Part shown: positions 1 through 64,000 of the stretch, in pieces
Layout of the letters: each line of letters opens with the position of its first letter
Position numbering within the stretch: the first letter of the stretch is position 1
Origin: Adineta ricciae
Taxonomy: Eukaryota > Rotifera > Eurotatoria > Adinetida > Adinetidae
Length of the DNA: 64,000 nt
Assembly: GCA_905250025.1 (NCBI GenBank)
Contig: CAJNOJ010000329.1
Span: 1 to 64,000, forward strand
Direction of reading: 5' to 3'
Position numbers and translations under genes: made by a program
Notes under the pieces: model-generated
The model's input: only the letters and a program-made list of their open reading frames with translations
Database searches by the model: none
What the model was told of the DNA's origin: nothing

Positions 1-657
1 CTTTCAGTTTCGTTACATATATATGCTGGATAGCTGCGCTTGTTGTATCAACAATCACGTGTTTAAATCCTTGACGACGAATATGATCAAGAAAGACTTG
101 ATTCAATTTTGAAGCCAGGCCTGTTAATAAAATTGACTGTAGATTAGAGTTCTACATTCCAAGTTATTGTGACTCGAACGATTCTGCCGAAAAAATTTAC
201 CTTTTCCATGACAATCTGATCGTACACCAACCATGAGTATGTGTGCAACTGAATTTTGTTTCAATTCACCATGTGTTTTTTCGTATTCTTTTATATAATC
301 TTCTTTAGATTGATGTATCAATTGCAGAATTGGATCTGCTCGCTTCTCTCCACCGGCGTCGGTATCAGCTGTTGAATCTTCTTCATCATCGGGAGTATTT
401 AGATCAATGCCTTGTATAATACCATCGATTTGATTTGTTTGTTTATGACGTGCAATGACAGATAGATTTGTACTGACAATACCTTGACACAGTGCAAGTG
501 CATCCGGAAAAAATTGTTCGAAGGTTGTTTTCATAAAAATTTCGTACGGATTATCCTTGGTGAATGTATGAGCAAGAAAAGTTGCACATTCGACACAATC
601 TTTGTCTTGTAATATCTCATACGTGTAGTTGTCGTCTTGATCGAGGATTTTAGACAT
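1..657 (-). CDS. GNAT-family N-acetyltransferase (3' end outside the window)
   Basis: Two exons are readable on the minus strand: 657-201 and 120-1, separated by an 80-bp GT...AG intron (200-121). The join is in phase and restores the acetyl-CoA-binding motif A as VRSDCHGKGLASKLNQVF, the usual V-x-x-x-x-[QRH]-G-x-G-[LI]-A pattern of GNAT enzymes. The preceding part has a normal GNAT beta-strand plan, with an acidic insertion (DDEEDSTADTDAGG) in the middle. I chose the Met at 657 (MSKILDQDD). An upstream Met at 741 would add a hydrophobic leader that a cytosolic acetyltransferase would not need. The C-terminal part is missing because the gene runs off the window edge. Substrate is unknown; arylalkylamine acetyltransferase-like enzymes are one possibility but nothing here decides it. 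Confidence 0.75.
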
Positions 658-2871
658 TGTGTCAATAATTCTGACGTGCTTTTCAGCAGCTCTACTAAAT
701 ATTAATGTTGAGAAGAAAAGAAAAATATGACGAAGCAGCAATTGCTATTGATGATGAAATCACATTCTTTATTGGAGAGTTGTCGTTGTATTGCACCACA
801 AATATGTGACTCACAAAAATAAGATGGTCATAAACTAAAAGAATCGTATGAGTCCTCGATTTGTATATCTGCAGAAACAAACTAGAATAGATCCTGCGAT
901 AGAAATCGTCATACAAAATGAATAATAGATTTTTATGTAAATCTAAGATATTCGAACTTCCAATAAATCAATAATTATTTCAAGCACTCAAGTGTATATA
1001 GTCAACTCATGAATGCCGGTATTTACACGTACACATCGGTTGTCATGGAACCATCATAAACGAAAAACCTATATGGGTTGCAACTTTATTACTAGTGAAC
1101 ACAAGGGAAGCGAAATGACAGCAGTTAAAGTATTCATTGACAATCAGTGAAAATCAACGAGAGTCCAATATAGTTGAAACTAACCCTCAAGATTTTCAAT
1201 GAATAAAGGAAGGATAGGGTTGATATCTATTCTTGCTCACACTCTTTAGTAGAAAATATAATGAGAATAGCGCTCTTTTTACATGAGTACGATGTGTTAT
1301 GGTTAGTAAATGATTAGAATGTCGTCGTTCTTTTTCTTTGTCTCAGTCTCTTACATAAACATAATTCAAAGAACGAAAAAAAACCGTCGTGGTGTTCGTA
1401 ACGAGATTAGTACACGTGGAAGAAGAAAACAGATTTGAGTAATACAACAGTATTGTATGTTTCACTCCAATACTTACAGAAATAGAGATAAAATATCAGA
1501 TGATGGTGACTTTGACCAATCAATTCGATTTCGAAGGTTTGTACAATATTCTATATTCAAAGGCTAAATCCTTGGAAGAATAGTTTGAAAAACATGCAAA
1601 TAAGCCTTTATTACCAAATCAATTCAAGACGGCAACCACGACAGAATTACCTAAACCAAAGAAACAAAAGTCTAATGAACAAAACACAACTATAACATTT
1701 TTAGTAAAACAATGTGCTGGAGATTCGAATGGTGCCACGCCATACAAGTTAACCAAGGATCAATTAATCCTATACTATAAACCAAATATAACATTCAAGA
1801 AAAATCAACAATACTCTACTTGCCATTGGGTAGCTCGTGGATACACATAAAATCCTTGACGAGAGATTATCCATATGATGCTTAGCATGTCGTAACACCA
1901 CTCATCCCCATGTCGACTAGTTTTCAGCTAAAACAGACGTTGATTCAAGCGCAAATATTGGTTTTGAAACTAGGCCCTCAAGTGTTCACTTGGAAATTTA
2001 TCGTCGGTACATTGTTCACTAGCATATTTCTCGTGTTACATTCGAAAAGAATATCGAACAGTAAAGACGTATTGATAAATCTTAAATGGCAAAGTATCAA
2101 TGGTACATTTAGTCGGATATCATGTGATGTTATACTACTGTAAAAGGATATTTATTAGCTGAAGCAGACTTATCGTCATAAATAAACAAGTTAGAAAGTC
2201 AAATAGAGAGACAAGGTGTGGGAGTTAAACTTTAACGAATAGAAAATTTTCATCTAACAATCGAATCCGTGGCGTATACTTATCCACTAGATTTTATTAC
2301 CAGCAAACTTCGACGATTTTTGTTATCTCAATTGTAGAGAAAATAATTTGGTTCACGACGTATTTGTTGTTTTCGTATGAAACTGGGACAGAGTGCTGTT
2401 TCTAACGACGCCCAAGATTGTACTTCAAATGATTCTTGTGTGCATGATGCTATGTAACTTTTAAGAACATCGAAATAAAAAGTACCCATTGAAGAATGGG
2501 TGGGTAGTCATGGATAAAAAATATGTTGATCTACTCGATTTCATAATGCACCTTAGCGAAAGAAAGTGAATTGTAATAGCTCTCAAAGAATGAGTCAAAA
2601 CGTCAAAATTGTTTGCTTTCCATCACCAAGGCGTACTGAATCTATTTGAGCAGAGAAAACAGTGTTAATGTTTACTGCTCGTACGTTGCTTTTATTTGTG
2701 GCAAAACTTTAAAAGTACACTCAAATTCGTATATGCCTTTTTCGTTCTGACTACAACACGTTAAACATATCATGATTAAACTCCACCCTCATGTACTTTC
2801 TATTGAAATGTTTCGAAAAAATTCATATATATATATGAGAAAAAAAGGTACATTAACTACATATCAGAAAA
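658..2871. other. intergenic, no convincing gene
   Basis: About 2.2 kb with only short ORFs on both strands. A stretch near 1600-1850 reads as a Lys/Thr-rich peptide on the plus strand and then stops. The 77-aa ORF at 1910-2143 has no recognisable domain. This may be decayed coding sequence, but I can assign it to nothing. Confidence 0.5.
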
Positions 2872-5367
2872 ATGAAACTCATTTGGTATTTCTTCCTTGT
2901 GATTTTATATGCTCTATACAATACAATCGAAGGAGCACATTTTCGTGGTGGTATTATTTCATGGTACGTACACTCATCACTCATCCAACTTTCATTTCGA
3001 TACTTTGATTCTCCTTAGGCGCCCATTGAATAGTACACCATCGGATGGTAATGCAAGTATTCTTATCCATCAAAGATATTTCTGGAATCGACAATGGTCT
3101 GGTTTTACTCCACCTTATTGCACAGAAGCCGATGTTACTTCGCAAACACCGATTCCCGTTAATTCTTATATGACTTGTCTATCAAACTGCTCAAGTTCTA
3201 CCTATCCGAGCGGCGGTCTTTCAACTGTTATGACAACAACAGATTGTGATCAAAATACAATCATCGAATCATGGGCTGGTGAACGATATGATACTTTGAC
3301 TTTACCTTTGACGACATCGATCACAATTGGTTTTCAGTCGAGTGCATGGATGACTGCTCTTTACATTGGCGGAGGTCAATCATGGTCAATTGTGAATCGA
3401 TTGAATTTAGGTTTGAGACCAGATGGTTATATCAATAGTAGTCCTGTTACAAATACACTTCCAGTTGTATTTTATCAAATAAATACACAAGTCGTTCATG
3501 TTGTTCAAATGGCAGATAATGATGGTACTGATATTTTGCAATGTCGTTGGTCAAATTCAGCATCTGGATCGAATTATAATCGAGTTGATGAATGTGGAGG
3601 TATTTGTAGTGGTTTACCTTCATCAACTGTACTAACTGCATCAAATTGTACCTTATCGTTTACTTTACCAACTGCAAATCTGTATTATGCATGTGCTCTT
3701 CAGATCGAAGATTATTATAGTAGTTCTTCGACTAGTCCGATGAGCTCTGTTCCAATCCAATTTCTATTCTATGGATACACAGCCTCTGCTGGTGCTTGTT
3801 CAGAACGTCCATCAATCATTGGTGATCGTCCTAACCGAGGTATGATCATATGTTCTATTCGAAATCTTAATTGACTCTTTTTCTTTGTATTTCTTTCATT
3901 CATCTTAGCTTGTATTGGAGTTCCCATTGGTAAATTGCGATTGAATCTTTCATAGGAGCCTATTTGTCTAATCTATACTTTAGGTGTTCAACTGAATGAA
4001 ACAATCATCATTCAAACATATTGTCCTGGTCAAACTATCGTTGATCTTGTAACCAGTTCACCCTATGGAATGACACATAGTGCGATCAATAATCCCAGCA
4101 CCAGTAAGTAATCGACGATCAGTGAGAAGACTGAGAGAAATATTTGGTAAAATGATAGATCTTTGGACAATGGTATTGACATGGACACCTGCGGCAGCAC
4201 AAACTGGTCCTCAAGGTTTTTGTGCTGGTGCTATTGACAATAGTAGTTTACAATCTGATCCATGGTGCATAACATATCTAGTTGGCTATGATTCACCCGA
4301 TCTGATCCGTCCGACACTAGTACAAGGATCAGCAAGTCCCGTGGGCACTGTTTTCTCCAATCAAACTCTCTTTTCAATCGAAGGTAGACATTTCTTAAAA
4401 AGTTTTTATTTTTTCATCGTTCATTGATTTTGATTCGACAGCGTCAAGTACAGTTGGTCGTCCAACTCGTAATGGAACAGATGTTTGTTTTCATGATGCA
4501 GATACGAATGTGTCAGTGGTGTGTTATGATGCTGGCTATGCATCAAATCTGGTTTACACTGGAGACACAATTGTCATTGTTGCAATCTATTCGTGGATAC
4601 CTGGTAAAACTTATTATGTTACAATGGACAGTGGATTTGCAAGTGGAAATGTTTTTTGTCGTGAGTTTCATGATATCTAATATAGAAATGAATTGTCGAT
4701 GGAATATAATAGATGCGGAATCTGCACCCGTCACTGATCCAACCTATTGGCGATTCAATATTTGGAATCCAGCTGTTTCAAGTACAACGACAACAACCAC
4801 CACACCATTCACAACTGCGACAGTCACAACTCGACCAACATCAACTACCAGCATCAATACTCTGGTACCGATTCTTTTCAATTTTCTTCGTGTAATTATG
4901 ATGATGTTTGTGAATAGTTGACAACAACTGGTATTGTGGTAACAACAACGACTGCTATGACAACAAATGCAACCACTGCAAGTACTTCTAACTCGACTAC
5001 AGCTGGTAATAATCATGAAATCTTTTCTGTTGTCAAATTCTAAATTTTTCTCCATCTACTAGCCTCAACAACAGCTGCTGCAACTACATCAAGTGGAACA
5101 AGTGAATCGACAGTTGGTGTTATGTATCCAAAAGACTTCGTAAGTTCGTCATCTTTGAAATGTATTGCATGACGATATTTGTGATAGGAAAATGCATGTC
5201 AACAAACAGTAGCGATAATGACACCTGTTTTCTTGATTACTCTGATGCCTGTGCATGCTGTGGTGATGTATGCTGCATTCATCAAAATCTCAAATATGCT
5301 CAATCCAGCTCATATCCAAGCGCAAGCCAGACATAAACAACGACTACGACGCATTTTTGCAGCTTAA
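2872..5367 (+). CDS. Thr-rich single-pass membrane glycoprotein, multi-exon
   Basis: Start ATG 2872 gives a signal peptide (KLIWYFFLVILYALYNTIEG) followed by AHFRGGIISWRP. The first intron is 2964-3018 (55 bp), joining phase-2 exons so that TG+G makes Trp. Further small introns fit at about 3840-3908, 3931-3984, 4111-4167, 4385-4440, 4661-4712, 4864-4917, 5007-5063 and 5139-5188, each with GT/AG and a restored frame. The extracellular part has repeated Cys pairs. It is followed by a Thr/Ser-rich, probably O-glycosylated stalk (about 4780-5110), one hydrophobic segment (AIMTPVFLITLMPVHAVVMY) and a short basic tail ending RQRLRRIFAA-like at 5367. The N-terminal 'HFRGG.I.W.P' start is shared with a family of animal cell-surface proteins of unclear function. 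I do not recognise a specific orthologue. Confidence 0.7.
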
Positions 5368-6893
5368 GAGAATTTTTCTTTTGATTTTGTACATGTGTGA
5401 TATTTCCCTATATAAATGAATATTAAAAGGTCGAATTTTCATTATTCAGTCCTTGTTGACAAACATCCGCTCATAAATGAATCATTTTTTCTTGCTTCGA
5501 AGTTGAGCAATGACCGGGTATATCATCTTTGTGCTTTGTGCAATTATTCGCTAAACACTGCTCAAACGGCTTTGGATATGTTCTTTTCTCGATCTCGAAA
5601 ACAGGACGACGATCAAATGCTCTCAGTTCTAGTCGTGCTGACTATAAAAAAGAAAATCAGATGATATGCTGGCCAGTGCACACTGTATTTGAATGAAAGA
5701 ACAGGATTTATCGAACAACTAATGTTTGATTTGAACTGCAAATGAAGTGAATCATATTGCACATTATGATCTTATCGACATCTGAAGATCTACGATTAGG
5801 AACCCAAAGAATTGAAAAACGAGATAAGTGTGAGATGAATACAGCTGAAGTGATTCACATTTTGACAGAAAATCGATTTCAAGTTGGTATTCACTGTATT
5901 GTTTGTTATTGTATAGTAAATGATGTTGAATCTGTCATAGAATTAAACAAGGTAGAAGCGCTCAAGATGACTTTGTTTGGAGAAAATGACAATCAAGTTT
6001 GGAGTCATCTGATCATACTCATGTTCCAATGACTACAATTCACTAAATCCAACGCATTTCTGTGTACCATCGAATGTTGAAACGTTGAATATGATAGTGA
6101 AACGTGTAGGAAATGTAACTGACTTATTCTGATAGTCAAATTTTCATGAATTTTGACGAATAAAACGCTTTGGAATGCTCTTTTGTGAAGATTAGCATTA
6201 TCGAGAGAAGAAGAACAAGTCTTAGATGAAAAGAGGCTGTGAACAATGATGTTTCTTCTTTTCTTATCTCATAATAAGAACTGGTGCACTAGAGGAGACA
6301 ATATTTGACGTTATTCATACTATAGTAGAACAATCAACAGGATCTAAATATCTATTGTGCATGAATATCAAATCAAAATCCGACTGATCAGCAACGAAAG
6401 CGTTTATCACCTCTTCTGAATTGAGTAGGATTGATATGCGATGATTTTGTTCTCGTCAATATTTTGCAATAAATAATGAAGTTTGTACAGAATTTGTCCA
6501 GATAAAGTTTCGTCGTCTTCACGAAAGATATGACCGAGTGGAATTCACATAGACAACTATACTGATTTTGTTCTTCCAAACGCTCGTTTATTTCACTCTC
6601 ACGAGCAGCTATAAGGACTTGAACAAAATTGTCTTCATGTTACCTCATATACAGTTTAAACACTAATTTGGAGGTAGGATTCGTCGAACTTCACTACTTA
6701 TAATCATAAAACTTATCACTCTCTGACGTAAATCGTATTCATACTATTCAATATCTAAGAGCATTCGATGTATCAATTGATCAGTTCTTCCCTCATTGAG
6801 GCGTTTCCTGCGCATTTTGATGGAAAGACATCGATACAATACTTCTCTGAAAAAACTATATGATACCATGTCATTTTGAAACGAGATATGATT
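5368..6893. other. intergenic, no convincing gene
   Basis: Short ORFs at 5416-5664 and 5757-6032 (+) and 6388-6579 (-) have no recognisable domain, signal peptide or splice continuation. Probably untranslated or decayed sequence. Confidence 0.5.
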
Positions 6894-8753
6894 TTATTTT
6901 ATATGAGTCAAAGAAGAACGCCACAGTGCATCCTTCACACATTCCAGGTTTCTTTTGTACATCAAAAGGTCTGGATGGTTTGACGGTAATGAACATTTGA
7001 CAATTTGAACAGCGCGTTCACAATAGAAGTGAGCTTTTGGATAATCACCCATACTATCGTACACCAAACCGATGTTGTTGTAGGATGTGGCTAAATGAGG
7101 ATGGTTTTCAGGAAGTGATTGTTGTTGAATTGAAAGAGCTTTCCCGTAGTATTCGATTGATTTTGGATAATCACCCATACTAGAATACACCAAACCGATG
7201 TTGTTATAGGATGTGGCTAAATCAGGATGTTTTTCAGGAAGTGATTGTTGTTGAAATGAAAGAGCTTTCCCATAGTATTCGAGTGATTTTGGATAATCAC
7301 CCATACTAGCATACACCAAACCGATGTTAACATATAGTGTGGCTAAAGTAGGATGGTTTACAGGTAGTGACTTTTCAAGAAGCATAAGTGATTTAGTATA
7401 TAATGTTATGGCTTCCTGAAACAAGCCTTGCTGATCTCGGATACGACCAAGTTGATGACAGATCACTCCCTCATCGCTGTCATCTAATGTTTGGTTTAGT
7501 AAAGTATCGTAAATCTTCTCAGCTGTGTCTGGTTGACCCAATTCAATCAGCAGTTGGCCTAATCGCGTCCATCCTTTACCATCAATATGATTCTCGCGAC
7601 GAATATGATCAGTGAGTGTGCGGAACTCTTCGTCAGAATCAAGAGTCAGCGAGATATTCACTTCATAGAGTGGTCGACCAGTGCCAATAACTTTGATGTC
7701 ATGAATTCGGAACACGGTGTGCATTGAAAACAACACTTCGATCTCTTCTGAAAAGTGGCCATCATTTCCAACACGAACAAAGGGTGTTGTTGACTGTGAA
7801 GGATCGACGCGTATTGTGAAGAGGATTCCTACTAACCTGGGATTGTCTGCACTACTTTCCGCGTAGGAAAACGAGACGTCGCGGTCTGTACTGGTAGAGA
7901 AGAAGTTGTTGAATGACATCAACCCACCTATTGTGTTTCTTAGTTCGTCAAAATCTGTGTGAGATAGACCTTGTCCGCGATATACTGTAAACACAAGAGA
8001 ACTCCAAGATGTGTTAACGAACTGTTCTTTGTGCAACTGTTCAATGTTGCGATGAAGATCAGTGATGAAGAACCCCATTCGAACAAGAATATCACCATCC
8101 ATGATTCGTAGTGCATAGTTGAGCATGGAATGCAACGAAGTACCTCTTGTATACCACCAGATGGGCTTCTCTGCATGGTATTCACGTACTAATTGCTTAA
8201 CATCACTGGAATGTTTACTATCGAGAGTGATTAGTCCAGGATGATGCTTGATAAACTCTTCGATGTGTTTGTCTTGGAATTGGATCGTTAACGATATCTC
8301 TTTGAAGAGTTGTGTGTACATGAAAGATGGATTGAGCTGATCCAGTCTTTTGCCAGATGGCACAAAACTGATTGGTGCGGTGTCGGGCTCATCTTGAGGA
8401 AACGTGATTTGAATGGCTTGGCAGAGTGATATTATATCAATGAAAACATCTTTGATCTTGTTCCAATGTTTAGCCCATTGTTCATGATAGGATTTGTTTT
8501 GACAAAAGATGAAAATGGAGTGTAGTTGAGGAATGTCGTGGATACAACGCACTAGATATTGTCCGAGTGCACCAGAAATGATTAGATATACTCGATGGTG
8601 ATTGTTGCTGATTATAAACTCGACGCATTCATCATTATCCGTGAATATGATGACGTTGTCAACAATGCGTTGGAGTTGTGTAAGTGTTAACTGACAATCA
8701 GGATAGTTGTGATCGATATGATTGTCGAGCCAGATGACAACGACGTCTTGCAT
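6894..8753 (-). CDS. ADP-ribosyltransferase (ART, R-S-EIE type) with C-terminal TPR repeats
   Basis: One uninterrupted 619-residue ORF. Residues 1-130 are a Rossmann-like N-terminal region (IWLDNHID..., DNVIIFTDND). Residues about 180-370 are an ecto-ART-type domain. The three NAD-binding and catalytic blocks are visible: Arg259 in VYRGQG, the STS motif at 286-288 (NNFFSTSTD), and E337-I-E339 in SEEIEV. The ExE spacing is the one typical of arginine-specific mono-ADP-ribosyltransferases. Residues about 390-605 hold tetratricopeptide repeats, the last three being 42-residue kinesin-light-chain-like units (YNNIGLVYSSMGDYPKS). No signal peptide is seen, so the product is probably intracellular. 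Combining ART with TPRs is a known, greatly expanded theme in bdelloid genomes. Target and role are unknown. The ORF is intact, so the gene is probably functional. Confidence 0.9.
   Translation of the reverse strand: MQDVVVIWLDNHIDHNYPDCQLTLTQLQRIVDNVIIFTDNDECVEFIISNNHHRVYLIISGALGQYLVRCIHDIPQLHSIFIFCQNKSYHEQWAKHWNKIKDVFIDIISLCQAIQITFPQDEPDTAPISFVPSGKRLDQLNPSFMYTQLFKEISLTIQFQDKHIEEFIKHHPGLITLDSKHSSDVKQLVREYHAEKPIWWYTRGTSLHSMLNYALRIMDGDILVRMGFFITDLHRNIEQLHKEQFVNTSWSSLVFTVYRGQGLSHTDFDELRNTIGGLMSFNNFFSTSTDRDVSFSYAESSADNPRLVGILFTIRVDPSQSTTPFVRVGNDGHFSEEIEVLFSMHTVFRIHDIKVIGTGRPLYEVNISLTLDSDEEFRTLTDHIRRENHIDGKGWTRLGQLLIELGQPDTAEKIYDTLLNQTLDDSDEGVICHQLGRIRDQQGLFQEAITLYTKSLMLLEKSLPVNHPTLATLYVNIGLVYASMGDYPKSLEYYGKALSFQQQSLPEKHPDLATSYNNIGLVYSSMGDYPKSIEYYGKALSIQQQSLPENHPHLATSYNNIGLVYDSMGDYPKAHFYCERAVQIVKCSLPSNHPDLLMYKRNLECVKDALWRSSLTHIK
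7039..7416 (-). repeat. 126-bp tandem repeats coding TPR units
   Basis: The phrase ggataatcacccatact recurs at 7039, 7165 and 7291, exactly 126 bp (42 codons) apart. The intervening sequence is highly similar. These are in-frame internal repeats of the ART-TPR gene. Their near identity at the DNA level suggests recent unit duplication or homogenisation. Confidence 0.9.
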
Positions 8754-9649
8754 TTTTTTAATATCGATCGATCGATCACCGATTGTCTGTTGTATTGAAA
8801 GTTCTGATTATTGTTCCCCACGTAGTTGTTAACTTCAGTCTCTGTGTTTTGATGCTGTGCTGGTTAAAACGCAATAAAAAAAGTAACTTAGTTGGTGAAT
8901 TTTTGTGTTCTTTCTTCTTTCGAGAGAAGACGTGCGCAAAGCAACTGAAGAACGAGAAAAACATGAGTGTAGAGAATGTGTTTATCGGTATGCAAACACT
9001 GAAGATGTGAATAGGAAGTGTTTGGTAAAAGGCGTAGTTTAACTGGAATAAATCGAAATAGCTCCCGTTGACATTATGTTCTTCTCTTTGAAAAAAGCAT
9101 GATGGAGAGATTGAATGTTAACTGTTCGAGATGCTAACAATCATTTTGTTCTAGTTAATCATAGTCTGTCTGTAGTCGTTGTAATCGAGAAACATAAATG
9201 TTTCTTCATCTTTTCTTTCACTTTTGCTTTGATAAGTGTATCGTTTGCGTTTAAAACTGATTAGGAAGTAATAATAATGCTGAAAGAGCTCTACTTTAGC
9301 CAATTAGAAGAAGTATGAGTCTGCTGTTGATAGAAAGAGTTGTCTTATAGAGGCATATGCTCTGTGAGAAACTATTCATAGAATGATACTCTCTCGTTAG
9401 ATTACGACAGATGTCTGTCTTGTCTATTTATTTGTTTAAAGCTATGAATACTCCCACTCTTTACTTAATCTGAATCATTGACTAAATGTAAAAAGTAAAT
9501 AGTTTCCTGATAAGATCATAAAACACCGTTCTTATAAGAAAAGCCTGAGTAAATCTTTCGAGCCAGCGTCACGTGATAGCTATATTTTACTTTCACGCCA
9601 TAAGACACTGAGTTGTACAGATAATTTCATAGAATCACGCGAAACAAAA
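8754..9649. other. intergenic, upstream of the ART-TPR gene
   Basis: Contains the short palindromic run atcgatcgatcgatc at about 8763-8777, just before the ART-TPR start codon. There are no other features. The short ORFs on both strands here overlap each other and look like chance. Confidence 0.5.
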
Positions 9650-11380
9650 GTCAGATTTAGAAGAAACACGCATTATGATTTGAATATACAACGTTCTCTT
9701 TCATACTTCAACAATACAGACGCTGAAAACTTATCTTCAAAATCTGAAGACTTCTGATAGAACTGATGGTGATAATGAACATCACCTTCGTTCCAGTATT
9801 ATTGCCACTCGAATCTACATCATAGTTCTCTCAATACTTCTCACAATCGTTTGTGTTGTACTCTGGATGAGTTCTCAAGTCTCCCATTCGATGTCTGATG
9901 TCCATGTTCATGTATTTCTATTTCATATGGTAATTTCACTTTGATTTAATCACGATTCCATCAAGTCTGTTCAAGTGAATTGATTATTGATCGATGGATT
10001 GAAAGTATTAACTTCGACAGTGGTGGAAATCATAATGAAGTGACTGATTGTCGATGTTAATCTCTACATAGATCAGCAAGGCAACTTTTATAGTTGTTTT
10101 GGATGTCTCGATTTTATCGTATATTTCTACGAATATCGACAACATTATCAGTCATGATGATCACGAACTAAAGTCGTTTTGAAATGAATTCACGAGTTCA
10201 ATCAATGTTCAATGATCTGATGGTAGAAGAATGAACGAACGAAAACTACACTCCAATAGTCTTTCATGTCCATGTTCATCAACTTCTGTCTGTTATTCTA
10301 CTTTTCTAGGTATGGAACCTCATTTTCATCAGATATGCACAAGTGATTTGTCTTCTTCGAGTTAGATTTGGTATTCTCGTTTGGACTATCGACTTTCGGA
10401 TGATACAACGCTTTACTTCTTATTTCTGTTTTTTGAAGAAGCAATACAAATGACGAATCGTTCATAGAATAGTTTCTTGCAAACACAACTGATCAATTCT
10501 CGCATACTTTCTCAAGAATTGTTCGAACCTGAAATGAATTCAGTGATTGAAAGTTGGCGATGTGCAACGACTTATCAATATCTTCTGTTCCACTACTTTT
10601 CGAAATTCCAAATGTTTATACTGAATGTCATTTTGTGAATTTCTTTTTTGCGTCGACATTGGGATGCCCTGTATAATCGATCTTTTATGATGGTGATTGA
10701 TCCTTATATCGATAGTTCTCGTGGTGAAACATATAATTTGAATTTATCCTTTTCTCTTTATTGTCGAATCGATGTACTCCATACATGTGCATATTTGAAT
10801 ATCAAGATCACATGAGTATCGTTCTAGTTCGAAAAAGTATTATTAATGTATTTGGTGGACTATATCCCTTGGTTTTCAGCTTTTGATCATCATTATTCTT
10901 TGATGAATTGAGAAAATGACACTGTATAGATATCATGTTCATCTAATTGATTTTCTATCTATGCAGAACTGTTCACTCGTTATTCTGAAGCTATTGAATG
11001 TTTGCATTTACAGATATCAATTCCATATGGATCATACCTCATTTTCATCAGGTATGTTCGAGTGAATTTGTATCCAATCATGAGATTAGTTATATTTGTG
11101 AGGAAAATCTTTCGACTGAATAAGACAATTTAAACGATTCTCCATATTCCGCTACTTCATAATTTCAGTTACTGACATTACTATGTCGGTCTGCTCAAGA
11201 AACAGTCAAGAGTGTACGTGTACGATTGCTGACAAATTAGTTTGTTAATCTTGAAATTGAACTTTTATCTAAAATATCTCTTATGGAACGAATTGAACAA
11301 TTAAACAAAATTTATAGAGTCTGTGATTATCACGTTTTGCTTTGTTTGAATGCCATCTCTATTGTGTACACAGAATAGTG
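9650..11380 (+). pseudogene. decayed gene for a bdelloid-type membrane protein ('SIPYGS' family)
   Basis: No long ORF survives, but translated fragments in several plus-strand frames belong together. They are a polar stretch plus a transmembrane segment (RIYIIVLSILLTIVCVVLW) at about 9810-9880, 'HQVCSSELIIDRWI' at about 9957-10000, a second 'FHQICTSDL' near 10330, 'ISIPYGSYL' at about 11020-11045, and a Cys-rich 'SVCSRNSQECTCT' near 11185-11230. I recognise this pattern only as a repeated membrane-protein family of unknown function. Frame breaks and in-frame stops show that it is not translatable as a whole. The 3' third (from 10874) is repeated at 19871-20400. Confidence 0.45.
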
Positions 11381-12078
11381 TAATGGTGCACATTCCATAG
11401 CATACATCTCACCGAACGGAACCCACTAGAGAATAATCTAATTAGAAATTATGGAGGGAAAACGAAATGATATTGATACGTTGCGGCAGAAGGTATGCGA
11501 TTGACAATGAATACACAATCTAAGGAAATATTCAGTCAACTACGTGAAGTAAAGATCGCATGTATAGAGAATAAAATGGTTTGGGTGAGCGACGATTCGG
11601 ATTTAAGTCCGTACATAGCCTTTTTAGGACTTTTTTGCGAGTTTACAAAAAATTGAACGTTGTGACAAATTGAGATTCGCCATCGTCTAGCGCACATCAG
11701 GTACAACTTGCAAAGCATATGATTTTGCTTCTATGATACAGAGTGATGCAGATCTATTTTTTCTTCACATGTACTATTAAATAATTTTCAGTTATCAAAA
11801 TGCAATTATGAAAACGTCCACTACCTTTCGTTTTCTGCATCATGCTGCTGAGTATAAATAATATTAAGGAAGTAGCCAGTCACCCATAAAAGTGCAAAAA
11901 CGTCAACGATGAATAATAACGACAAAAATAAGGGCGTCAACTAAAGGAAAATGTAACAATTAATTAAAAAGTGATGGGAAAAAAGCTCACCACCCTTGAT
12001 TATGTATTACTATATATATTCATGGCAATTCATTCATTTTTTGTTGTTCATTGATTATCGTCATTGGTTTTGAGCAAC

Positions 12079-14236
12079 ATGAATAAGTTTCTGACTATCG
12101 TGACATTCTCAGTACTCGTTATCGCGTTTGTATTCGGTCCGAGTACTGATGCTGCAGCTACAAGTGGCGGAAGTTCTATTAATCCTGGTATAAAACGGTA
12201 TGTTATTTCTCAATATTTTGCCATCGCGAATGTTCTTCTTGTTTCTCTTCTTTAGTATTTCTATGCAAAAGGTGAAATATCAATGTAGTAACAGCGCAAG
12301 TAGACATAAATGTCATGGTAATTCAACAATAGCAGGAATAAGAAGACAACGATCGGTTACACCAACAATAGCAAATGAAACGCTAGTAGATCAGTTTTGG
12401 GGAGTAAGTACTGAAAACTTCATTGAAATTTCGAAGAAGTTGCAAGATAAAATCCTAATGTACAGACATATTGGACTGGTTTGATAACAATTGGCACGCC
12501 ATGTCAGCCATTTTATGTTGATTTTGATACTGGATCAAGCGATTTATGGATACCAGGTGGTCAATGTGGACCTTCATGTGGTAAAATAAACAGTTTTTTT
12601 AAAAATTAATCAAACATTGAATACGCCGAATTTCAATTATACAGGTGGTAATCATACATTCAACTCAAATTTATCGTCAACATGCAGTGTAACAAAGAAC
12701 CCGTTTTATATTAGATATGGTGATGGCAGCAATGTAAACGGAACATGGGCAACTGATACAGTTAATGTAAGATAACAAAACGAAACCAGTTCAATCTGAA
12801 TAAGATTTTATTTTACTTCGGATTTCTTTCACGTAGATTGCTGGCATATCAGTTTCGAATCAAACATTTGCGATTGCTACTTCAGCTAATGGTATGAGCG
12901 GGGGCGCACGCGACGGGCTACTAGGTATGGGTTATCAAAGTATTACAAGCGGTGGTGAAGAGCCATTGATATGGGCAATGTATCGACTTGGTCAACTAAG
13001 TCTACCATTATTTGGCTTTTGGTTTGGCCCGTAAGTGTTTCACAAGTCGTTTTCTAAGCGTCATCTTTCTAAAATTAGAGTATCGACTGGTTCCGATACA
13101 GGTGAATTGATCTTAGGTGGCTATGACGCAACGAAGTATACCGGATGTTTTACGTATGCCACTGTTGCTGTGAAAGGTTTCTGGGAATTTGTTGCTGACA
13201 GTATTGGAGTCACTGTTGGATCGACGACAACGACAATAGCATCAGGAATCAACGCTATTTTAGATACTGGAACAACAGCTGCTATTCTGGGCCCAGCCAC
13301 TTATGTAAATGCAATCAATTCGCTTTTGGGTGCGACTTGGAATTCAACATTTGGATGGGTAAGAAGAGAAAATTGTATAAATACTTTCTATGTTGTCTCT
13401 TTTCTGCATTTGCAGTACACTGTTAATTGTCAAACGAAACCTTTGTCAGCATTTCCAAACATAACGATAATCATCAGCGGCGTTCCATTCACTCTCACGC
13501 CCTTGATGTATATTCAAATAGCAGGTGGTCCTTCGAACTACATATGTTACAGTGTTATATCAACAATAAGTCAAAATGATGCGAACTCAAATCCAATTTG
13601 GATTCTTGGCGACTTTTTCCTGAGACATTTTTATAGCGTGTTTGATATGCAAAACAATCGTATAGGATTGGCATTGTCAACATCGTATTCCATTGTTCAA
13701 ACACCGCCTAGTACTTTGTTTCAGTCAACTACAACACTTTTTCCTCCGTCATCAACAACAACTAATACAGGTAGCTGATGACAAAGTGAACGCAAACTTA
13801 CTTGTTTTTTTATTTGATTTCAGTTACGACTACTGTGGCGTTACCAGCACAGTGTTTCAATTACACCACAATCAATGATACAACACGTTTAACAACGGCT
13901 GGTGCAAATGGAGGCTGTGACTCAACTGTCTTCAGCAGTACTAGTACAAATGTTCCGACATTTGTTCGCTTTGTAAGTCCAGGTGGAACACGATTAGCTA
14001 CATCACCACCCAACTCAGCTCAAGGATTCGCGTGTGGAACATATGCAGCAGGCTGGACTAATGCAACTTACCCGTCTGTTGTCGGTCAAAGTGTCAGTGC
14101 ATTTGCATGTTTTGCTTATAATGGTAATCCATGCTTTGGTTCCGTTTATTGGAATGTAATAACAAATTGCAATGGGTACTATGTGCATGGATTATATTCA
14201 CCTGGGGCCTGTGCATACCGATACTGTACTCAATAA
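12079..14236 (+). CDS. pepsin-like aspartic protease with Cys-rich C-terminal (D8C-like) domain, copy 1
   Basis: Start ATG 12079 (MNKFLTIVTFSVLVIAFVFG) is a signal peptide. Introns with GT/AG lie at about 12198-12254, 12404-12467, 12581-12644, 12769-12837, 13032-13077, 13359-13415 and 13771-13823. The first catalytic motif is DFDTGSSDLW (about 12520-12555) and the flap motif is RYGDGS (about 12715). The second catalytic motif is ILDTGTTAAILG (about 13258-13290), and the usual late ILGDFFLRHFYSVFD is at about 13600. This is a complete A1 (pepsin) domain with both Asp residues. After a Ser/Thr-rich linker (TTTLFPPSSTTT) comes a domain of about 130 residues rich in Cys. It ends VITNCNGYYVHGLYSPGACAYRYCTQ-like and resembles the D8C domain of uromodulin-type proteins. 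The product is probably a secreted protease whose extra domain binds a partner or surface. The propeptide is short. Confidence 0.8.
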
Positions 14237-14701
14237 ATATAACCTTTAAGCTTTTCTTTAATTATTTAATCAAGAAATCAAATAGTTTTTATCTTTCGTT
14301 TGACTGATTATATGCTTTTTTGATGCATCATAAAGAATAAATAGCATATGTGAACTTTAAGGAAGAGAAGGGTGTCGGTTTGAGGGTGAAGATGTGTATT
14401 GTCTGTTGATCGTCATGTCCTGATTTTCTTTTTCTATGCCTTTTTTTTTATACACAACGGTGTTTTTCCTTTTAGTTTTGTCTTTGTTTAATACCAACAA
14501 ACATGCTCATCGCATTTCCTTACATTATTGCAGGACACCATACGTTTGATTTTTCATGCGGAAGTTTCCCGACACCCTCGCATTGATTAACAGATAATAA
14601 TGTTATTTTAAGATTGCTCATTATTATTTAGCATACAGACAAAACAATAGCTCTTTTTCGTAAACTGAAGGTTTATTTTACTAAAATAAAAAATTAAAAT
14701 G
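14237..14701. other. convergent 3' intergenic region
   Basis: Sits between two convergent genes. AATAAA-like signals lie just after the protease stop (ctcaataaatataac, 14230). The corresponding copy-2 region carries about 80 bp of extra or replaced sequence (22579-22690). No gene is seen. Confidence 0.5.
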
Positions 14702-15028
14702 CTAATATGTATATTCCGGATATGATACTATATCATCATAATCGTCATATATATCACCAAAAGTTGTTGTAGTAGCACGTTTTGGCGCACAACAAATGAC
14801 TGGATATAAAGGACTACAACAGAATGGATAACAACACCCAGAAAACTGTCCAAAAGGCATCATTCCACTAAAACTGAAGGATCTGCTAAATGGAGAACCG
14901 AGGTAACTTGAAGACGAAAATGCCGAAGGCATAAGTCCAGACGAAAACATTTGAATAGTAGTATTGCGATGTGTAACAGTAGACGAGTACGATTGAAATT
15001 GGTTTGTCAAGTAATGATGATATGGCAC
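14702..15028 (-). CDS. small Tyr/Ser/Cys-rich protein, copy 1
   Basis: 108-aa ORF beginning MPYHHYLTNQFQ. It has a Ser/Phe-rich middle (SFSFSGMMPFGQF), a cluster of Cys pairs (GCCYPFCCSPLY, VICCAP) and an acidic Tyr-rich tail ending YDDYDD...YPEYTY. It has no recognisable domain. The duplicate at 22995-23318 keeps the frame, with only about three amino-acid changes and several silent ones, which supports it being coding. A purine microsatellite (ag repeat, about 15040-15060) lies just upstream. An upstream exon is possible, because there is no clear signal peptide on this ORF. Confidence 0.5.
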   Translation of the reverse strand: MPYHHYLTNQFQSYSSTVTHRNTTIQMFSSGLMPSAFSSSSYLGSPFSRSFSFSGMMPFGQFSGCCYPFCCSPLYPVICCAPKRATTTTFGDIYDDYDDIVSYPEYTY

Positions 15029-15841
15029 GTATATATAGATAGGAAGAGAGAGAGAGAGTGAACAAGAAAATTGATTGTGATAAAGACAAACAAGCAGTTA
15101 TTATTTTGATATTGTATACGATATATATGAAAATAGATATTAATTTTGTTATAGGTGAGACATTCGTAAATATTTATTTCAGACAATATTCTTTAATTAA
15201 GTAATTAAATGTATGATATGAGTGTTTATCAACAAATAATTTGTTTTTTTTCTATTAATTTCGTTTCGGCATAATTTCATACACGTTGTTTATTTATATA
15301 TTCATTCTGCTGGTACATTTCTCGAAGTGTAAAATTCATAATTAGAAAAACAAACTAACTTCTACGGAAACATTTCTTGAGTATAAACATGTTTGGGACG
15401 CGGTTGAGGACGCGAAGAAGGCAGCGTCAAGAAAAGCATGTCATGAGTTTTCTTTGGAAGTTATCGCTGTAATATATTTAGATAGTTGTACCGTTGAATA
15501 GTTGAATTCAACTGTCAATTTTGACACTACTGCCTCACTCACAAGAATGGACTTCTCTTGCACGTAACGGGCCGAAAAAAAAAACTACGTCCATATTCTT
15601 TTATCCTGAGAGTAATCAGTTACAGTTCGACGTCATTATGCAGCATAAGTGAAGTATATCATTCTTGTTCAAAACATAATATTTACTACTATGTACGTAT
15701 TTTCGAATTATAAACACTACAAAACAATAAAATAAGTAAAACATGATCATCAAACGAAATATTATCTATCAGTGATATTAAACCTATTTTAAACTATTCC
15801 GTACGCAAAATATAAGTCATGTTTTCATGACCATACCTCCA
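15029..15841. other. intergenic, conserved between the duplicates
   Basis: AT-rich DNA between divergent genes. It aligns with 23340-24115 with small indels (for example an extra ~30 bp near 15640 in copy 1). No ORF of note. Confidence 0.5.
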
Positions 15842-15950
15842 TGACGTCAATAGAAATCGTTCGACATAAATACCTCTTATACGCATCATTACTCTGTCGT
15901 CATCTATTATTCTCTTTTACGCATCCAACTATTTCGTTCTACCTATAAAA
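15842..15950 (+). promoter_or_regulatory. promoter of the 154-aa secreted protein: CRE-like palindrome plus TATA box
   Basis: A perfect TGACGTCA palindrome (the core bound by CREB/ATF-type bZIP factors) lies at 15842-15849. A TATAAAA lies at 15944-15950, 41 bp before the ATG. The block between them is almost unchanged in copy 2 (24116-24224), while flanking DNA has drifted more. Function is inferred from motif and position. Confidence 0.5.
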
Positions 15951-15990
15951 CCGGGCAAACTCTACCAAAACCTCATTCATACAATCCAAC

Positions 15991-16455
15991 ATGTACAAAA
16001 CAATCTTATTAATCACAATTTTATCTTTTGCATTGATCAATGCAGCTACAATTGAACGAGTTGATATAGAAACAGGTGAACTGACATTGAGCGAAGAACA
16101 ATATCGAGGATTGACTGAATGTGATCAAAATGTGCTCGAAGTTCAACTTAAAGATAAACATCAATATACTGCTGTCAAGTTAATTCCGTATGATATTATC
16201 GTCAAACCACCGACTGACTGCTGGTGGCGTTATCGATTATTCATGGCATTAAATTACCAGAAGTTCAAAGATTGGGCAAACAGATATTGTCGCAGTTACA
16301 TTGGTTGTTGGTGTTGTCCGAGCAATGGTTTATGTGTAACATTCGTTGTGAAACCAGATTTCTGGCATTGTTTTGTTCTGAATATTCCAATATTCAAAGA
16401 AAAGATCCCTCGAATACCTGTGTTTGAAGCTGAACTTGACGTAACTGTTCAATGA
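15991..16455 (+). CDS. 154-aa secreted protein of unknown function, copy 1
   Basis: Single-exon ORF. Residues 1-18 (MYKTILLITILSFALINA) are a clear signal peptide. The mature part is about 136 residues with a Trp/Cys-rich core: DCWWRYRLF, then YCRSYIGCWCCPSNGLC. I see no catalytic motif and do not recognise the family. The start is fixed by the signal peptide and the TATA box 41 bp upstream, and AATAAA signals follow at about 16480. The duplicate at 24265-24729 differs at only two residues (Thr to Ser, Val to Ile). This strong conservation between copies, with a conserved promoter, suggests selection on a small secreted effector or structural protein. Confidence 0.75.
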   Translation: MYKTILLITILSFALINAATIERVDIETGELTLSEEQYRGLTECDQNVLEVQLKDKHQYTAVKLIPYDIIVKPPTDCWWRYRLFMALNYQKFKDWANRYCRSYIGCWCCPSNGLCVTFVVKPDFWHCFVLNIPIFKEKIPRIPVFEAELDVTVQ

Positions 16456-16707
16456 ACTATTTTTCTCTGTTAACCTTGAATAAAAATAAATATTTATCTT
16501 CATCTGTTTCATGTCGAAAAATGTCATGTTTTCTAACGATTCTATAAAATATCACAACTAATAATTGTCATTTGGTTACATACAATTTTTCAAAATAAAT
16601 ACTATTTTAACCATTATTTTCCTTTCTTGAACAATAAATCACCAAGTAATTCATTGATACATCAATGAAGTCTATGCTGATCCAGTGATGTCTTTTTTTT
16701 TCTAGTA

Positions 16708-19700
16708 GTGCAATTGACTTCAAGTCGGCGTAGTAGACACACACTATCCAACCTCGAGTTTCTAGTTAGTCATCAATCAAATTCAATTTATCATGATTGT
16801 TATCTTGTTCGAAAAGAGAATCTCAAACCGATCACCCCTGATGGAGACGAAGGGGGTGATTATATGCGTTTTTGTATTCGAATGCCCGAAAAACAAAGAT
16901 TCACGGAAAAAGCAGCATAATGTTCTCTTCGCAGTGAACGTAAAATTACATTTGAAGCGTTGTACAGATCAAGTATGACAGAGCTTCTCTTCGAGATTAT
17001 ATCTGTAAGTAGTTTATTCTTCAGATTGAACTATTCAATGGTTATTGGAGGAGAATATTCCCTTTGATTTGATCGATACATTCCATCAATATGTTCTTGA
17101 TCGAAGAGCTCAAAGAAACATATCGATGTCTAAGGATCCAATGCTCATATGTGTTTGTAGTTCTGAGAAAATACTTGGTCGATATTGTGAGTATAAATCA
17201 CTAGAAAACAAATACATTCGTACCGATAAATTCGCGGATTAAGTTTTTCTGATTGGCGAAAGACGTAAAAAGTAGAATTTGTAAATCGTCCCATGTCGTG
17301 TTATTATCTACTTCCCCCGTGCCTTGATAGTCTAAATAAGAAACAGTGTCTCGATTGGCGCGATATTTGCGATGGTGAAATTGATTGCTTAGACGGCAGC
17401 GATGAGCAATTGAAATTAGGTCAACAGCTATGTTATCAAACTCTGTCTATGGATTGTGAACCCGGTTACGTTGATGACGAACATTTACCTTGTGCTGACT
17501 TAATCCGTCTCTACGTTAGATTAAGGAAGGAAATTTCGGATCAGCAGCCGTTTGATATAAAACATGAACTACCGAGAAAATGTAAAACTACAGATAAATT
17601 GATTCCGATCTATAAATACTCACATTTCTTTTCGCCATTTGTAAATGCGTATTTAACTCATGAATCAATCCAAGAACTCATTGATACAGCTATAATTGAT
17701 CCAATTACATTCTTGTTGTCTCCTGATGTATTTTGCGTGAGCAATCAAACTAGTCAATGTTCAACAAAGAGGGATGCTTTCCGACACTGGTCCATCCCAT
17801 TCGATGGTTTATTCGGAATAAAATTAAAAACGAACTTGTGTGAAGAACATCCTCAAAATATTTATTAATGCCTAAATTTAACTCAGTGTATTTCAAAATA
17901 TTGACTGTGAGATGGCTATTTAGACTGTCTAGATGGGTCAGATGAAAACGTCCAAATCAATGATAATGATGTGTTTCTACACGATTGATATCAGTGTAAA
18001 ACTATTCCAGGAAAGATTATGCTACATTTGATTGGTGAGTACCAACATCTTGAGCAGATAGATTTGAATTAGTTACGTTTCGGAGTTATAGGTAATGGAC
18101 AAGTGGACTTTGCTGATGGTTCAGGTGAGGAGTACCAACAGGTTAATTGGAAATCCATCACATGCGAAGAAGCAAATGATGCAGGTTGTCAACTTCTTTG
18201 ACAAGCTTACGACATGACTTTAGTTAATAATGAATTCACATTCAAATATCAAGATCTTTGTAATTCTTTCTGGGGCGTGCTATATGGCATCGATGAAATG
18301 TCCACCGAGCTGGAGCCAATATGATCGAAATGATACAGCATTATGGAATGGCAATTGTATTCCCCCGCGTAGTATTTGTGATGATGAATGGAATGCTATC
18401 GATGGGTGTGTCAAAATGTCACAACATGGAATTTGATCAATATTAAAATGAAGCATCATTTACTTGCAGATGGAAAAGTTGAATTTTTAGGAGGTCAAGA
18501 TGAGAATCAAATCGGTGAACACTTCCGTTGTTTAAATGGTACTTGTATAAACCAACAATTGCTCCCGATAGAAGTTGTTGCTATTGCCACATTTAAGTGA
18601 CGGAATTTCACACTGTTCGGCCGGCGAAGATGAGTCCAGTGGATACTGTCGACATCCCGTGAATCTACTAACCAAACGCTATTGCAAACTAGGAATATTT
18701 GATTGTGCATTATATCTAGGATCAAATGCTACTTTTCACGATCCAGCCTGTTCAAAAAAAAAAGTACTCGCTGCAATAAACTTAAAGAATGCTCTCGATA
18801 TGGCTCCGATGAACAAACATGTCATGCTCCAGTAACTTCGAAAGATAAATATTCGACGAAGGCTAAGAAAACTGTTGTTAAAATTATGAAGTCCCACAAC
18901 GAAGACTATGATTATACAATTGATGATCATTTTGTCTGGGCTTGTGATCGTGGGATACCAATCAAAGTAATAACATCCAGAACACTACGATTTGTTTGTC
19001 TATGTCCATCAAGCTCTTACGGTAGCAATTGTCAATATCAATCTCACCGTGTAAGCGTTATCTATACAATCGAAATGGCACTCAATCCGGCAGTAGAGAA
19101 TTTTGATTAGTATAAGAGTCGTAACGTCTCTTCAATATCAACATAAAATAATTGGCCATATGAAACTATCATTCGATCGGACAACATTACCGTTAAAAAC
19201 AAAACAACGATTTCGTCGTCACTATTGGTCAAAATCTAGTTAAGCTATACAGTGTACATCGTTATCCAACCAAATATCCATTTCTACCAACTTTTCGTCT
19301 CGTTGTCATACTAAATCCAAAACGTTCGAAATCATGTTCGAATTCAATGATAAATTCTTGTGGAATTCACAGTCAAAACTGTCGCGTCATTGACAGTGCA
19401 ACGTTTTATAATAGAATCGATCAATATAAAGATTTTCTGTATATTTCTCCGATTAATCGGTATGGCCATTCGTGCTCTTTTCTTCATTCTTCATATCTTT
19501 CGTCAAGCGAATCATGTTTAAATAATGGAATTAGGTATTTCGTGTCAGTCGATGATTATGACGATGCTTTTATAGATTATATTTGCTGGTGTTCGACGAA
19601 CTTTTTCGGAAACAGGTGAATTGAATCGAATAAGTCGAAAAGAACTAATGGACATGTCGCTTTTTCTATTTGTAATAGGTGTGAATCTAAAACAAGACCG

Positions 19701-19869
19701 ATGCGAACATTCTCACCCTCTTCTTCAGCAATAGCAATGATGTTGCATATGAACTATCGAAATATGTATTCAAATGAATTAGTTATCTCCAACAAATACG
19801 TTGTGGCTATGCTCAATGCAACAACTAGTTCGCCATATCATTATGGTGATCATTTAAATGTAGGCAAAG
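16708..19869 (+). pseudogene. LDLRA/EGF receptor-type gene, copy 1, truncated and with stops
   Basis: Plus-strand fragments encode LDL-receptor class A modules (CLDWRDICDGEIDCLDGSDE near 17340-17410; DGYLDCLDGSDEN near 17912-17945; FRCLNGTC near 18525). EGF-like ends follow (FVCLCPSSSYGSNCQ near 18990-19035; ICWCSTNFFGN near 19580). The longest piece is 17293-17868 (191 aa). Its TAA stop is CAA in copy 2, and two further in-frame stops just after (tga, tga at about 17900-17913) are sense codons there. The 7TM region present downstream of copy 2 is absent, because the copy ends at the n at 19870. Ancestrally this was a secreted-domain plus 7TM receptor. This copy cannot make it. Confidence 0.7.
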
Positions 19870-19870
19870 N

Positions 19871-20400
19871 TTTCAGCTTTTGATCATCATTATTCTTTGA
19901 TGAATTGAGAAAATGACACTGTATAGATATCGTGTTCATCTAATTGATTTTCTATCTATGCGGAACTGTTCACTCGTTATTCTGATTCTATTGAATGTTT
20001 GCGTTCACAAATGTCAATTCCATATGGATCATACCTCGTTTTCATCAGGTATGTTCAAATGAATTGGTATCCAATCATGAGGTTAGTTATATTTATGAAG
20101 AGAATATTTCGATTGGATAAGACAATTCGAACGATTTTCGATATTCCGCTAGTTCGTAATTTCAGTCACTTATGGCATTACTATGTCGGTTTGCTCAGAA
20201 AACAGTCAAGAGTGCACGTGTACGATTGCTGACAAATTATTTTGTTAATCTTGAAAATGAACTTTTATCTAAAAAATCTCTTATGGAACGAATTGAACAA
20301 TTAAATAAAATTTATAGTGTCTGTGATTGTCACGTTTTGCTTTGTTTAAATGTCATCCCTATTGTGTATACAGAATAGTGTAATGATACACATTCCATAG
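19871..20400 (+). pseudogene. 3' remnant of the 'SIPYGS' membrane-protein pseudogene, copy 2
   Basis: Duplicate of 10874-11390. MSIPYGSYLVFIRYVQMNWY-like and a Cys-rich tail are still readable in pieces. In-frame stops and frame changes remain. The next 650 bp to the protease start show no gene, as in copy 1. Confidence 0.4.
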
Positions 20401-21077
20401 CATACATCTCACCAAACGGAACTCACCAGAGAATAATCTAATTAGAAATTATGGCGGAAAACGAAATGATATTGATACGTTGCGGGAGAAGGTATGCGAT
20501 TGACAATGAATGCGCAATCTAAGGAAATATTCCGTCGATTACGTGAAATAAAGATCGCATGTACAGAGAATAAAATGGTTTGGGTGAGCGACGATTCGAA
20601 TATAAGTCCGTGCATAGTCTTTGTAGGGCTTTTTTGCGAGTTTACGAAAAATTGAACGTTGTGACAAATTGAGACTTGCCATCATCTAGCGCACATCAGG
20701 TACAACTTTCAAAGCATATAATTTTGCTTCAATGATACAGAGTGATGCAGATCAATTTTTTCTTCACATTTACTATTAAATAATTTTCAGTTATCAAAAT
20801 GCAATTATGAAAACGTCCATTTCCTTTCGTTTTCTGAATCATGCTGCTGAGTATAAATAATTTTAAGGAAGTAACCAGCCACCCATAAAAGTGCAAGAAC
20901 GTCAACGATGAGTAATAACGACAAAAATAAGGGCGTCAACTAAAGGAAAATGTAACAATTAATTAAAAAGTGATGGGAAAAAAGCTCACCACCCTTGATT
21001 ACGTATCACTATATATACTCACGTCAATTCATTCATTTTTTGTTGTTCATTGATTATCGTCATTGGTTTTGAGCAAC

Positions 21078-22455
21078 ATGAATAAGTTTCTGACTATCGT
21101 GACATTCTCAGTACTCGTTATCGCGTTTGTATTCGGTCCGAGTACTGATGCTGCAGCTACAAGTGGCGGAAGTTCTATTAGTCCTGGTATAAAACGGTAT
21201 GTTGTTTCTCAATATTTTGCCANCACTGACGGGCTACTAGGTATGGGATATCAAAGTATTACAAGCGGTGGTGAAGAGCCATTGATATGGGCAATGTATC
21301 GACTTGGTCAACTAAGTCTACCATTATTTGGCTTTTGGTTTGGCCCGTAAGTGTTTCACAAGTTGTTTTCTAAGCGTCATCTTTCTAAAATTAGAGTATC
21401 GACTGGTTCCGATACAGGTGAATTGATCTTAGGTGGCTATGACACAACGAAGTACACCGGGTGTTTTACGTATGCCACTGTTGCTGTGAAAGGTTTTTGG
21501 GAATTTGTTGCTGACAGTATTGGAGTCACTGTTGGATCGACGACAACGACAATAGCATCAGCAATCAACGCTATTTTAGATACTGGAACAACAGCTGCTA
21601 TTCTGGGCCCAGCGATCTATGTAAATGCAATCAATTCGATTTTGGGTGCGACTTGGAATTCAACATTTGGATGGGTAAGAACAGAAAATTGTATAAATAC
21701 TTTCTATGTTGTCTCTTTTCTGCATTTGCAGTACACTGTTAATTGTCAAACGAAACCTTTGTCAGCATTTCCTAACATAACGATAATTATCAGCGGCGTT
21801 CCATTCACTCTCACGCCCTTGATGTATATTCAAATAGCAGGTGGCCCTTCGAACTACATATGTTACAGTGTTATATCAACAATAAGCCAAAATGATGCGA
21901 ACTCAAATCCAATTTGGATTCTTGGCGACTTTTTCCTGAGACGTTTTTATAGCGTGTTTGATATGCAAAACAATCGTATAGGATTGGCATTGTCAACTTC
22001 ATATTCCACTATTCAAACACCGCCTAGTACTTTGTTTCAGTCAACTACAACACTTTTTCCTCCGTCATCAACAACAACTAATACAGGTAGCTGATGGCAA
22101 AGTGAACGCAAACTTACTTGTTTTTTATTTGATTTCAGTTACGACTACTGTGGCATTACCAGCACAGTGTTTCAATTATACCACAATCAATGATACAACA
22201 CGTTTAACAACAGCTGGTGCAAATGGAGTCTGTGACTCAACTGTCTTCAGCAGTACTAGTACAAATGTTCCGACATTTGTTCGCTTTGTAAGTCCAGGTG
22301 GAACACGATGAGCTACATCACCACGCAACTCAGCTCAAGGATTCGCGTGTGGAACATATGCAGCAGGCTGGAATGTAATAACAAATTGCAATGGGTACTA
22401 TGTGCACGGATTATATGCACCTGGAGCCTGTGCGTACCGATACTGTACTCAATAA
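21078..22455 (+). pseudogene. pepsin-like protease, copy 2, broken
   Basis: It keeps the signal peptide exon (from ATG 21078) but lacks the region holding the first catalytic Asp (DTGSS), the flap and most of the N-lobe. The sequence jumps at the n (21223) from intron 1 to the equivalent of about 12913. The C-lobe with ILDTGTT is intact (21351-22094). The C-terminal domain has a TGA where copy 1 has TTA (GGTR then stop at 22309-22311) and a deletion of about 100 bp after GCAGGCTGG (about 22370). The N-lobe loss could be an assembly artefact. The stop and the second deletion are independent evidence of decay. Confidence 0.75.
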
Positions 22456-22994
22456 ATATAACATTTAAACTTTTCTTTAATTATTTAATCAAGAAATCAA
22501 TTTGTTTTTATCTTTCGTTCGACAGATTATATGCTTTTTTGATACATCATAAAGAATAAATAGCACATGTGAACTTTAAGAACGCGAACACTGCAAATAA
22601 AAACTCATTAAGTCGAACTGGTTTCTACTGGAGGACGTTGTCTCTTTCAAGTATCACCGAAACACTGTCAAGGGTGTGAGGGTGAAGGTGTGCATCGTCT
22701 GTTGATCGTCATGTCCTGATTTGCTTTTTCTATGTCTTTGTTATACACAACGGTGTTTTTCCTTTTACGTTTGTCTTTGTTTAATACCAACAAACATGGT
22801 CATCGCATTTCTTTACATTATTGCAGGACACAATACGTTTGATTTTTCATGCGGAAGCTTTCCGATATACTCGCATTGTTTAATAGATAATAATGTTATT
22901 TTAAGATTGCTCATTATTATTTAGCATACAGACAAAACATTAGTTTTTTTTTGTAAACTAAAGATTTATTTTACTAAAATAAAAAATAAAAATG
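22456..22994. other. convergent 3' intergenic region, copy 2
   Basis: Equivalent of 14237-14701 with a local replacement at 22579-22690. No gene seen. Confidence 0.5.
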
Positions 22995-23318
22995 CTAGTA
23001 TGTATACTCTGGATATGGTACTATATCATCATAATCGTCATATATATCACCAAAAGTTGTTGTAGTAGCACGTTTTGGTGCACAACAAATGACTGGATAT
23101 AAAGGACTACAACAGAATGGATAACAACATCCAGAAAACTGTCCAAAAGGCATCATTCCACTAAAACTGAAAGATCTACTAAATGGAGAACCGAAATAAC
23201 TTGAAGACGAAAATGCCGAAGGCGTAAGTCCAGACGAAAACATTTGAATAGTAGTATTGCGATGTGTAACAGTAGACGAGTACGATTGAAATTGATTTGT
23301 CAAGTAATGATGATATGG
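22995..23318 (-). CDS. small Tyr/Ser/Cys-rich protein, copy 2
   Basis: Duplicate of 14702-15028 with the frame preserved. Differences are Met to Thr in 'GL(M/T)PSAF', Leu to Phe in 'SY(L/F)G' and Ser to Pro near the tail. In this copy the ORF is open upstream to 23390, adding a hydrophobic leader (MFVFITINFLVRSLSLFLSI) that could act as a signal peptide. In copy 1 that leader is out of frame across the ag microsatellite. Which start is used is undecided. Function unknown. Confidence 0.45.
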   Translation of the reverse strand, partial: PYHHYLTNQFQSYSSTVTHRNTTIQMFSSGLTPSAFSSSSYFGSPFSRSFSFSGMMPFGQFSGCCYPFCCSPLYPVICCAPKRATTTTFGDIYDDYDDIVPYPEYTY

Positions 23319-23390
23319 CACGTACGTATATATAGATAGGAAGAGAGAGAGAGAACGAACAAGAAAATTGATTGTGATAAAGACAAACAA

Positions 23391-24115
23391 GCAGTTATTA
23401 TTTTGATATCATATACGATATATATGAAAATAGATATTAATTTTATTATAGGTGAGACATTCGTAAATATTTATTTCAGACAATATTCTTTAATTAAGTA
23501 ATTAAATGTATGATATGAGTGTTTATCAACAAATAATTTGTTTTTTTTTCTATTAATTTCGTTTCGGCATCATTTCATACACGTTGTTTATTTATATATT
23601 CATTCTGCTGGTACATTTTTCGAAGTGTAAAATTCATAATTAGAAAAACAAACTAACTTCTACGGAAAAATTTCTTGAGTATAAACATGTTTGGGACGCG
23701 GTTGAGAACGCAAAGAAGGCAACGTCAAGAAAAGCATGTCATGAGTTTTCTTTGGGAGTTATCGCTGTAATATATGTAGATAGTTGTACCGTTGAATAGT
23801 TGAATTCAACTGTTAATTTTGACACTACTGCCTCACTCTCAAGAATGGGCTGCTCTTGCACGTAACGAGTCGAAAAAAATTAACTACGTCCATATTCTTT
23901 CATCCTGAGAGTAATTAGTTACAGTTCGACGTCATTTCTGTTCAAAAGCATAATATTTACTATTATGTGCGTATTTTCGAATTATAAACAGTACAGAACA
24001 GCAAAATAAGCAAAACATGATCACCAACCGAAATATTATCTATCAATTATATTAAACCTATTTTAAACTATTCCGTACACAAAATATAAGTCATGTTTTC
24101 ATGACCATACCTTCA
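23391..24115. other. intergenic, copy 2 equivalent of 15090-15841
   Basis: AT-rich, with no ORF of note and small indels against copy 1. Confidence 0.5.
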
Positions 24116-24224
24116 TGACGTCAATAGAAATCGTTCGACATAAATACCTCTTATACGCATCATTACTCTGTCGTCATCTATTATTCTCTTTTACGCATCC
24201 AACTATTTCGTTCTACCTATAAAA
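24116..24224 (+). promoter_or_regulatory. CRE-like palindrome and TATA box, copy 2
   Basis: TGACGTCA at 24116-24123 and TATAAAA at 24218-24224, with spacing to the ATG (24265) the same as in copy 1. Confidence 0.5.
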
Positions 24225-24264
24225 CCGGGCAAACTCTACCAAAACCTCATTCATACAATCCAAC

Positions 24265-24729
24265 ATGTACAAAACAATCTTATTAATCACAATTTTATCT
24301 TTTGCATTGATCAATGCAGCTACAATTGAACGAGTTGATATAGAAACAGGTGAACTGACATTGAGCGAAGAACAATATCGAGGATTGACTGAATGTGATC
24401 AAAATGTGCTCGAAGTTCAACTTAAAGATAAACATCAATACAGTGCTGTCAAGTTAATTCCGTATGATATCATCGTCAAACCACCGACTGACTGCTGGTG
24501 GCGTTATCGATTATTCATGGCATTAAATTACCAGAAGTTCAAAGATTGGGCAAACAGATATTGTCGCAGTTACATTGGTTGTTGGTGTTGCCCGAGCAAT
24601 GGTTTATGCGTAACATTCGTTGTGAAACCAGATTTCTGGCATTGTTTTGTTCTGAATATTCCAATATTCAAAGAAAAGATCCCTCGAATACCTGTGTTTG
24701 AAGCTGAACTTGACATAACTGTTCAATGA
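24265..24729 (+). CDS. 154-aa secreted protein of unknown function, copy 2
   Basis: Same as 15991-16455 except Thr to Ser in 'HQY(T/S)AVK' and Val to Ile in the C-terminal 'ELD(V/I)TVQ'. It has the signal peptide, the Trp/Cys-rich core and the promoter, so both copies look expressible. Confidence 0.75.
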   Translation: MYKTILLITILSFALINAATIERVDIETGELTLSEEQYRGLTECDQNVLEVQLKDKHQYSAVKLIPYDIIVKPPTDCWWRYRLFMALNYQKFKDWANRYCRSYIGCWCCPSNGLCVTFVVKPDFWHCFVLNIPIFKEKIPRIPVFEAELDITVQ

Positions 24730-24990
24730 ACAATTTTTCTCTGTTAACCTTGAATAAAAATAAATATTTATCTTCATTTGTTTCATGTCAAAATAGAATT
24801 TTTGAGTTAATCTTAAACCAAAATGTCATGTTTTCAAACGATTCTATAAAATATCACAACTAATAATCGTCATTTGGTTACATACAATTTTTCAAAATGA
24901 ATATTATTTTAAGCATTATTTTCCTTGTCTTGAACGACAAATAATCAATGAAGTCTATGCTGATTCAGTGAAGTCTTTTTTTTTCTAGTT

Positions 24991-25194
24991 GTGCAATTGA
25001 CTTCAAGTCGGCGTAGTGGACACACACTATTCAACCTCGAGTTTCTAGTTAGTCGTCAATCAAATTCAATGTATCATGACTGTTATCTTGTTCGAAAAGA
25101 GAATCTCAAACCGATCACCCCTGATGAAGGCGAAGGGGATGATTATATGCGTTTTTGTATTCGAACGTCCGAAAAACAAAGACTCGCGAAAAAA
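24991..25194 (+). pseudogene. 5' fragment of LDLRA/EGF/7TM gene copy 2, cut by the insertion
   Basis: Aligns with 16708-16912 (MQLTSSRRSGHTLFNLEF-like reading). Homology is lost at gactcgcgaaaaaag (about 25194), where the Helentron 3' end starts. The rest of this gene lies at 49512-53093. Confidence 0.6.
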
Positions 25195-25240
25195 GCTTTC
25201 AGCATAATCCCTTTCGGGATTAAAAATGTGAAACACGATC
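25195..25240 (-). repeat. Helentron 3' terminus: hairpin and internal arm of the asymmetric inverted repeat
   Basis: Perfect 6-bp stem (25206-25211 with 25216-25221) and a 4-nt loop. The 14-bp arm at 25227-25240 pairs with GATCGTGTTTCACA at 46482-46495 and 49498-49511, and with one mismatch at 39046-39059. Confidence 0.75.
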
Positions 25241-25580
25241 GATCTGTTACAACCATGATAATAATGATTTGTACGTAATATTTTTGTTTGATATTGTTGA
25301 TTGACCAATGCAGAAACATTCTATAACGGTGTTGTTTGAAAGAAGTCATTTATTTTGAATGCAGAACGTTTGATTTATTGAAACTTGAGAGGGTGAAGAC
25401 CGATGCTTGGTTCGAGATTAAAAAACGATTCAACTGTTTATTCAATTGATCGAAAAGAAATTTCTGTTTCGAGTATGATATTTTATTATCGAGAAAAAAC
25501 GAAATGATTATTTAAGGAGATTAGAGAAGCTCGAAAAATGTTTCGACGAATAATTGTTTTAGATTTGAATATTATGTATT
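25241..25580. other. subterminal Helentron sequence without a gene
   Basis: AT-rich DNA between the 3' terminus and the RPA-like gene. No ORF of note. Confidence 0.5.
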
Positions 25581-26787
25581 TTAAATATTATGTATTTCAA
25601 TATTTATGACAGTTTTATTTTTTGAGTTGTACTTAATTGAAAGGCTAATTGATGATAATGTTAATAAAACTGATTCATTTTCCAACAAATCTTCTTCTGA
25701 TAAATGAGTATGATTGCATTGTTCTAATAGTTGTTTGATTTTTTGTTTTTCAATGATCAATTCCACCGATTTATCATCAGATGTATTGATAGTTAATTTC
25801 AGTCGATTTTCTTGGGCATCGTTTTTCATGATATATCTCGTCTTACATCGGTTACATTTCAGAGTTCTTTCAGTTATTTCAACCGATTTAGAATAACATT
25901 TAGAACAGACGGGCTGTTGTTCAATTAATCCGATTGAAACGATGCTGCCAAGTACATTTATATCATGATCAAATTCAACAATTTCAGACGTTTGCACATC
26001 ACCTATGTCATTGATTTCTTCAAAGCTTAGAATATGGGAAACAAATATGAATTCATAATAATGGTAAAACAACAGGAAAAAGCATATTTACGTTGTACTC
26101 GAAATTGTTGTTACAGATGCTTCATTATTAAAAAATTTCACCTTGGCTAGCTTAATTTTATAGCTGGAATTCTGTTTAATTAAATGGAATTGATCTTGCC
26201 ATATATTCATGCAGATGGAGGTTGTTTTGTCGGCAATAACGATTGCTCTCTTCAATTTCAAAACTCGTTTGTCTGCATTATTGAAAATGACATTTTCATC
26301 CTAAATTATATGGCACATATTTGCTTCACAAGCAAGATTAGATAGAACTCACAGGACCGATTTCAAGAATTTTTGCGAGGAAACTAATATATTCACCATC
26401 ACATTTACTTTCAATTTGTTCTAGTTGAATAAGTTCTAAACAATTTGGTTTAATTGATAATTGTTTTGCGGCGACAGTTGTTTCGTGACTTGCTGTATAG
26501 CTGTCATCAGTATTGAATTTCAGTTTATTTACTTCACAACCATCTTGCTTATTATAGAAGTCGACTAGTTTTTCATGTAATGTACATTTGCGTTTACACG
26601 ATAAGTATTTGGTAATTCTGATGATATTCTGATCTGACTGACATAATAATGCAGTCCAAAATGAAGTTGTTCTTTGATTTTGTTTGTGTGTCAGATTGCT
26701 GATGGCTACAACAACACCTTCGATTGTTACATTAGATGTGTTGTTGATACTGATCGAATTTTCATGGCTCGTATTTGTGCGTTTCAT
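25581..26787 (-). CDS. RPA1-like single-strand DNA-binding protein (OB fold plus C4 zinc ribbon)
   Basis: Three exons read through two GT/AG introns: 26787 to about 26353, about 26300 to about 26093, and about 26027 to 25581. Starts MKRTNTSHENSISINNTSN. The first exon has an OB-like strand pattern (VTIEGVVVAISN). The middle exon has 'ADKTTSICMNIWQDQFHLI', the usual shape of an RPA OB fold ('D.T..I.V.LW...'). The last exon carries CSKC...CNRC, a four-Cys zinc ribbon like that in the C-terminal DNA-binding domain of RPA1, and ends in a second beta-rich stretch. Helitron-class elements are known to carry RPA-like genes, which fits a job of coating the displaced strand during rolling-circle transfer. 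It is divergent to the OTU gene, about 157 bp away. Confidence 0.7.
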
Positions 26788-26944
26788 TTGTGAAGTTCTT
26801 TTATCGCAAAAATTTCGAAAGAATTGAAAAGAATTATTTGAATCAAATGATATGAAAATGAGTTAAGAAATTTGCGCGATAAATATTTCGATTTTCGAAT
26901 ACAAATTTATATGAATTTGACAGTAAAAAAGGAATTTTTTTTCT

Positions 26945-28019
26945 ATGTTTTTGCATTGGAAGGATGTATTCAAGACAATTTATCTAGAAGAATGTCTTTT
27001 TTATGAGTACGGATTGCCTATGATTTATATTAGTCCAACTGATCGATCGTTCGAAAGAGCATTATGTAGATGTTTGTTCCATAATGAAGGTGAAATAGAT
27101 TCAATCACATCTACGTTAAATGGAGAAAAGAAATCGTCAGCTGGACAAAGTTATGTATGAAATATTTGTAAATTAATAGATTGATATTTGTAGATTATTT
27201 GAAAACGATTTTGATTCATTTCCATTGTGCATTATGTGAGTTGTTCATGAATATGGAATTACGATTTGTATACATGAAGACAAGTCAAAAAATATTTATC
27301 AAAATAATGACGTGTCTCCAGTTATTCATTTGATTAGAGCAAAGTTGAATGACGCTTCGGTTTTATTTTTACCTACTCAAAAGCTGCATGATATAAATAA
27401 AATGAATCATAATCGGACGGTATGTACTCAAAATTCGCATAATCGCGGTATCACGACAATAATTATTCTTTTTCATTTATCTTATACTGTTTAGTATGTC
27501 CAGCAAGATAAGAATGAAGATAATCCTATTGCATACCAGAAATCAAACTGCATGCTAGCGTTTAAATCAAGATGTTCTTTGCTGATGATTGTCAAATCTG
27601 TAGAGTCTGATGGAAATTGTTATTTTAGAGCATTAAGGAATCAAATATGTGACTCAGAAGATGCACACATTGTGTTACGTGCTCTTATTATTGGTCTCAT
27701 AAATAATAACGGTGAAAAATTTCAACGAATTATTGGTTATAATTATTACTCGTCATGGGAAAATTTCATTTACGAACTGTGTGAAAATAGAATATTCGTT
27801 GATGGTATCGTAATAGTGGCTTCTGCAATCTTCATACAACGAGCAATTACTATTTATCATTATGAACAACGTCCATTGCTTTTCAAACCATCTATTTTCA
27901 TTTCAAATGATAATCAAATACATCTTGCTTACGATTCGAAAAAGTTTCATTACAATAGTTTGTGGTCAACTGAAAGAGAAAAACTACAAATTGACGAATC
28001 AGAATGTAGAATTGCTTAG
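26945..28019 (+). CDS. OTU-family cysteine protease (predicted deubiquitinase)
   Basis: The clear domain is 27552-28019. D20-G-N-C23 (ESDGNCYFRAL) is the OTU catalytic Asp/Cys block, and H133 in KFHYNSLW is the matching catalytic His, so the triad is present. Upstream pieces in the same orientation look like a second, degenerate OTU module. At 26945-27160 'SPTDRSFERALCRCLF' has the place of D-G-N-C-F-R-A-L but no Cys. At about 27235-27390 'VHEYGITICIHEDKSKNIYQ' and 'VIHLIRAKLN' resemble the later part of the fold. I could not trace one clean spliced frame through all pieces, so the gene start is uncertain. OTU domains are known passengers of Helentrons. Confidence 0.65.
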
Positions 28020-29025
28020 ATATTATGTAATAAGTTAACAACATAAACTGATAGTAGACTATTTAAATACAACGTCATTAAGTAGAACAATGTGTAAGAT
28101 CAATCCCAAAAAGTTGTCGTCTAGAGAATGTTTCTTTTTTGAAAAGGCGAACGCTTACTGATCTTATGAAGAAAAGAGTTTTCAATAGATTGTTAGAGAA
28201 TGGTTTTTCTCAATTGAATATGTGTACTTTCACCATTGATGAAGGGAGAGAGTTCCTCCGTTTGGTTTGAATGTGTATTGATAAGAGGTAATAGAATTGG
28301 TATAGAATTTTAGTCTACAGTGACTACTGAAGGTGTCATTCAATAAAAAACGTGAAAAGAAGAATTCAGATGAATCTTTTTTTATCAATACATATAACCG
28401 GCTTAAAGAGAATAAACGAGAGAGCACTTCTATCTTTAGTTTGTTTTTTTGTCGTTGAAAGCCGATGCAATCGGTACAGATTTGAATTCGCTATTCATCA
28501 GTGGCCGTTTTATTTAAGCAACAAGTTTTGTGAAGAATTTCTGTAGAGTGTTTTTTTCTTCATCAATACATGTAGATAAGTTGTAGAAAATAATTGAAAA
28601 AGCATTCATCCCTTCAGCTTTTTTTCTACCACTAAGAATTGACGAAATTCATACAGAATTGAATTTTCCATCAAACTAATGTATTTCTTAATATTTGCTT
28701 TTAGATTTCATGAAATGCCGCTGATATTGTGATTTGGCATAGAACTGTTTAGTTTCGTTCACGAACGATGAATAAGAAGAATAACTAAACAAGGTTTTTG
28801 TTTTTACTTTTAGATTTTGTCTACGAGCTTAATTGTTCAATCTCTCTGTATTTTTTCGCATAAAACTACAGAAGAATTTTTTCAGCAATCTGGTTTTCTT
28901 TTCTTAAAGATCTTATTAGTTGAGTACTCATGAGCGTGTATTTATTGACGACATCGTGAACTGAATGAAATTGTTCTTTTTGTGAATGTTCAAAGATTAG
29001 TCTTTATTTTTCTATATGGATGAAA
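28020..29025. other. Helentron interior without a recognised gene
   Basis: About 1 kb between the convergent OTU (+) and nucleotidyltransferase-like (-) genes. Overlapping short ORFs at 28230-28546 on both strands have no recognisable content. Confidence 0.5.
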
Positions 29026-30491
29026 TTAATTCAAACGATAGTATTCACAAAATTGTTTTTGAATAGAGAAATGGTCACAATTATCTCCAAAATGTCGGCG
29101 TCGAAAACGATAAATTCGTTCTGGTTGAGTTTCTTTACAATCTTCAATAGGAGTAGAGAGAAATGTATTTATATCAAACTGTTTGGGGTATAATATGTTG
29201 AAACCTCGTTGTTCATATTTAAGTAATCGTACTACTCTTCTCATGTATTGTGATGATGATGTTGGCATATCATAACAAGTCGCATGACCTGAATTTAATG
29301 CTTGTAAGCAAGCAAATGAAATCGTTACTTGTTTAGAATTAAATGCTGCTGCACAAACATCGAGATCAAATGAATGAATGATTTGAGAGACATTTGATGC
29401 AGTATGTGTTGGACGAATTAGTTGCATGATGATTAATGGTGAAAAGGTTTTGCTCTGAAAAATGTCTTTAATTGTTATTTTTTGAAACAATTCAAATTGA
29501 ACTAATCGATTTGACCATATAGTTCTTCTCTTTACAAAATATTTATTTTGTAATCGGACTTCTAATTGGTTCTAGAAAATATGAAAAGAAAAATTTCTCT
29601 AATGGAATTTCTGTAAACGGATTCGTTCTGTTTTATTCTTCAGGTTTTTGCGAATAGGTGCTCGGATAATTTGAATCAAAGTCTTCATTTCTTTTTCCAG
29701 ATATGCCGAATACGAATAGAAAAGAGATTTCTTACCACAGATTGTTGAAATAATTTTGAACCTTTTTTCAGAAAAAATAAATCGACATCCGATCCTTTTT
29801 GTAATGATGTTTGTTTTAATAATGATAATGTAACCGAACCACCTGCAATTACAAATAAATTCCAGTCAATGTCGGTTTCCCAGAATTTATAGTTATATCG
29901 AGCGTTAAAGTTTTCTCGAAATTGTTCGAAATTTAGAACAAGTTTTGGTGATATTTGATTATCGCCCCATACTGAAAATAAAGCACGTTCATCAACTGTC
30001 AATTCTCGTGATTGAAGAAGATCTAGTTAGAAACGTAGATTAATATATAAATTTCGAAAAACGATTTCGTTACAAGAGTAGTTGAATATTTCAAGAGTTG
30101 GATATGTTGGTGAATAGCAAAATGGTGTAAATGACCATAAACGTGCGTACAAGCAAAATACGCTTGTGCAAAAGTATTTCAATGATTTCTCAATTATATT
30201 TAGTGTGAATGGTCCATAAACAAATGTATTCCATTTATTCGTTGATAAAACAACAGCAATTTTATCATCCAATAAAAAATAAGGCGATTTGGACATACGA
30301 ATGAGTGACTCGATTTCACTTGTCAAAGAGATATTTGGTCGATTGTGAAGCAACTTTATCAAATGGTAATCAGTGATATCAAGATAATAATACGTTGCAA
30401 GTGTAAAATGAAAGAGATCTTTTCCACTCATTTCTTCACTGATTTGTTTGATTATATTGGTTGGTAAAATGATATCGTTTGATGCTTCCAT
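29026..30491 (-). CDS. predicted nucleotidyltransferase-fold protein with F-box-like N-terminus
   Basis: Exons read on the minus strand. The first is from 30491 (MEASNDIILPTNIIKQISEE) to about 30076. The second, from about 30020 to 29737, is joined across a 56-bp gtaacg...ctag intron that removes an in-frame TAA. Two or more further exons run to 29026. Residues about 8-45 resemble an F-box (LPTNIIKQIS...DLFHFTLA). The second exon has 'FVIAGGSVTLSLL' followed 13-15 residues later by 'GSDVDLFFL', the hG[GS]...DhDh signature of the polymerase-beta-like nucleotidyltransferase fold. The last exon has 'SFDLDVCAAAF', which fits the third acidic position, and 'RRVVRLLKYEQRGFNI', a conserved C-terminal block in this uncharacterised family. 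The metal-binding acids look present. Substrate unknown. This is an unusual passenger for a rolling-circle element. Confidence 0.55.
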
Positions 30492-30927
30492 ATTGAAATT
30501 TCAAAACAGATAGATTGTGAAAGAAACTGTTGACTTAGAAAGAAAGGAAATGTTAGTGAATTAGATTGAGCGCTTCTATTATTAGATTAGAGCAAAAACG
30601 ATTTTTCTTTCGAAGATATTGAAATCATACGTTACGAACAAATATGTCAAGATTCAAATGATGCATTTAACTGATAGCTGATGATATGTTAGACAGATTA
30701 TTGATTTTTAGTTTGCTTGATTACTTCCGTTTCTAGTGGAAGTTATGTTTGAATGCAACAAGGATTTATTTTTAATGATTTATACTGATCGTTCTTTTGT
30801 GTGTAATTTATAGTGAGAAAATTGATTTTGTGCAAACACTAGTGCGCGTAGTTTTATCATTATTCACTGTGGTTACATATTCTATAGATACGTAGAACAA
30901 AAACGAGTTTCTTTCTACGAATCAACA
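30492..30927. promoter_or_regulatory. divergent intergenic region (shared promoter candidate)
   Basis: 436 bp between the minus-strand nucleotidyltransferase-like gene and the plus-strand SGNH gene. No ORF. A bidirectional promoter is inferred from the gene arrangement only. Confidence 0.3.
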
Positions 30928-31557
30928 ATGAAATTTCTAATCATTGCTGACAGTCATGGAAAAAACATGGCTTCGTATTTATCAAAACTACCATATACAG
31001 TAATTATTAAGTCAATCCCTGGTTTAAAGTTCGTGGATAATTATCAAAAGAATCTATCATTATTACATATGCTTTTTTCTCATGAATTGCAAACAGCATT
31101 GGAAGATACAGATTCAGTTCTGTTTTTAATTGGTACAAATTCAATTCGATGTTTTACATCATTCGAAATAATTAATCAAATTCAAGAGATAGTTTTCTTT
31201 CTTAAACATAGCTATGTTCAACTGAATCGTTCTGGATCTATTACAATATGTGCGACAATGCCTTGTTTGAAAAGCACCCGAAAGTTTCGAACTGAAAAAC
31301 AATTAATGAATAATATTGAGTGTTACAATGAACAATTGAATCGATTATCTTATGAAAAGAATTTCAAAGTATTAAATTTGCCGATTGACGTTTATCAACT
31401 TTCGTGTGATAAGATTCATGTACATTTTCGATACCAATACCGAATTTTTAATTGTATTATTGACCATTTCAATCTCATGAACGATCGAATTTCATCACGT
31501 AAAACAGAAGATAAGGAAAATTCGCATAAATATTATAAGATCAATCGAAGAGTATGA
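30928..31557 (+). CDS. SGNH/GDSL-type hydrolase (predicted esterase)
   Basis: Intact 209-residue single-exon ORF. The family blocks are in order: block I 'IADSHGKNM' with the nucleophile Ser9, block III 'LIGTNSIR' with the oxyanion Asn71, and block V 'CDKIHVHFR' with Asp161 and His164 (DxxH). All catalytic residues expected of an SGNH hydrolase are there. There is no signal peptide, so the enzyme would be intracellular, unlike secreted lipases. Esterase/SGNH domains occur in several retroelement families, and GDSL-type enzymes are reported as cargo in giant bdelloid telomeric elements. Here one sits inside a rolling-circle element, convergent with the Rep-helicase gene (111 bp between stops). 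Confidence 0.75.
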   Translation: MKFLIIADSHGKNMASYLSKLPYTVIIKSIPGLKFVDNYQKNLSLLHMLFSHELQTALEDTDSVLFLIGTNSIRCFTSFEIINQIQEIVFFLKHSYVQLNRSGSITICATMPCLKSTRKFRTEKQLMNNIECYNEQLNRLSYEKNFKVLNLPIDVYQLSCDKIHVHFRYQYRIFNCIIDHFNLMNDRISSRKTEDKENSHKYYKINRRV

Positions 31558-31667
31558 GGAATTTGTGCAATGCGAATAGAATTTGTTTGAGAATAAAATA
31601 CGTCAATCGTTGTTTTTGTTTCGTGCGATAGTTTCAGCAATAGACGTATCAGATACGCATGTATGAT

Positions 31668-32309
31668 TTATTGATTTCCTTGATTTACAATCAAAACTTC
31701 AAGATCAGCTTTTGATTGTGGAAAAGGCCAAAGTCTTGTTTGTATATTATTCGCACAGTTGCCATCTTCTTCTTCATCGAGATTTCGTAGTATTGTCACA
31801 TAAACATTGGCACCTATATCAATAAGTTCTTGAAGATAATTACGTAAATTATCAATATGAATACGTTCATGATTCATTGGGTTTTTTGAGTCTAATTTGA
31901 AAAAATAATCTTTTGTTAACTCAAAACGACGTAAACAGTAATAATGATAATCTTGTTGTATAATCAATGCTTGAATATTTGTAATATTGGACGCAATCAA
32001 TGTTTGTAGTGGGGATATGTTTTCTTCAAATCGACGAATTTGTATAAGATCGACATTAAAAATATTGAGAAGAGCAGCTTTGAGTACATCAATATTATAT
32101 TCTCCCGTATTTTCATGATAATATTCAGTTACAAGTACAGATTCTTGATGAGAATATATTTGTTCAAAGTTTGCTAGGTTTTGAGCCACTTCTTTTAAAT
32201 ATGTGTCACTGAATAGATCTAATCTTTGTGATACTGCACGAAGCATATGGCGTCCACAATAAAGACTCTCTTGTTTTTCACAAATAATAATATCTTCAGG
32301 CTTTTTCAA
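31668..32309 (-). other. Josephin (ataxin-3-type) deubiquitinase domain
   Basis: Numbered from the Met at 32309: 'EKQESLYCGRH' gives Gln13 (oxyanion) and Cys18 (nucleophile) with the same five-residue spacing as known Josephins. 'EYNIDVLKAALL' matches the 'G.fsiqVi..AL' helix. 'DYHYYCLRRF' gives His122, and 'YFFKLDSKNP' gives Asp140 as third member in place of the usual Asn. About 170 residues long, the usual length. Predicted to cleave ubiquitin chains, though the Asn-to-Asp change may alter activity. Confidence 0.7.
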
Positions 32310-35300
32310 AGAGGTAGACGTAGAGAATGTTGAAGCTTCATATTTCGGACGTTTGGAATCGATTTTAATCAGTGTGGTTGTACTAGTTTTTGATGATACT
32401 ACGGATGATGTTTCAGCTTGATCAAATGGACGAGAAAGACACCAATCAACATATCTCTATAGAAATCTATAGAATTTCGACAAATAAGAAGAAAACTTAT
32501 TTAACCTCAGATCGTAAATAATGTTCGATTTTTATGGGATATTCTTGCTCAATTTTTTCAAGGCGAATCATCTCGTTAAGTGCAGATTTAGATACCTAGA
32601 CGATTCGTAGATGTTCAGGAGCTTCTAATGGAAATATAATTTACTTTGAAAGATTTTCGGTCGTATGCTAAGATGATAATATCAGTTAATTTTCTCGTGC
32701 GGCTCAAAATTGTATAGAACATTCCTGGCTTCCAGTTTTTTCCGGTTAGATCAACAACTAACTTATTATAAGTCATACATTGTGAACGATGAACTGTTAT
32801 TGCATAACCAAGACTAAGTGGCAGTTGTCTTCTTGTCATCCAAATTCCATTTTTGTCTTTAAAACTGACTTCCTCTGTTAGCATTTTGTAAATGGAACCA
32901 TCTTCTAATTCTTTTGACAAGAAAAAACAGTTAGGTTTAAATGGATTGAATATTCCATTTTCTGTTACCGAGTTCTACGTATTTTGGCAATGTAACAGTA
33001 ATTGCTCTATCCAGATTTGGAAATACACATGTATTTGATATTGGCAATACGATTTCTTGGCTATCTTCCCAGATGATATCTTTTACAATTGCTTCGGTAC
33101 CGTTTACCATTTGCCCATCAAAATCAATATTTCGCCTACAAATGACTCGTGCACCAATACAAAGTGGAAGTTGTCGGAACATTGATCCACATTCATTTTC
33201 ATCATCTGATGGTTTCAATTGAATTCGATATTCTTTTTTGCTCGCATGAATGGGATTAAAAAGGGATGTTCTAGCCATACCAATTTTCTAAATAAATTAG
33301 CTCACAGGTAATATTTTATCTAATTTGCTAACTAACGTCGATTGACTGGATTATCCAAATAGGTTTTTTCAATTTCATCGCAGTTTCTTTCAATTTCATC
33401 GAATTACGTTCGTTTGTTTTAGATCGTACGCTATATGCATATATCGTATCACTGAAGTCAGAAGAGTTCAACTCTTCCAATCGATCTTTGTAATAGATTA
33501 AATTATCTTCTTTTCGTATACTTCTAGATTTAATGGCCACTTCATCTTGTTCAGTGTATTGACCTGAACATTTTATGGAACATGCATTATTTAAATGAAG
33601 AGAACAATCAAGTTACCTAATCTCATTCGACATAGAATCTCAAAAAATTCTCGATCTTCTCCTTGTCGCATATTAATATTGAAATTAATTGGTCTAAACA
33701 GATCAGTCCAAAGGGAAAAAGTTTCAGTAGATGGTCGCCAGAAAATTTGTTTAGCAGCAACTGGTTCACATTGAGCTAAATCGCCAAATAATAATATTGG
33801 AATGTTTCCAAAGTACGTATCACTTTTATCCGATACTTGAAATATTTCATTTAGACGTTTGTTGACTTTTTGGAAAAGATTATATGAAACAAGAGAGATT
33901 TCATCAATGATTATCAAAATTAATTCACCAAGTCTATTTCGAAGTGAATGTAGCTTAAATGCTGGTGCATTGTTTGGTGTTGTTGTATTATCAGGACGCT
34001 AATAACAAGTCATACAGTTACTTTGAAGTTGGAAATAGAATTGAAAAGTTTACCATGCTTAGAGCAGTATGAATAGTCCATCCATGGATATTTAGAGCAG
34101 CTTTTCCAGTATGAGCCATCTTTAGCAATCCTTTTCTTCTTCTTGGACGATTTCGAATAGCTGATTCACTTATGCAAAAATCAGTTAGCATTTGTTCGAT
34201 GATACTGATTGCATAAGATTTTCCGGAACCAGCTAAACCATTCACAACGATATGAAATGGAAGCGGTTTAGATATGTTAGGAACTCGAAGCTTCCTCTGT
34301 TCATATTGCATAACTGCAGCCAGATATTGTTTTAAGAAATCAGCAAGAAAGCGCTGTTGATCATTTGCTGATGCTAATAATTCTTGTGTTCGTGTGCATG
34401 GGAAATTGATTTTTAGATCTTGATAGGTATCTAAGTCTTCATCATTTTGATCGTTGATACTTTCTCGTGTAGCATTTTTGTTCAAATCTTTTTTATCAAG
34501 TTCAGTATTTGCAATAGAACTATCTATAGTATTTTGGTTCATACCATCTTCTGAATCATCATCATCTCCTGTAAATATAAACGACGTTTTTGGTTGAATA
34601 AAAAAATCATGATTGTTTAAATCGCATAGAAGTTCGAGTGAATTAAGCATTTGGACTTGATAAGCTCCAGGTAATCTACCAAATTGTTCACTTAATTCAG
34701 TTCGATGTTTCAGTAAGACTTGATGAATAGCTTTTACATCGTTTTCTACGAAAAGGATATGTAACGTTGATGTGAAACTCTCGTAATGAATTTCAAAATA
34801 TACCCAGTTTGCTATTGAGAAATTCTTCAATTGGATTCCTGTAAGAAATTCCGATGCAAAGCATAGAATACATAGCTAACATAGAGTTATCATATCTACA
34901 AATGAAGCTAATGCAAGTTGGCTCTTTGTGTTGAATTAATACTGTTCCACATGAAAGAACAATACGAGGAAGTAAAGCGGATGTTTTAAGGAGAGCTGGC
35001 TGTTCGAAATTAGTACGCCACAGAGGATTTTGTACTAGTGGTTCTTCTAAAGCGTCCTGTAGTTTAGCGGATGAAGATCGATCATAATCAAACCAAGTTA
35101 AAAATTCAAATAACGTCATTTGATCTATAACTGCTGGAGTAGATGGCCGCTTTACATATTTGTGCGTTAAAGATTCAATAAAATCATCTGTAGTATTAAC
35201 TTCAATTCTTCCTCGTTTGAGAATTCTTTCCTCCTCCCAAGGCAAAGAAATATACAAACTTTTGTATCTCATTGAAGAATGATATAGTGGGATTCCTGAA

Positions 35301-38056
35301 ATATAACACGACGGTTGTAAGAGTAAAATAGTTGAAAGTACCTAATACGGTCCAAGATGCTTCAACTTTTCCAACTTGACGATGTGACAAGATGGCATTT
35401 CCTGTTTTTAAAAGAACACTTTTCGCTTCTGTCAAACTTTCACAAGTACAGTTTGACAATTGATAGACTAAGTCTTTTTCCATATGAGCATTTTTTGCAA
35501 CATAAGAAAATAAATATTCTGCTGATGCCCATGGGTCAGTAATAACTTGAATATCATGATTACATCGAAATGTTTTCAAAAGGTTCATATTATAGGGAAT
35601 AATGCGCCGTGACTATAATGCATAGAAATTGAATAAGATGTGAAGACAAAAGTATATACCTCTTCAGTTAATCGCTTTATAATTATATCTCTATCGCCTC
35701 TTGTTAATATACGAGCTTCTTTGTAACTGCGGAAATGAGTCACCATAGATAATTGACAAGGACTTCCAAAACGGCAGCCTAACCGTTCAAAAAATTCCTT
35801 TTTATCTTTCAATATTTGTAGAAGATCTGGATCTTTATTTGGATCAACTTGTTGATATATTTCGTTTTCATGTAAATAATTTTTATTTACATCTTTGAGT
35901 TGATTTGCTTTGGTTGATTTTGGCTCTTGTTGATCTTTAAATTTTCGCCCACGACGAATACGAACTTTTATATTCCCTATTATCGACAGTAGTCATATTA
36001 GTTTTTTGGACGTACAATGCATAATTACTAAACCTGGTGCACATGTAAATGTATGAAAATGCCACTGTTTCTTTTTTACAAGTACATGACCTTCAGGGTC
36101 TGTTTGTTTATCAGGCAAAGCTGTACTGAGAAATTTATCAATAAAATCAATAATGCTTTGACGCCCTTCGGCTGTATCTATAGATGGAAAATTTTCGAGC
36201 CAGAGCAGAGTATGTAAATGCGGCAGACCACCTCGTTGAAATTCAATTTTGAAAAAGTAATTCGTTACAATATAATCAATGAAAAATGGATGGTTTTTAT
36301 CGCTAACAAACTTTTCAAATGCTAACATTCGCCGATGACACATACGTGCTACAAGTGCACTATTCTCATTAACTAATTGTAAATAATCGTCATTCGAAAG
36401 ACTATCAATGGCATCATATTTTGGATTTTCCACATGACCGAAACGAACAGGATCAATATGCGTTAAAAATTCGACATCATCTTGCAAATTGATACTTAAA
36501 AAGATATTAGGTTTTGATAAGGTTGCATACATTGCACGTAGCATTTTTCTAGGTGTCGACCAGAATGCAGCTGTACCTCGTATTGCTCTTCCTATTGCTA
36601 AAATAGAGATAAATGTTTTTATTTTATTTTATATTGAAAATAGTTTTGTATAAAAAGGTGAGCGCATGCAGATGAAAGTCTCCATCACATGGACAGTTTG
36701 CTTACATGGATATATATTATAACATAAACGATCCTTTTTAAATTGTTGTTTGGCATGATAATTGACAGCCGTACATAAATCGTCTCGCTGTATTAAATTC
36801 ATAGCGCGGAATACCCAAATGGAATCGGATTGCCATCTTTTGTCAACAGACATTAATCGTAATTTAGAGTAATCACGAAGCTTTAATGGAATGTGTCTTT
36901 TCATGTCGAGTTCGCCGCCTTGACCTGTTGGATAAAGCCATGGAAATGTACATTCCTCCATACCGGGCTGAATATTCCATACAGGATTTTCACCAACTTT
37001 TAAAGTACGACTTCATAAAATATAAAACATGGCGTTGCGAATTCTTTTTTGTTTGATTCTTACCATGGTCCTAGAAAGTCTTCGTTTGAGTCTAGGATTA
37101 TTGGTGAAGACATTGTAGAATTATTGTAAGCATATGAATCAATAATTCTGATAGGAGCTAAGTCTTCTTTTCTACATTGAAACATCTCTTCAATGCTTCG
37201 TAATGGTAAAACTTGTTTATTGGTGTATGCAATATGGTTTTGAATCAGATATAGTATCGCATTGAGAATTTGAGTAGCACTGACAGAATAACGTACTGTT
37301 GATCTGATTTCATTATGTTTTTCTGAGGGTTTTTGTTGAATGACAGCCATAAATTCATAACATTTTGGGAATGGTAGAAGATCACCTATGTTATCAAGGG
37401 CATCAGTTTGACAGTGTACTACTTGACCTTTCATTGATGATGAACGACCACGTATTATGAGTATACTCATATAACAATGCATTAATGCAACGGCACGTTG
37501 TTCAAGGAACCCAAGTTTTAAACATTCAGGTACAAGAGGGATTTGTATATTATTTTGTATACGAGAATGCGGACAGAATGGAATATTTTCTTTTGGGCTG
37601 AAATCATAACAAGACAAACAAATTATCTCACCAACGATGCAATCATGATAGCTTTCATGTTGTTTTTTCGCTAATTTCATATGACACATTGGATGTTCAG
37701 ACATGCAACATATGCAAGAAGACCATATTTGACGGATTTCATATAAATACCTAACATTGGTATTCAATATTGACAACAATATATTTCATGAATTTATCAC
37801 ACCTTTCACTAAGAAAATCGTGTACAATACGTTCATCTTGTATTTCTTCATTGAATTCTTCTTCACAGCTGATTAAGCGAAAAGAACGGTCATTTTCTAC
37901 AATTTGATTTTTTCTTATTTGGCGTGATGGTTTTTTCTGATTTGCTAGTTTTGAATTATTTTTGCGAATTTTAGATGGCTTTTTGTTACGGTTTGGGCGT
38001 CTTTTACGAGATGGCCTTGATCCCCATTTTGAACTGTTAGGTCGTAATCTAGCCAT
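31668..38056 (-). CDS. Helentron transposase: zinc fingers, HUH Rep, PIF1 helicase and C-terminal Josephin domain, multi-exon
   Basis: Start ATG 38056 (MARLRPNSSKWGSRPSRKRR, a basic leader). A Cys/His cluster (CICCMSEHPMC, about 37700) follows after a 50-bp intron. The Rep HUH motif is PHLH at 36212-36220 ('RGGLPHLHTLLW'), and the paired Tyr motif is AEYLFSYVAKN near 35500-35516. The PIF1 helicase has Walker A GLAGSGKS at about 34216-34236, Walker B 'IIIDEIS' at about 33905, 'FGDLAQCEP' near 33775 and 'ITVHRSQ' near 32800. A 52-bp intron then joins helicase exon 'AYDRKSFK' to 'VSKSALNEMIRL'. After another intron the frame runs into a Josephin domain: QESLYC with Cys at 32256-32258, His in YHYYCL, and Asp in FFKLDS where ataxin-3-like enzymes have Asn. 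Most exon joins are short GT/AG introns. I did not verify every one. The fusion to Josephin is inferred from continuous splicing. Confidence 0.7.
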
Positions 38057-38353
38057 GAAAGATAATTAATGTGTGGATTCAATATTTCATGTGTAACAAT
38101 TCTTATATTATGTGTACTGAATTTATGCAATTCTTGGTTTAATTTTTAATAGAGTTCTACGATAACCACACGTTATTCAGCCTTTTTTTTATTGTTTTCA
38201 GAATGCAATTTGAGACAAATATTGTCGATATGTTTTCCAAACGAAATTAAATAGAATACAAGCGCTTTCTGAACGAATTATTAAATCATAAAACAGTTTT
38301 TTTCCATTCATTTTGATTTTGCATTTATTCGACAATCGAAGAAGTTTATTAAC
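38057..38353. promoter_or_regulatory. divergent region between transposase and basic-protein ORF
   Basis: 297 bp with no ORF of note, well conserved in copy B (45501-45805). A bidirectional promoter is inferred from arrangement only. Confidence 0.3.
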
Positions 38354-38730
38354 TATGAAGAAAACGCAGAATAGGCAGTCATTTTTAATTGCACATGCGC
38401 GTAGAATGCGGCAATTTCGGAAGAGACAACAACGGGAAAATGTTAAAGAATACCGACGGCGATTGAATGAAGAAAAAAGGAAGTATCGTTTACGAATTCG
38501 TACAGAAATATTATCAAATGCTGCAACATCCACAAGAACTCAATCAATACTTAAAACACGTACAAAGACCAAGCAACGTGTACGTCGTTTTTGATTAAAC
38601 GAAGCACATGATCAAAAAGTTTTACGAAGAGAAAAAGATCGTCTTTATCAAAAATTAAAACGGCGACAGAAACGGTCAATTAACACGGTTGACGATCAAT
38701 TCAATATCGTCAATATCTGTCCGTAGTCGA
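38354..38730 (+). pseudogene. small highly basic coiled-coil protein of the Helentron, copy A
   Basis: ATG 38354 opens an 80-codon frame very rich in Arg/Lys (ARRMRQFRKRQQRENVKEYR), like a bZIP basic region or a nucleic-acid-binding helix. A TGA ends it at about 38592-38594. The same frame then continues open to a TAG at about 38729 (RREKDRLYQKLKRRQKRS). In copy B the TGA position is CGA, so the ancestral protein was longer, about 124 residues. It could still make the short form here. Role unknown. Its divergent position beside the transposase suggests an accessory DNA-binding protein. Confidence 0.45.
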
Positions 38731-39061
38731 ATTGTGTGAATGAAGGTCCAGAAATAGTAGTGTTTCTCAATTTGCAGTCGGATGTGAACCATAAATATGT
38801 TTAAATTCAATTTTTCCACAACATTTATCTGATTTCATAATTGTGGAGTAAAGGCAAACGATATCTTGCTTATGTTTATTGCTCTGTGAGGGCGAAGAGC
38901 GTCTTTCTGATGTTGTGAGAGTGTATAAGGTGTAATTGAGTTTGTTTGTAACGTTTGTGATGGGATTTTCAGAACGTCTGTAACGTCTGTGGGAAAGGGG
39001 GTGGGTCCAAATTTCTGCCACTACACACTTCAACACTCTCTTTCAGATAGTGTTTCACAAA
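38731..39061 (-). repeat. Helentron 5' terminal region, copy A
   Basis: About 300 bp shared with copy B (46150-46495), ending in the motif gtccaaatttctgcc...ctttcagatagtgtttcacaa. A G-rich patch (gggaaagggggtggg, about 38992-39006) lies just inside. Downstream sequence differs in all three copies, which fixes the element edge at about 39059-39063. Confidence 0.7.
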
Positions 39062-39599
39062 AAATTATTAGAATTATCTGATAGCAAGACAGAGCATTTA
39101 CCTGGTCTATTACGTTTTGTACCAGGTATGCCTGTCATTTTAATGCAAAATATTGCTACTGAATTGGGCCTTATCAATGGTATTAATGGAATATTTCGAC
39201 AATTAGTATATCATGAAGATTCGGTAACAACAGGAAATTTATCAGAAATGTTCCCGAACAATACACAATATATGCATTAATTGAGATTGTTAAATCGAAG
39301 ATAGAATGCAAACTTCAAGATCTCCAACCAAAACTTATACCAATTCCACTTATAGAACAAACATTTCAAGTTGACGTTGCTGATCTTATTCCAAAAGATA
39401 AGAAACCAAAATCAAATCAAAAGACAATTCTATCAATTAAACGATCTGCATTACCACTTGTACCTGCTTATTGTATTACAACACATAAAAGTCAAGGTCA
39501 AACATTGAGCAAAGTGGTTATTGATTTAAAATTACCAAATGAAACTGATGATATTGCAGCAGTCTACGTACCACTATCTCGTGTAAAACGTTTGGCCGA
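39062..39599 (+). pseudogene. C-terminal fragment of another PIF1-type helicase
   Basis: 39062-39280 reads 'LPGLLRFVPGMPVILMQN' and 'LGLINGINGIF', the region after motif III in PIF1 helicases. After a frameshift near 39270 the next frame continues 'LIEIVKSKIECKLQDLQPKL' to 'AYCITTHKSQGQTLSKVVID', with the motif V/VI THKSQGQT at about 39480-39510. It is on the opposite strand from the Helentron helicase and not closely similar to it (THKSQGQT against VHRSQCMT), so it comes from a different element family. It is cut at the n at 39600. Confidence 0.65.
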
Positions 39600-39600
39600 N

Positions 39601-42600
39601 TCAGTTACAAGTACAGATTCTTGATGAGAATATATTTGTTCAAAGTTTGCTAGGTTTTGAGCCACTTCTTTTAAATATGTGTCACTGAATAGATCTAATC
39701 TTTGTGATACTGCACGAAGCACATGGCGTCCACAATAAAGACTCTCTTGTTTTTCACAAATAATAATATCTTCAGGCTTTTTGAAAGATGTAGTCGTAGA
39801 GAATGTTGAAGTTTCATATTTCGGACATTTAGAATCGATTTTAATTAATGTTGTTGCACTAGTTTTTACTGATACTATGGATGATGTTTCAGCTTTGTGA
39901 AATGAACGAGAAAGACACCAATCGACATATCTCTATAGAAATCTATAGAATTTCGACAAATAAGAAGAAAACTTATTAAACCTCAGATCGTAAATAATGT
40001 TCGATTTTTATGGGATATTTTTGCTCAATTTTTCAAGGCGTATCATTTCATTAAGTGCAGATTTAGATACCTAGACGATTCATAGATGTTCAGTAAGTTC
40101 TAGTGGAAATATAATTTACTTTGAGAGATTTTCGATTGTATGCTAAGATAATAATATCAGTTAATTTTCTCGTGCGACTCAAAATTGATAGAACATTCCT
40201 GACTTCCAGTTTTTCCCGGTTAGATCGACAACTAGCTTATTATAGGTCATGCATTGTGAACGATGAATTGTTATTGCATAACCAAGACTAAGTGGAAGTT
40301 GTCTTCTTGTCATCCAAATTCCATTTCTATCTTTAAAACTGACCTCCTCTGTTAGCATTTTGTAAATAGAATCATTTTCTAATTCTTTTCAGAAAAACAG
40401 TTAGGTTTAAATGAATTTAATGTTTGATTTTATGTTACCGAGTTCTACGTATTTCGGCAATGTAACAGTAATTGCTCTATCCAGATTTGTAAATACACAT
40501 GTATTTGATATTGGTAATACGATTTCTTGCCTATCTTCCTAGACGATATCTTTTACAATTGCTTCGGTACCGTTTACCATTTGCTCATCAAAATCAATAT
40601 TTCGCCTACAAATGACTCGTGCACCAATACAAAGTGGAAGTTGTCGGAACATTGATCCACATTCACTTTCATCATCTGATGGTTTCAATTGAATTCGACA
40701 TTCTTTTTTGCTTGCATGAATGGGATTAAAAAAGGATGTTCTAGCCATACCAATTTTCTAAATAAATTAGCTCACAGGTAATATTTTATCTAATTTGCTA
40801 ACTAACGTCGACTGATTGGATTATCCAAATAGGTTTTTTCAATTTCATCGAATTCCGTTCGTTTGGTTTAGATCGTACGCTAGATGCATATATCGCATCA
40901 ATGAACTCCGAAGAGTGCAACTCTTCCAATCGATTTTTGTAATAGATTACATTATCTTCTTTTCGTATACTTCTAGATTTAATGGTCGCTTCATCTTGTT
41001 CAGTATTTTGACCTGAACATTTTATGGGACATGCATTATTTAAATGAAGAGAACAATCAAGTTACCTAATCTTATTCGACATAGAATCTCAAAAGATTTT
41101 CGATCTTCTCCTTGTCGCATATTAACATTGAAATTAATTGGTCTAAATAGATCAGCCCAAAGGGGAAAAGTTTCAGTAGATAGTCGCCAGAAAATTTGTT
41201 TAGCAGCAACTGGTTCACATTAAGCCATATCGCCAAATGATAATATTGGAGTGTTTCCAAAGTACGTATCGCTTTCATCCGATACTCGAAATATTTCATT
41301 TAGACGTTTGTTGACTTTTTGAAAAAGATTATATGAAACAAGAGAGATTTCATCAATGATTATCAAAATTAAATCACCAAGTCTATTTCGATGTGAATGC
41401 ATCTTAAATGATGGTGCATTGTTCGGTGTTGTTCTATTATCAGGACGCTAATAACAAGTCATACAGTTACTTTGAAGTTCGAAATAGATTTGGAAAGTTT
41501 ACCGTGCCTAGAGCAGTATGAATAGTCCATCCATAAATATTTAGAGCAGCTTTTCCAGTATGAGCGATCTTTAGCAACCCTTTTCTTCTTCTTCTTGGAC
41601 GATTTCGAATAGCTGATTCACTTATGCAAAAATCAGTTAGCATTTGTTCAATGATACTGATTGCATAAGATTTTCCGGAACCAGCTAAAACCATTCACGA
41701 CGGTATGAAATGGAAGTGATTTAGATATATTAGGAACTCGAAGCTTCCTCTGTTCATATTGCATAGTTGCAGCCAGATATTGTTTTAAGAAATTAGCAAG
41801 AAAGCGTTGTTGACCATTCGCTGATGCTAATAATTCTTGTATTCGTATGCATGGAAGATTGATTTTTACGTCTTGATTGCTATATAAGTCGTCGTCATTC
41901 TCATTGTTGATACTTTCTCGTGTAGCATTTTTGTTCAAATCTTTTTTATAAAGTTCAGTATTTGCAATAGAAGTATGTGTAGTATTTTCATTGATATCAT
42001 CTTCTGATTCTTCATCATCACTCTTGTAAATATAAATGATGTTTTTGGTTGAATAAAAAAGTCATGATTATTTAAATCGCATAGAAGTTCGAGTGCGTTA
42101 AGCATTTGGACTTGATAGGCTCCCGGTAATTTACCGAATTGTTCAGTTAACTTAGTTCGATATTTCAATAAGACTTGATGAATAGCTTTTACATCGTTTT
42201 CTACGAAAAGGTTATGTAACGTTGATATGGAACTCTCGTCTACAATTTCAAAATGTACCTAGTTTGTTATTGAGAAATTCTTGAACTGGCTCCCGATAAG
42301 AAATTCCAATGCAAAGAATAGAATACATAGCTAACATAGAATTATCATATCTGCAAGTAAAGCTAGCACAAGTTGGCTCTTTGTGTTTGAATTAATACTG
42401 TTCCACATGAAAGAACAATACGAGGCAGTAAAGCAGAAGTTTTAAGTGGAGGTGGTTGTTCGAAATTATTACGCCAAAGAGGATTTGGTACAAGTGGTTC
42501 TTGTAAAGCGTCCTGTACTTTAGGTGATGAATATCGATCATAATCAAACCAAGTTAAAAATTCAAGTAACGTCATTGATCTATAACTGATGGAGTAGATG

Positions 42601-45496
42601 GTCGCTTTACATATTTGTGCGTTAAAGATTCAATAAAATCATCTGTACTATTAATTTCAATTCTTCCTCGTTTGAAAATTCTTTCCTCCTCCCAAGGCAA
42701 GGAAATGTACAAACTTTTGTATCTCATTGAGGAATGATATAGTGGGATTCCTGGAATATAGCACGAAGGTTGTAAAAGTAAAATAGTTGAAAGTACCTAA
42801 TACGGTCCAAGATGCTTCAACTTTTCCAACTTGACGATGTGACAATATGGCATTTCCTGTTTTTAAAAGAACTTTTTTAGCTTCTGTCAAAATTTCACAA
42901 GTACAGTTTGACAATTGATAGACTAAGTCTTTTTCCATCTGAGCATTCTTTGCAACGTAAGATAATAAATATTCTGCTGATTCCCATGGGTCAGTAATAA
43001 CTTGAATATAATGATTACATCGAAATGTTTTCAAAAGGTTCATATTATAGGGAATAATTCGACGTGACTATAATGCGTAGAAATTGAATAAGAAGTGAAA
43101 ACGAAAGTATATACTTCTTCAGTTAATCGCTATATAACTATATATCTATCGCCTCTTGTTAATATACGAGCTTATTTGTAACTACGGAAATGAGTTCCCG
43201 TAGCTAATTCACAAGGACTTCCAAAACGACAAGCTAATCGTTCAAAAAATTCATTTTTATCTTTCAATAATTGTAGAAGACCTGGATCTTTGTTTGGATC
43301 AACTTGTTCGTATACTTCATTTTCGTGTAAATAATTTTTATTCATATCTTTGAGTTGATTTCCTTCGGTTGATTTTGCTTCTTGTTCATCTTTAAATTTT
43401 CGTCCACGATGAATACGAACTTTTATATTCTCTATTATTGGTAGTAATCATATTAGATTTTACACGTAAAATGCATAATTACTAAACCTGGTGCACATGT
43501 AAATGTATGAAAATGCCATTATTTCTTTTTTACAAGTACATGGCGTTCAGGATCTGTTTCTTTATCTGGTAAAGCTGTACTAAGAAATTTATCAATAAAT
43601 TCAACAATGCTTTGACGTCCGTCGGGTGTGTCAACGGATGGAAAATTTTCGAGCCAGAGTAGAGTATGTAAATGCGGCAGACCACCTCGTTGAAATTCAA
43701 TTTTGAAAAAGTAATTTGTTACAATAGAATCAATGCAAAATGGATGATTTTTATCGCTAACAAATTTTTCAAATGCCAACGTTCGCCGATGACACATACG
43801 TGCTACAAATGCACTATTCTCATTAACTAATTGTAAATAATCGTCATTCGAAAGACTATCAATGGCATCATATTTTGGATTTTCGACATGACCGAAACGA
43901 ACACGATCAATATGCGTTAAAAATTCGACATCACCTTGCAAATTGATATTTAAAAAGATATTAGGCTTTGATAAGGTTGCATACATTGCACGTAGCATTT
44001 TTCTAGGTGTCGACCAGAATGCAGCTGTACCTCGTATTGCTCTTCCTATTGCTAAAATAGAGATAAATGCTTTTATTTTATTTGATATTGAAAATAGTTT
44101 TGTATAAAAAGGTGAGCGGATGGAGGTTGAAAGTCTACATCACATGAACAGTTTCCTTACATGGATATATATTATAACATAAACGTTCGTTTTTAAATTG
44201 TTGTTTGGCATGATAATTGACAACCGTACATAAATCGTCTCGCTGTATTAAATTCATAGCGCGGAATACCCAAATGGAATCGGATTGCCATCTTTTGTCA
44301 ACAGACATTAATCGTAATTTATAATAATCACGAAGCTTTAATGGAATGGGTCTTTTCATGTCAAGTTCGCCACCTTGACCTGTTGAATAAAGCCATGGAA
44401 ATGTACATTCTTCCATACCGGGTTGAATATTTCACACAGGGTTTTCATCAACTTTTAAAGTACGACTTCATAAAATATAAAACACGTTGTTGCGAATTTC
44501 TTTTGTTTGATTCTTACCATGGCCATAGAAAATCTTCTTTTGAGTCTAGGATTATTGGTGAAGATGTTGTGGAATTATTATAAGCATATGAATCAATAAT
44601 TTTGATAGGAGCTAAATCTTCTTTTCTACATTGAAATATTTCTTCAATACTTCGTAATGGTAAAACTCGTTTATTGCTGTATCCAATATGATTTTGAATC
44701 AGATATATTATCGCATTGAGAATTTGAGTAGCACTGACAGAATAACGTACTATTGATCTGATTTCATTGTGTTTTTCTGAGGGCTTTTGTTGAATGACAG
44801 CCATAAATTCACAACATTTTGGGAATGGTAAAAGATCAGCTATGTTATCAAGGGCATCAATTTGACAGTGTTCTACTTGACCTTTCATTGGTGATGAACG
44901 GTCACGTATTATGAGTATACTCATGTAACAATGCATTAATGCAACAGCACATTGTTCAAGGAAGCCAAGTTTTAAACATTCAGGTACAAGGGAGATTTGC
45001 ATATTATTTTGTATAGGAGAATGCGGACAGAATGGAATATTTTCTTTTGAGCTGAAATCATAACAAGACAAACAAATTATCTCACCAACGATGCAATCAT
45101 GATGGCATTCATGTTGTTTTTTCGCTAATTTCATGTTACACAGTGGATGTTCAGACATGCAACATATGCAAGAAGACCATATTTGACGAACTTCATATAA
45201 ATACCTAACATTGGTATTCAATATTGACAACAATATATTTCATGAATTTATCACACCTTTCGCTAAGAAAATCGTGCACAATACGTTCATCTTGTATTTC
45301 TTCATTGAATTCTTCTTCACAGCTGATTAAGCGAAGAAAACCCTCATTTTGTACAATGTTTGTTTCTTATTTGGCGTGATGGTTTTTTCCGATTTGCTAG
45401 TTTTGAATTATTTTTGCGAATTTTAGATGGCTTTTTGTTACGGTTTGGGCGTCTTTTACGAGATGGTCTTGATCCCTATTTTGAACTGTTAGGTCG
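39601..45496 (-). pseudogene. Helentron transposase copy B, broken
   Basis: The start codon is lost (ATA where copy A has ATG, about 45494-45496). A stop falls inside the helicase motif 'FGDMA*CEP' near 41222. A 1-base insertion follows Walker A at about 41690, so GSGKS is in one frame and the preceding part in another. Several other exon frames are shifted. The HUH, Tyr and Walker motifs remain recognisable. It cannot give a full-length protein. Confidence 0.8.
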
Positions 45497-45805
45497 TAAT
45501 CTAGCTATGAAAGATAATTAATGTTTGGATTCAATATTTCATGTGTAACAATTCTTATATTGTGTGTACTGAATTTATGTAATTCTTGATTTAATTTTTA
45601 ATAGATTTCTACGATAACCATATGTTATTCAGCCTTTTTTTTATTGTTTTCAGAATGCAATTTGAGACAAATATCGTCGATCTGTTTTCCAAATGAAATT
45701 AAATAGAATATAAGCGCTTTCTGAACGAATTATTAGATCATAAAACAGTTTTTTTCATTCATTTTGATTTTGGCTTTATTCGACAATCGAAGAAGTTTAT
45801 TAACT

Positions 45806-46133
45806 ATGAAGAAAACTCAGAATAGGTAGTCATTTTTAATTGCACATGCGCGTAGAATGCGACAATCTCGGAAAAGACAAGAACAGGAAAATGTTAAAGA
45901 ATACCGAAGGCGATTGAAGGAAGAAAAAAGAAAGTATCGTTTACGAATTCGTACAGAAATCTTATCAAATGCTGTAACATCCACAAGAACTCAATCAATA
46001 CTTAAAAAACACGCACAAAGATCAAGCAGCGTGTACGTCGTTTTCGATTATATGAATCACATGATCAAAAGTTTTACGAAGAGAAAAAGATCGTCTTTAC
46101 CAAAAATTAAAACGGCGACAGAAACGGTCAATT
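45806..46133 (+). pseudogene. small basic protein of the Helentron, copy B
   Basis: Duplicate of 38354-38730. It has a TAG nine codons after the first ATG and a 1-base change later that shifts the tail. It keeps CGA at the position that is TGA in copy A. Confidence 0.6.
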
Positions 46134-46495
46134 AACACGGTTGACAATCAATTCAATATCGTCAATACCTGTCCGTAGTCGAATTGTGTGAATGAAGGTC
46201 CAGAAATAGTAGTTTTTCTCAATCTGCATTCGGATGTGAACCATAAATATGTTTAAGTTCAATTTTTCCACAACATTTATCTGATTTCATAATTGTGGAA
46301 TAAAGGCAAAGGATATCTTGCTTATGTTTATTGCTCTGTCAGGGCGAAGAGCGTCTTTCTGATGTTGTGAGAGTGTATAAGGTGTAATTGAGTTTGTTAG
46401 TAATGTCTGTGTGTGTGTGTGAGGGAGGGGGGGGGGGAGGGTCCAAATTTCTGCTCCTACACACTTCAACACTCTCTTTCAGATCGTGTTTCACA
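46134..46495 (-). repeat. Helentron 5' terminal region, copy B
   Basis: Same terminus as in copy A. A (TG)n run and a long G tract (about 46410-46440, potential G-quadruplex) replace the shorter G patch of copy A. Confidence 0.7.
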
Positions 46496-47385
46496 AAATG
46501 TTACTTTTGGATGCAACTGACCATCAATTACTTCAAAATTTCATTGATATTGAACCAAACAGGAGATATGTGAGCATATCAACTATAATATTTACTCTGA
46601 TAAAATCATATATCTTTCATTTGAATTTATTACAGATCACATGGGCAAGACATATACGAAAAGCAACAAAGGATAAACTGATAATAGAAGAAGATATGGC
46701 TTTCTTACAACATCGTCTTCTATCTACAACATTAAAATCAGCATCTAGTTTACTACATAAAATCATAAATAATATTAATACAAATATTCAAAAACTCAAT
46801 GATCCATCAACATGATACACATCAACTTATACTTTATCGAGTACAATGGAAACACTGATAGCTTTAAAGAAAAATGTTATTCAAAAAGAGCTTGAACAAA
46901 TCCAAACAACTATACAAAAAGAACAGAAAAAGTTTTTCATCCGAAACAAATATATGCAAACTACATCTCAATATCAGAAACGTGTGAATGCAGCTATCAA
47001 AAATCGTCGACAACACATGATTGAACGTGCAAATTATATGAAACAATTCCGTTTATCAGCATCATTCAATCTAACAGATCATCGACTATCAACGAACGAT
47101 TCGTATAAATAATTTCAAAACTCAAAATAAAACTGAACTTTCTTCAAAAAATACAGCTTATTTCATTGAATCCATTCAAAGCTCTAAGCCATTTTTTATA
47201 TTAAATTCAGATGAGCTTACGCCTTCTTACGTTTATTTTACTTTTAGAAACATGAATCAAATTGAGGAAATAACATCAATTAAAAAGAATTATTTCTCAA
47301 TCAAATTCTGTCCATCAAATAACAGTATTAATGTTTCACAAAACACAAATTCTTCAATTTGCAATCCTATGACATCATGAAACAG
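46496..47385 (+). pseudogene. fragment of a coiled-coil-rich gene of unknown family
   Basis: Coding-like sequence starts at the Helentron edge, so its 5' part is missing. A plausible 68-bp intron (gtgagc...ttacag, about 46569-46636) joins 'FIDIEPNRRY' to 'ITWARHIRKATKDK'. One TGA interrupts at about 46813-46815. The same frame then continues (METLIALKKNVIQKELEQIQ) to 47112. A frameshift there leads into a further open stretch 'NQIEEITSIKKNYFSIKFC' to about 47380. Long Gln/Lys/Glu-rich helices suggest a coiled coil. I do not recognise the family; a transposase tail is possible. Confidence 0.4.
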
Positions 47386-47511
47386 CCAACGCTTACATCC
47401 TCTTCCCTTTCACAAACAAACCCATTTCATCTGCCTTTTCACTCAATATCAGTAGTATAGTGAGTACACACTGTTTCACAATTTCCTCATCATTTAAATG
47501 AATTTTGATAT

Positions 47512-47629
47512 TTTGTTGTTATTTTAATGTTTTCGCATTGAACTAATGATAAGAAGCAAAATTTAGAGTTGAGCCACTTGAAAATGAACTCTAACAAGTT
47601 CGAAATCGATTATGGCAGCTTCTACTCAC
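47512..47629. repeat. direct repeat, left copy (about 118 bp)
   Basis: About 90% identical to 47962-48081 (shared core gaactctaacaagttcgaaa). The two copies flank the MITE-like element. Confidence 0.75.
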
Positions 47630-47651
47630 CACTGCTAACGGAATGGGTATC

Positions 47652-47876
47652 CCCAGGTCGAACAATCCCATACTCGGATCCCATCGGGTGCAATATAAGA
47701 TTTTATCAGATCCTACAGGAATTCGACAGATCCGATGAAATCCTAGTGACGGAATCGCATTAGATTCCGTCCGTCTCGGATCCGAAACATGGATTTCCTG
47801 GATTTTTCTAGTCGGATTCCAATGCAATTTCGTTTCCAGGAATCCGATCGGATCCAGTATCGGATTTGTTGACGGG
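47652..47876. mobile_element. MITE-like palindromic element, copy 1
   Basis: The left edge cccaggtcgaacaatcc and the inverted right edge cccgtcaacaaatccg match imperfectly over about 35 bp. The inside is a chain of short ggatcc/ggattcc-like words and has no ORF. The same terminal motif occurs at 49222 and 57488/57766. Non-autonomous, and richer in G+C than its surroundings. Confidence 0.55.
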
Positions 47877-47961
47877 TCAATATAGGAGAAATTCATATAT
47901 TGCATTTATTGGAATGTGTGAATTTTACTTATATCAGAATACTTAATTTATAGATTTTTAT

Positions 47962-48081
47962 TTTTTATTGTTATTTTTATTTTTTCGCATTGAAATAATG
48001 ATAAGAAGCAAGATTTAGAGTTGAGCCATTTGAAAATGAACTCTAACAAGTTCGAAATCTATTATGGCAGTTTCTACTCAC
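47962..48081. repeat. direct repeat, right copy
   Basis: See 47512-47629. It lies just before the 3' end of the methyltransferase gene. Confidence 0.75.
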
Positions 48082-48147
48082 GGTAATTACGATAAGTCCT
48101 TTATGAAAAATCTATATTAACCGTAGTCTTTTCGTTATCTGTTACAG

Positions 48148-49050
48148 TTATGCACAGCATAATAATGGTACAAGTGCTTTCTTGCATTTATAACGCCAAT
48201 AAAATGCGTAATTATTTTTCAATGATGGATTATCAAGCCATTCTTCAAATTTTTCTTGATGTTCTTTTGGTAGTTGTTTTAAGAAATTGAGCCTGTCTTC
48301 TCTTGTTTTATGCAATGCTAAAACGACATTTTCGGTAATGTCAACCTGTTCGATTATCTCCAAACCAGATGTTTTAAATTGTTCAAGAACTACATTTTCT
48401 TGCCCAGAATCTCTGAAGTCCGCCCATAAAAAATATCCACCCGGTTTTAATACGCGATAAACTTCGCTTAGAAAGCGTTCCATTGATGGGTAACAATGTG
48501 ATGATTCGACATTAATCACAACATCAAATGAATCATTCAGACACGATAAATGCTCGGCGTTTCCCTGTTCAAAACGAAGATTCGGTATGTGCGAATGAAT
48601 CTTCTGACAGAGTTCGATTCCAGACTCTGAATAATCGACTCCAAGTATAGAATGTGGCATTAATGTGCGTGATATCCATGCGCATCCGCCACCACGCCCA
48701 CAGCCAACTTCAAGCACATCCAAGTTTTGTAAGACAATATCATCAACAACAGCAGCATATAGTAGAATCGAATAGTATGAAGCAGTATTGTGATTGATAT
48801 TTGTTACATTAATTTTTTTCATATCAGTATTTTTGTTTAAAAAACCGTAATTCATTAAAGTCCAATCTTCCCATGGAAACGTTTCAGCCAAATAATTATA
48901 AATACTCCGTGAATTTGATGATATATCACCGGTATCGTTAAAAATCCGGTACAAGTCCAATGTTGTTGGCAGTGATGTGTCTGAAGAAGTCGACGAGTCA
49001 GCAACATTTGAAACGTCTTCTGACGGTTGATTCTTCTTAGTCGAAATCAT
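48148..49050 (-). CDS. class I SAM-dependent methyltransferase, intronless
   Basis: Intact 300-residue ORF in one exon. Motif I is LEVGCGRGGG (residues 113-122), the acidic end of beta-2 is GVDYSESG (137-144), post-I/II is FDVVINVESSHCYP (175-188), and motif III is RVLKPGGYFLWADF (199-212). The N-terminal 'FPWEDWTLMNYGF' (59-70) recalls a group of bacterial small-molecule and lipid methyltransferases. There is no signal peptide or membrane segment. Residues 1-45 are a Ser/Thr/Asp-rich leader. In a region where other genes have introns, an intronless bacterial-looking enzyme is a candidate for horizontal gain, which is well documented in bdelloids, but this needs a tree. It sits between transposon remnants. 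Substrate unknown. Confidence 0.8.
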   Translation of the reverse strand: MISTKKNQPSEDVSNVADSSTSSDTSLPTTLDLYRIFNDTGDISSNSRSIYNYLAETFPWEDWTLMNYGFLNKNTDMKKINVTNINHNTASYYSILLYAAVVDDIVLQNLDVLEVGCGRGGGCAWISRTLMPHSILGVDYSESGIELCQKIHSHIPNLRFEQGNAEHLSCLNDSFDVVINVESSHCYPSMERFLSEVYRVLKPGGYFLWADFRDSGQENVVLEQFKTSGLEIIEQVDITENVVLALHKTREDRLNFLKQLPKEHQEKFEEWLDNPSLKNNYAFYWRYKCKKALVPLLCCA

Positions 49051-49154
49051 CTTCTGATGCGTTAAATGCCTCGGCTAGCGACGCCAAATTAAATATAAAA
49101 TAAGCTAGTTTGAAAAAATATTAAGAGACAGTCCACGGCTCATTCGAGCATTGC

Positions 49155-49280
49155 CGCATCGGCGGGCCAGAGGGGGGGGGGGGGCGGGGGGGGCAATTGC
49201 CCCCCTGAAAAATTTTTGGCACCCAGGTCAACAAATCCGATCCTGGGTCCGATCGGGTCTTACCGGATCCGCCCACCTGA
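49155..49280. repeat. G tract, palindrome and start of a MITE-like element (copy 2, cut by the gap)
   Basis: Long G runs (49170-49192) and the palindrome gggggcaattgccccc are followed by cccaggtcaacaaatccg (49222-49239), the terminal motif of the element at 47652. The rest is lost in the gap. The low-complexity sequence may be unreliable. Confidence 0.45.
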
Positions 49281-49380
49281 NNNNNNNNNNNNNNNNNNNN
49301 NNNNNNNNNNNNNNNNNNNNNNNNNNNNNNNNNNNNNNNNNNNNNNNNNNNNNNNNNNNNNNNNNNNNNNNNNNNNNNNN
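49281..49380. other. assembly gap (100 N)
   Basis: Exactly 100 N, the conventional length for a gap of unknown size. The joins on either side are not proven. Confidence 0.98.
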
Positions 49381-49511
49381 TTTTCGGCGCCCGCCCGCGT
49401 GCGCGCCGGGGGCTTCCCCCGCGCCGCCCCCCCGCGGGGGGGCGGGGGGGCGCTGGGTCCAAATTTCTGCCCCTACACACTTCAACACTCTCTTTCAGAT
49501 CGTGTTTCACA
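49381..49511 (-). repeat. third copy of the Helentron 5' end, next to an unusually GC-rich stretch
   Basis: 49455-49511 is the last ~57 bp of the Helentron 5' terminus, identical to copy B apart from single bases, and ends in GATCGTGTTTCACA (49498-49511). The preceding 75 bp are almost only G and C, unlike anything else in the window. On the right, host LDLRA sequence resumes at once. Confidence 0.7.
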
Positions 49512-51722
49512 AAAGCAGCGCAATGTTCTCTTCGCAGTGAGCGTAAAATTACATTTGAAGCGTTGTACAGATCAAGTATGACAGAGCTTCTCTTCGATGG
49601 ACAATTTGATTGCTTGGACGGCAGCGGTGAGCAATTGAAATTAGATCAACAGCTATGTTATCAAACTCTGTCTATGAACTGTGAAGAACATTTACCTTGT
49701 GCTGACTTAATCCGTCTCTACATCAGATTAAAGAAGGAAATTTCGCATCAGCAACCGTTTGATATAAAACATGAACTAACGAAAAAATGTAAAACTACAG
49801 ATAAATTGATTCCGATTTATAAATACCCACACTTCTTTTCGCCAATGCTTTCCGACATAGGTCCATCCCATTCGATGGTTTATTCGGAATAAAATTAAAA
49901 ACGAACCCGTGTGAAGGACATCCTCAGAATTTTTATCAATGCCCAAATTCAACTCGGTGTATTTCAAAATATCGACTGTTAGATGGCTATTTACACTGTC
50001 TAGATGGGTCAGATGAAAACGTCCAAATCAATGATAATGATGTGTTTCTACACGATCGATATCAGTGTAAAACTGTTCCAGAAAAGATTATGCTACATCT
50101 GATCGATGAGTGCCAGTATTTTGAACAGATAGATTTGAATTAACTAGTTAAGTTTCGGAGTTATAGGTAATGGGCAAGCGGACTGTGCTGATGGTTCAGA
50201 TGAGGAGTACCAACAGGTTAACTGGAAATCTATCCCATGTGCAGAAGCAAATGATGCAGGTTGTCAACTACTTCAACAAGCTAACGACATGACTTTAGTT
50301 AATAATGAATTCACATTCAAATATCAAGATCTTTGTAATTCTTTCTGGCATGCGCGCCATATGGCATCGATGAAATGTCCACCGAACTGGAGCCAATATG
50401 ATCGAAATGATACAGCATTACAAAATGGGAATTGTATTCCCCCGCGTAGTATTTGCGATGATGAATGGAATGCTATCGATGGGTGTGTCAAAATGTCACA
50501 ACATGGAACTTGATCGACATTAAGATGAAGCATCATTTGCTTGCAGATGGAAAAGTTGATTGTTTAGGAGGTCAAGATGAATCCAACAGATACTGTCAGC
50601 ATCCCGCGAATCTATTAACTAAACGCTATTGCAAGCCAGGAATATTTGATTGTGCATTATGTATATCTAGGACCAAATGCAAATTTTCACGATCCAGCCT
50701 GTTCAAAAGGAAAAGTACTCGCTGCAATAAACTTAAAGAATGCCCTCGGTATGGCTCCGATGAACAAACATGTCATGCTCCAGTAACTTCGAAAGATAAA
50801 TATTCGACGAAGGCTAAGAAAGCTGTTGTTAAAATTACGAAGTCCGACAACGAAGACTATGATTATACTATTGATGATCAGTTTGTCTGGGCTTGTGATT
50901 GTGGGATACCAATTGAAGTGATAAGATCCAGAACATTACAATTTGTTTGTCTATGTCCATCAAGCTCATGGCGCTCAATCCGGCAATAGAGAACTTCAAC
51001 AGTATAAGAGTCGTAATATCTCCTCAATATCAACATAGAATAATTGATCATATGAAACTATCATTCGATTGGACAGCATGACCGTTAAAAACAAAACAAC
51101 GGTTTCGTCTTCACTGTTGGTCAAAATCTAGTTAAACTATACAGTGTACATCGTCATCCAATCAAATATCCATTTCTACGAACTTTTCGTCTCGTTATCA
51201 TACTAAATCCAAAACGTTCGAAATCATGTTCGAATTCGATGATAAATTCTTGTGAAATTCATATTTAAAACTGTCATGTCATTGGCAGTGCAACGTTTTA
51301 TAATGGAATCGATCAATATAAAGATTTTCTGTGTCTTTGTCCGATTAATCGGTATGGTCTTTCGTCAAGCAAATCATGTTTAAATAATGGAATTACGTAT
51401 TTCGTGTTAGTAGATGTTTATGACGATGCTTTTATAGATTATATTTGCTGGTGTCCGACGAACTTTTTCGGAAACAGGTGAATCGAATCGAATAAGTCGA
51501 AAAGAACTGATGGACATGTCACTTTTTCTATTTGCAATAGGTGTGAATTGAAAACAAGACCGATGCGAATATTCTCACCCTTTTCTTCAGCAATAGCAAT
51601 GACGTTGCATATCAACTACCGAAATATGTATTCAAATGAATTAGTTATCTCCAATCAATACGTTGTGGCTATGCTCAATGCAACAATTAGTTCGCCATAT
51701 CATTATGGGGATCATTTATAAA
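49512..51722. repeat. tandem segmental duplication, copy 2, right part
   Basis: Aligns with about 16913-19860 of copy 1, with about 370 bp missing after cttctcttcga (49590). This restores the continuity interrupted at 25194. Beyond about 51722 the sequence is unique. Confidence 0.8.
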
Positions 51723-53093
51723 TTATAGTATTTATCTTTTATTTGACTTTGCACAACGTTTTTATCATTTGTCAGACATGGACACTTATACATTTAATGA
51801 AACCAATCGATGTCTTCATGTTCGAGAACTTGATAATTTGGCTCCATCGGATAAACGTAGCTACGATTCAATTATTAATTTAATACTATTTTTGAAGCGA
51901 TATCATCAGGCATGTCGAAATTCTGACGTTCGGTGTTTTTATGATGAACAATTATATATGTGCTTATGTGATTTCAAGCATCGGTCAGCACTTTGCTATA
52001 AATACGATTTTCAGTATGATCAATGCGAATTTTGTAAGGAATTTATTGAAGGATCTTTCTGATTGAATTCTTTAGTTTTCAGGCTTAAATGGTGGTTTGT
52101 GTATTTATCGGAATAAATTGAAAAATCGTTTTAATTATGTATGTCAATGTCAACAATGCTCTTATGGTTCGTTATGTCAATACAGAATAGCGCAATTTGG
52201 CTATTCATTATGGAAACTCTATTAGCATAAAACGATCAGACGGACGAGAGTGAGTCAGTAGAAAATATTTCATCAACATCGGCAAGAATCTATCTAATTT
52301 TATCGATTCTCATGTTTTCTATTGGTTTACTAAGTAACCTATTTTCAATAATAACTCTCTTACACTCAACACTTCTTCGTAGATTTCTTGTTTACATTCT
52401 CACATTCACGTGTATTGCCAATCAAATAATGCTGCTTAGTCTTGTCGTACAAATAATTTATATCCGTTTGAATAATTCATCTAAGGTCAATAATATTTTA
52501 TGTAAATCAGCATCCTATACAATTAATGCGTTTACATTTATAAGTAAATGGTCAACAGCATACATTAATATTCTCCGCCTTCGACAATCTAAGCAAGTGC
52601 CAACTAATGCTGTTCGACGTCCTAACATCAAACAAAAAGTATTCATATTTGCCTTTGCCTCTCAGCACACTTTCTCCGTTTTACATAGATATTTTTATTC
52701 ATGATGTTGATTTTTATTCACCATCTCATTCCGTTTTTTCTGAATAGTTATTCAATCGGCAAACTAATTTATACAGTGTCGAAAAGTAAATCAAAATTGC
52801 AGAAAGAGAATGTATTATTATTTTGCGTGTACAACGAAATACAAAAACTAAAAGAACAATGTCTCGGATCGTTCTTAATGACTGTTTCCTCGTTACCACA
52901 ACCTATTATTGGCTTTGTCGTGAATTGCAATACTAGTTACTTTTTCTCATATATTTCCCATATGACTTTTTTCCCACTTTTCATTTACCCATCATCGATT
53001 TACAGACAAGCCTTTCAAAAATCATCTATTATATGGTGGATTAAAACACATTCATCTCAATTAACAAACCTTATTGGCACGCGCTTACATTGA
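49512..53093 (+). pseudogene. LDLRA/EGF/7TM receptor gene, copy 2, 3' part, broken
   Basis: Same modules as copy 1: LDLRA 'FDCLDGSGEQ' near 49610, 'HCLDGSDEN' near 50000, 'ADCADGSDEEY' near 50180, 'SICDDEWN' near 50460, and EGF-like 'FVCLCPSSS'. Then there is an extra Cys-rich part (51769-52062) and a seven-helix region: 'IYLILSILMFSIGLLSNLFS' at about 52290-52350, 'FLVYILTFTCIANQIMLLSL', and, after a frameshift near 52690, 'LIFIHHLIPFFLNSYSIGKL' and a last helix near 52950. LDLRA/EGF ectodomains on rhodopsin-like 7TM cores are a bdelloid theme. A stop/frameshift near 50512, a frameshift in the 7TM part and separation from its 5' end by 24 kb make it a pseudogene. Confidence 0.65.
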
Positions 53094-53250
53094 AAGTTTG
53101 AGTCAAGCTTGGCGTGTCAGTGGATGCATCTTCTATATTTAAATAATTAATTATAATAATAAATACTACTGTTCAATAGTGATTATGTATAAGCAAAATC
53201 TATAAAATGAAAGTTTTTTTATTTTGAAAAATCGAATCGAATACGTTTCG

Positions 53251-55069
53251 TTAGCCATTCACTTTCGTTGTTAGTGCACGTCCAAAATCGATATCAACGT
53301 TAGATAGAAGATTCAACGTACGCTGAATGACATTTTTGTCAGTACATTGTGATAAACTTCGGGCAATATTGTTGATCAAATGCGCACGACCTTGGCTGTC
53401 CAACACATGCTACAAACAGAAAATTATTCCGTATTTTCTTAGAATATAAAAGGAATCAAAGTCGTACTCGATAGAAGTTACGTGGTTGGTAAAAATCATC
53501 TTCAAAGGGCATATTTCCAGGTCCAGCATGAGCATTGTGTTTAGCCACTGCTTGTTCATTATTAAGACTGTCAGGGTGTACTGTAAGGTAGTCTATAATG
53601 TTTGAATGAAATTAGTATGCTGAGATTTACCTTTTCGAAAATTATGATTCGTTTCTGGATTATTGACAGGAATGAGTCGACTGTTTGGGCCGAGTCGACG
53701 TTGCTGCGCATCGATGTAGGCAGATATACGCATCTAAAAAAGAGTTATCTGATTGCCTGTGCTATGCAGCATGTTCGAAGTGCATACTCGCAATATTTGA
53801 TCAGGCGATACATCGATACCAGGCGGTAAATTGGCAGGAGTAAAAGCCGCTTGCTCAATTTGAGAAGCGTAATTAGTCGGATTTTCGTTTAGTATTAGTT
53901 TACCCACTTTACGTAAAGGGTATAGTTTGTGCGAGAATATTTTCGTCATATCAAATGCATTAAATGGACACAATTTGGCTTGCTCATCAGTCATGACCTT
54001 ATGGCGCTCAAAGTAACGTACGTGTGTATAAAACATGTGGCAAATGACTTACTTGAATGTACAGTGTCCAACTGGGATAATTCTTTGCAGCGATTGCCTC
54101 GGATAAATCAGCTTCCGACAAAGTTGGATGTTCGCCTGGCATCAGTTTCACTTTTCTCGTACCTCCGCTCCGGATGCACTGATCGCACTACGAAATGAAA
54201 TACGATCAACAGGTTAAATGCATTACAAATGGTGGTTACTGGATAGTTACCCGAAAGTGAAACTTAACCCAGACATATTCATTCTTATTGTTGATCATTT
54301 TGAATGTATGTGCACCATATCCGTTTATAAATCGAAAGCTGTCGGGTACGCCACGGTCAGAGTTAATCATAATGATCTACATTGATGAGCGTCGACAAAA
54401 GAAAAGAATTTAAAGAATGCGATTATACGTGCTTGATGCACAGTTTCAACATGATTCGCTATGAAGTTCCAGTATACATTGGGATCTTTCATGTTTGTTT
54501 GCGGATTACGTTTCAGCGCACGAGCCAATTCAGGAAACTTAAAGCAAACGAATGAAATATAGCTGACAACGATGACAACAACAACAACAACAAATTCGTA
54601 CTAAAATCGGATTTCGAATGAAGAACACAGGCGAACTGGTAGTAACTAAATCCCAAATACCTGTCATAGATAATATATTGATGGTTTTATTTCAATCCAT
54701 GAAAGAGTATACCCTCATCAGTGTACATCTTGACTGCAAAACCACGTGCTTCATGAATTGTGTCAACGGGGCCGCTACTGTCAGCTAGAAAGGAAACAGA
54801 CTTACATTTAATACGTCAATCAATAAAACATTTGTCATCTACTTACGACCAAGTGAAAAACGAGCTAGAACACGAGTCTTTTGACCCACCTTGAACACCT
54901 TGGCTTTGCAGACGTCAGAAATATCATCGGTCGCTTCGAATACACCAAAAGCACCGATACTAGATAAGAAATATATCAAATCGACCTACTTCTTTTCTCA
55001 AAGAATAAAGTTGTACACAACGAACCCTTTGGCGTGTACAACTCTATCGGGAACATTCTGACGGCTCAT
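53251..55069 (-). CDS. catalase (heme, KatE/CAT family), multi-exon, N-terminally short and without the active-site Asn
   Basis: Minus-strand exons with short introns read as a monofunctional catalase. 55069-55026 is [15 protein letters not shown] (catalytic His12), 54959-54847 is [20 protein letters not shown], and 54784-54713 is [16 protein letters not shown]. Then come [18 protein letters not shown] (about 54665-54605), [12 protein letters not shown] (about 54540-54430), [20 protein letters not shown] (about 54370), [10 protein letters not shown] (about 54080), [14 protein letters not shown], and [13 protein letters not shown] with the heme-ligand Tyr (about 53720). The tail ends ...[12 protein letters not shown] at 53251. 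Two oddities: an in-frame TAA stands directly before the first ATG, so the usual ~60 residues before the catalytic His are missing, and the 'V-G-N-N-T-P' block is V-T-T-S-S-P, so the active-site Asn is gone. It may be a non-catalytic descendant or a decaying gene. Confidence 0.8.
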
Positions 55070-55741
55070 TTATGAAGGTTCGTGTTGGGCAATGGATGAA
55101 ATGCGTCAAATAGAGTTCTTCTGTGTTTATTAACGTCGAACCAAGAAATTAATAAATAATCTAGAATAGCTAAGAATAATAGATATCATTGGCACTCTCT
55201 TGAATGCTTCTTGGTTACACACAAGTCAATTGGCGTGTGTGCCTATTCATTTGTATTATTCATAGATTATAATATAAATATCGACTTCGTCTTATTGCTA
55301 AAGTACTTACCAATGAAAAACGATCTGTTATTCAAATTTTTGTTGAAAATGTGTGCGAGTCAAAACGTTGATATTGTAGTGTAAATATGTAATTGATTTC
55401 GAAGAGACATCGATAAAAAGAAAAGGCCTTCAATACGTGCACTCAGGTATGACAAACACAAATATTGATGTTTATATCCTTCATGGACATTTGAAATACC
55501 GTTTGTTATGACAGGCGTCGCTAAGACCGAAGAAAAGAATGTTTTTATTTCACATGGATCATACTCAATTGCTCACAACAATGCCTTATTTTCGAATAGT
55601 TTTGTTATTTATTACTACGACGATGAGAATTAGTAGAACTACCCTTCTTCCAAACTGTTAACGATTGTATTATACCATAACCATCATCAAAGTATAGAGA
55701 AAGATCAGTCAATAGAGTAATAGGGATTTCTTACTAGTAGA
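55070..55741. other. intergenic, upstream of the catalase
   Basis: No intact exon for the missing catalase N-terminus was found here. 'TLFDAFHPLPNT' (minus, about 55080-55125) may be a remnant but is out of frame. Otherwise nothing is seen. Confidence 0.45.
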
Positions 55742-56614
55742 CATGAAATCAGTTTTCTTTCTTGAGAATATCTTTGATTGGTTTGAAAAACCGCATACTT
55801 CGTGGATCAATCGCCAACATATTTACGTCCAACTGATTACATATATGAGCAAACGCTAAATGGTATGAAGAAGAAGCGCACGGGAGACTACCACCCATAC
55901 CTAGCATATCAAAAGACAAAGTATTTCGGATCTGATTTTACGACAACTACACCTTTATAACCAAACGTATCTTCGCTCAGTACATTGAAAAGATTATCAT
56001 ACAAATGAAACCCACTTCTTGCAAATGTTGATACTATGCCAAAGATGGCTTGATCGACTTCGTTCCCATGTGCTACATTCTCGTATGAACATTTGAAACA
56101 CCGTTAACAGCGGGCAAGACGGCATAATGTAGTCGAGGATCATTGAAAACATAATTCTCACTATTGGCTGATTGCATAGGAAAAGCATCGTTGCATGTGA
56201 TAGCTGTCGCCACAATTGGCACTATCGGAGGAAGATTGGTACCGACTGCATTATTCTTAAAGCAGAATAGAAGTTTTTATCAATAAGCGCTGCTCAACTT
56301 ATCGATTATCTTATTTCTTTTATAATGAGAGGAGCAACAGGTGCTTCAATTTCGTCATTAGGTATTCTTACGTAAAAGTCCGAATCTAATTCATCAACTA
56401 GAAATCCAATTGTGTAAGCATGGTAGTCGTGATCTGATCCAGGTTTCCAATAGTATTTCTGAGCTGCTAATAGAAAAGTCATTTCGTTCCAATCATATAG
56501 ATCAGTAGTCGTAAGATCTTGATCAACGCATGGGATATTAGCACGATAAGCGAGAATATCGCTCACTGATATATTCCTCAATAAAAATATGACAAAAAAA
56601 AACAGAGCTCTCAT
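55742..56614 (-). pseudogene. secreted protein of unknown family, frameshifted
   Basis: ATG 56614 gives a signal peptide (MRALFFFVIFLLRNISVSD). The mature sequence (YDWNEMTFLLAAQKYYWKPG ... DFYVRIPNDEIEAPVAPL) runs to about 56306. After a small intron 'NNAVGTNLPPIVPIVATAI' continues to 'VLPAVNGVSN'. A 1-2 nt indel near 56095 then breaks the frame. The next frame reads 'YENVAHGNEVDQAIFGIVST' and 'FHLYDNLFNVLSEDTFGYKG' and stops at about 55918. A later fragment runs to about 55760. No known domain. The long co-linear readable frames suggest recent loss, or a sequencing error at one base. Confidence 0.5.
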
Positions 56615-56815
56615 AGAAATTGCATGTGTATTTGCTTTCCATTGGCACCAAACTCGGTCCAATACTGAGCAACAAGCGCTTCGTAATCAAGCCAACCTTT
56701 CTCGACGCATAGCGCAACAGCTGCACAGTATCGGGTGTATAGGGCTCTTGCTCGATCCAACACCAAGCCCATCGTTTAAATTTTGCTCGAAAACTGCACT
56801 TACTCTCTCTCATAC
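56545..56815 (-). repeat. 270-bp direct repeat, left copy
   Basis: Very similar (about 96% by eye) to 59349-59617. It contains the first exon of the secreted-protein gene and the 53-codon ORF before it. The two copies bracket the MITE-like element and the GPCR gene. Confidence 0.85.
56611..56772 (-). CDS. 53-residue ORF overlapping the next start codon by ATGA
   Basis: MGLVLDRARALYTRYCAAVA ... GWLDYEALVAQYW ... MQFL. Its TGA overlaps the ATG of the secreted-protein ORF (atga at 56611-56614). The second copy (59417-59578) keeps this frame with only conservative changes, although the following secreted-protein frame is broken there. It has no known domain and is predicted to be helical. It could be an upstream ORF, or the end of a larger lost gene. 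Confidence 0.35.
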   Translation of the reverse strand: MGLVLDRARALYTRYCAAVALCVEKGWLDYEALVAQYWTEFGANGKQIHMQFL

Positions 56816-57487
56816 TGCGGCTACGCGGCCAACTACGTTACTATTATTGTTTGACGACATAGGGATTATCGCAGGTATAAAAGTTTTGAAGAAACATGAT
56901 TGATACTTCTTCGAGCTTCGAGAGTAAGCTCTGCGGATTGTCAACTTTCTAAATTGAAGAAAACAATAAAATATGTACTGCAAATCACACAGTTTTGACA
57001 AGTTTCGATTAAAAACCGACTCAATATGAACAAGATGCTTTTGTATATGAAAAAATCACAAATCCTTATTATGTATCAACGGCTAGCTGTGAAACACAGC
57101 TCACACTGGACAACTACTCACTGACAAATGCCTGATTGGTTCGTTTCATGAAAAAAAGAACAATCTTTGCTTTCTATGAACTACAATGCGTGACACAGTG
57201 TCATGATTCATCTGAGGACTAGTGACAATCGCAGTGTCTTATGCGTTTTTCAAACCGTTTGAACATGTTCAGCACCAGAAGAATTCTTTCAGAAAAGGGT
57301 CGGCGAATTCGAAGGATGAACGTTACTTTCCGTAATATAAGTGCAAATTTTCTTTTCAACTGTACTATAAAATACTTTTTTTGTTTCACATTTCTTATTC
57401 GTACTCGTTTATACTCATTATTTCCTTGTTTAAAGAGTAGTTAAAGGTAATACATTTTATTTCTCTTCTCTCATGTAGTTGCTCATT
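56816..57487. other. intergenic, no convincing gene
   Basis: Only short overlapping ORFs (for example 57241-57444), with no domain. Confidence 0.5.
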
Positions 57488-57766
57488 CCCAGGACAATGG
57501 TTCCTGGAAGCAGGATTCCATGAATTTCCGACGAAATCCTTGAGGAAACTTGCCGGTTCCAGGCAGAATCCGCTCGGAAAATGCCAGGAATTCAATGGAG
57601 AAATGAGACGACCGTATCCGGCTACCAGTTCTGAGATGTTCCTGTCGGTTCCGGGCCAAACTAGATGAATCCGGTCACCAGATCCGTTCAACCGGAATAC
57701 TGCTTCCATGAAATCTCCGAAATACCACGGAACCGGCCGTTTCTATGCCGGATTGTTCGACCTGGG
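57488..57766. mobile_element. MITE-like palindromic element, copy 3
   Basis: Edges are cccaggacaatgg (left) and, inverted, cccaggtcgaacaatccgg (right). The right edge matches the left edge of the element at 47652 for 17 bases. The inside is rich in ttcc/ggaa words (ttcctggaa, ccggttcc). No ORF. Confidence 0.5.
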
Positions 57767-58381
57767 TTATATCCTTAACGTGTTTTGTTCCAATTGAAAA
57801 ACAAACAAACTTCACATTGAAAAGGATGCTTTCTTGCGCAGAATCAAGAAAAATACAATAATAACTTGTTATATCTTCCATTGATCTTTTCAGTCGAGGG
57901 TAATGCGAGTCATTCTCGACGAGCGTTATCTATCATTTGACTGTATCGAATATCCCGTGCTCTAACGAAGTTCAACTGAAAAACGAATAAAAAACAATGA
58001 AACAATTTGTATTTATCTAAATTTAATCAAATGATAGTTTATTTTCTTTACTATAATATTCATTAGACGAATGTTGATTAAATAGAAGGTTATTCTGATC
58101 TTCAAGATATTTTTAACATCTCATTCATTCATTATATTTCTTCTTTATAATTCCTTTTTATGCTTCAATTATATAATAATTTCTTTCATCGCTAAATTGT
58201 CACATCAATCTACTACCTTGGTTCGTCTATTTTGATTATTTGATTTGAAAACAACTTAGATGTTTTACATAGATGCATAACGGTGGAAATTGTAAGAACG
58301 GTTCTTTTCTCATAATTTTATAAAGAACATGGAAAACCATCTTCTTTTTTAGAGAAAATATTGAAGATCGATAATACAATC
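57767..58381. other. intergenic, upstream of the GPCR
   Basis: AT-rich, no ORF. Probably the promoter region of the GPCR gene, but no clear motif is seen. Confidence 0.45.
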
Positions 58382-59308
58382 ATGACAAATAATGGAAATA
58401 TGTCCAATATTACAGAAACATCTTCATATTTAAGTGATCTTAGGTATTTGGGTTATCATAGTTTATCTATGATTATTCTTGGTTCAGTCTTCAAATTAAT
58501 AACATTCATTGTCTTATATCGACCAGCATTTCAAAACACAAAAGTACGTCCAATAATACATTATATGCGTGTACTAGCATTAATTGATTTTCTTGGATTA
58601 TATGGATGGAATCTTGACAATTATTTAGGTCTTGTACAAGGTTTTACATTATTTTCCTCATATACAGTTGCATCATGTAAGATTTTTTCATTTCTTAATT
58701 ATTTTACAACTCAAGTATCGGCATGGTTACATGTTTTTATTTGTTTTGATCGATATTTATTTTTAAGTCGCACACAACCAAATACTTGGTTTAATCGATC
58801 AAAAAGTGTTTTAATTATCATCGCTTGTATTATTGGAGTTTTTACTCTTTATAATTTACATTTTTTCATATTTGTTTGTTATAAAGATGAAAATGGTCAA
58901 GTTAACATGGATTCAAAATTCTATCAAGTTTATCCATTATATGATAAAATACATATATTTATTTATAGTATTATACCATTTATACTTATGATGATATTCA
59001 GTTCAATTTCAGTATATCATTTAGGAAAATTACGACAAATAACCACAATACAAAATTCAAAAATTCCACATCGATCCATTTCAATAGCACTTATAAGTAC
59101 GAGTCTTGTTTTTATTTTAGCACGTACGCCAACATCAATTTGTTATGGATTCTTTTATAATAATCTTTCTGAAACTATTTTGGGTCGTCGTATCATAAAT
59201 AGCTTTGATACGCTTTTATATACATCGCCTATCTTAGATTTTCCTATCTATCTAATTACCTTTAGTGAATTTCGTCGTGAATTCATTCGATTATTGCGAA
59301 GAAATTGA
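58382..59308 (+). CDS. rhodopsin-like GPCR (peptide-receptor type), intronless
   Basis: 308-residue ORF from ATG 58382. The N-terminus carries N-glycosylation sites (NMSNIT). Seven hydrophobic segments are visible, starting MIILGSVFKLITFIVLY, VLALIDFLGLYGW, FLNYFTTQVSAWLHVFICF, VLIIIACIIGVFTLYNLHFF, IHIFIYSIIPFILMMIFSSI, ISIALISTSLVFILAR and a last one in 'LLYTSPILDFPIYLITF'. FDRYL after helix 3 is the DRY motif, and helix 7 ends DFPIYL in place of NPxxY. The tail is short and basic. Overall it resembles invertebrate FMRFamide-type receptors, a group greatly expanded and often intronless in bdelloids. The ORF is intact. Ligand unknown. Confidence 0.85.
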   Translation: MTNNGNMSNITETSSYLSDLRYLGYHSLSMIILGSVFKLITFIVLYRPAFQNTKVRPIIHYMRVLALIDFLGLYGWNLDNYLGLVQGFTLFSSYTVASCKIFSFLNYFTTQVSAWLHVFICFDRYLFLSRTQPNTWFNRSKSVLIIIACIIGVFTLYNLHFFIFVCYKDENGQVNMDSKFYQVYPLYDKIHIFIYSIIPFILMMIFSSISVYHLGKLRQITTIQNSKIPHRSISIALISTSLVFILARTPTSICYGFFYNNLSETILGRRIINSFDTLLYTSPILDFPIYLITFSEFRREFIRLLRRN

Positions 59309-59348
59309 ACTATTTTGTCATAAAAAAAACGAGTTATCTTGTAATTAG

Positions 59349-59617
59349 CGCGATGAGCGAGAATATCGCTCACTGATATATTCCTCAATAAAAATATGAC
59401 AAAAAAAACAGAGCTCTCATAGAAATTGCATGTGTACTTGCTTTCCATTGGCACCAAATTCGGTCCAATACTGAGCAACAAGCGCTTCGTAATCAAGCCA
59501 ACCTTTCTCGACGCATAGCGCAACAGCTGCACAGTATCGGGTGTATAGGGCTCTTGCTTGATCCAACACCAAGCTCATCGTTTGAATTTTGCTCGAAAAC
59601 TGCACGTACTCTCTCTC
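59349..59617 (-). repeat. 270-bp direct repeat, right copy
   Basis: Duplicate of 56545-56815. One T fewer in the T-run breaks the secreted-protein frame here, while the 53-codon ORF (59578-59417) stays open. Confidence 0.85.
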
Positions 59618-60239
59618 TGAGTGTCTTTAACAAAGTAGGCAAGAATAAAACTCGTTCTTTCAATTTTTATCTCAGATCGATGATACATAAAATGCAATAT
59701 TCTGTGTGATGAGGATGAAAGTGAGGTTATGGAACCGTTTCTTTCCATCATCACCCTCACAAACAATTTCACTTGATAGAGAATCAAAGTTTTAAATAGA
59801 ACACATTTATCTTTAGACTCAGCCTAACTGGAGAAGTAATATCTAGAGGGTAAGGAGGTGACATGCGCGTGCTGATTTTCTTCATTAGGTAATCATTCTG
59901 AACGATGACATTATTCGATAGAGATCTAAGTTTCATGTCCAACACAATCGTGTTTAGACTCAGAACTTGAGGGTGAGGGTGGGGGTCTTAGGCGAAACTA
60001 TGGGTGGAGGTATGTGCATGAGGGGGGGGGGAGGCTCGGGTGAAAGTATGGGCGCTTGGATGACCGCGAGTGGGGGCTGTCGATTGGTTCTTTTGAGGTG
60101 GGTTTGTGGACGTGGTTGATTGGAATTGGTGATCAGCGGCTCTGTTCCCTGAGTTGAGGATTTTATGTAGGTTACGTGTTCAGTTCTTGTCAGAAGAAAA
60201 ACTAAGATATATCATTGAAAATGATTTATTTCAAAATTT
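59618..60239. other. intergenic with G-rich patch
   Basis: 59965-60085 has repeated G runs (gggtgagggtgggggtc, tgagggggggggg). No ORF of note. Confidence 0.5.
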
Positions 60240-60890
60240 GTCTTCATTAAAAATCAAACAAGAAAAGATTTTTCCTAATCCATTTCTTCAATTCTATTTT
60301 TGAAGATAAAATTTTGAAAGTATACAACTTCGACAATTCTTGAAATCAATGAAAGAATTGAAAACATTTCATCTCTAGACTAAACAACCTTCATTTACAT
60401 TTCATAATAATATTTATTTCTTGGTTTTGGAATGCATGGTGATTGTATTTATACATTACCATTTTATTTCAATAATATTTATGATTGTTTTCAAGATTTT
60501 AGTGAAATTAAATAAAATAATTGTGAAATTTTACAGACAAATTCTCCAATATGGTCTAAAATCAAATCTATTCAATTGTCTAGAGGATGTACATATGATA
60601 GAAATTTTCTAAAAAGAACTCAAAATGAAAATGCCTAAGTTAACTTTAATTAGATTTGATTCTTATGACGCCTTTCCTAAAACTCTAACAGATAACTCAT
60701 CATCGGAAAAAAACAAGTGTTACATTAGATAATGTAAAGACTATTCGATTTCTTCAAGGATCTATTGAAGATGGAAAAGATTGGATTATTTCTTCATTGC
60801 CAAATTTTAAGCATCTAGTTTTATGTAAGACAGAAATACCTTGGAATTATAGCCAATTGAGGGTGATGATCTCTTGTATTCATTTTCCCT
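60240..60890 (+). pseudogene. decayed F-box/LRR-type gene
   Basis: Plus-strand pieces such as 'KMPKLTLIRFDSYDAFP' (about 60625-60675), 'VTLDNVKTIRFLQGS' (about 60719-60765) and 'WIISSLPNFKHLVLCKTEIP' (about 60781-60840) have the rhythm of the leucine-rich part of F-box-type proteins common in bdelloids. Frame breaks and stops separate them. No start or F-box survives. Confidence 0.4.
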
Positions 60891-61525
60891 CTCAGGATAT
60901 GTCAGAAATGGCATAACAAAACAAATCGAACCTTGTACGTTCCAACTACTGTACACAAATGAGAGAAAACAGAATCCATTAATTCTTTACAAACAGTGAA
61001 AAAATTCCCTTGATCATCACGTAAATGGATTTTTCTTCCTTTCGTATGGCCTTGTAGCATAGGCATCTTTTCATCACTAAACAATCAAATCAGATTAAAT
61101 TGAAAAAAAAATTTTTTTTTTGTTTCTACAAATATATATAGTTCGTTGAAATGTTCTCATCTGTTAAAAAAAAGAATCAGATAAAGTTAATGAATAAAGT
61201 TCGGTCTCGTTTTTGATTTATTTAAAACTTTGCTACATTTAGAAGATGAAAAGATTTTTTTTGATAACCTGTATTCTTGTCCTGTCTTGTTTGACACTAT
61301 AAATCTATTTCAAATTATACAATAAATAAATAAACAAAAACAGTGTCACAAAGAATGATTTCGGTAATTTATTTTGTTTTAAGATAAAGTTTAACTTCAT
61401 TAGATTTATCATCCAAGTCGTTCTCGGCATCTCCCATACCATCGTTTTGTAAAATCAAATTAGTTTTGTTTTCTTTCGAATCACAAAGATTATTTTACAT
61501 ATCCTATTATAGATATAGATTTACT
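60891..61525. other. intergenic, upstream of the caspase-NHL gene
   Basis: AT-rich with homopolymer runs. The minus-strand ORF at 60902-61084 has no domain. Confidence 0.45.
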
Positions 61526-63442
61526 ATGGAACGTTCTGCAAAGACTTCACATAATTATCAAAAATTAGCACTGATTATTGGTAATGGAAATTACCATCGA
61601 TCGAACAATCAATTAAGTAAATCTATTATCAATGCTGTAGAACTGTCAACTATTCTCAAACGACTTAATTTTAAAATTACACTATATATTGATGTACGTA
61701 CAAGCGAAGAGTTATTGGGAAATGTTGAAAAATTCGCTAAAAACATCAAAGATAATGATTTAGTTTCGTTCTACTATTCTGGTCATGCTAATCAAGTTAA
61801 CAAGCAAAATTATTTAATACCTATTTATGATGATAGAATATATACTGATAGAGATGTTCTGGACATCGGTTGTAACTTTGACAGCATATTTCAGCGTCTA
61901 CTAGAGAAAACTTCATCGCATACAACTGTATGTATTTTGGACTGTTGTAAACCGTATTGGCGAATCGGTAAATCAGAATCACGTGGTAAGTCATGTTGTT
62001 AATGACTCTATAAGACAATTTTTGTTTTTGTTTAGGTGTATATGGAGGTAGAGGTCTATATGAAATTCAACCAATTGAAAGAACATTGATCCAGTTATCT
62101 TGTGCTGCTAATAAAACATCTCGTGATGATTTATTTAGTAAAAAATTACTGAAACATATCGCTAAAGAAAATATCGATGTTCGAGATCTTTTCCAACTCA
62201 TAACGAACGACGTGTTAACAGAAAGCAATCAGATGCAGGAACCGTTAACTATAAATGGAATAAAGCAACATGAACCAGTCTACCTCAACAAAATGATGAT
62301 AAATACAAATAGTAGAGTTAGTAAGTCTGATTCTTTGTTTTATTGACTTCAGAGAAGGTCATAGTATTTTGAGGATAATATTTTTAAAAAAAGACAAGTC
62401 CGCTTCAGCAGTTGGTAAATCATATTCTCCAATATGACTATCTACAGCATAAATTTAATTTCAAATTCATGTTAAGTTCAGTCAAACTGTTCAACATATA
62501 AAATATATTTGTCTTGTAGGAACACCCAATATTGCACACAATGCAAAATGGAAATATACCGGTCTTATCATTGCCGGTGGTAAGAATTATAAATCTACGA
62601 TGGATAAACTTTACTGTCCTCAAGGTCTGTGTATGAGCCGCGATAATCAAAGTATCTTGATTGCTGATAGTTTGAATCATCGTATTATGCTATTAAACCG
62701 AAGGACAAAAAGTTTGCAAATATTAATTGATAAAAATCGAAATGGATATGAATATGATCAATTGTCTGAACCTTCAGATGTAATTTGTGACATAGAATCA
62801 AAACGTCTTATTATTTCCGATTATAAGAATCGACGAGTGTTGCAATGGTGTCCTAGAAGCAGTACTGACCTGCAGATAATTAAAGACAATATCAGATGTC
62901 GTGGATTGGCTATGGATGACGAAGGATCACTTTACATTTCAGATACAGAAAGACATGAAGTGAGACGATATAATAATAATGATAGAGAAGGAACGGTAGT
63001 CGCTGGTGGCAATGGACAAGGTAATCATCTCAATCAACTCAATCATCCGACATATGTTTTTGTTGATCGAGATCAATCTGTGTATGTATCAGATTCTTGG
63101 AATGATCGTGTAATGAAATGGGAGAAAGATATGGAAGAAGGTATTGTCGTAGCTGGTAACAATGACATCGGAAACAATCTCACACAATTGAATTGTCCAG
63201 CAGGAATAGTCGTCGATCTGTTCGGTACAGTCTATGTAGCTGATCATTGGAATAATCGAGTGATGCGATGGTACAATGGCGCATCACATGGAGATGTTAT
63301 TATTGGTAATTCACCCGATTTAGGAAACACTACAAAACTATTGAATGGTCCAGAAGGTTTGGCATTCGATGGTGATGGTAATCTTCTTATAGCAGACTCT
63401 TATAATCATCGAATCCTACAATTTGATATTCGATTGACTTAA
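61526..63442 (+). CDS. caspase-like (peptidase C14) protein with NHL-repeat propeller
   Basis: Three exons: 61526-61985, 62036-62320 and 62520-63442, with GT/AG introns of 50 and 199 bp. The product is 555 residues. Residues about 12-245 are a caspase/metacaspase-type domain. The 'LALIIGNGNYH' first strand is followed by His87 in FYYSGHANQ and Cys140/141 in CILDCCKPY, the His-Cys dyad of the C14 family. Residues about 260-555 are NHL repeats, each ending in a 'DS.NHRI/DSWNDRV/DHWNNRV/DSYNHRI' motif. About six units are seen, enough for a closed six-bladed propeller. No signal peptide, so the protein is cytosolic. The propeller probably senses or binds a ligand that controls the protease. The caspase-NHL pairing is common in bdelloids. 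The DCCK form is unusual against the typical DCCR. Confidence 0.85.
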
Positions 63443-64000
63443 TATTATTTGTTTGCTTTCTTTTTTTTATCTCTAATTTAATTTAAGAGAGAACCCGCCA
63501 CAGGGAACTCTCACTCTATGCATATCGCGCTGCAAAAATTTTTTTTTTCGATTTTATTTCCTAGAATAAAAGGTCTCATTCAACCATAGATAAATTTCAT
63601 ATCAGACCATCCCAATCGGGAATAATCGGAAGTACTACGTGTTCTATACATTGATACGTCATTTAATGTTGTTAATTACAATACGATTTTCTCTAAAATT
63701 AACAAATAAAAATATAATATTGTAAATATTTCAAATTTCGTTCCAACGGAAGAAAAAGCAGATCTTACGGCATTTTAGGATCTGTGATTAGCTGACTGTT
63801 GTTGATACAGAAATAAGTCTTGAAAAATGATCGTTCGATATTGATTGAAAAAGGAAGAAAGATAGACGAATATAAACAAGTTGAAATTCAGTATGTTTAC
63901 TTCTTTATAAGAACGAATAACTGTTCATTTATTTAATTGAAGCAAATGAATAAATATTTCTCTCTCTTTTAAATTCTTCTTCACTTTAAATGCATCGACT
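63443..64000. other. intergenic at window end
   Basis: AT-rich, no ORF of note. There is a homopolymer T run near 63538. Confidence 0.5.

Follow-up and report, generated by a model that had tools for sequence, protein, structure and literature searches.

The window, a 64,000-nucleotide stretch of Adineta ricciae DNA (GenBank assembly GCA_905250025.1, contig CAJNOJ010000329.1, positions 1 to 64,000), contained a Helitron2/Helentron-like rolling-circle element at positions 25191 to 39062. The element carried predicted genes for a RepHel transposase, a probable RPA-like protein, an OTU protease, a nucleotidyltransferase (NTase)-like protein, and an SGNH hydrolase, as well as a small basic open reading frame (ORF) with a 37% identical match in another copy, C531 (E = 3e-5) (Table 1).

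Table 1. Features of the element and its surroundings in the window
Feature	Position	Strand	Details
Paralogous empty site	14377..19856	+	14377-16905 matches 22673-25188
Paralogous empty site, right part	16908-19856		matches 49511-51718 in four gapped pieces
Left terminus (3' end, RepHel sense)	25191..25250	.	begins AAAAGCTTTCAGC from 25191
Hairpin in left terminus	25206-25221		AATCCCTTTCGGGATT
Inner repeat in left terminus	25228-25240		GTGAAACACGATC
Probable RPA-like ssDNA-binding protein	25584..26787	-	362 aa, 2 predicted introns, CxxC/CxxC zinc ribbon
OTU cysteine protease	27552..28019 (first Met)	+	open frame from 27495; Pfam
NTase-like protein	29026..30491	-	416 aa, 2 predicted introns; AGGSV..SDVDLFF..SFDLDVC
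SGNH/GDSL-type hydrolase	30928..31557	+	209 aa, single exon
RepHel-Josephin transposase	31668..38056	-	1890 aa predicted, 13 predicted introns; model without stop or frameshift
Josephin domain, RepHel C-terminus	31797..32273	-	
PIF1-type helicase part of RepHel	32618..34875	-	exons and introns; Pfam E 1e-11
Helitron_like_N (HUH Rep) match	36203..36604	-	Pfam E 1e-10; H-L-H motif
Small basic ORF	38355..38594	+	divergent from RepHel
Right terminus (5' end, RepHel sense)	38945..39062	.	...GATAGTGTTTCACAAAA; repeat arm 39046-39058
Non-element segment	39063..39599	+	part of another Helitron family's helicase gene; then single N at 39600
Second, decaying half copy	39601..46498	-	Josephin start to right end; begins at N
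Third right end	49454..49514	.	after 100-N gap 49281-49380; host right flank directly follows

The Helentron-type ends described in the initial annotation were recovered, the right one with the sequence ...GTGTTTCACAAAA running to 39062, and both recurred genome-wide. In a genome search with the left end, the first query base was the start in 39 of 40 scored rows (the window counted in); the alignments held 15 distinct left ends and 12 right ends, and both ends were present together in seven short copies of 376 to 813 bp. Canonical Helitrons (Helitron1) have 5'-TC and CTRR-3' ends and insert between A and T. The ends of the present element, read in the RepHel sense, were TTTTGTG... and ...CTTTT and did not follow that pattern. 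Asymmetric (subterminal) inverted repeats, formed by the inner GTGAAACACGATC of the left end and the right-terminal GAT(C/A)GTGTTTCAC, were found together with a hairpin near the 3' end, the combination by which Helentrons and Helitron2 elements are recognized. Helitron2 elements have palindromes at both ends and a single RepHel ORF without endonuclease; in the present element a left-end palindrome was seen, and ORFs besides RepHel were present. The union of an HUH Rep and a PIF1-type helicase within one protein placed the element in the Helitron superfamily. No target-site duplication was resolvable at the one empty site, where an A5 run was found.

Both the HUH Rep and the PIF1 helicase, as first annotated, were confirmed by Pfam matches. 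The two-Tyr motif EYLFSYV lay farther downstream in the protein than the Helitron_like_N match, and the helicase part had 19 matches in the PDB, including Helraiser (7lcc). The Josephin domain, annotated initially from its Q/C/H residues, was likewise upheld (PF02099, positions 31668-32456, minus strand, E = 2e-17, 63.7 bits versus a cut-off of 26). Residues Q62, C67, H171, and D189 (exon numbering) were invariant in three aligned copies and comprise the catalytic Q/C/H set with Asp at the third position, where ataxin-3 has an aligned Asn; the one solved Josephin that a sequence search retrieved matched weakly (E = 0.05). Its initial placement as a separate cargo gene had to be abandoned: no ATG precedes the catalytic Cys in the exon, which is spliced in frame onto the C-terminus of RepHel, with GT-AG introns in phase at the helicase-Josephin junction in the window, C531, and C931 copies. 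In the window, the predicted junction intron is 32505-32457, between the exons VSKSALNEM... and RYVDWC....

Besides the window copy, two diverged copies of A. ricciae had the RepHel-Josephin fusion, as did database proteins from Adineta and Rotaria, which represent two different bdelloid orders. All 10 database matches to the helicase-Josephin region were named Adineta or Rotaria, PIF1 and Josephin labels occurred together in 8 of them (one of these, P0004, is encoded on a contig as long as C531), and one protein (P0001) was 100% identical to residues 1500-1890. When P0001, P0005, and P0008 were rescanned, Helitron_like_N and PIF1 exceeded their cut-offs and Josephin lay at the C-terminus; no endonuclease family matched at E values up to 0.1. 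The AP endonuclease fused to the RepHel C-terminus that marks Helentrons was not found in these proteins, and the Josephin is the predicted C-terminal part of the transposase itself, in the place where Helentrons carry that endonuclease. Helicase and Josephin distances were correlated across eight proteins (r = 0.79, Mantel P = 0.0008). In 27 of 28 protein pairs, identity was 38 to 65% in the Josephin versus 61 to 90% in the helicase (94% and 92%, respectively, in the remaining pair), and constraint on the Josephin is weaker because it evolves faster than the helicase.

The OTU protease with its D-G-N-C and His was substantiated by a Pfam match above cut-off (PF02338, positions 27495-28019, plus strand, E = 3e-5, 24.9 bits versus 23.3), by a match to OTUD5 (E = 3.5e-9), and by DGNC and His residues invariant in three copies, as expected of D-G-x-C/His proteases. 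In the SGNH hydrolase, G32, N71, D161, and H164 were invariant among four sequences, and S9 was present in the three that have the N-terminus. The S, G, N, and H blocks of SGNH/GDSL enzymes were thus all represented, and the catalytic residues named initially were conserved. The alignment had no sequence match in the PDB; the predicted model resembled GDSL folds, with platelet-activating factor (PAF) acetylhydrolases among the fold matches.

The NTase signature was also corroborated, with AGGS in 17 of 17 aligned homologues and S-D-x-D-L in at least 90%, and the model core had a pol-beta-superfamily fold. The hG[GS]...DxD...D motif and this fold together indicate that the protein is a pol-beta-type nucleotidyltransferase-like protein. 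A search of the PDB with the alignment returned a single chance-level match (myocilin, E = 0.48), and NCBIfam searches of the 17 members returned single-member matches only, the best of them to a glycyl radical enzyme model (E = 0.001). Among viral contigs, 33 pattern matches to NTase relatives yielded no confirmed relative. The F-box-like start proposed for this protein was found in 2 of the 17 homologues at a best E value of 0.17; it was rejected as a domain assignment and kept as a weak hint.

For the protein annotated with an RPA-like OB fold and zinc ribbon, the CxxC/CxxC residues were invariant in four copies (a C781 row containing a stop was left out of the alignment), and the family matches were below threshold (Ssb-like OB, E = 0.015; zf-UDP, E = 0.05). 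All three PDB matches were ssDNA-binding proteins (SSB chains, E = 0.65 to 0.79, also below threshold), and the second-exon alignment matched RPB12 of RNA polymerase at an E value of 1.6 and cellulose synthase at 4.1. The gene probably encodes an ssDNA-binding protein.

In a search of the A. ricciae genome, at least two of the element's genes occurred together at nine other loci, more than expected by chance. The gene order and orientation of the window were kept at six of the nine, with protein identities of 29 to 84% per exon. At C829, the left end, RPA-like, OTU, and NTase genes were linked, and at C531, the right end, RepHel-Josephin, SGNH, and NTase genes were linked, both in the order of the window. 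Josephin and NTase genes are evidently neighbors in Rotaria too, because two Rotaria database proteins unite both (P0023 by Pfam, P0026 by sequence reading). Cargo was not kept at every locus: at C455, the interval from the RPA-like to the SGNH gene showed neither OTU nor NTase, the 9.2 kb read at C931 yielded none of the SGNH, OTU, and RPA-like genes, and stops interrupted the C167 pieces located around 187 and 200 kb. No second locus carrying all the genes was found among the loci examined. The initial annotation had named two findings that would count against the gene set, namely, other long copies devoid of the genes and cargo that proved to be host DNA between unrelated ends. Neither applies to the gene set, and the host-DNA reading is rejected for that set because diverged loci repeat the genes; it may still apply to the exact joining in the window copy. 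A rolling-circle family with OTU, Josephin, NTase, and SGNH genes and a probable RPA-like protein is supported by recurrence of the genes in diverged copies.

Selection was estimated from tblastn-aligned stretches, with codons containing stops or N skipped, pairs below 40 codons omitted, and the comparison of the window with itself and a row from a different helicase (39436-39594) dropped. In comparisons between diverged copies, dN/dS stayed below 1 in exons of the Josephin and of the OTU, RPA-like, and NTase genes, hence in most cargo exons, with many dS values saturated. Weak or contrary values came from a single helicase exon in the half copy (1.03), the SGNH gene of C531 (pN/pS, 0.60, with two stops), the NTase gene of C565 (pN/pS, 0.69 and 0.79), and the stop-containing NTase gene of the C167 pieces (dN/dS, 0.67).

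The boundaries at this locus differed from those first proposed. Positions 25195-39061 had been taken as the whole insertion, bounded by one set of ends; comparison with the paralogous empty site instead gave an insertion of 25190-49514 in a host gene, with 25189 paired to 49515. A single clean insertion was rejected on the disagreement of its flanks: the sequence at 39063 belongs to another Helitron's helicase gene, and host sequence follows only after 49514. Because the insertion includes two additional right ends, the PIF1 fragment of the other Helitron at 39063, and joins through N at two places, the 13.9-kb unit may be composite or chimeric. The half copy was 92.6% identical to positions 32125-39062. 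An assembly chimera, with a left part from the host-gene copy (ends 25191 and 49514) and a right part from a copy inside the Helitron helicase gene (flank at 39063), is a serious contender, though not the favored one; it would leave the gene set right for the family and a single element with all genes not demonstrated. The mismatched flanks and the runs of N (one at 39600, 100 at 49281-49380) are consistent with such an error. No N occurs between 21224 and 39599, however, the C829 and C531 linkages both agree with the gene order of the window, and a composite insertion that started at 49514 and read through as far as 25191 would produce the same arrangement with no assembly error.

Several of these features have precedents. 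Helentrons are described as encoding a RepHel with Rep and helicase that ends in an AP endonuclease, along with additional RPA and OTU genes and hypothetical proteins; they use a T-rich target without duplication, and Helentron proteins were reported from a rotifer among other animals (PMC4067079). The present element shares the Rep-helicase protein, the T-rich target without duplication, and the RPA-like and OTU genes but differs in its C-terminal Josephin with no endonuclease family match, and in its NTase and SGNH genes, a comparison that leaves the Helentron hypothetical proteins aside (PMC4067079). VTD Helitrons of zebrafish and other animals, 121 of which also carry OTU, likewise place two deubiquitinase classes within one element; there the extra class is VTD, of the herpes tegument type and active on ubiquitin, and it occurs together with AP endonuclease (PMC9741609). 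In the excerpted text of that source, Helitrons and herpesviruses are suggested to profit from deubiquitination that different enzyme classes could supply, and Josephin is named once, in a list of cellular deubiquitinase classes. The texim SGNH hydrolase genes accompany Helitrons of fish and are related to PAF acetylhydrolases, a group also represented among the fold matches of the present protein; they have several introns and adjoin Helitron code or hold a Helitron in an intron, whereas the present SGNH gene has a single exon, lies among the element's genes, and is oriented opposite to RepHel (PMC4021074). Bdelloid LTR retrotransposons and Terminons also carry SGNH/GDSL ORFs as accessory genes, and Terminons can contain Rep proteins; they are built on reverse transcriptase, and the likeness of the SGNH is by description only (PMC5408684, PMC6431247). 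The proposal of a new cargo set is therefore narrowed by published cases of two deubiquitinase classes, of SGNH genes with Helitrons, and of OTU with RPA in Helentrons; a limited literature search found no Josephin or NTase in Helentrons or Helitrons.

A bdelloid family of Helitron2/Helentron type, with RepHel-Josephin and RPA-like, OTU, NTase, and SGNH genes that function in strand transfer and deubiquitination as proposed here, is considered somewhat probable as a whole. The Rep would nick at the TTTTGTG end, the helicase would peel off a single strand coated by the RPA-like protein, replication would stop at the hairpin end, and the peeled strand would be joined to an A/T run, leaving the target unduplicated. 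As part of RepHel, the Josephin may strip ubiquitin in cis, either off the transposase or off chromatin and replication proteins at the nick, and by this removal the transposase complex would escape degradation or unloading; the OTU may remove ubiquitin in trans. The NTase and SGNH proteins would be auxiliary, the former most likely acting on nucleic acid ends and the latter on membranes or acylated substrates. From this gene set we infer a role in deubiquitination and in shielding the element from the host ubiquitin system; such elements may thus bring their own means of countering host protein tagging.

Action of the deubiquitinases at a distance, on silencing or immune factors of host defense rather than on the transposase in cis, is rather unlikely. 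The second, separate OTU of the same element would suit it, and several roles are discussed for Helitron and herpesvirus deubiquitinases (PMC9741609, excerpted text); a local target is favored because the Josephin is covalently fused to RepHel, in all three junctions read and in eight database proteins. That the Josephin is now a ubiquitin-binding or structural tail rather than a protease is improbable, given its four invariant residues, even with its lower conservation and the replacement of the ataxin-3 Asn by Asp. Also improbable is a reading of the cargo genes and Josephin exons as useless host passengers gained by read-through, for although Helitrons capture host DNA (PMC6431247), C455 and the degenerate pieces are incomplete, and the enzymatic roles are deduced from sequence, such passengers would hardly keep their order at diverged loci, their dN/dS below 1, a fusion spanning two bdelloid orders, and a union of Josephin and NTase in two Rotaria proteins.

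Within the family proposed here, a more specific and quite tentative version is a self-deubiquitinating transposase. The Josephin, positioned where Helentrons have their endonuclease, would act in cis at strand transfer and form, with the F-box-like NTase and separate OTU, a ubiquitin-control kit on the element's own replication complex, and a CCA-adding or TENT-like NTase would tail element RNA or the free strand end. If true, this would make Josephin a further deubiquitinase class recruited by Helitrons after OTU and VTD. A Josephin within the transposase in two bdelloid orders adds a deubiquitinase case in which the enzyme is covalently joined to a likely target, namely, the transposase complex, and RepHel-Josephin offers a testable system for how hosts direct ubiquitin at mobile DNA. 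The conserved NTase family may be a lead toward an unknown step of rolling-circle transposition. Many NTase homologues carry the precomputed Pfam label PF26128.

The RepHel transposase (HUH Rep and PIF1-type helicase) of the element was predicted to read uninterrupted for 1890 amino acids, across 13 predicted GT-AG introns, and to continue into a Josephin domain. The predicted introns were 39 to 58 nt in length, with a single exception of 108 nt. Read by eye, the helicase-Josephin junction was in phase in three copies (the window, C531, and C931), each with the same exon order: an exon ending in SFK, a short exon closing the helicase, and the Josephin exon. Gene models in the protein database agreed with this. 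All 10 database proteins found were named Adineta or Rotaria, which belong to separate orders, and 8 of them were labeled both PIF1 and Josephin, including 4 with a Helitron_like_N label as well. In three rescanned RepHel-Josephin database proteins, all three domains scored above the cutoff, and no endonuclease domain was found. Two proteins named Adineta ricciae (P0001 and P0011) were identical or nearly identical to window gene products, and P0004 is probably the protein of the C531 copy. Among eight transposases, distances in the helicase correlated with those in Josephin (r = 0.79; Mantel test, P = 0.0008), and Josephin evolved faster than the helicase in 27 of 28 pairs.

Both ends were recurrent in searches of the 130-Mb assembly whose contig C329 holds the window; counts from these searches are lower bounds. 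At least 39 of 40 scored rows for the left end, the window included, began at query base 1. The consensus of 15 distinct left ends was AAAAGCTTTCAGC..AATCCC..GGGATT..ATGTGAAACACGATC, and that of 12 right ends was ..GATCGTGTTTCACAAAA, both with variation. The sequence GTGAAACACGATC, located 37 bases inside the left end, recurred in inverted form near the right tip. The inverted repeats are asymmetric, and a hairpin lies to the outside of the inner arm. Both ends were present in seven short copies (376 to 813 bp), which indicates that they move as a pair.

As described in the available portions of the cited papers, Helentrons encode RepHel with a C-terminal AP endonuclease, carry OTU and RPA genes, and insert into T-rich targets, and Helentron proteins have been reported from a rotifer (PMC4067079). 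Judged from its anatomy, the element in this bdelloid rotifer would work like a Helentron/Helitron2, but if an endonuclease is required of a Helentron, it does not qualify as one. The same partial sources describe Helitrons carrying VTD and OTU deubiquitinases, with VTD activity demonstrated and Josephins named in a list of deubiquitinase classes (PMC9741609); SGNH together with fish Helitrons (PMC4021074); bdelloid retroelements with GDSL ORFs (PMC5408684 and PMC6431247, the main text of the latter lacking the word Josephin); and bdelloid rolling-circle transposons as totals and model classes only (PMC7943196). Literature matches for "Josephin domain" with "transposable element" were, by title, disease papers, and "nucleotidyltransferase" was absent from the papers listed in a further literature query (20 of 35). 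To our knowledge, neither a Josephin nor this NTase has been described in a Helitron, judging from a narrow search that excluded subscription papers and preprints.

The initial annotation proposed a rolling-circle transposon with Josephin, OTU, NTase, SGNH, and RPA cargo between shared ends. This held in substance, faring better than claimed in the fusion of the Josephin and worse in the boundaries. In exon-level tblastn and genome searches with four proteins, at least two element genes occurred together at nine loci other than the window, and the full set occurred at none of these. C931, probably with C565 and the 9.5- to 29.4-kb stretch of C167, forms a second, more distant subfamily; ends and other element genes were not found in the C931 and C167 stretches read. 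Josephin and NTase were joined in one database protein in each of two Rotaria species (P0023, by Pfam; P0026, by sequence reading), so these genes are neighbors in Rotaria too. Single element genes were found on C328 (two places), C781, C375, and C477. More distant single matches were to NTase (C501), SGNH (C692, C309, and C648; 31 to 33%), and OTU (C546 and two on C247; 27 to 29%); these seven matches and the one on C477 could belong to the host or to other elements. A JGI-source protein (P0034) was 64% identical to the window SGNH hydrolase, and its contig (longest, 16,449 bases) may hold an environmental relative of the element. The small arginine/lysine-rich ORF, divergent from RepHel, had a counterpart in C531 and matched no Pfam family.

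Between the window and diverged copies, Josephin (C531) had a dN/dS of 0.30, OTU (C794) of 0.45, RPA-like exons (C794) of 0.19 to 0.22, and NTase exons, with dS saturated, of 0.17 (C531) and 0.11 (C829); the pN/pS of SGNH (C455) was 0.42. Further rows did not fit or were weak. Stops were present in the C167 pieces and in the half copy, which is a second, decaying copy of the element.

Features in the window and loci with at least two element genes
Location	Position	Strand	Content	Arrangement
Window	14377-19856		Host locus without element	14377-16905 runs on into 16908-19856
Window	22673-25188; 49511-51718		Matching flanks of occupied locus	Second flank in four pieces
Window	25191-39062		Element	Right end at 39062
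Window	31668-38056	-	RepHel-Josephin	
Window	38355-38594	+	Small basic ORF	
Window	39063-39599		Piece of another Helitron's helicase gene	Single N next
Window	39601-46498	-	Half copy	Right end at 46498
Window	46499-47630		Repeat family	Abutted by half copy
Window	47844-47873; 49227-49256		30-nt arms	Inverted
Window	48148-49074	-	Methyltransferase ORF	Between the arms
Window	49514		Outermost right end	
Window	within insertion		Other repeats, 100-N gap	
C531			Right end, small ORF, RepHel-Josephin, SGNH, NTase	Order and relative orientation as in window
C829			Left end, RPA-like, OTU, NTase	As in window
C455			Left end, RPA-like, SGNH	As in window
C794			Left end, RPA-like, OTU	As in window
C167	near 187 kb		NTase, SGNH, with stops	As in window
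C167	near 200 kb		NTase, SGNH, with stops	As in window
C931 (L051)			NTase, RepHel-Josephin	NTase upstream of Rep, same strand as RepHel-Josephin
C565			NTase, Josephin	NTase upstream, probably
C167	9500-29400		RepHel and Josephin (two stretches each), one NTase	NTase upstream of Rep on the same strand, probably

The boundaries initially annotated (25195..39061 as the whole insertion) were not retained. The host locus, whose ORFs appear to encode LDL-receptor class A repeats, was present twice in the window, one copy being split by transposon insertion, and comparison of empty-site with occupied-site flanks therefore placed the insertion at 25190-49514, with three right ends inside it. A single rolling-circle event may have begun at the outermost of these right ends and run on as far as 25191; copies may have inserted side by side; or the assembly may have joined two copies. 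The two target sites that could be judged, one in the host locus and one in the helicase gene (the latter from uninterrupted relatives), were both A runs on the window + strand. Single Ns at 19870, 21223, and 39600, where repeated stretches meet, probably mark scaffold joins and leave the local order uncertain at these points. The repeat family next to the half copy occurred in at least 12 other places (73 to 84% identity). The methyltransferase ORF was intact (308 amino acids; Methyltransf_11, E = 5e-21), and terminal pieces of its unit recurred elsewhere in the genome, close together as short units; the unit (47844-49256) is possibly a TIR transposon with a methyltransferase.
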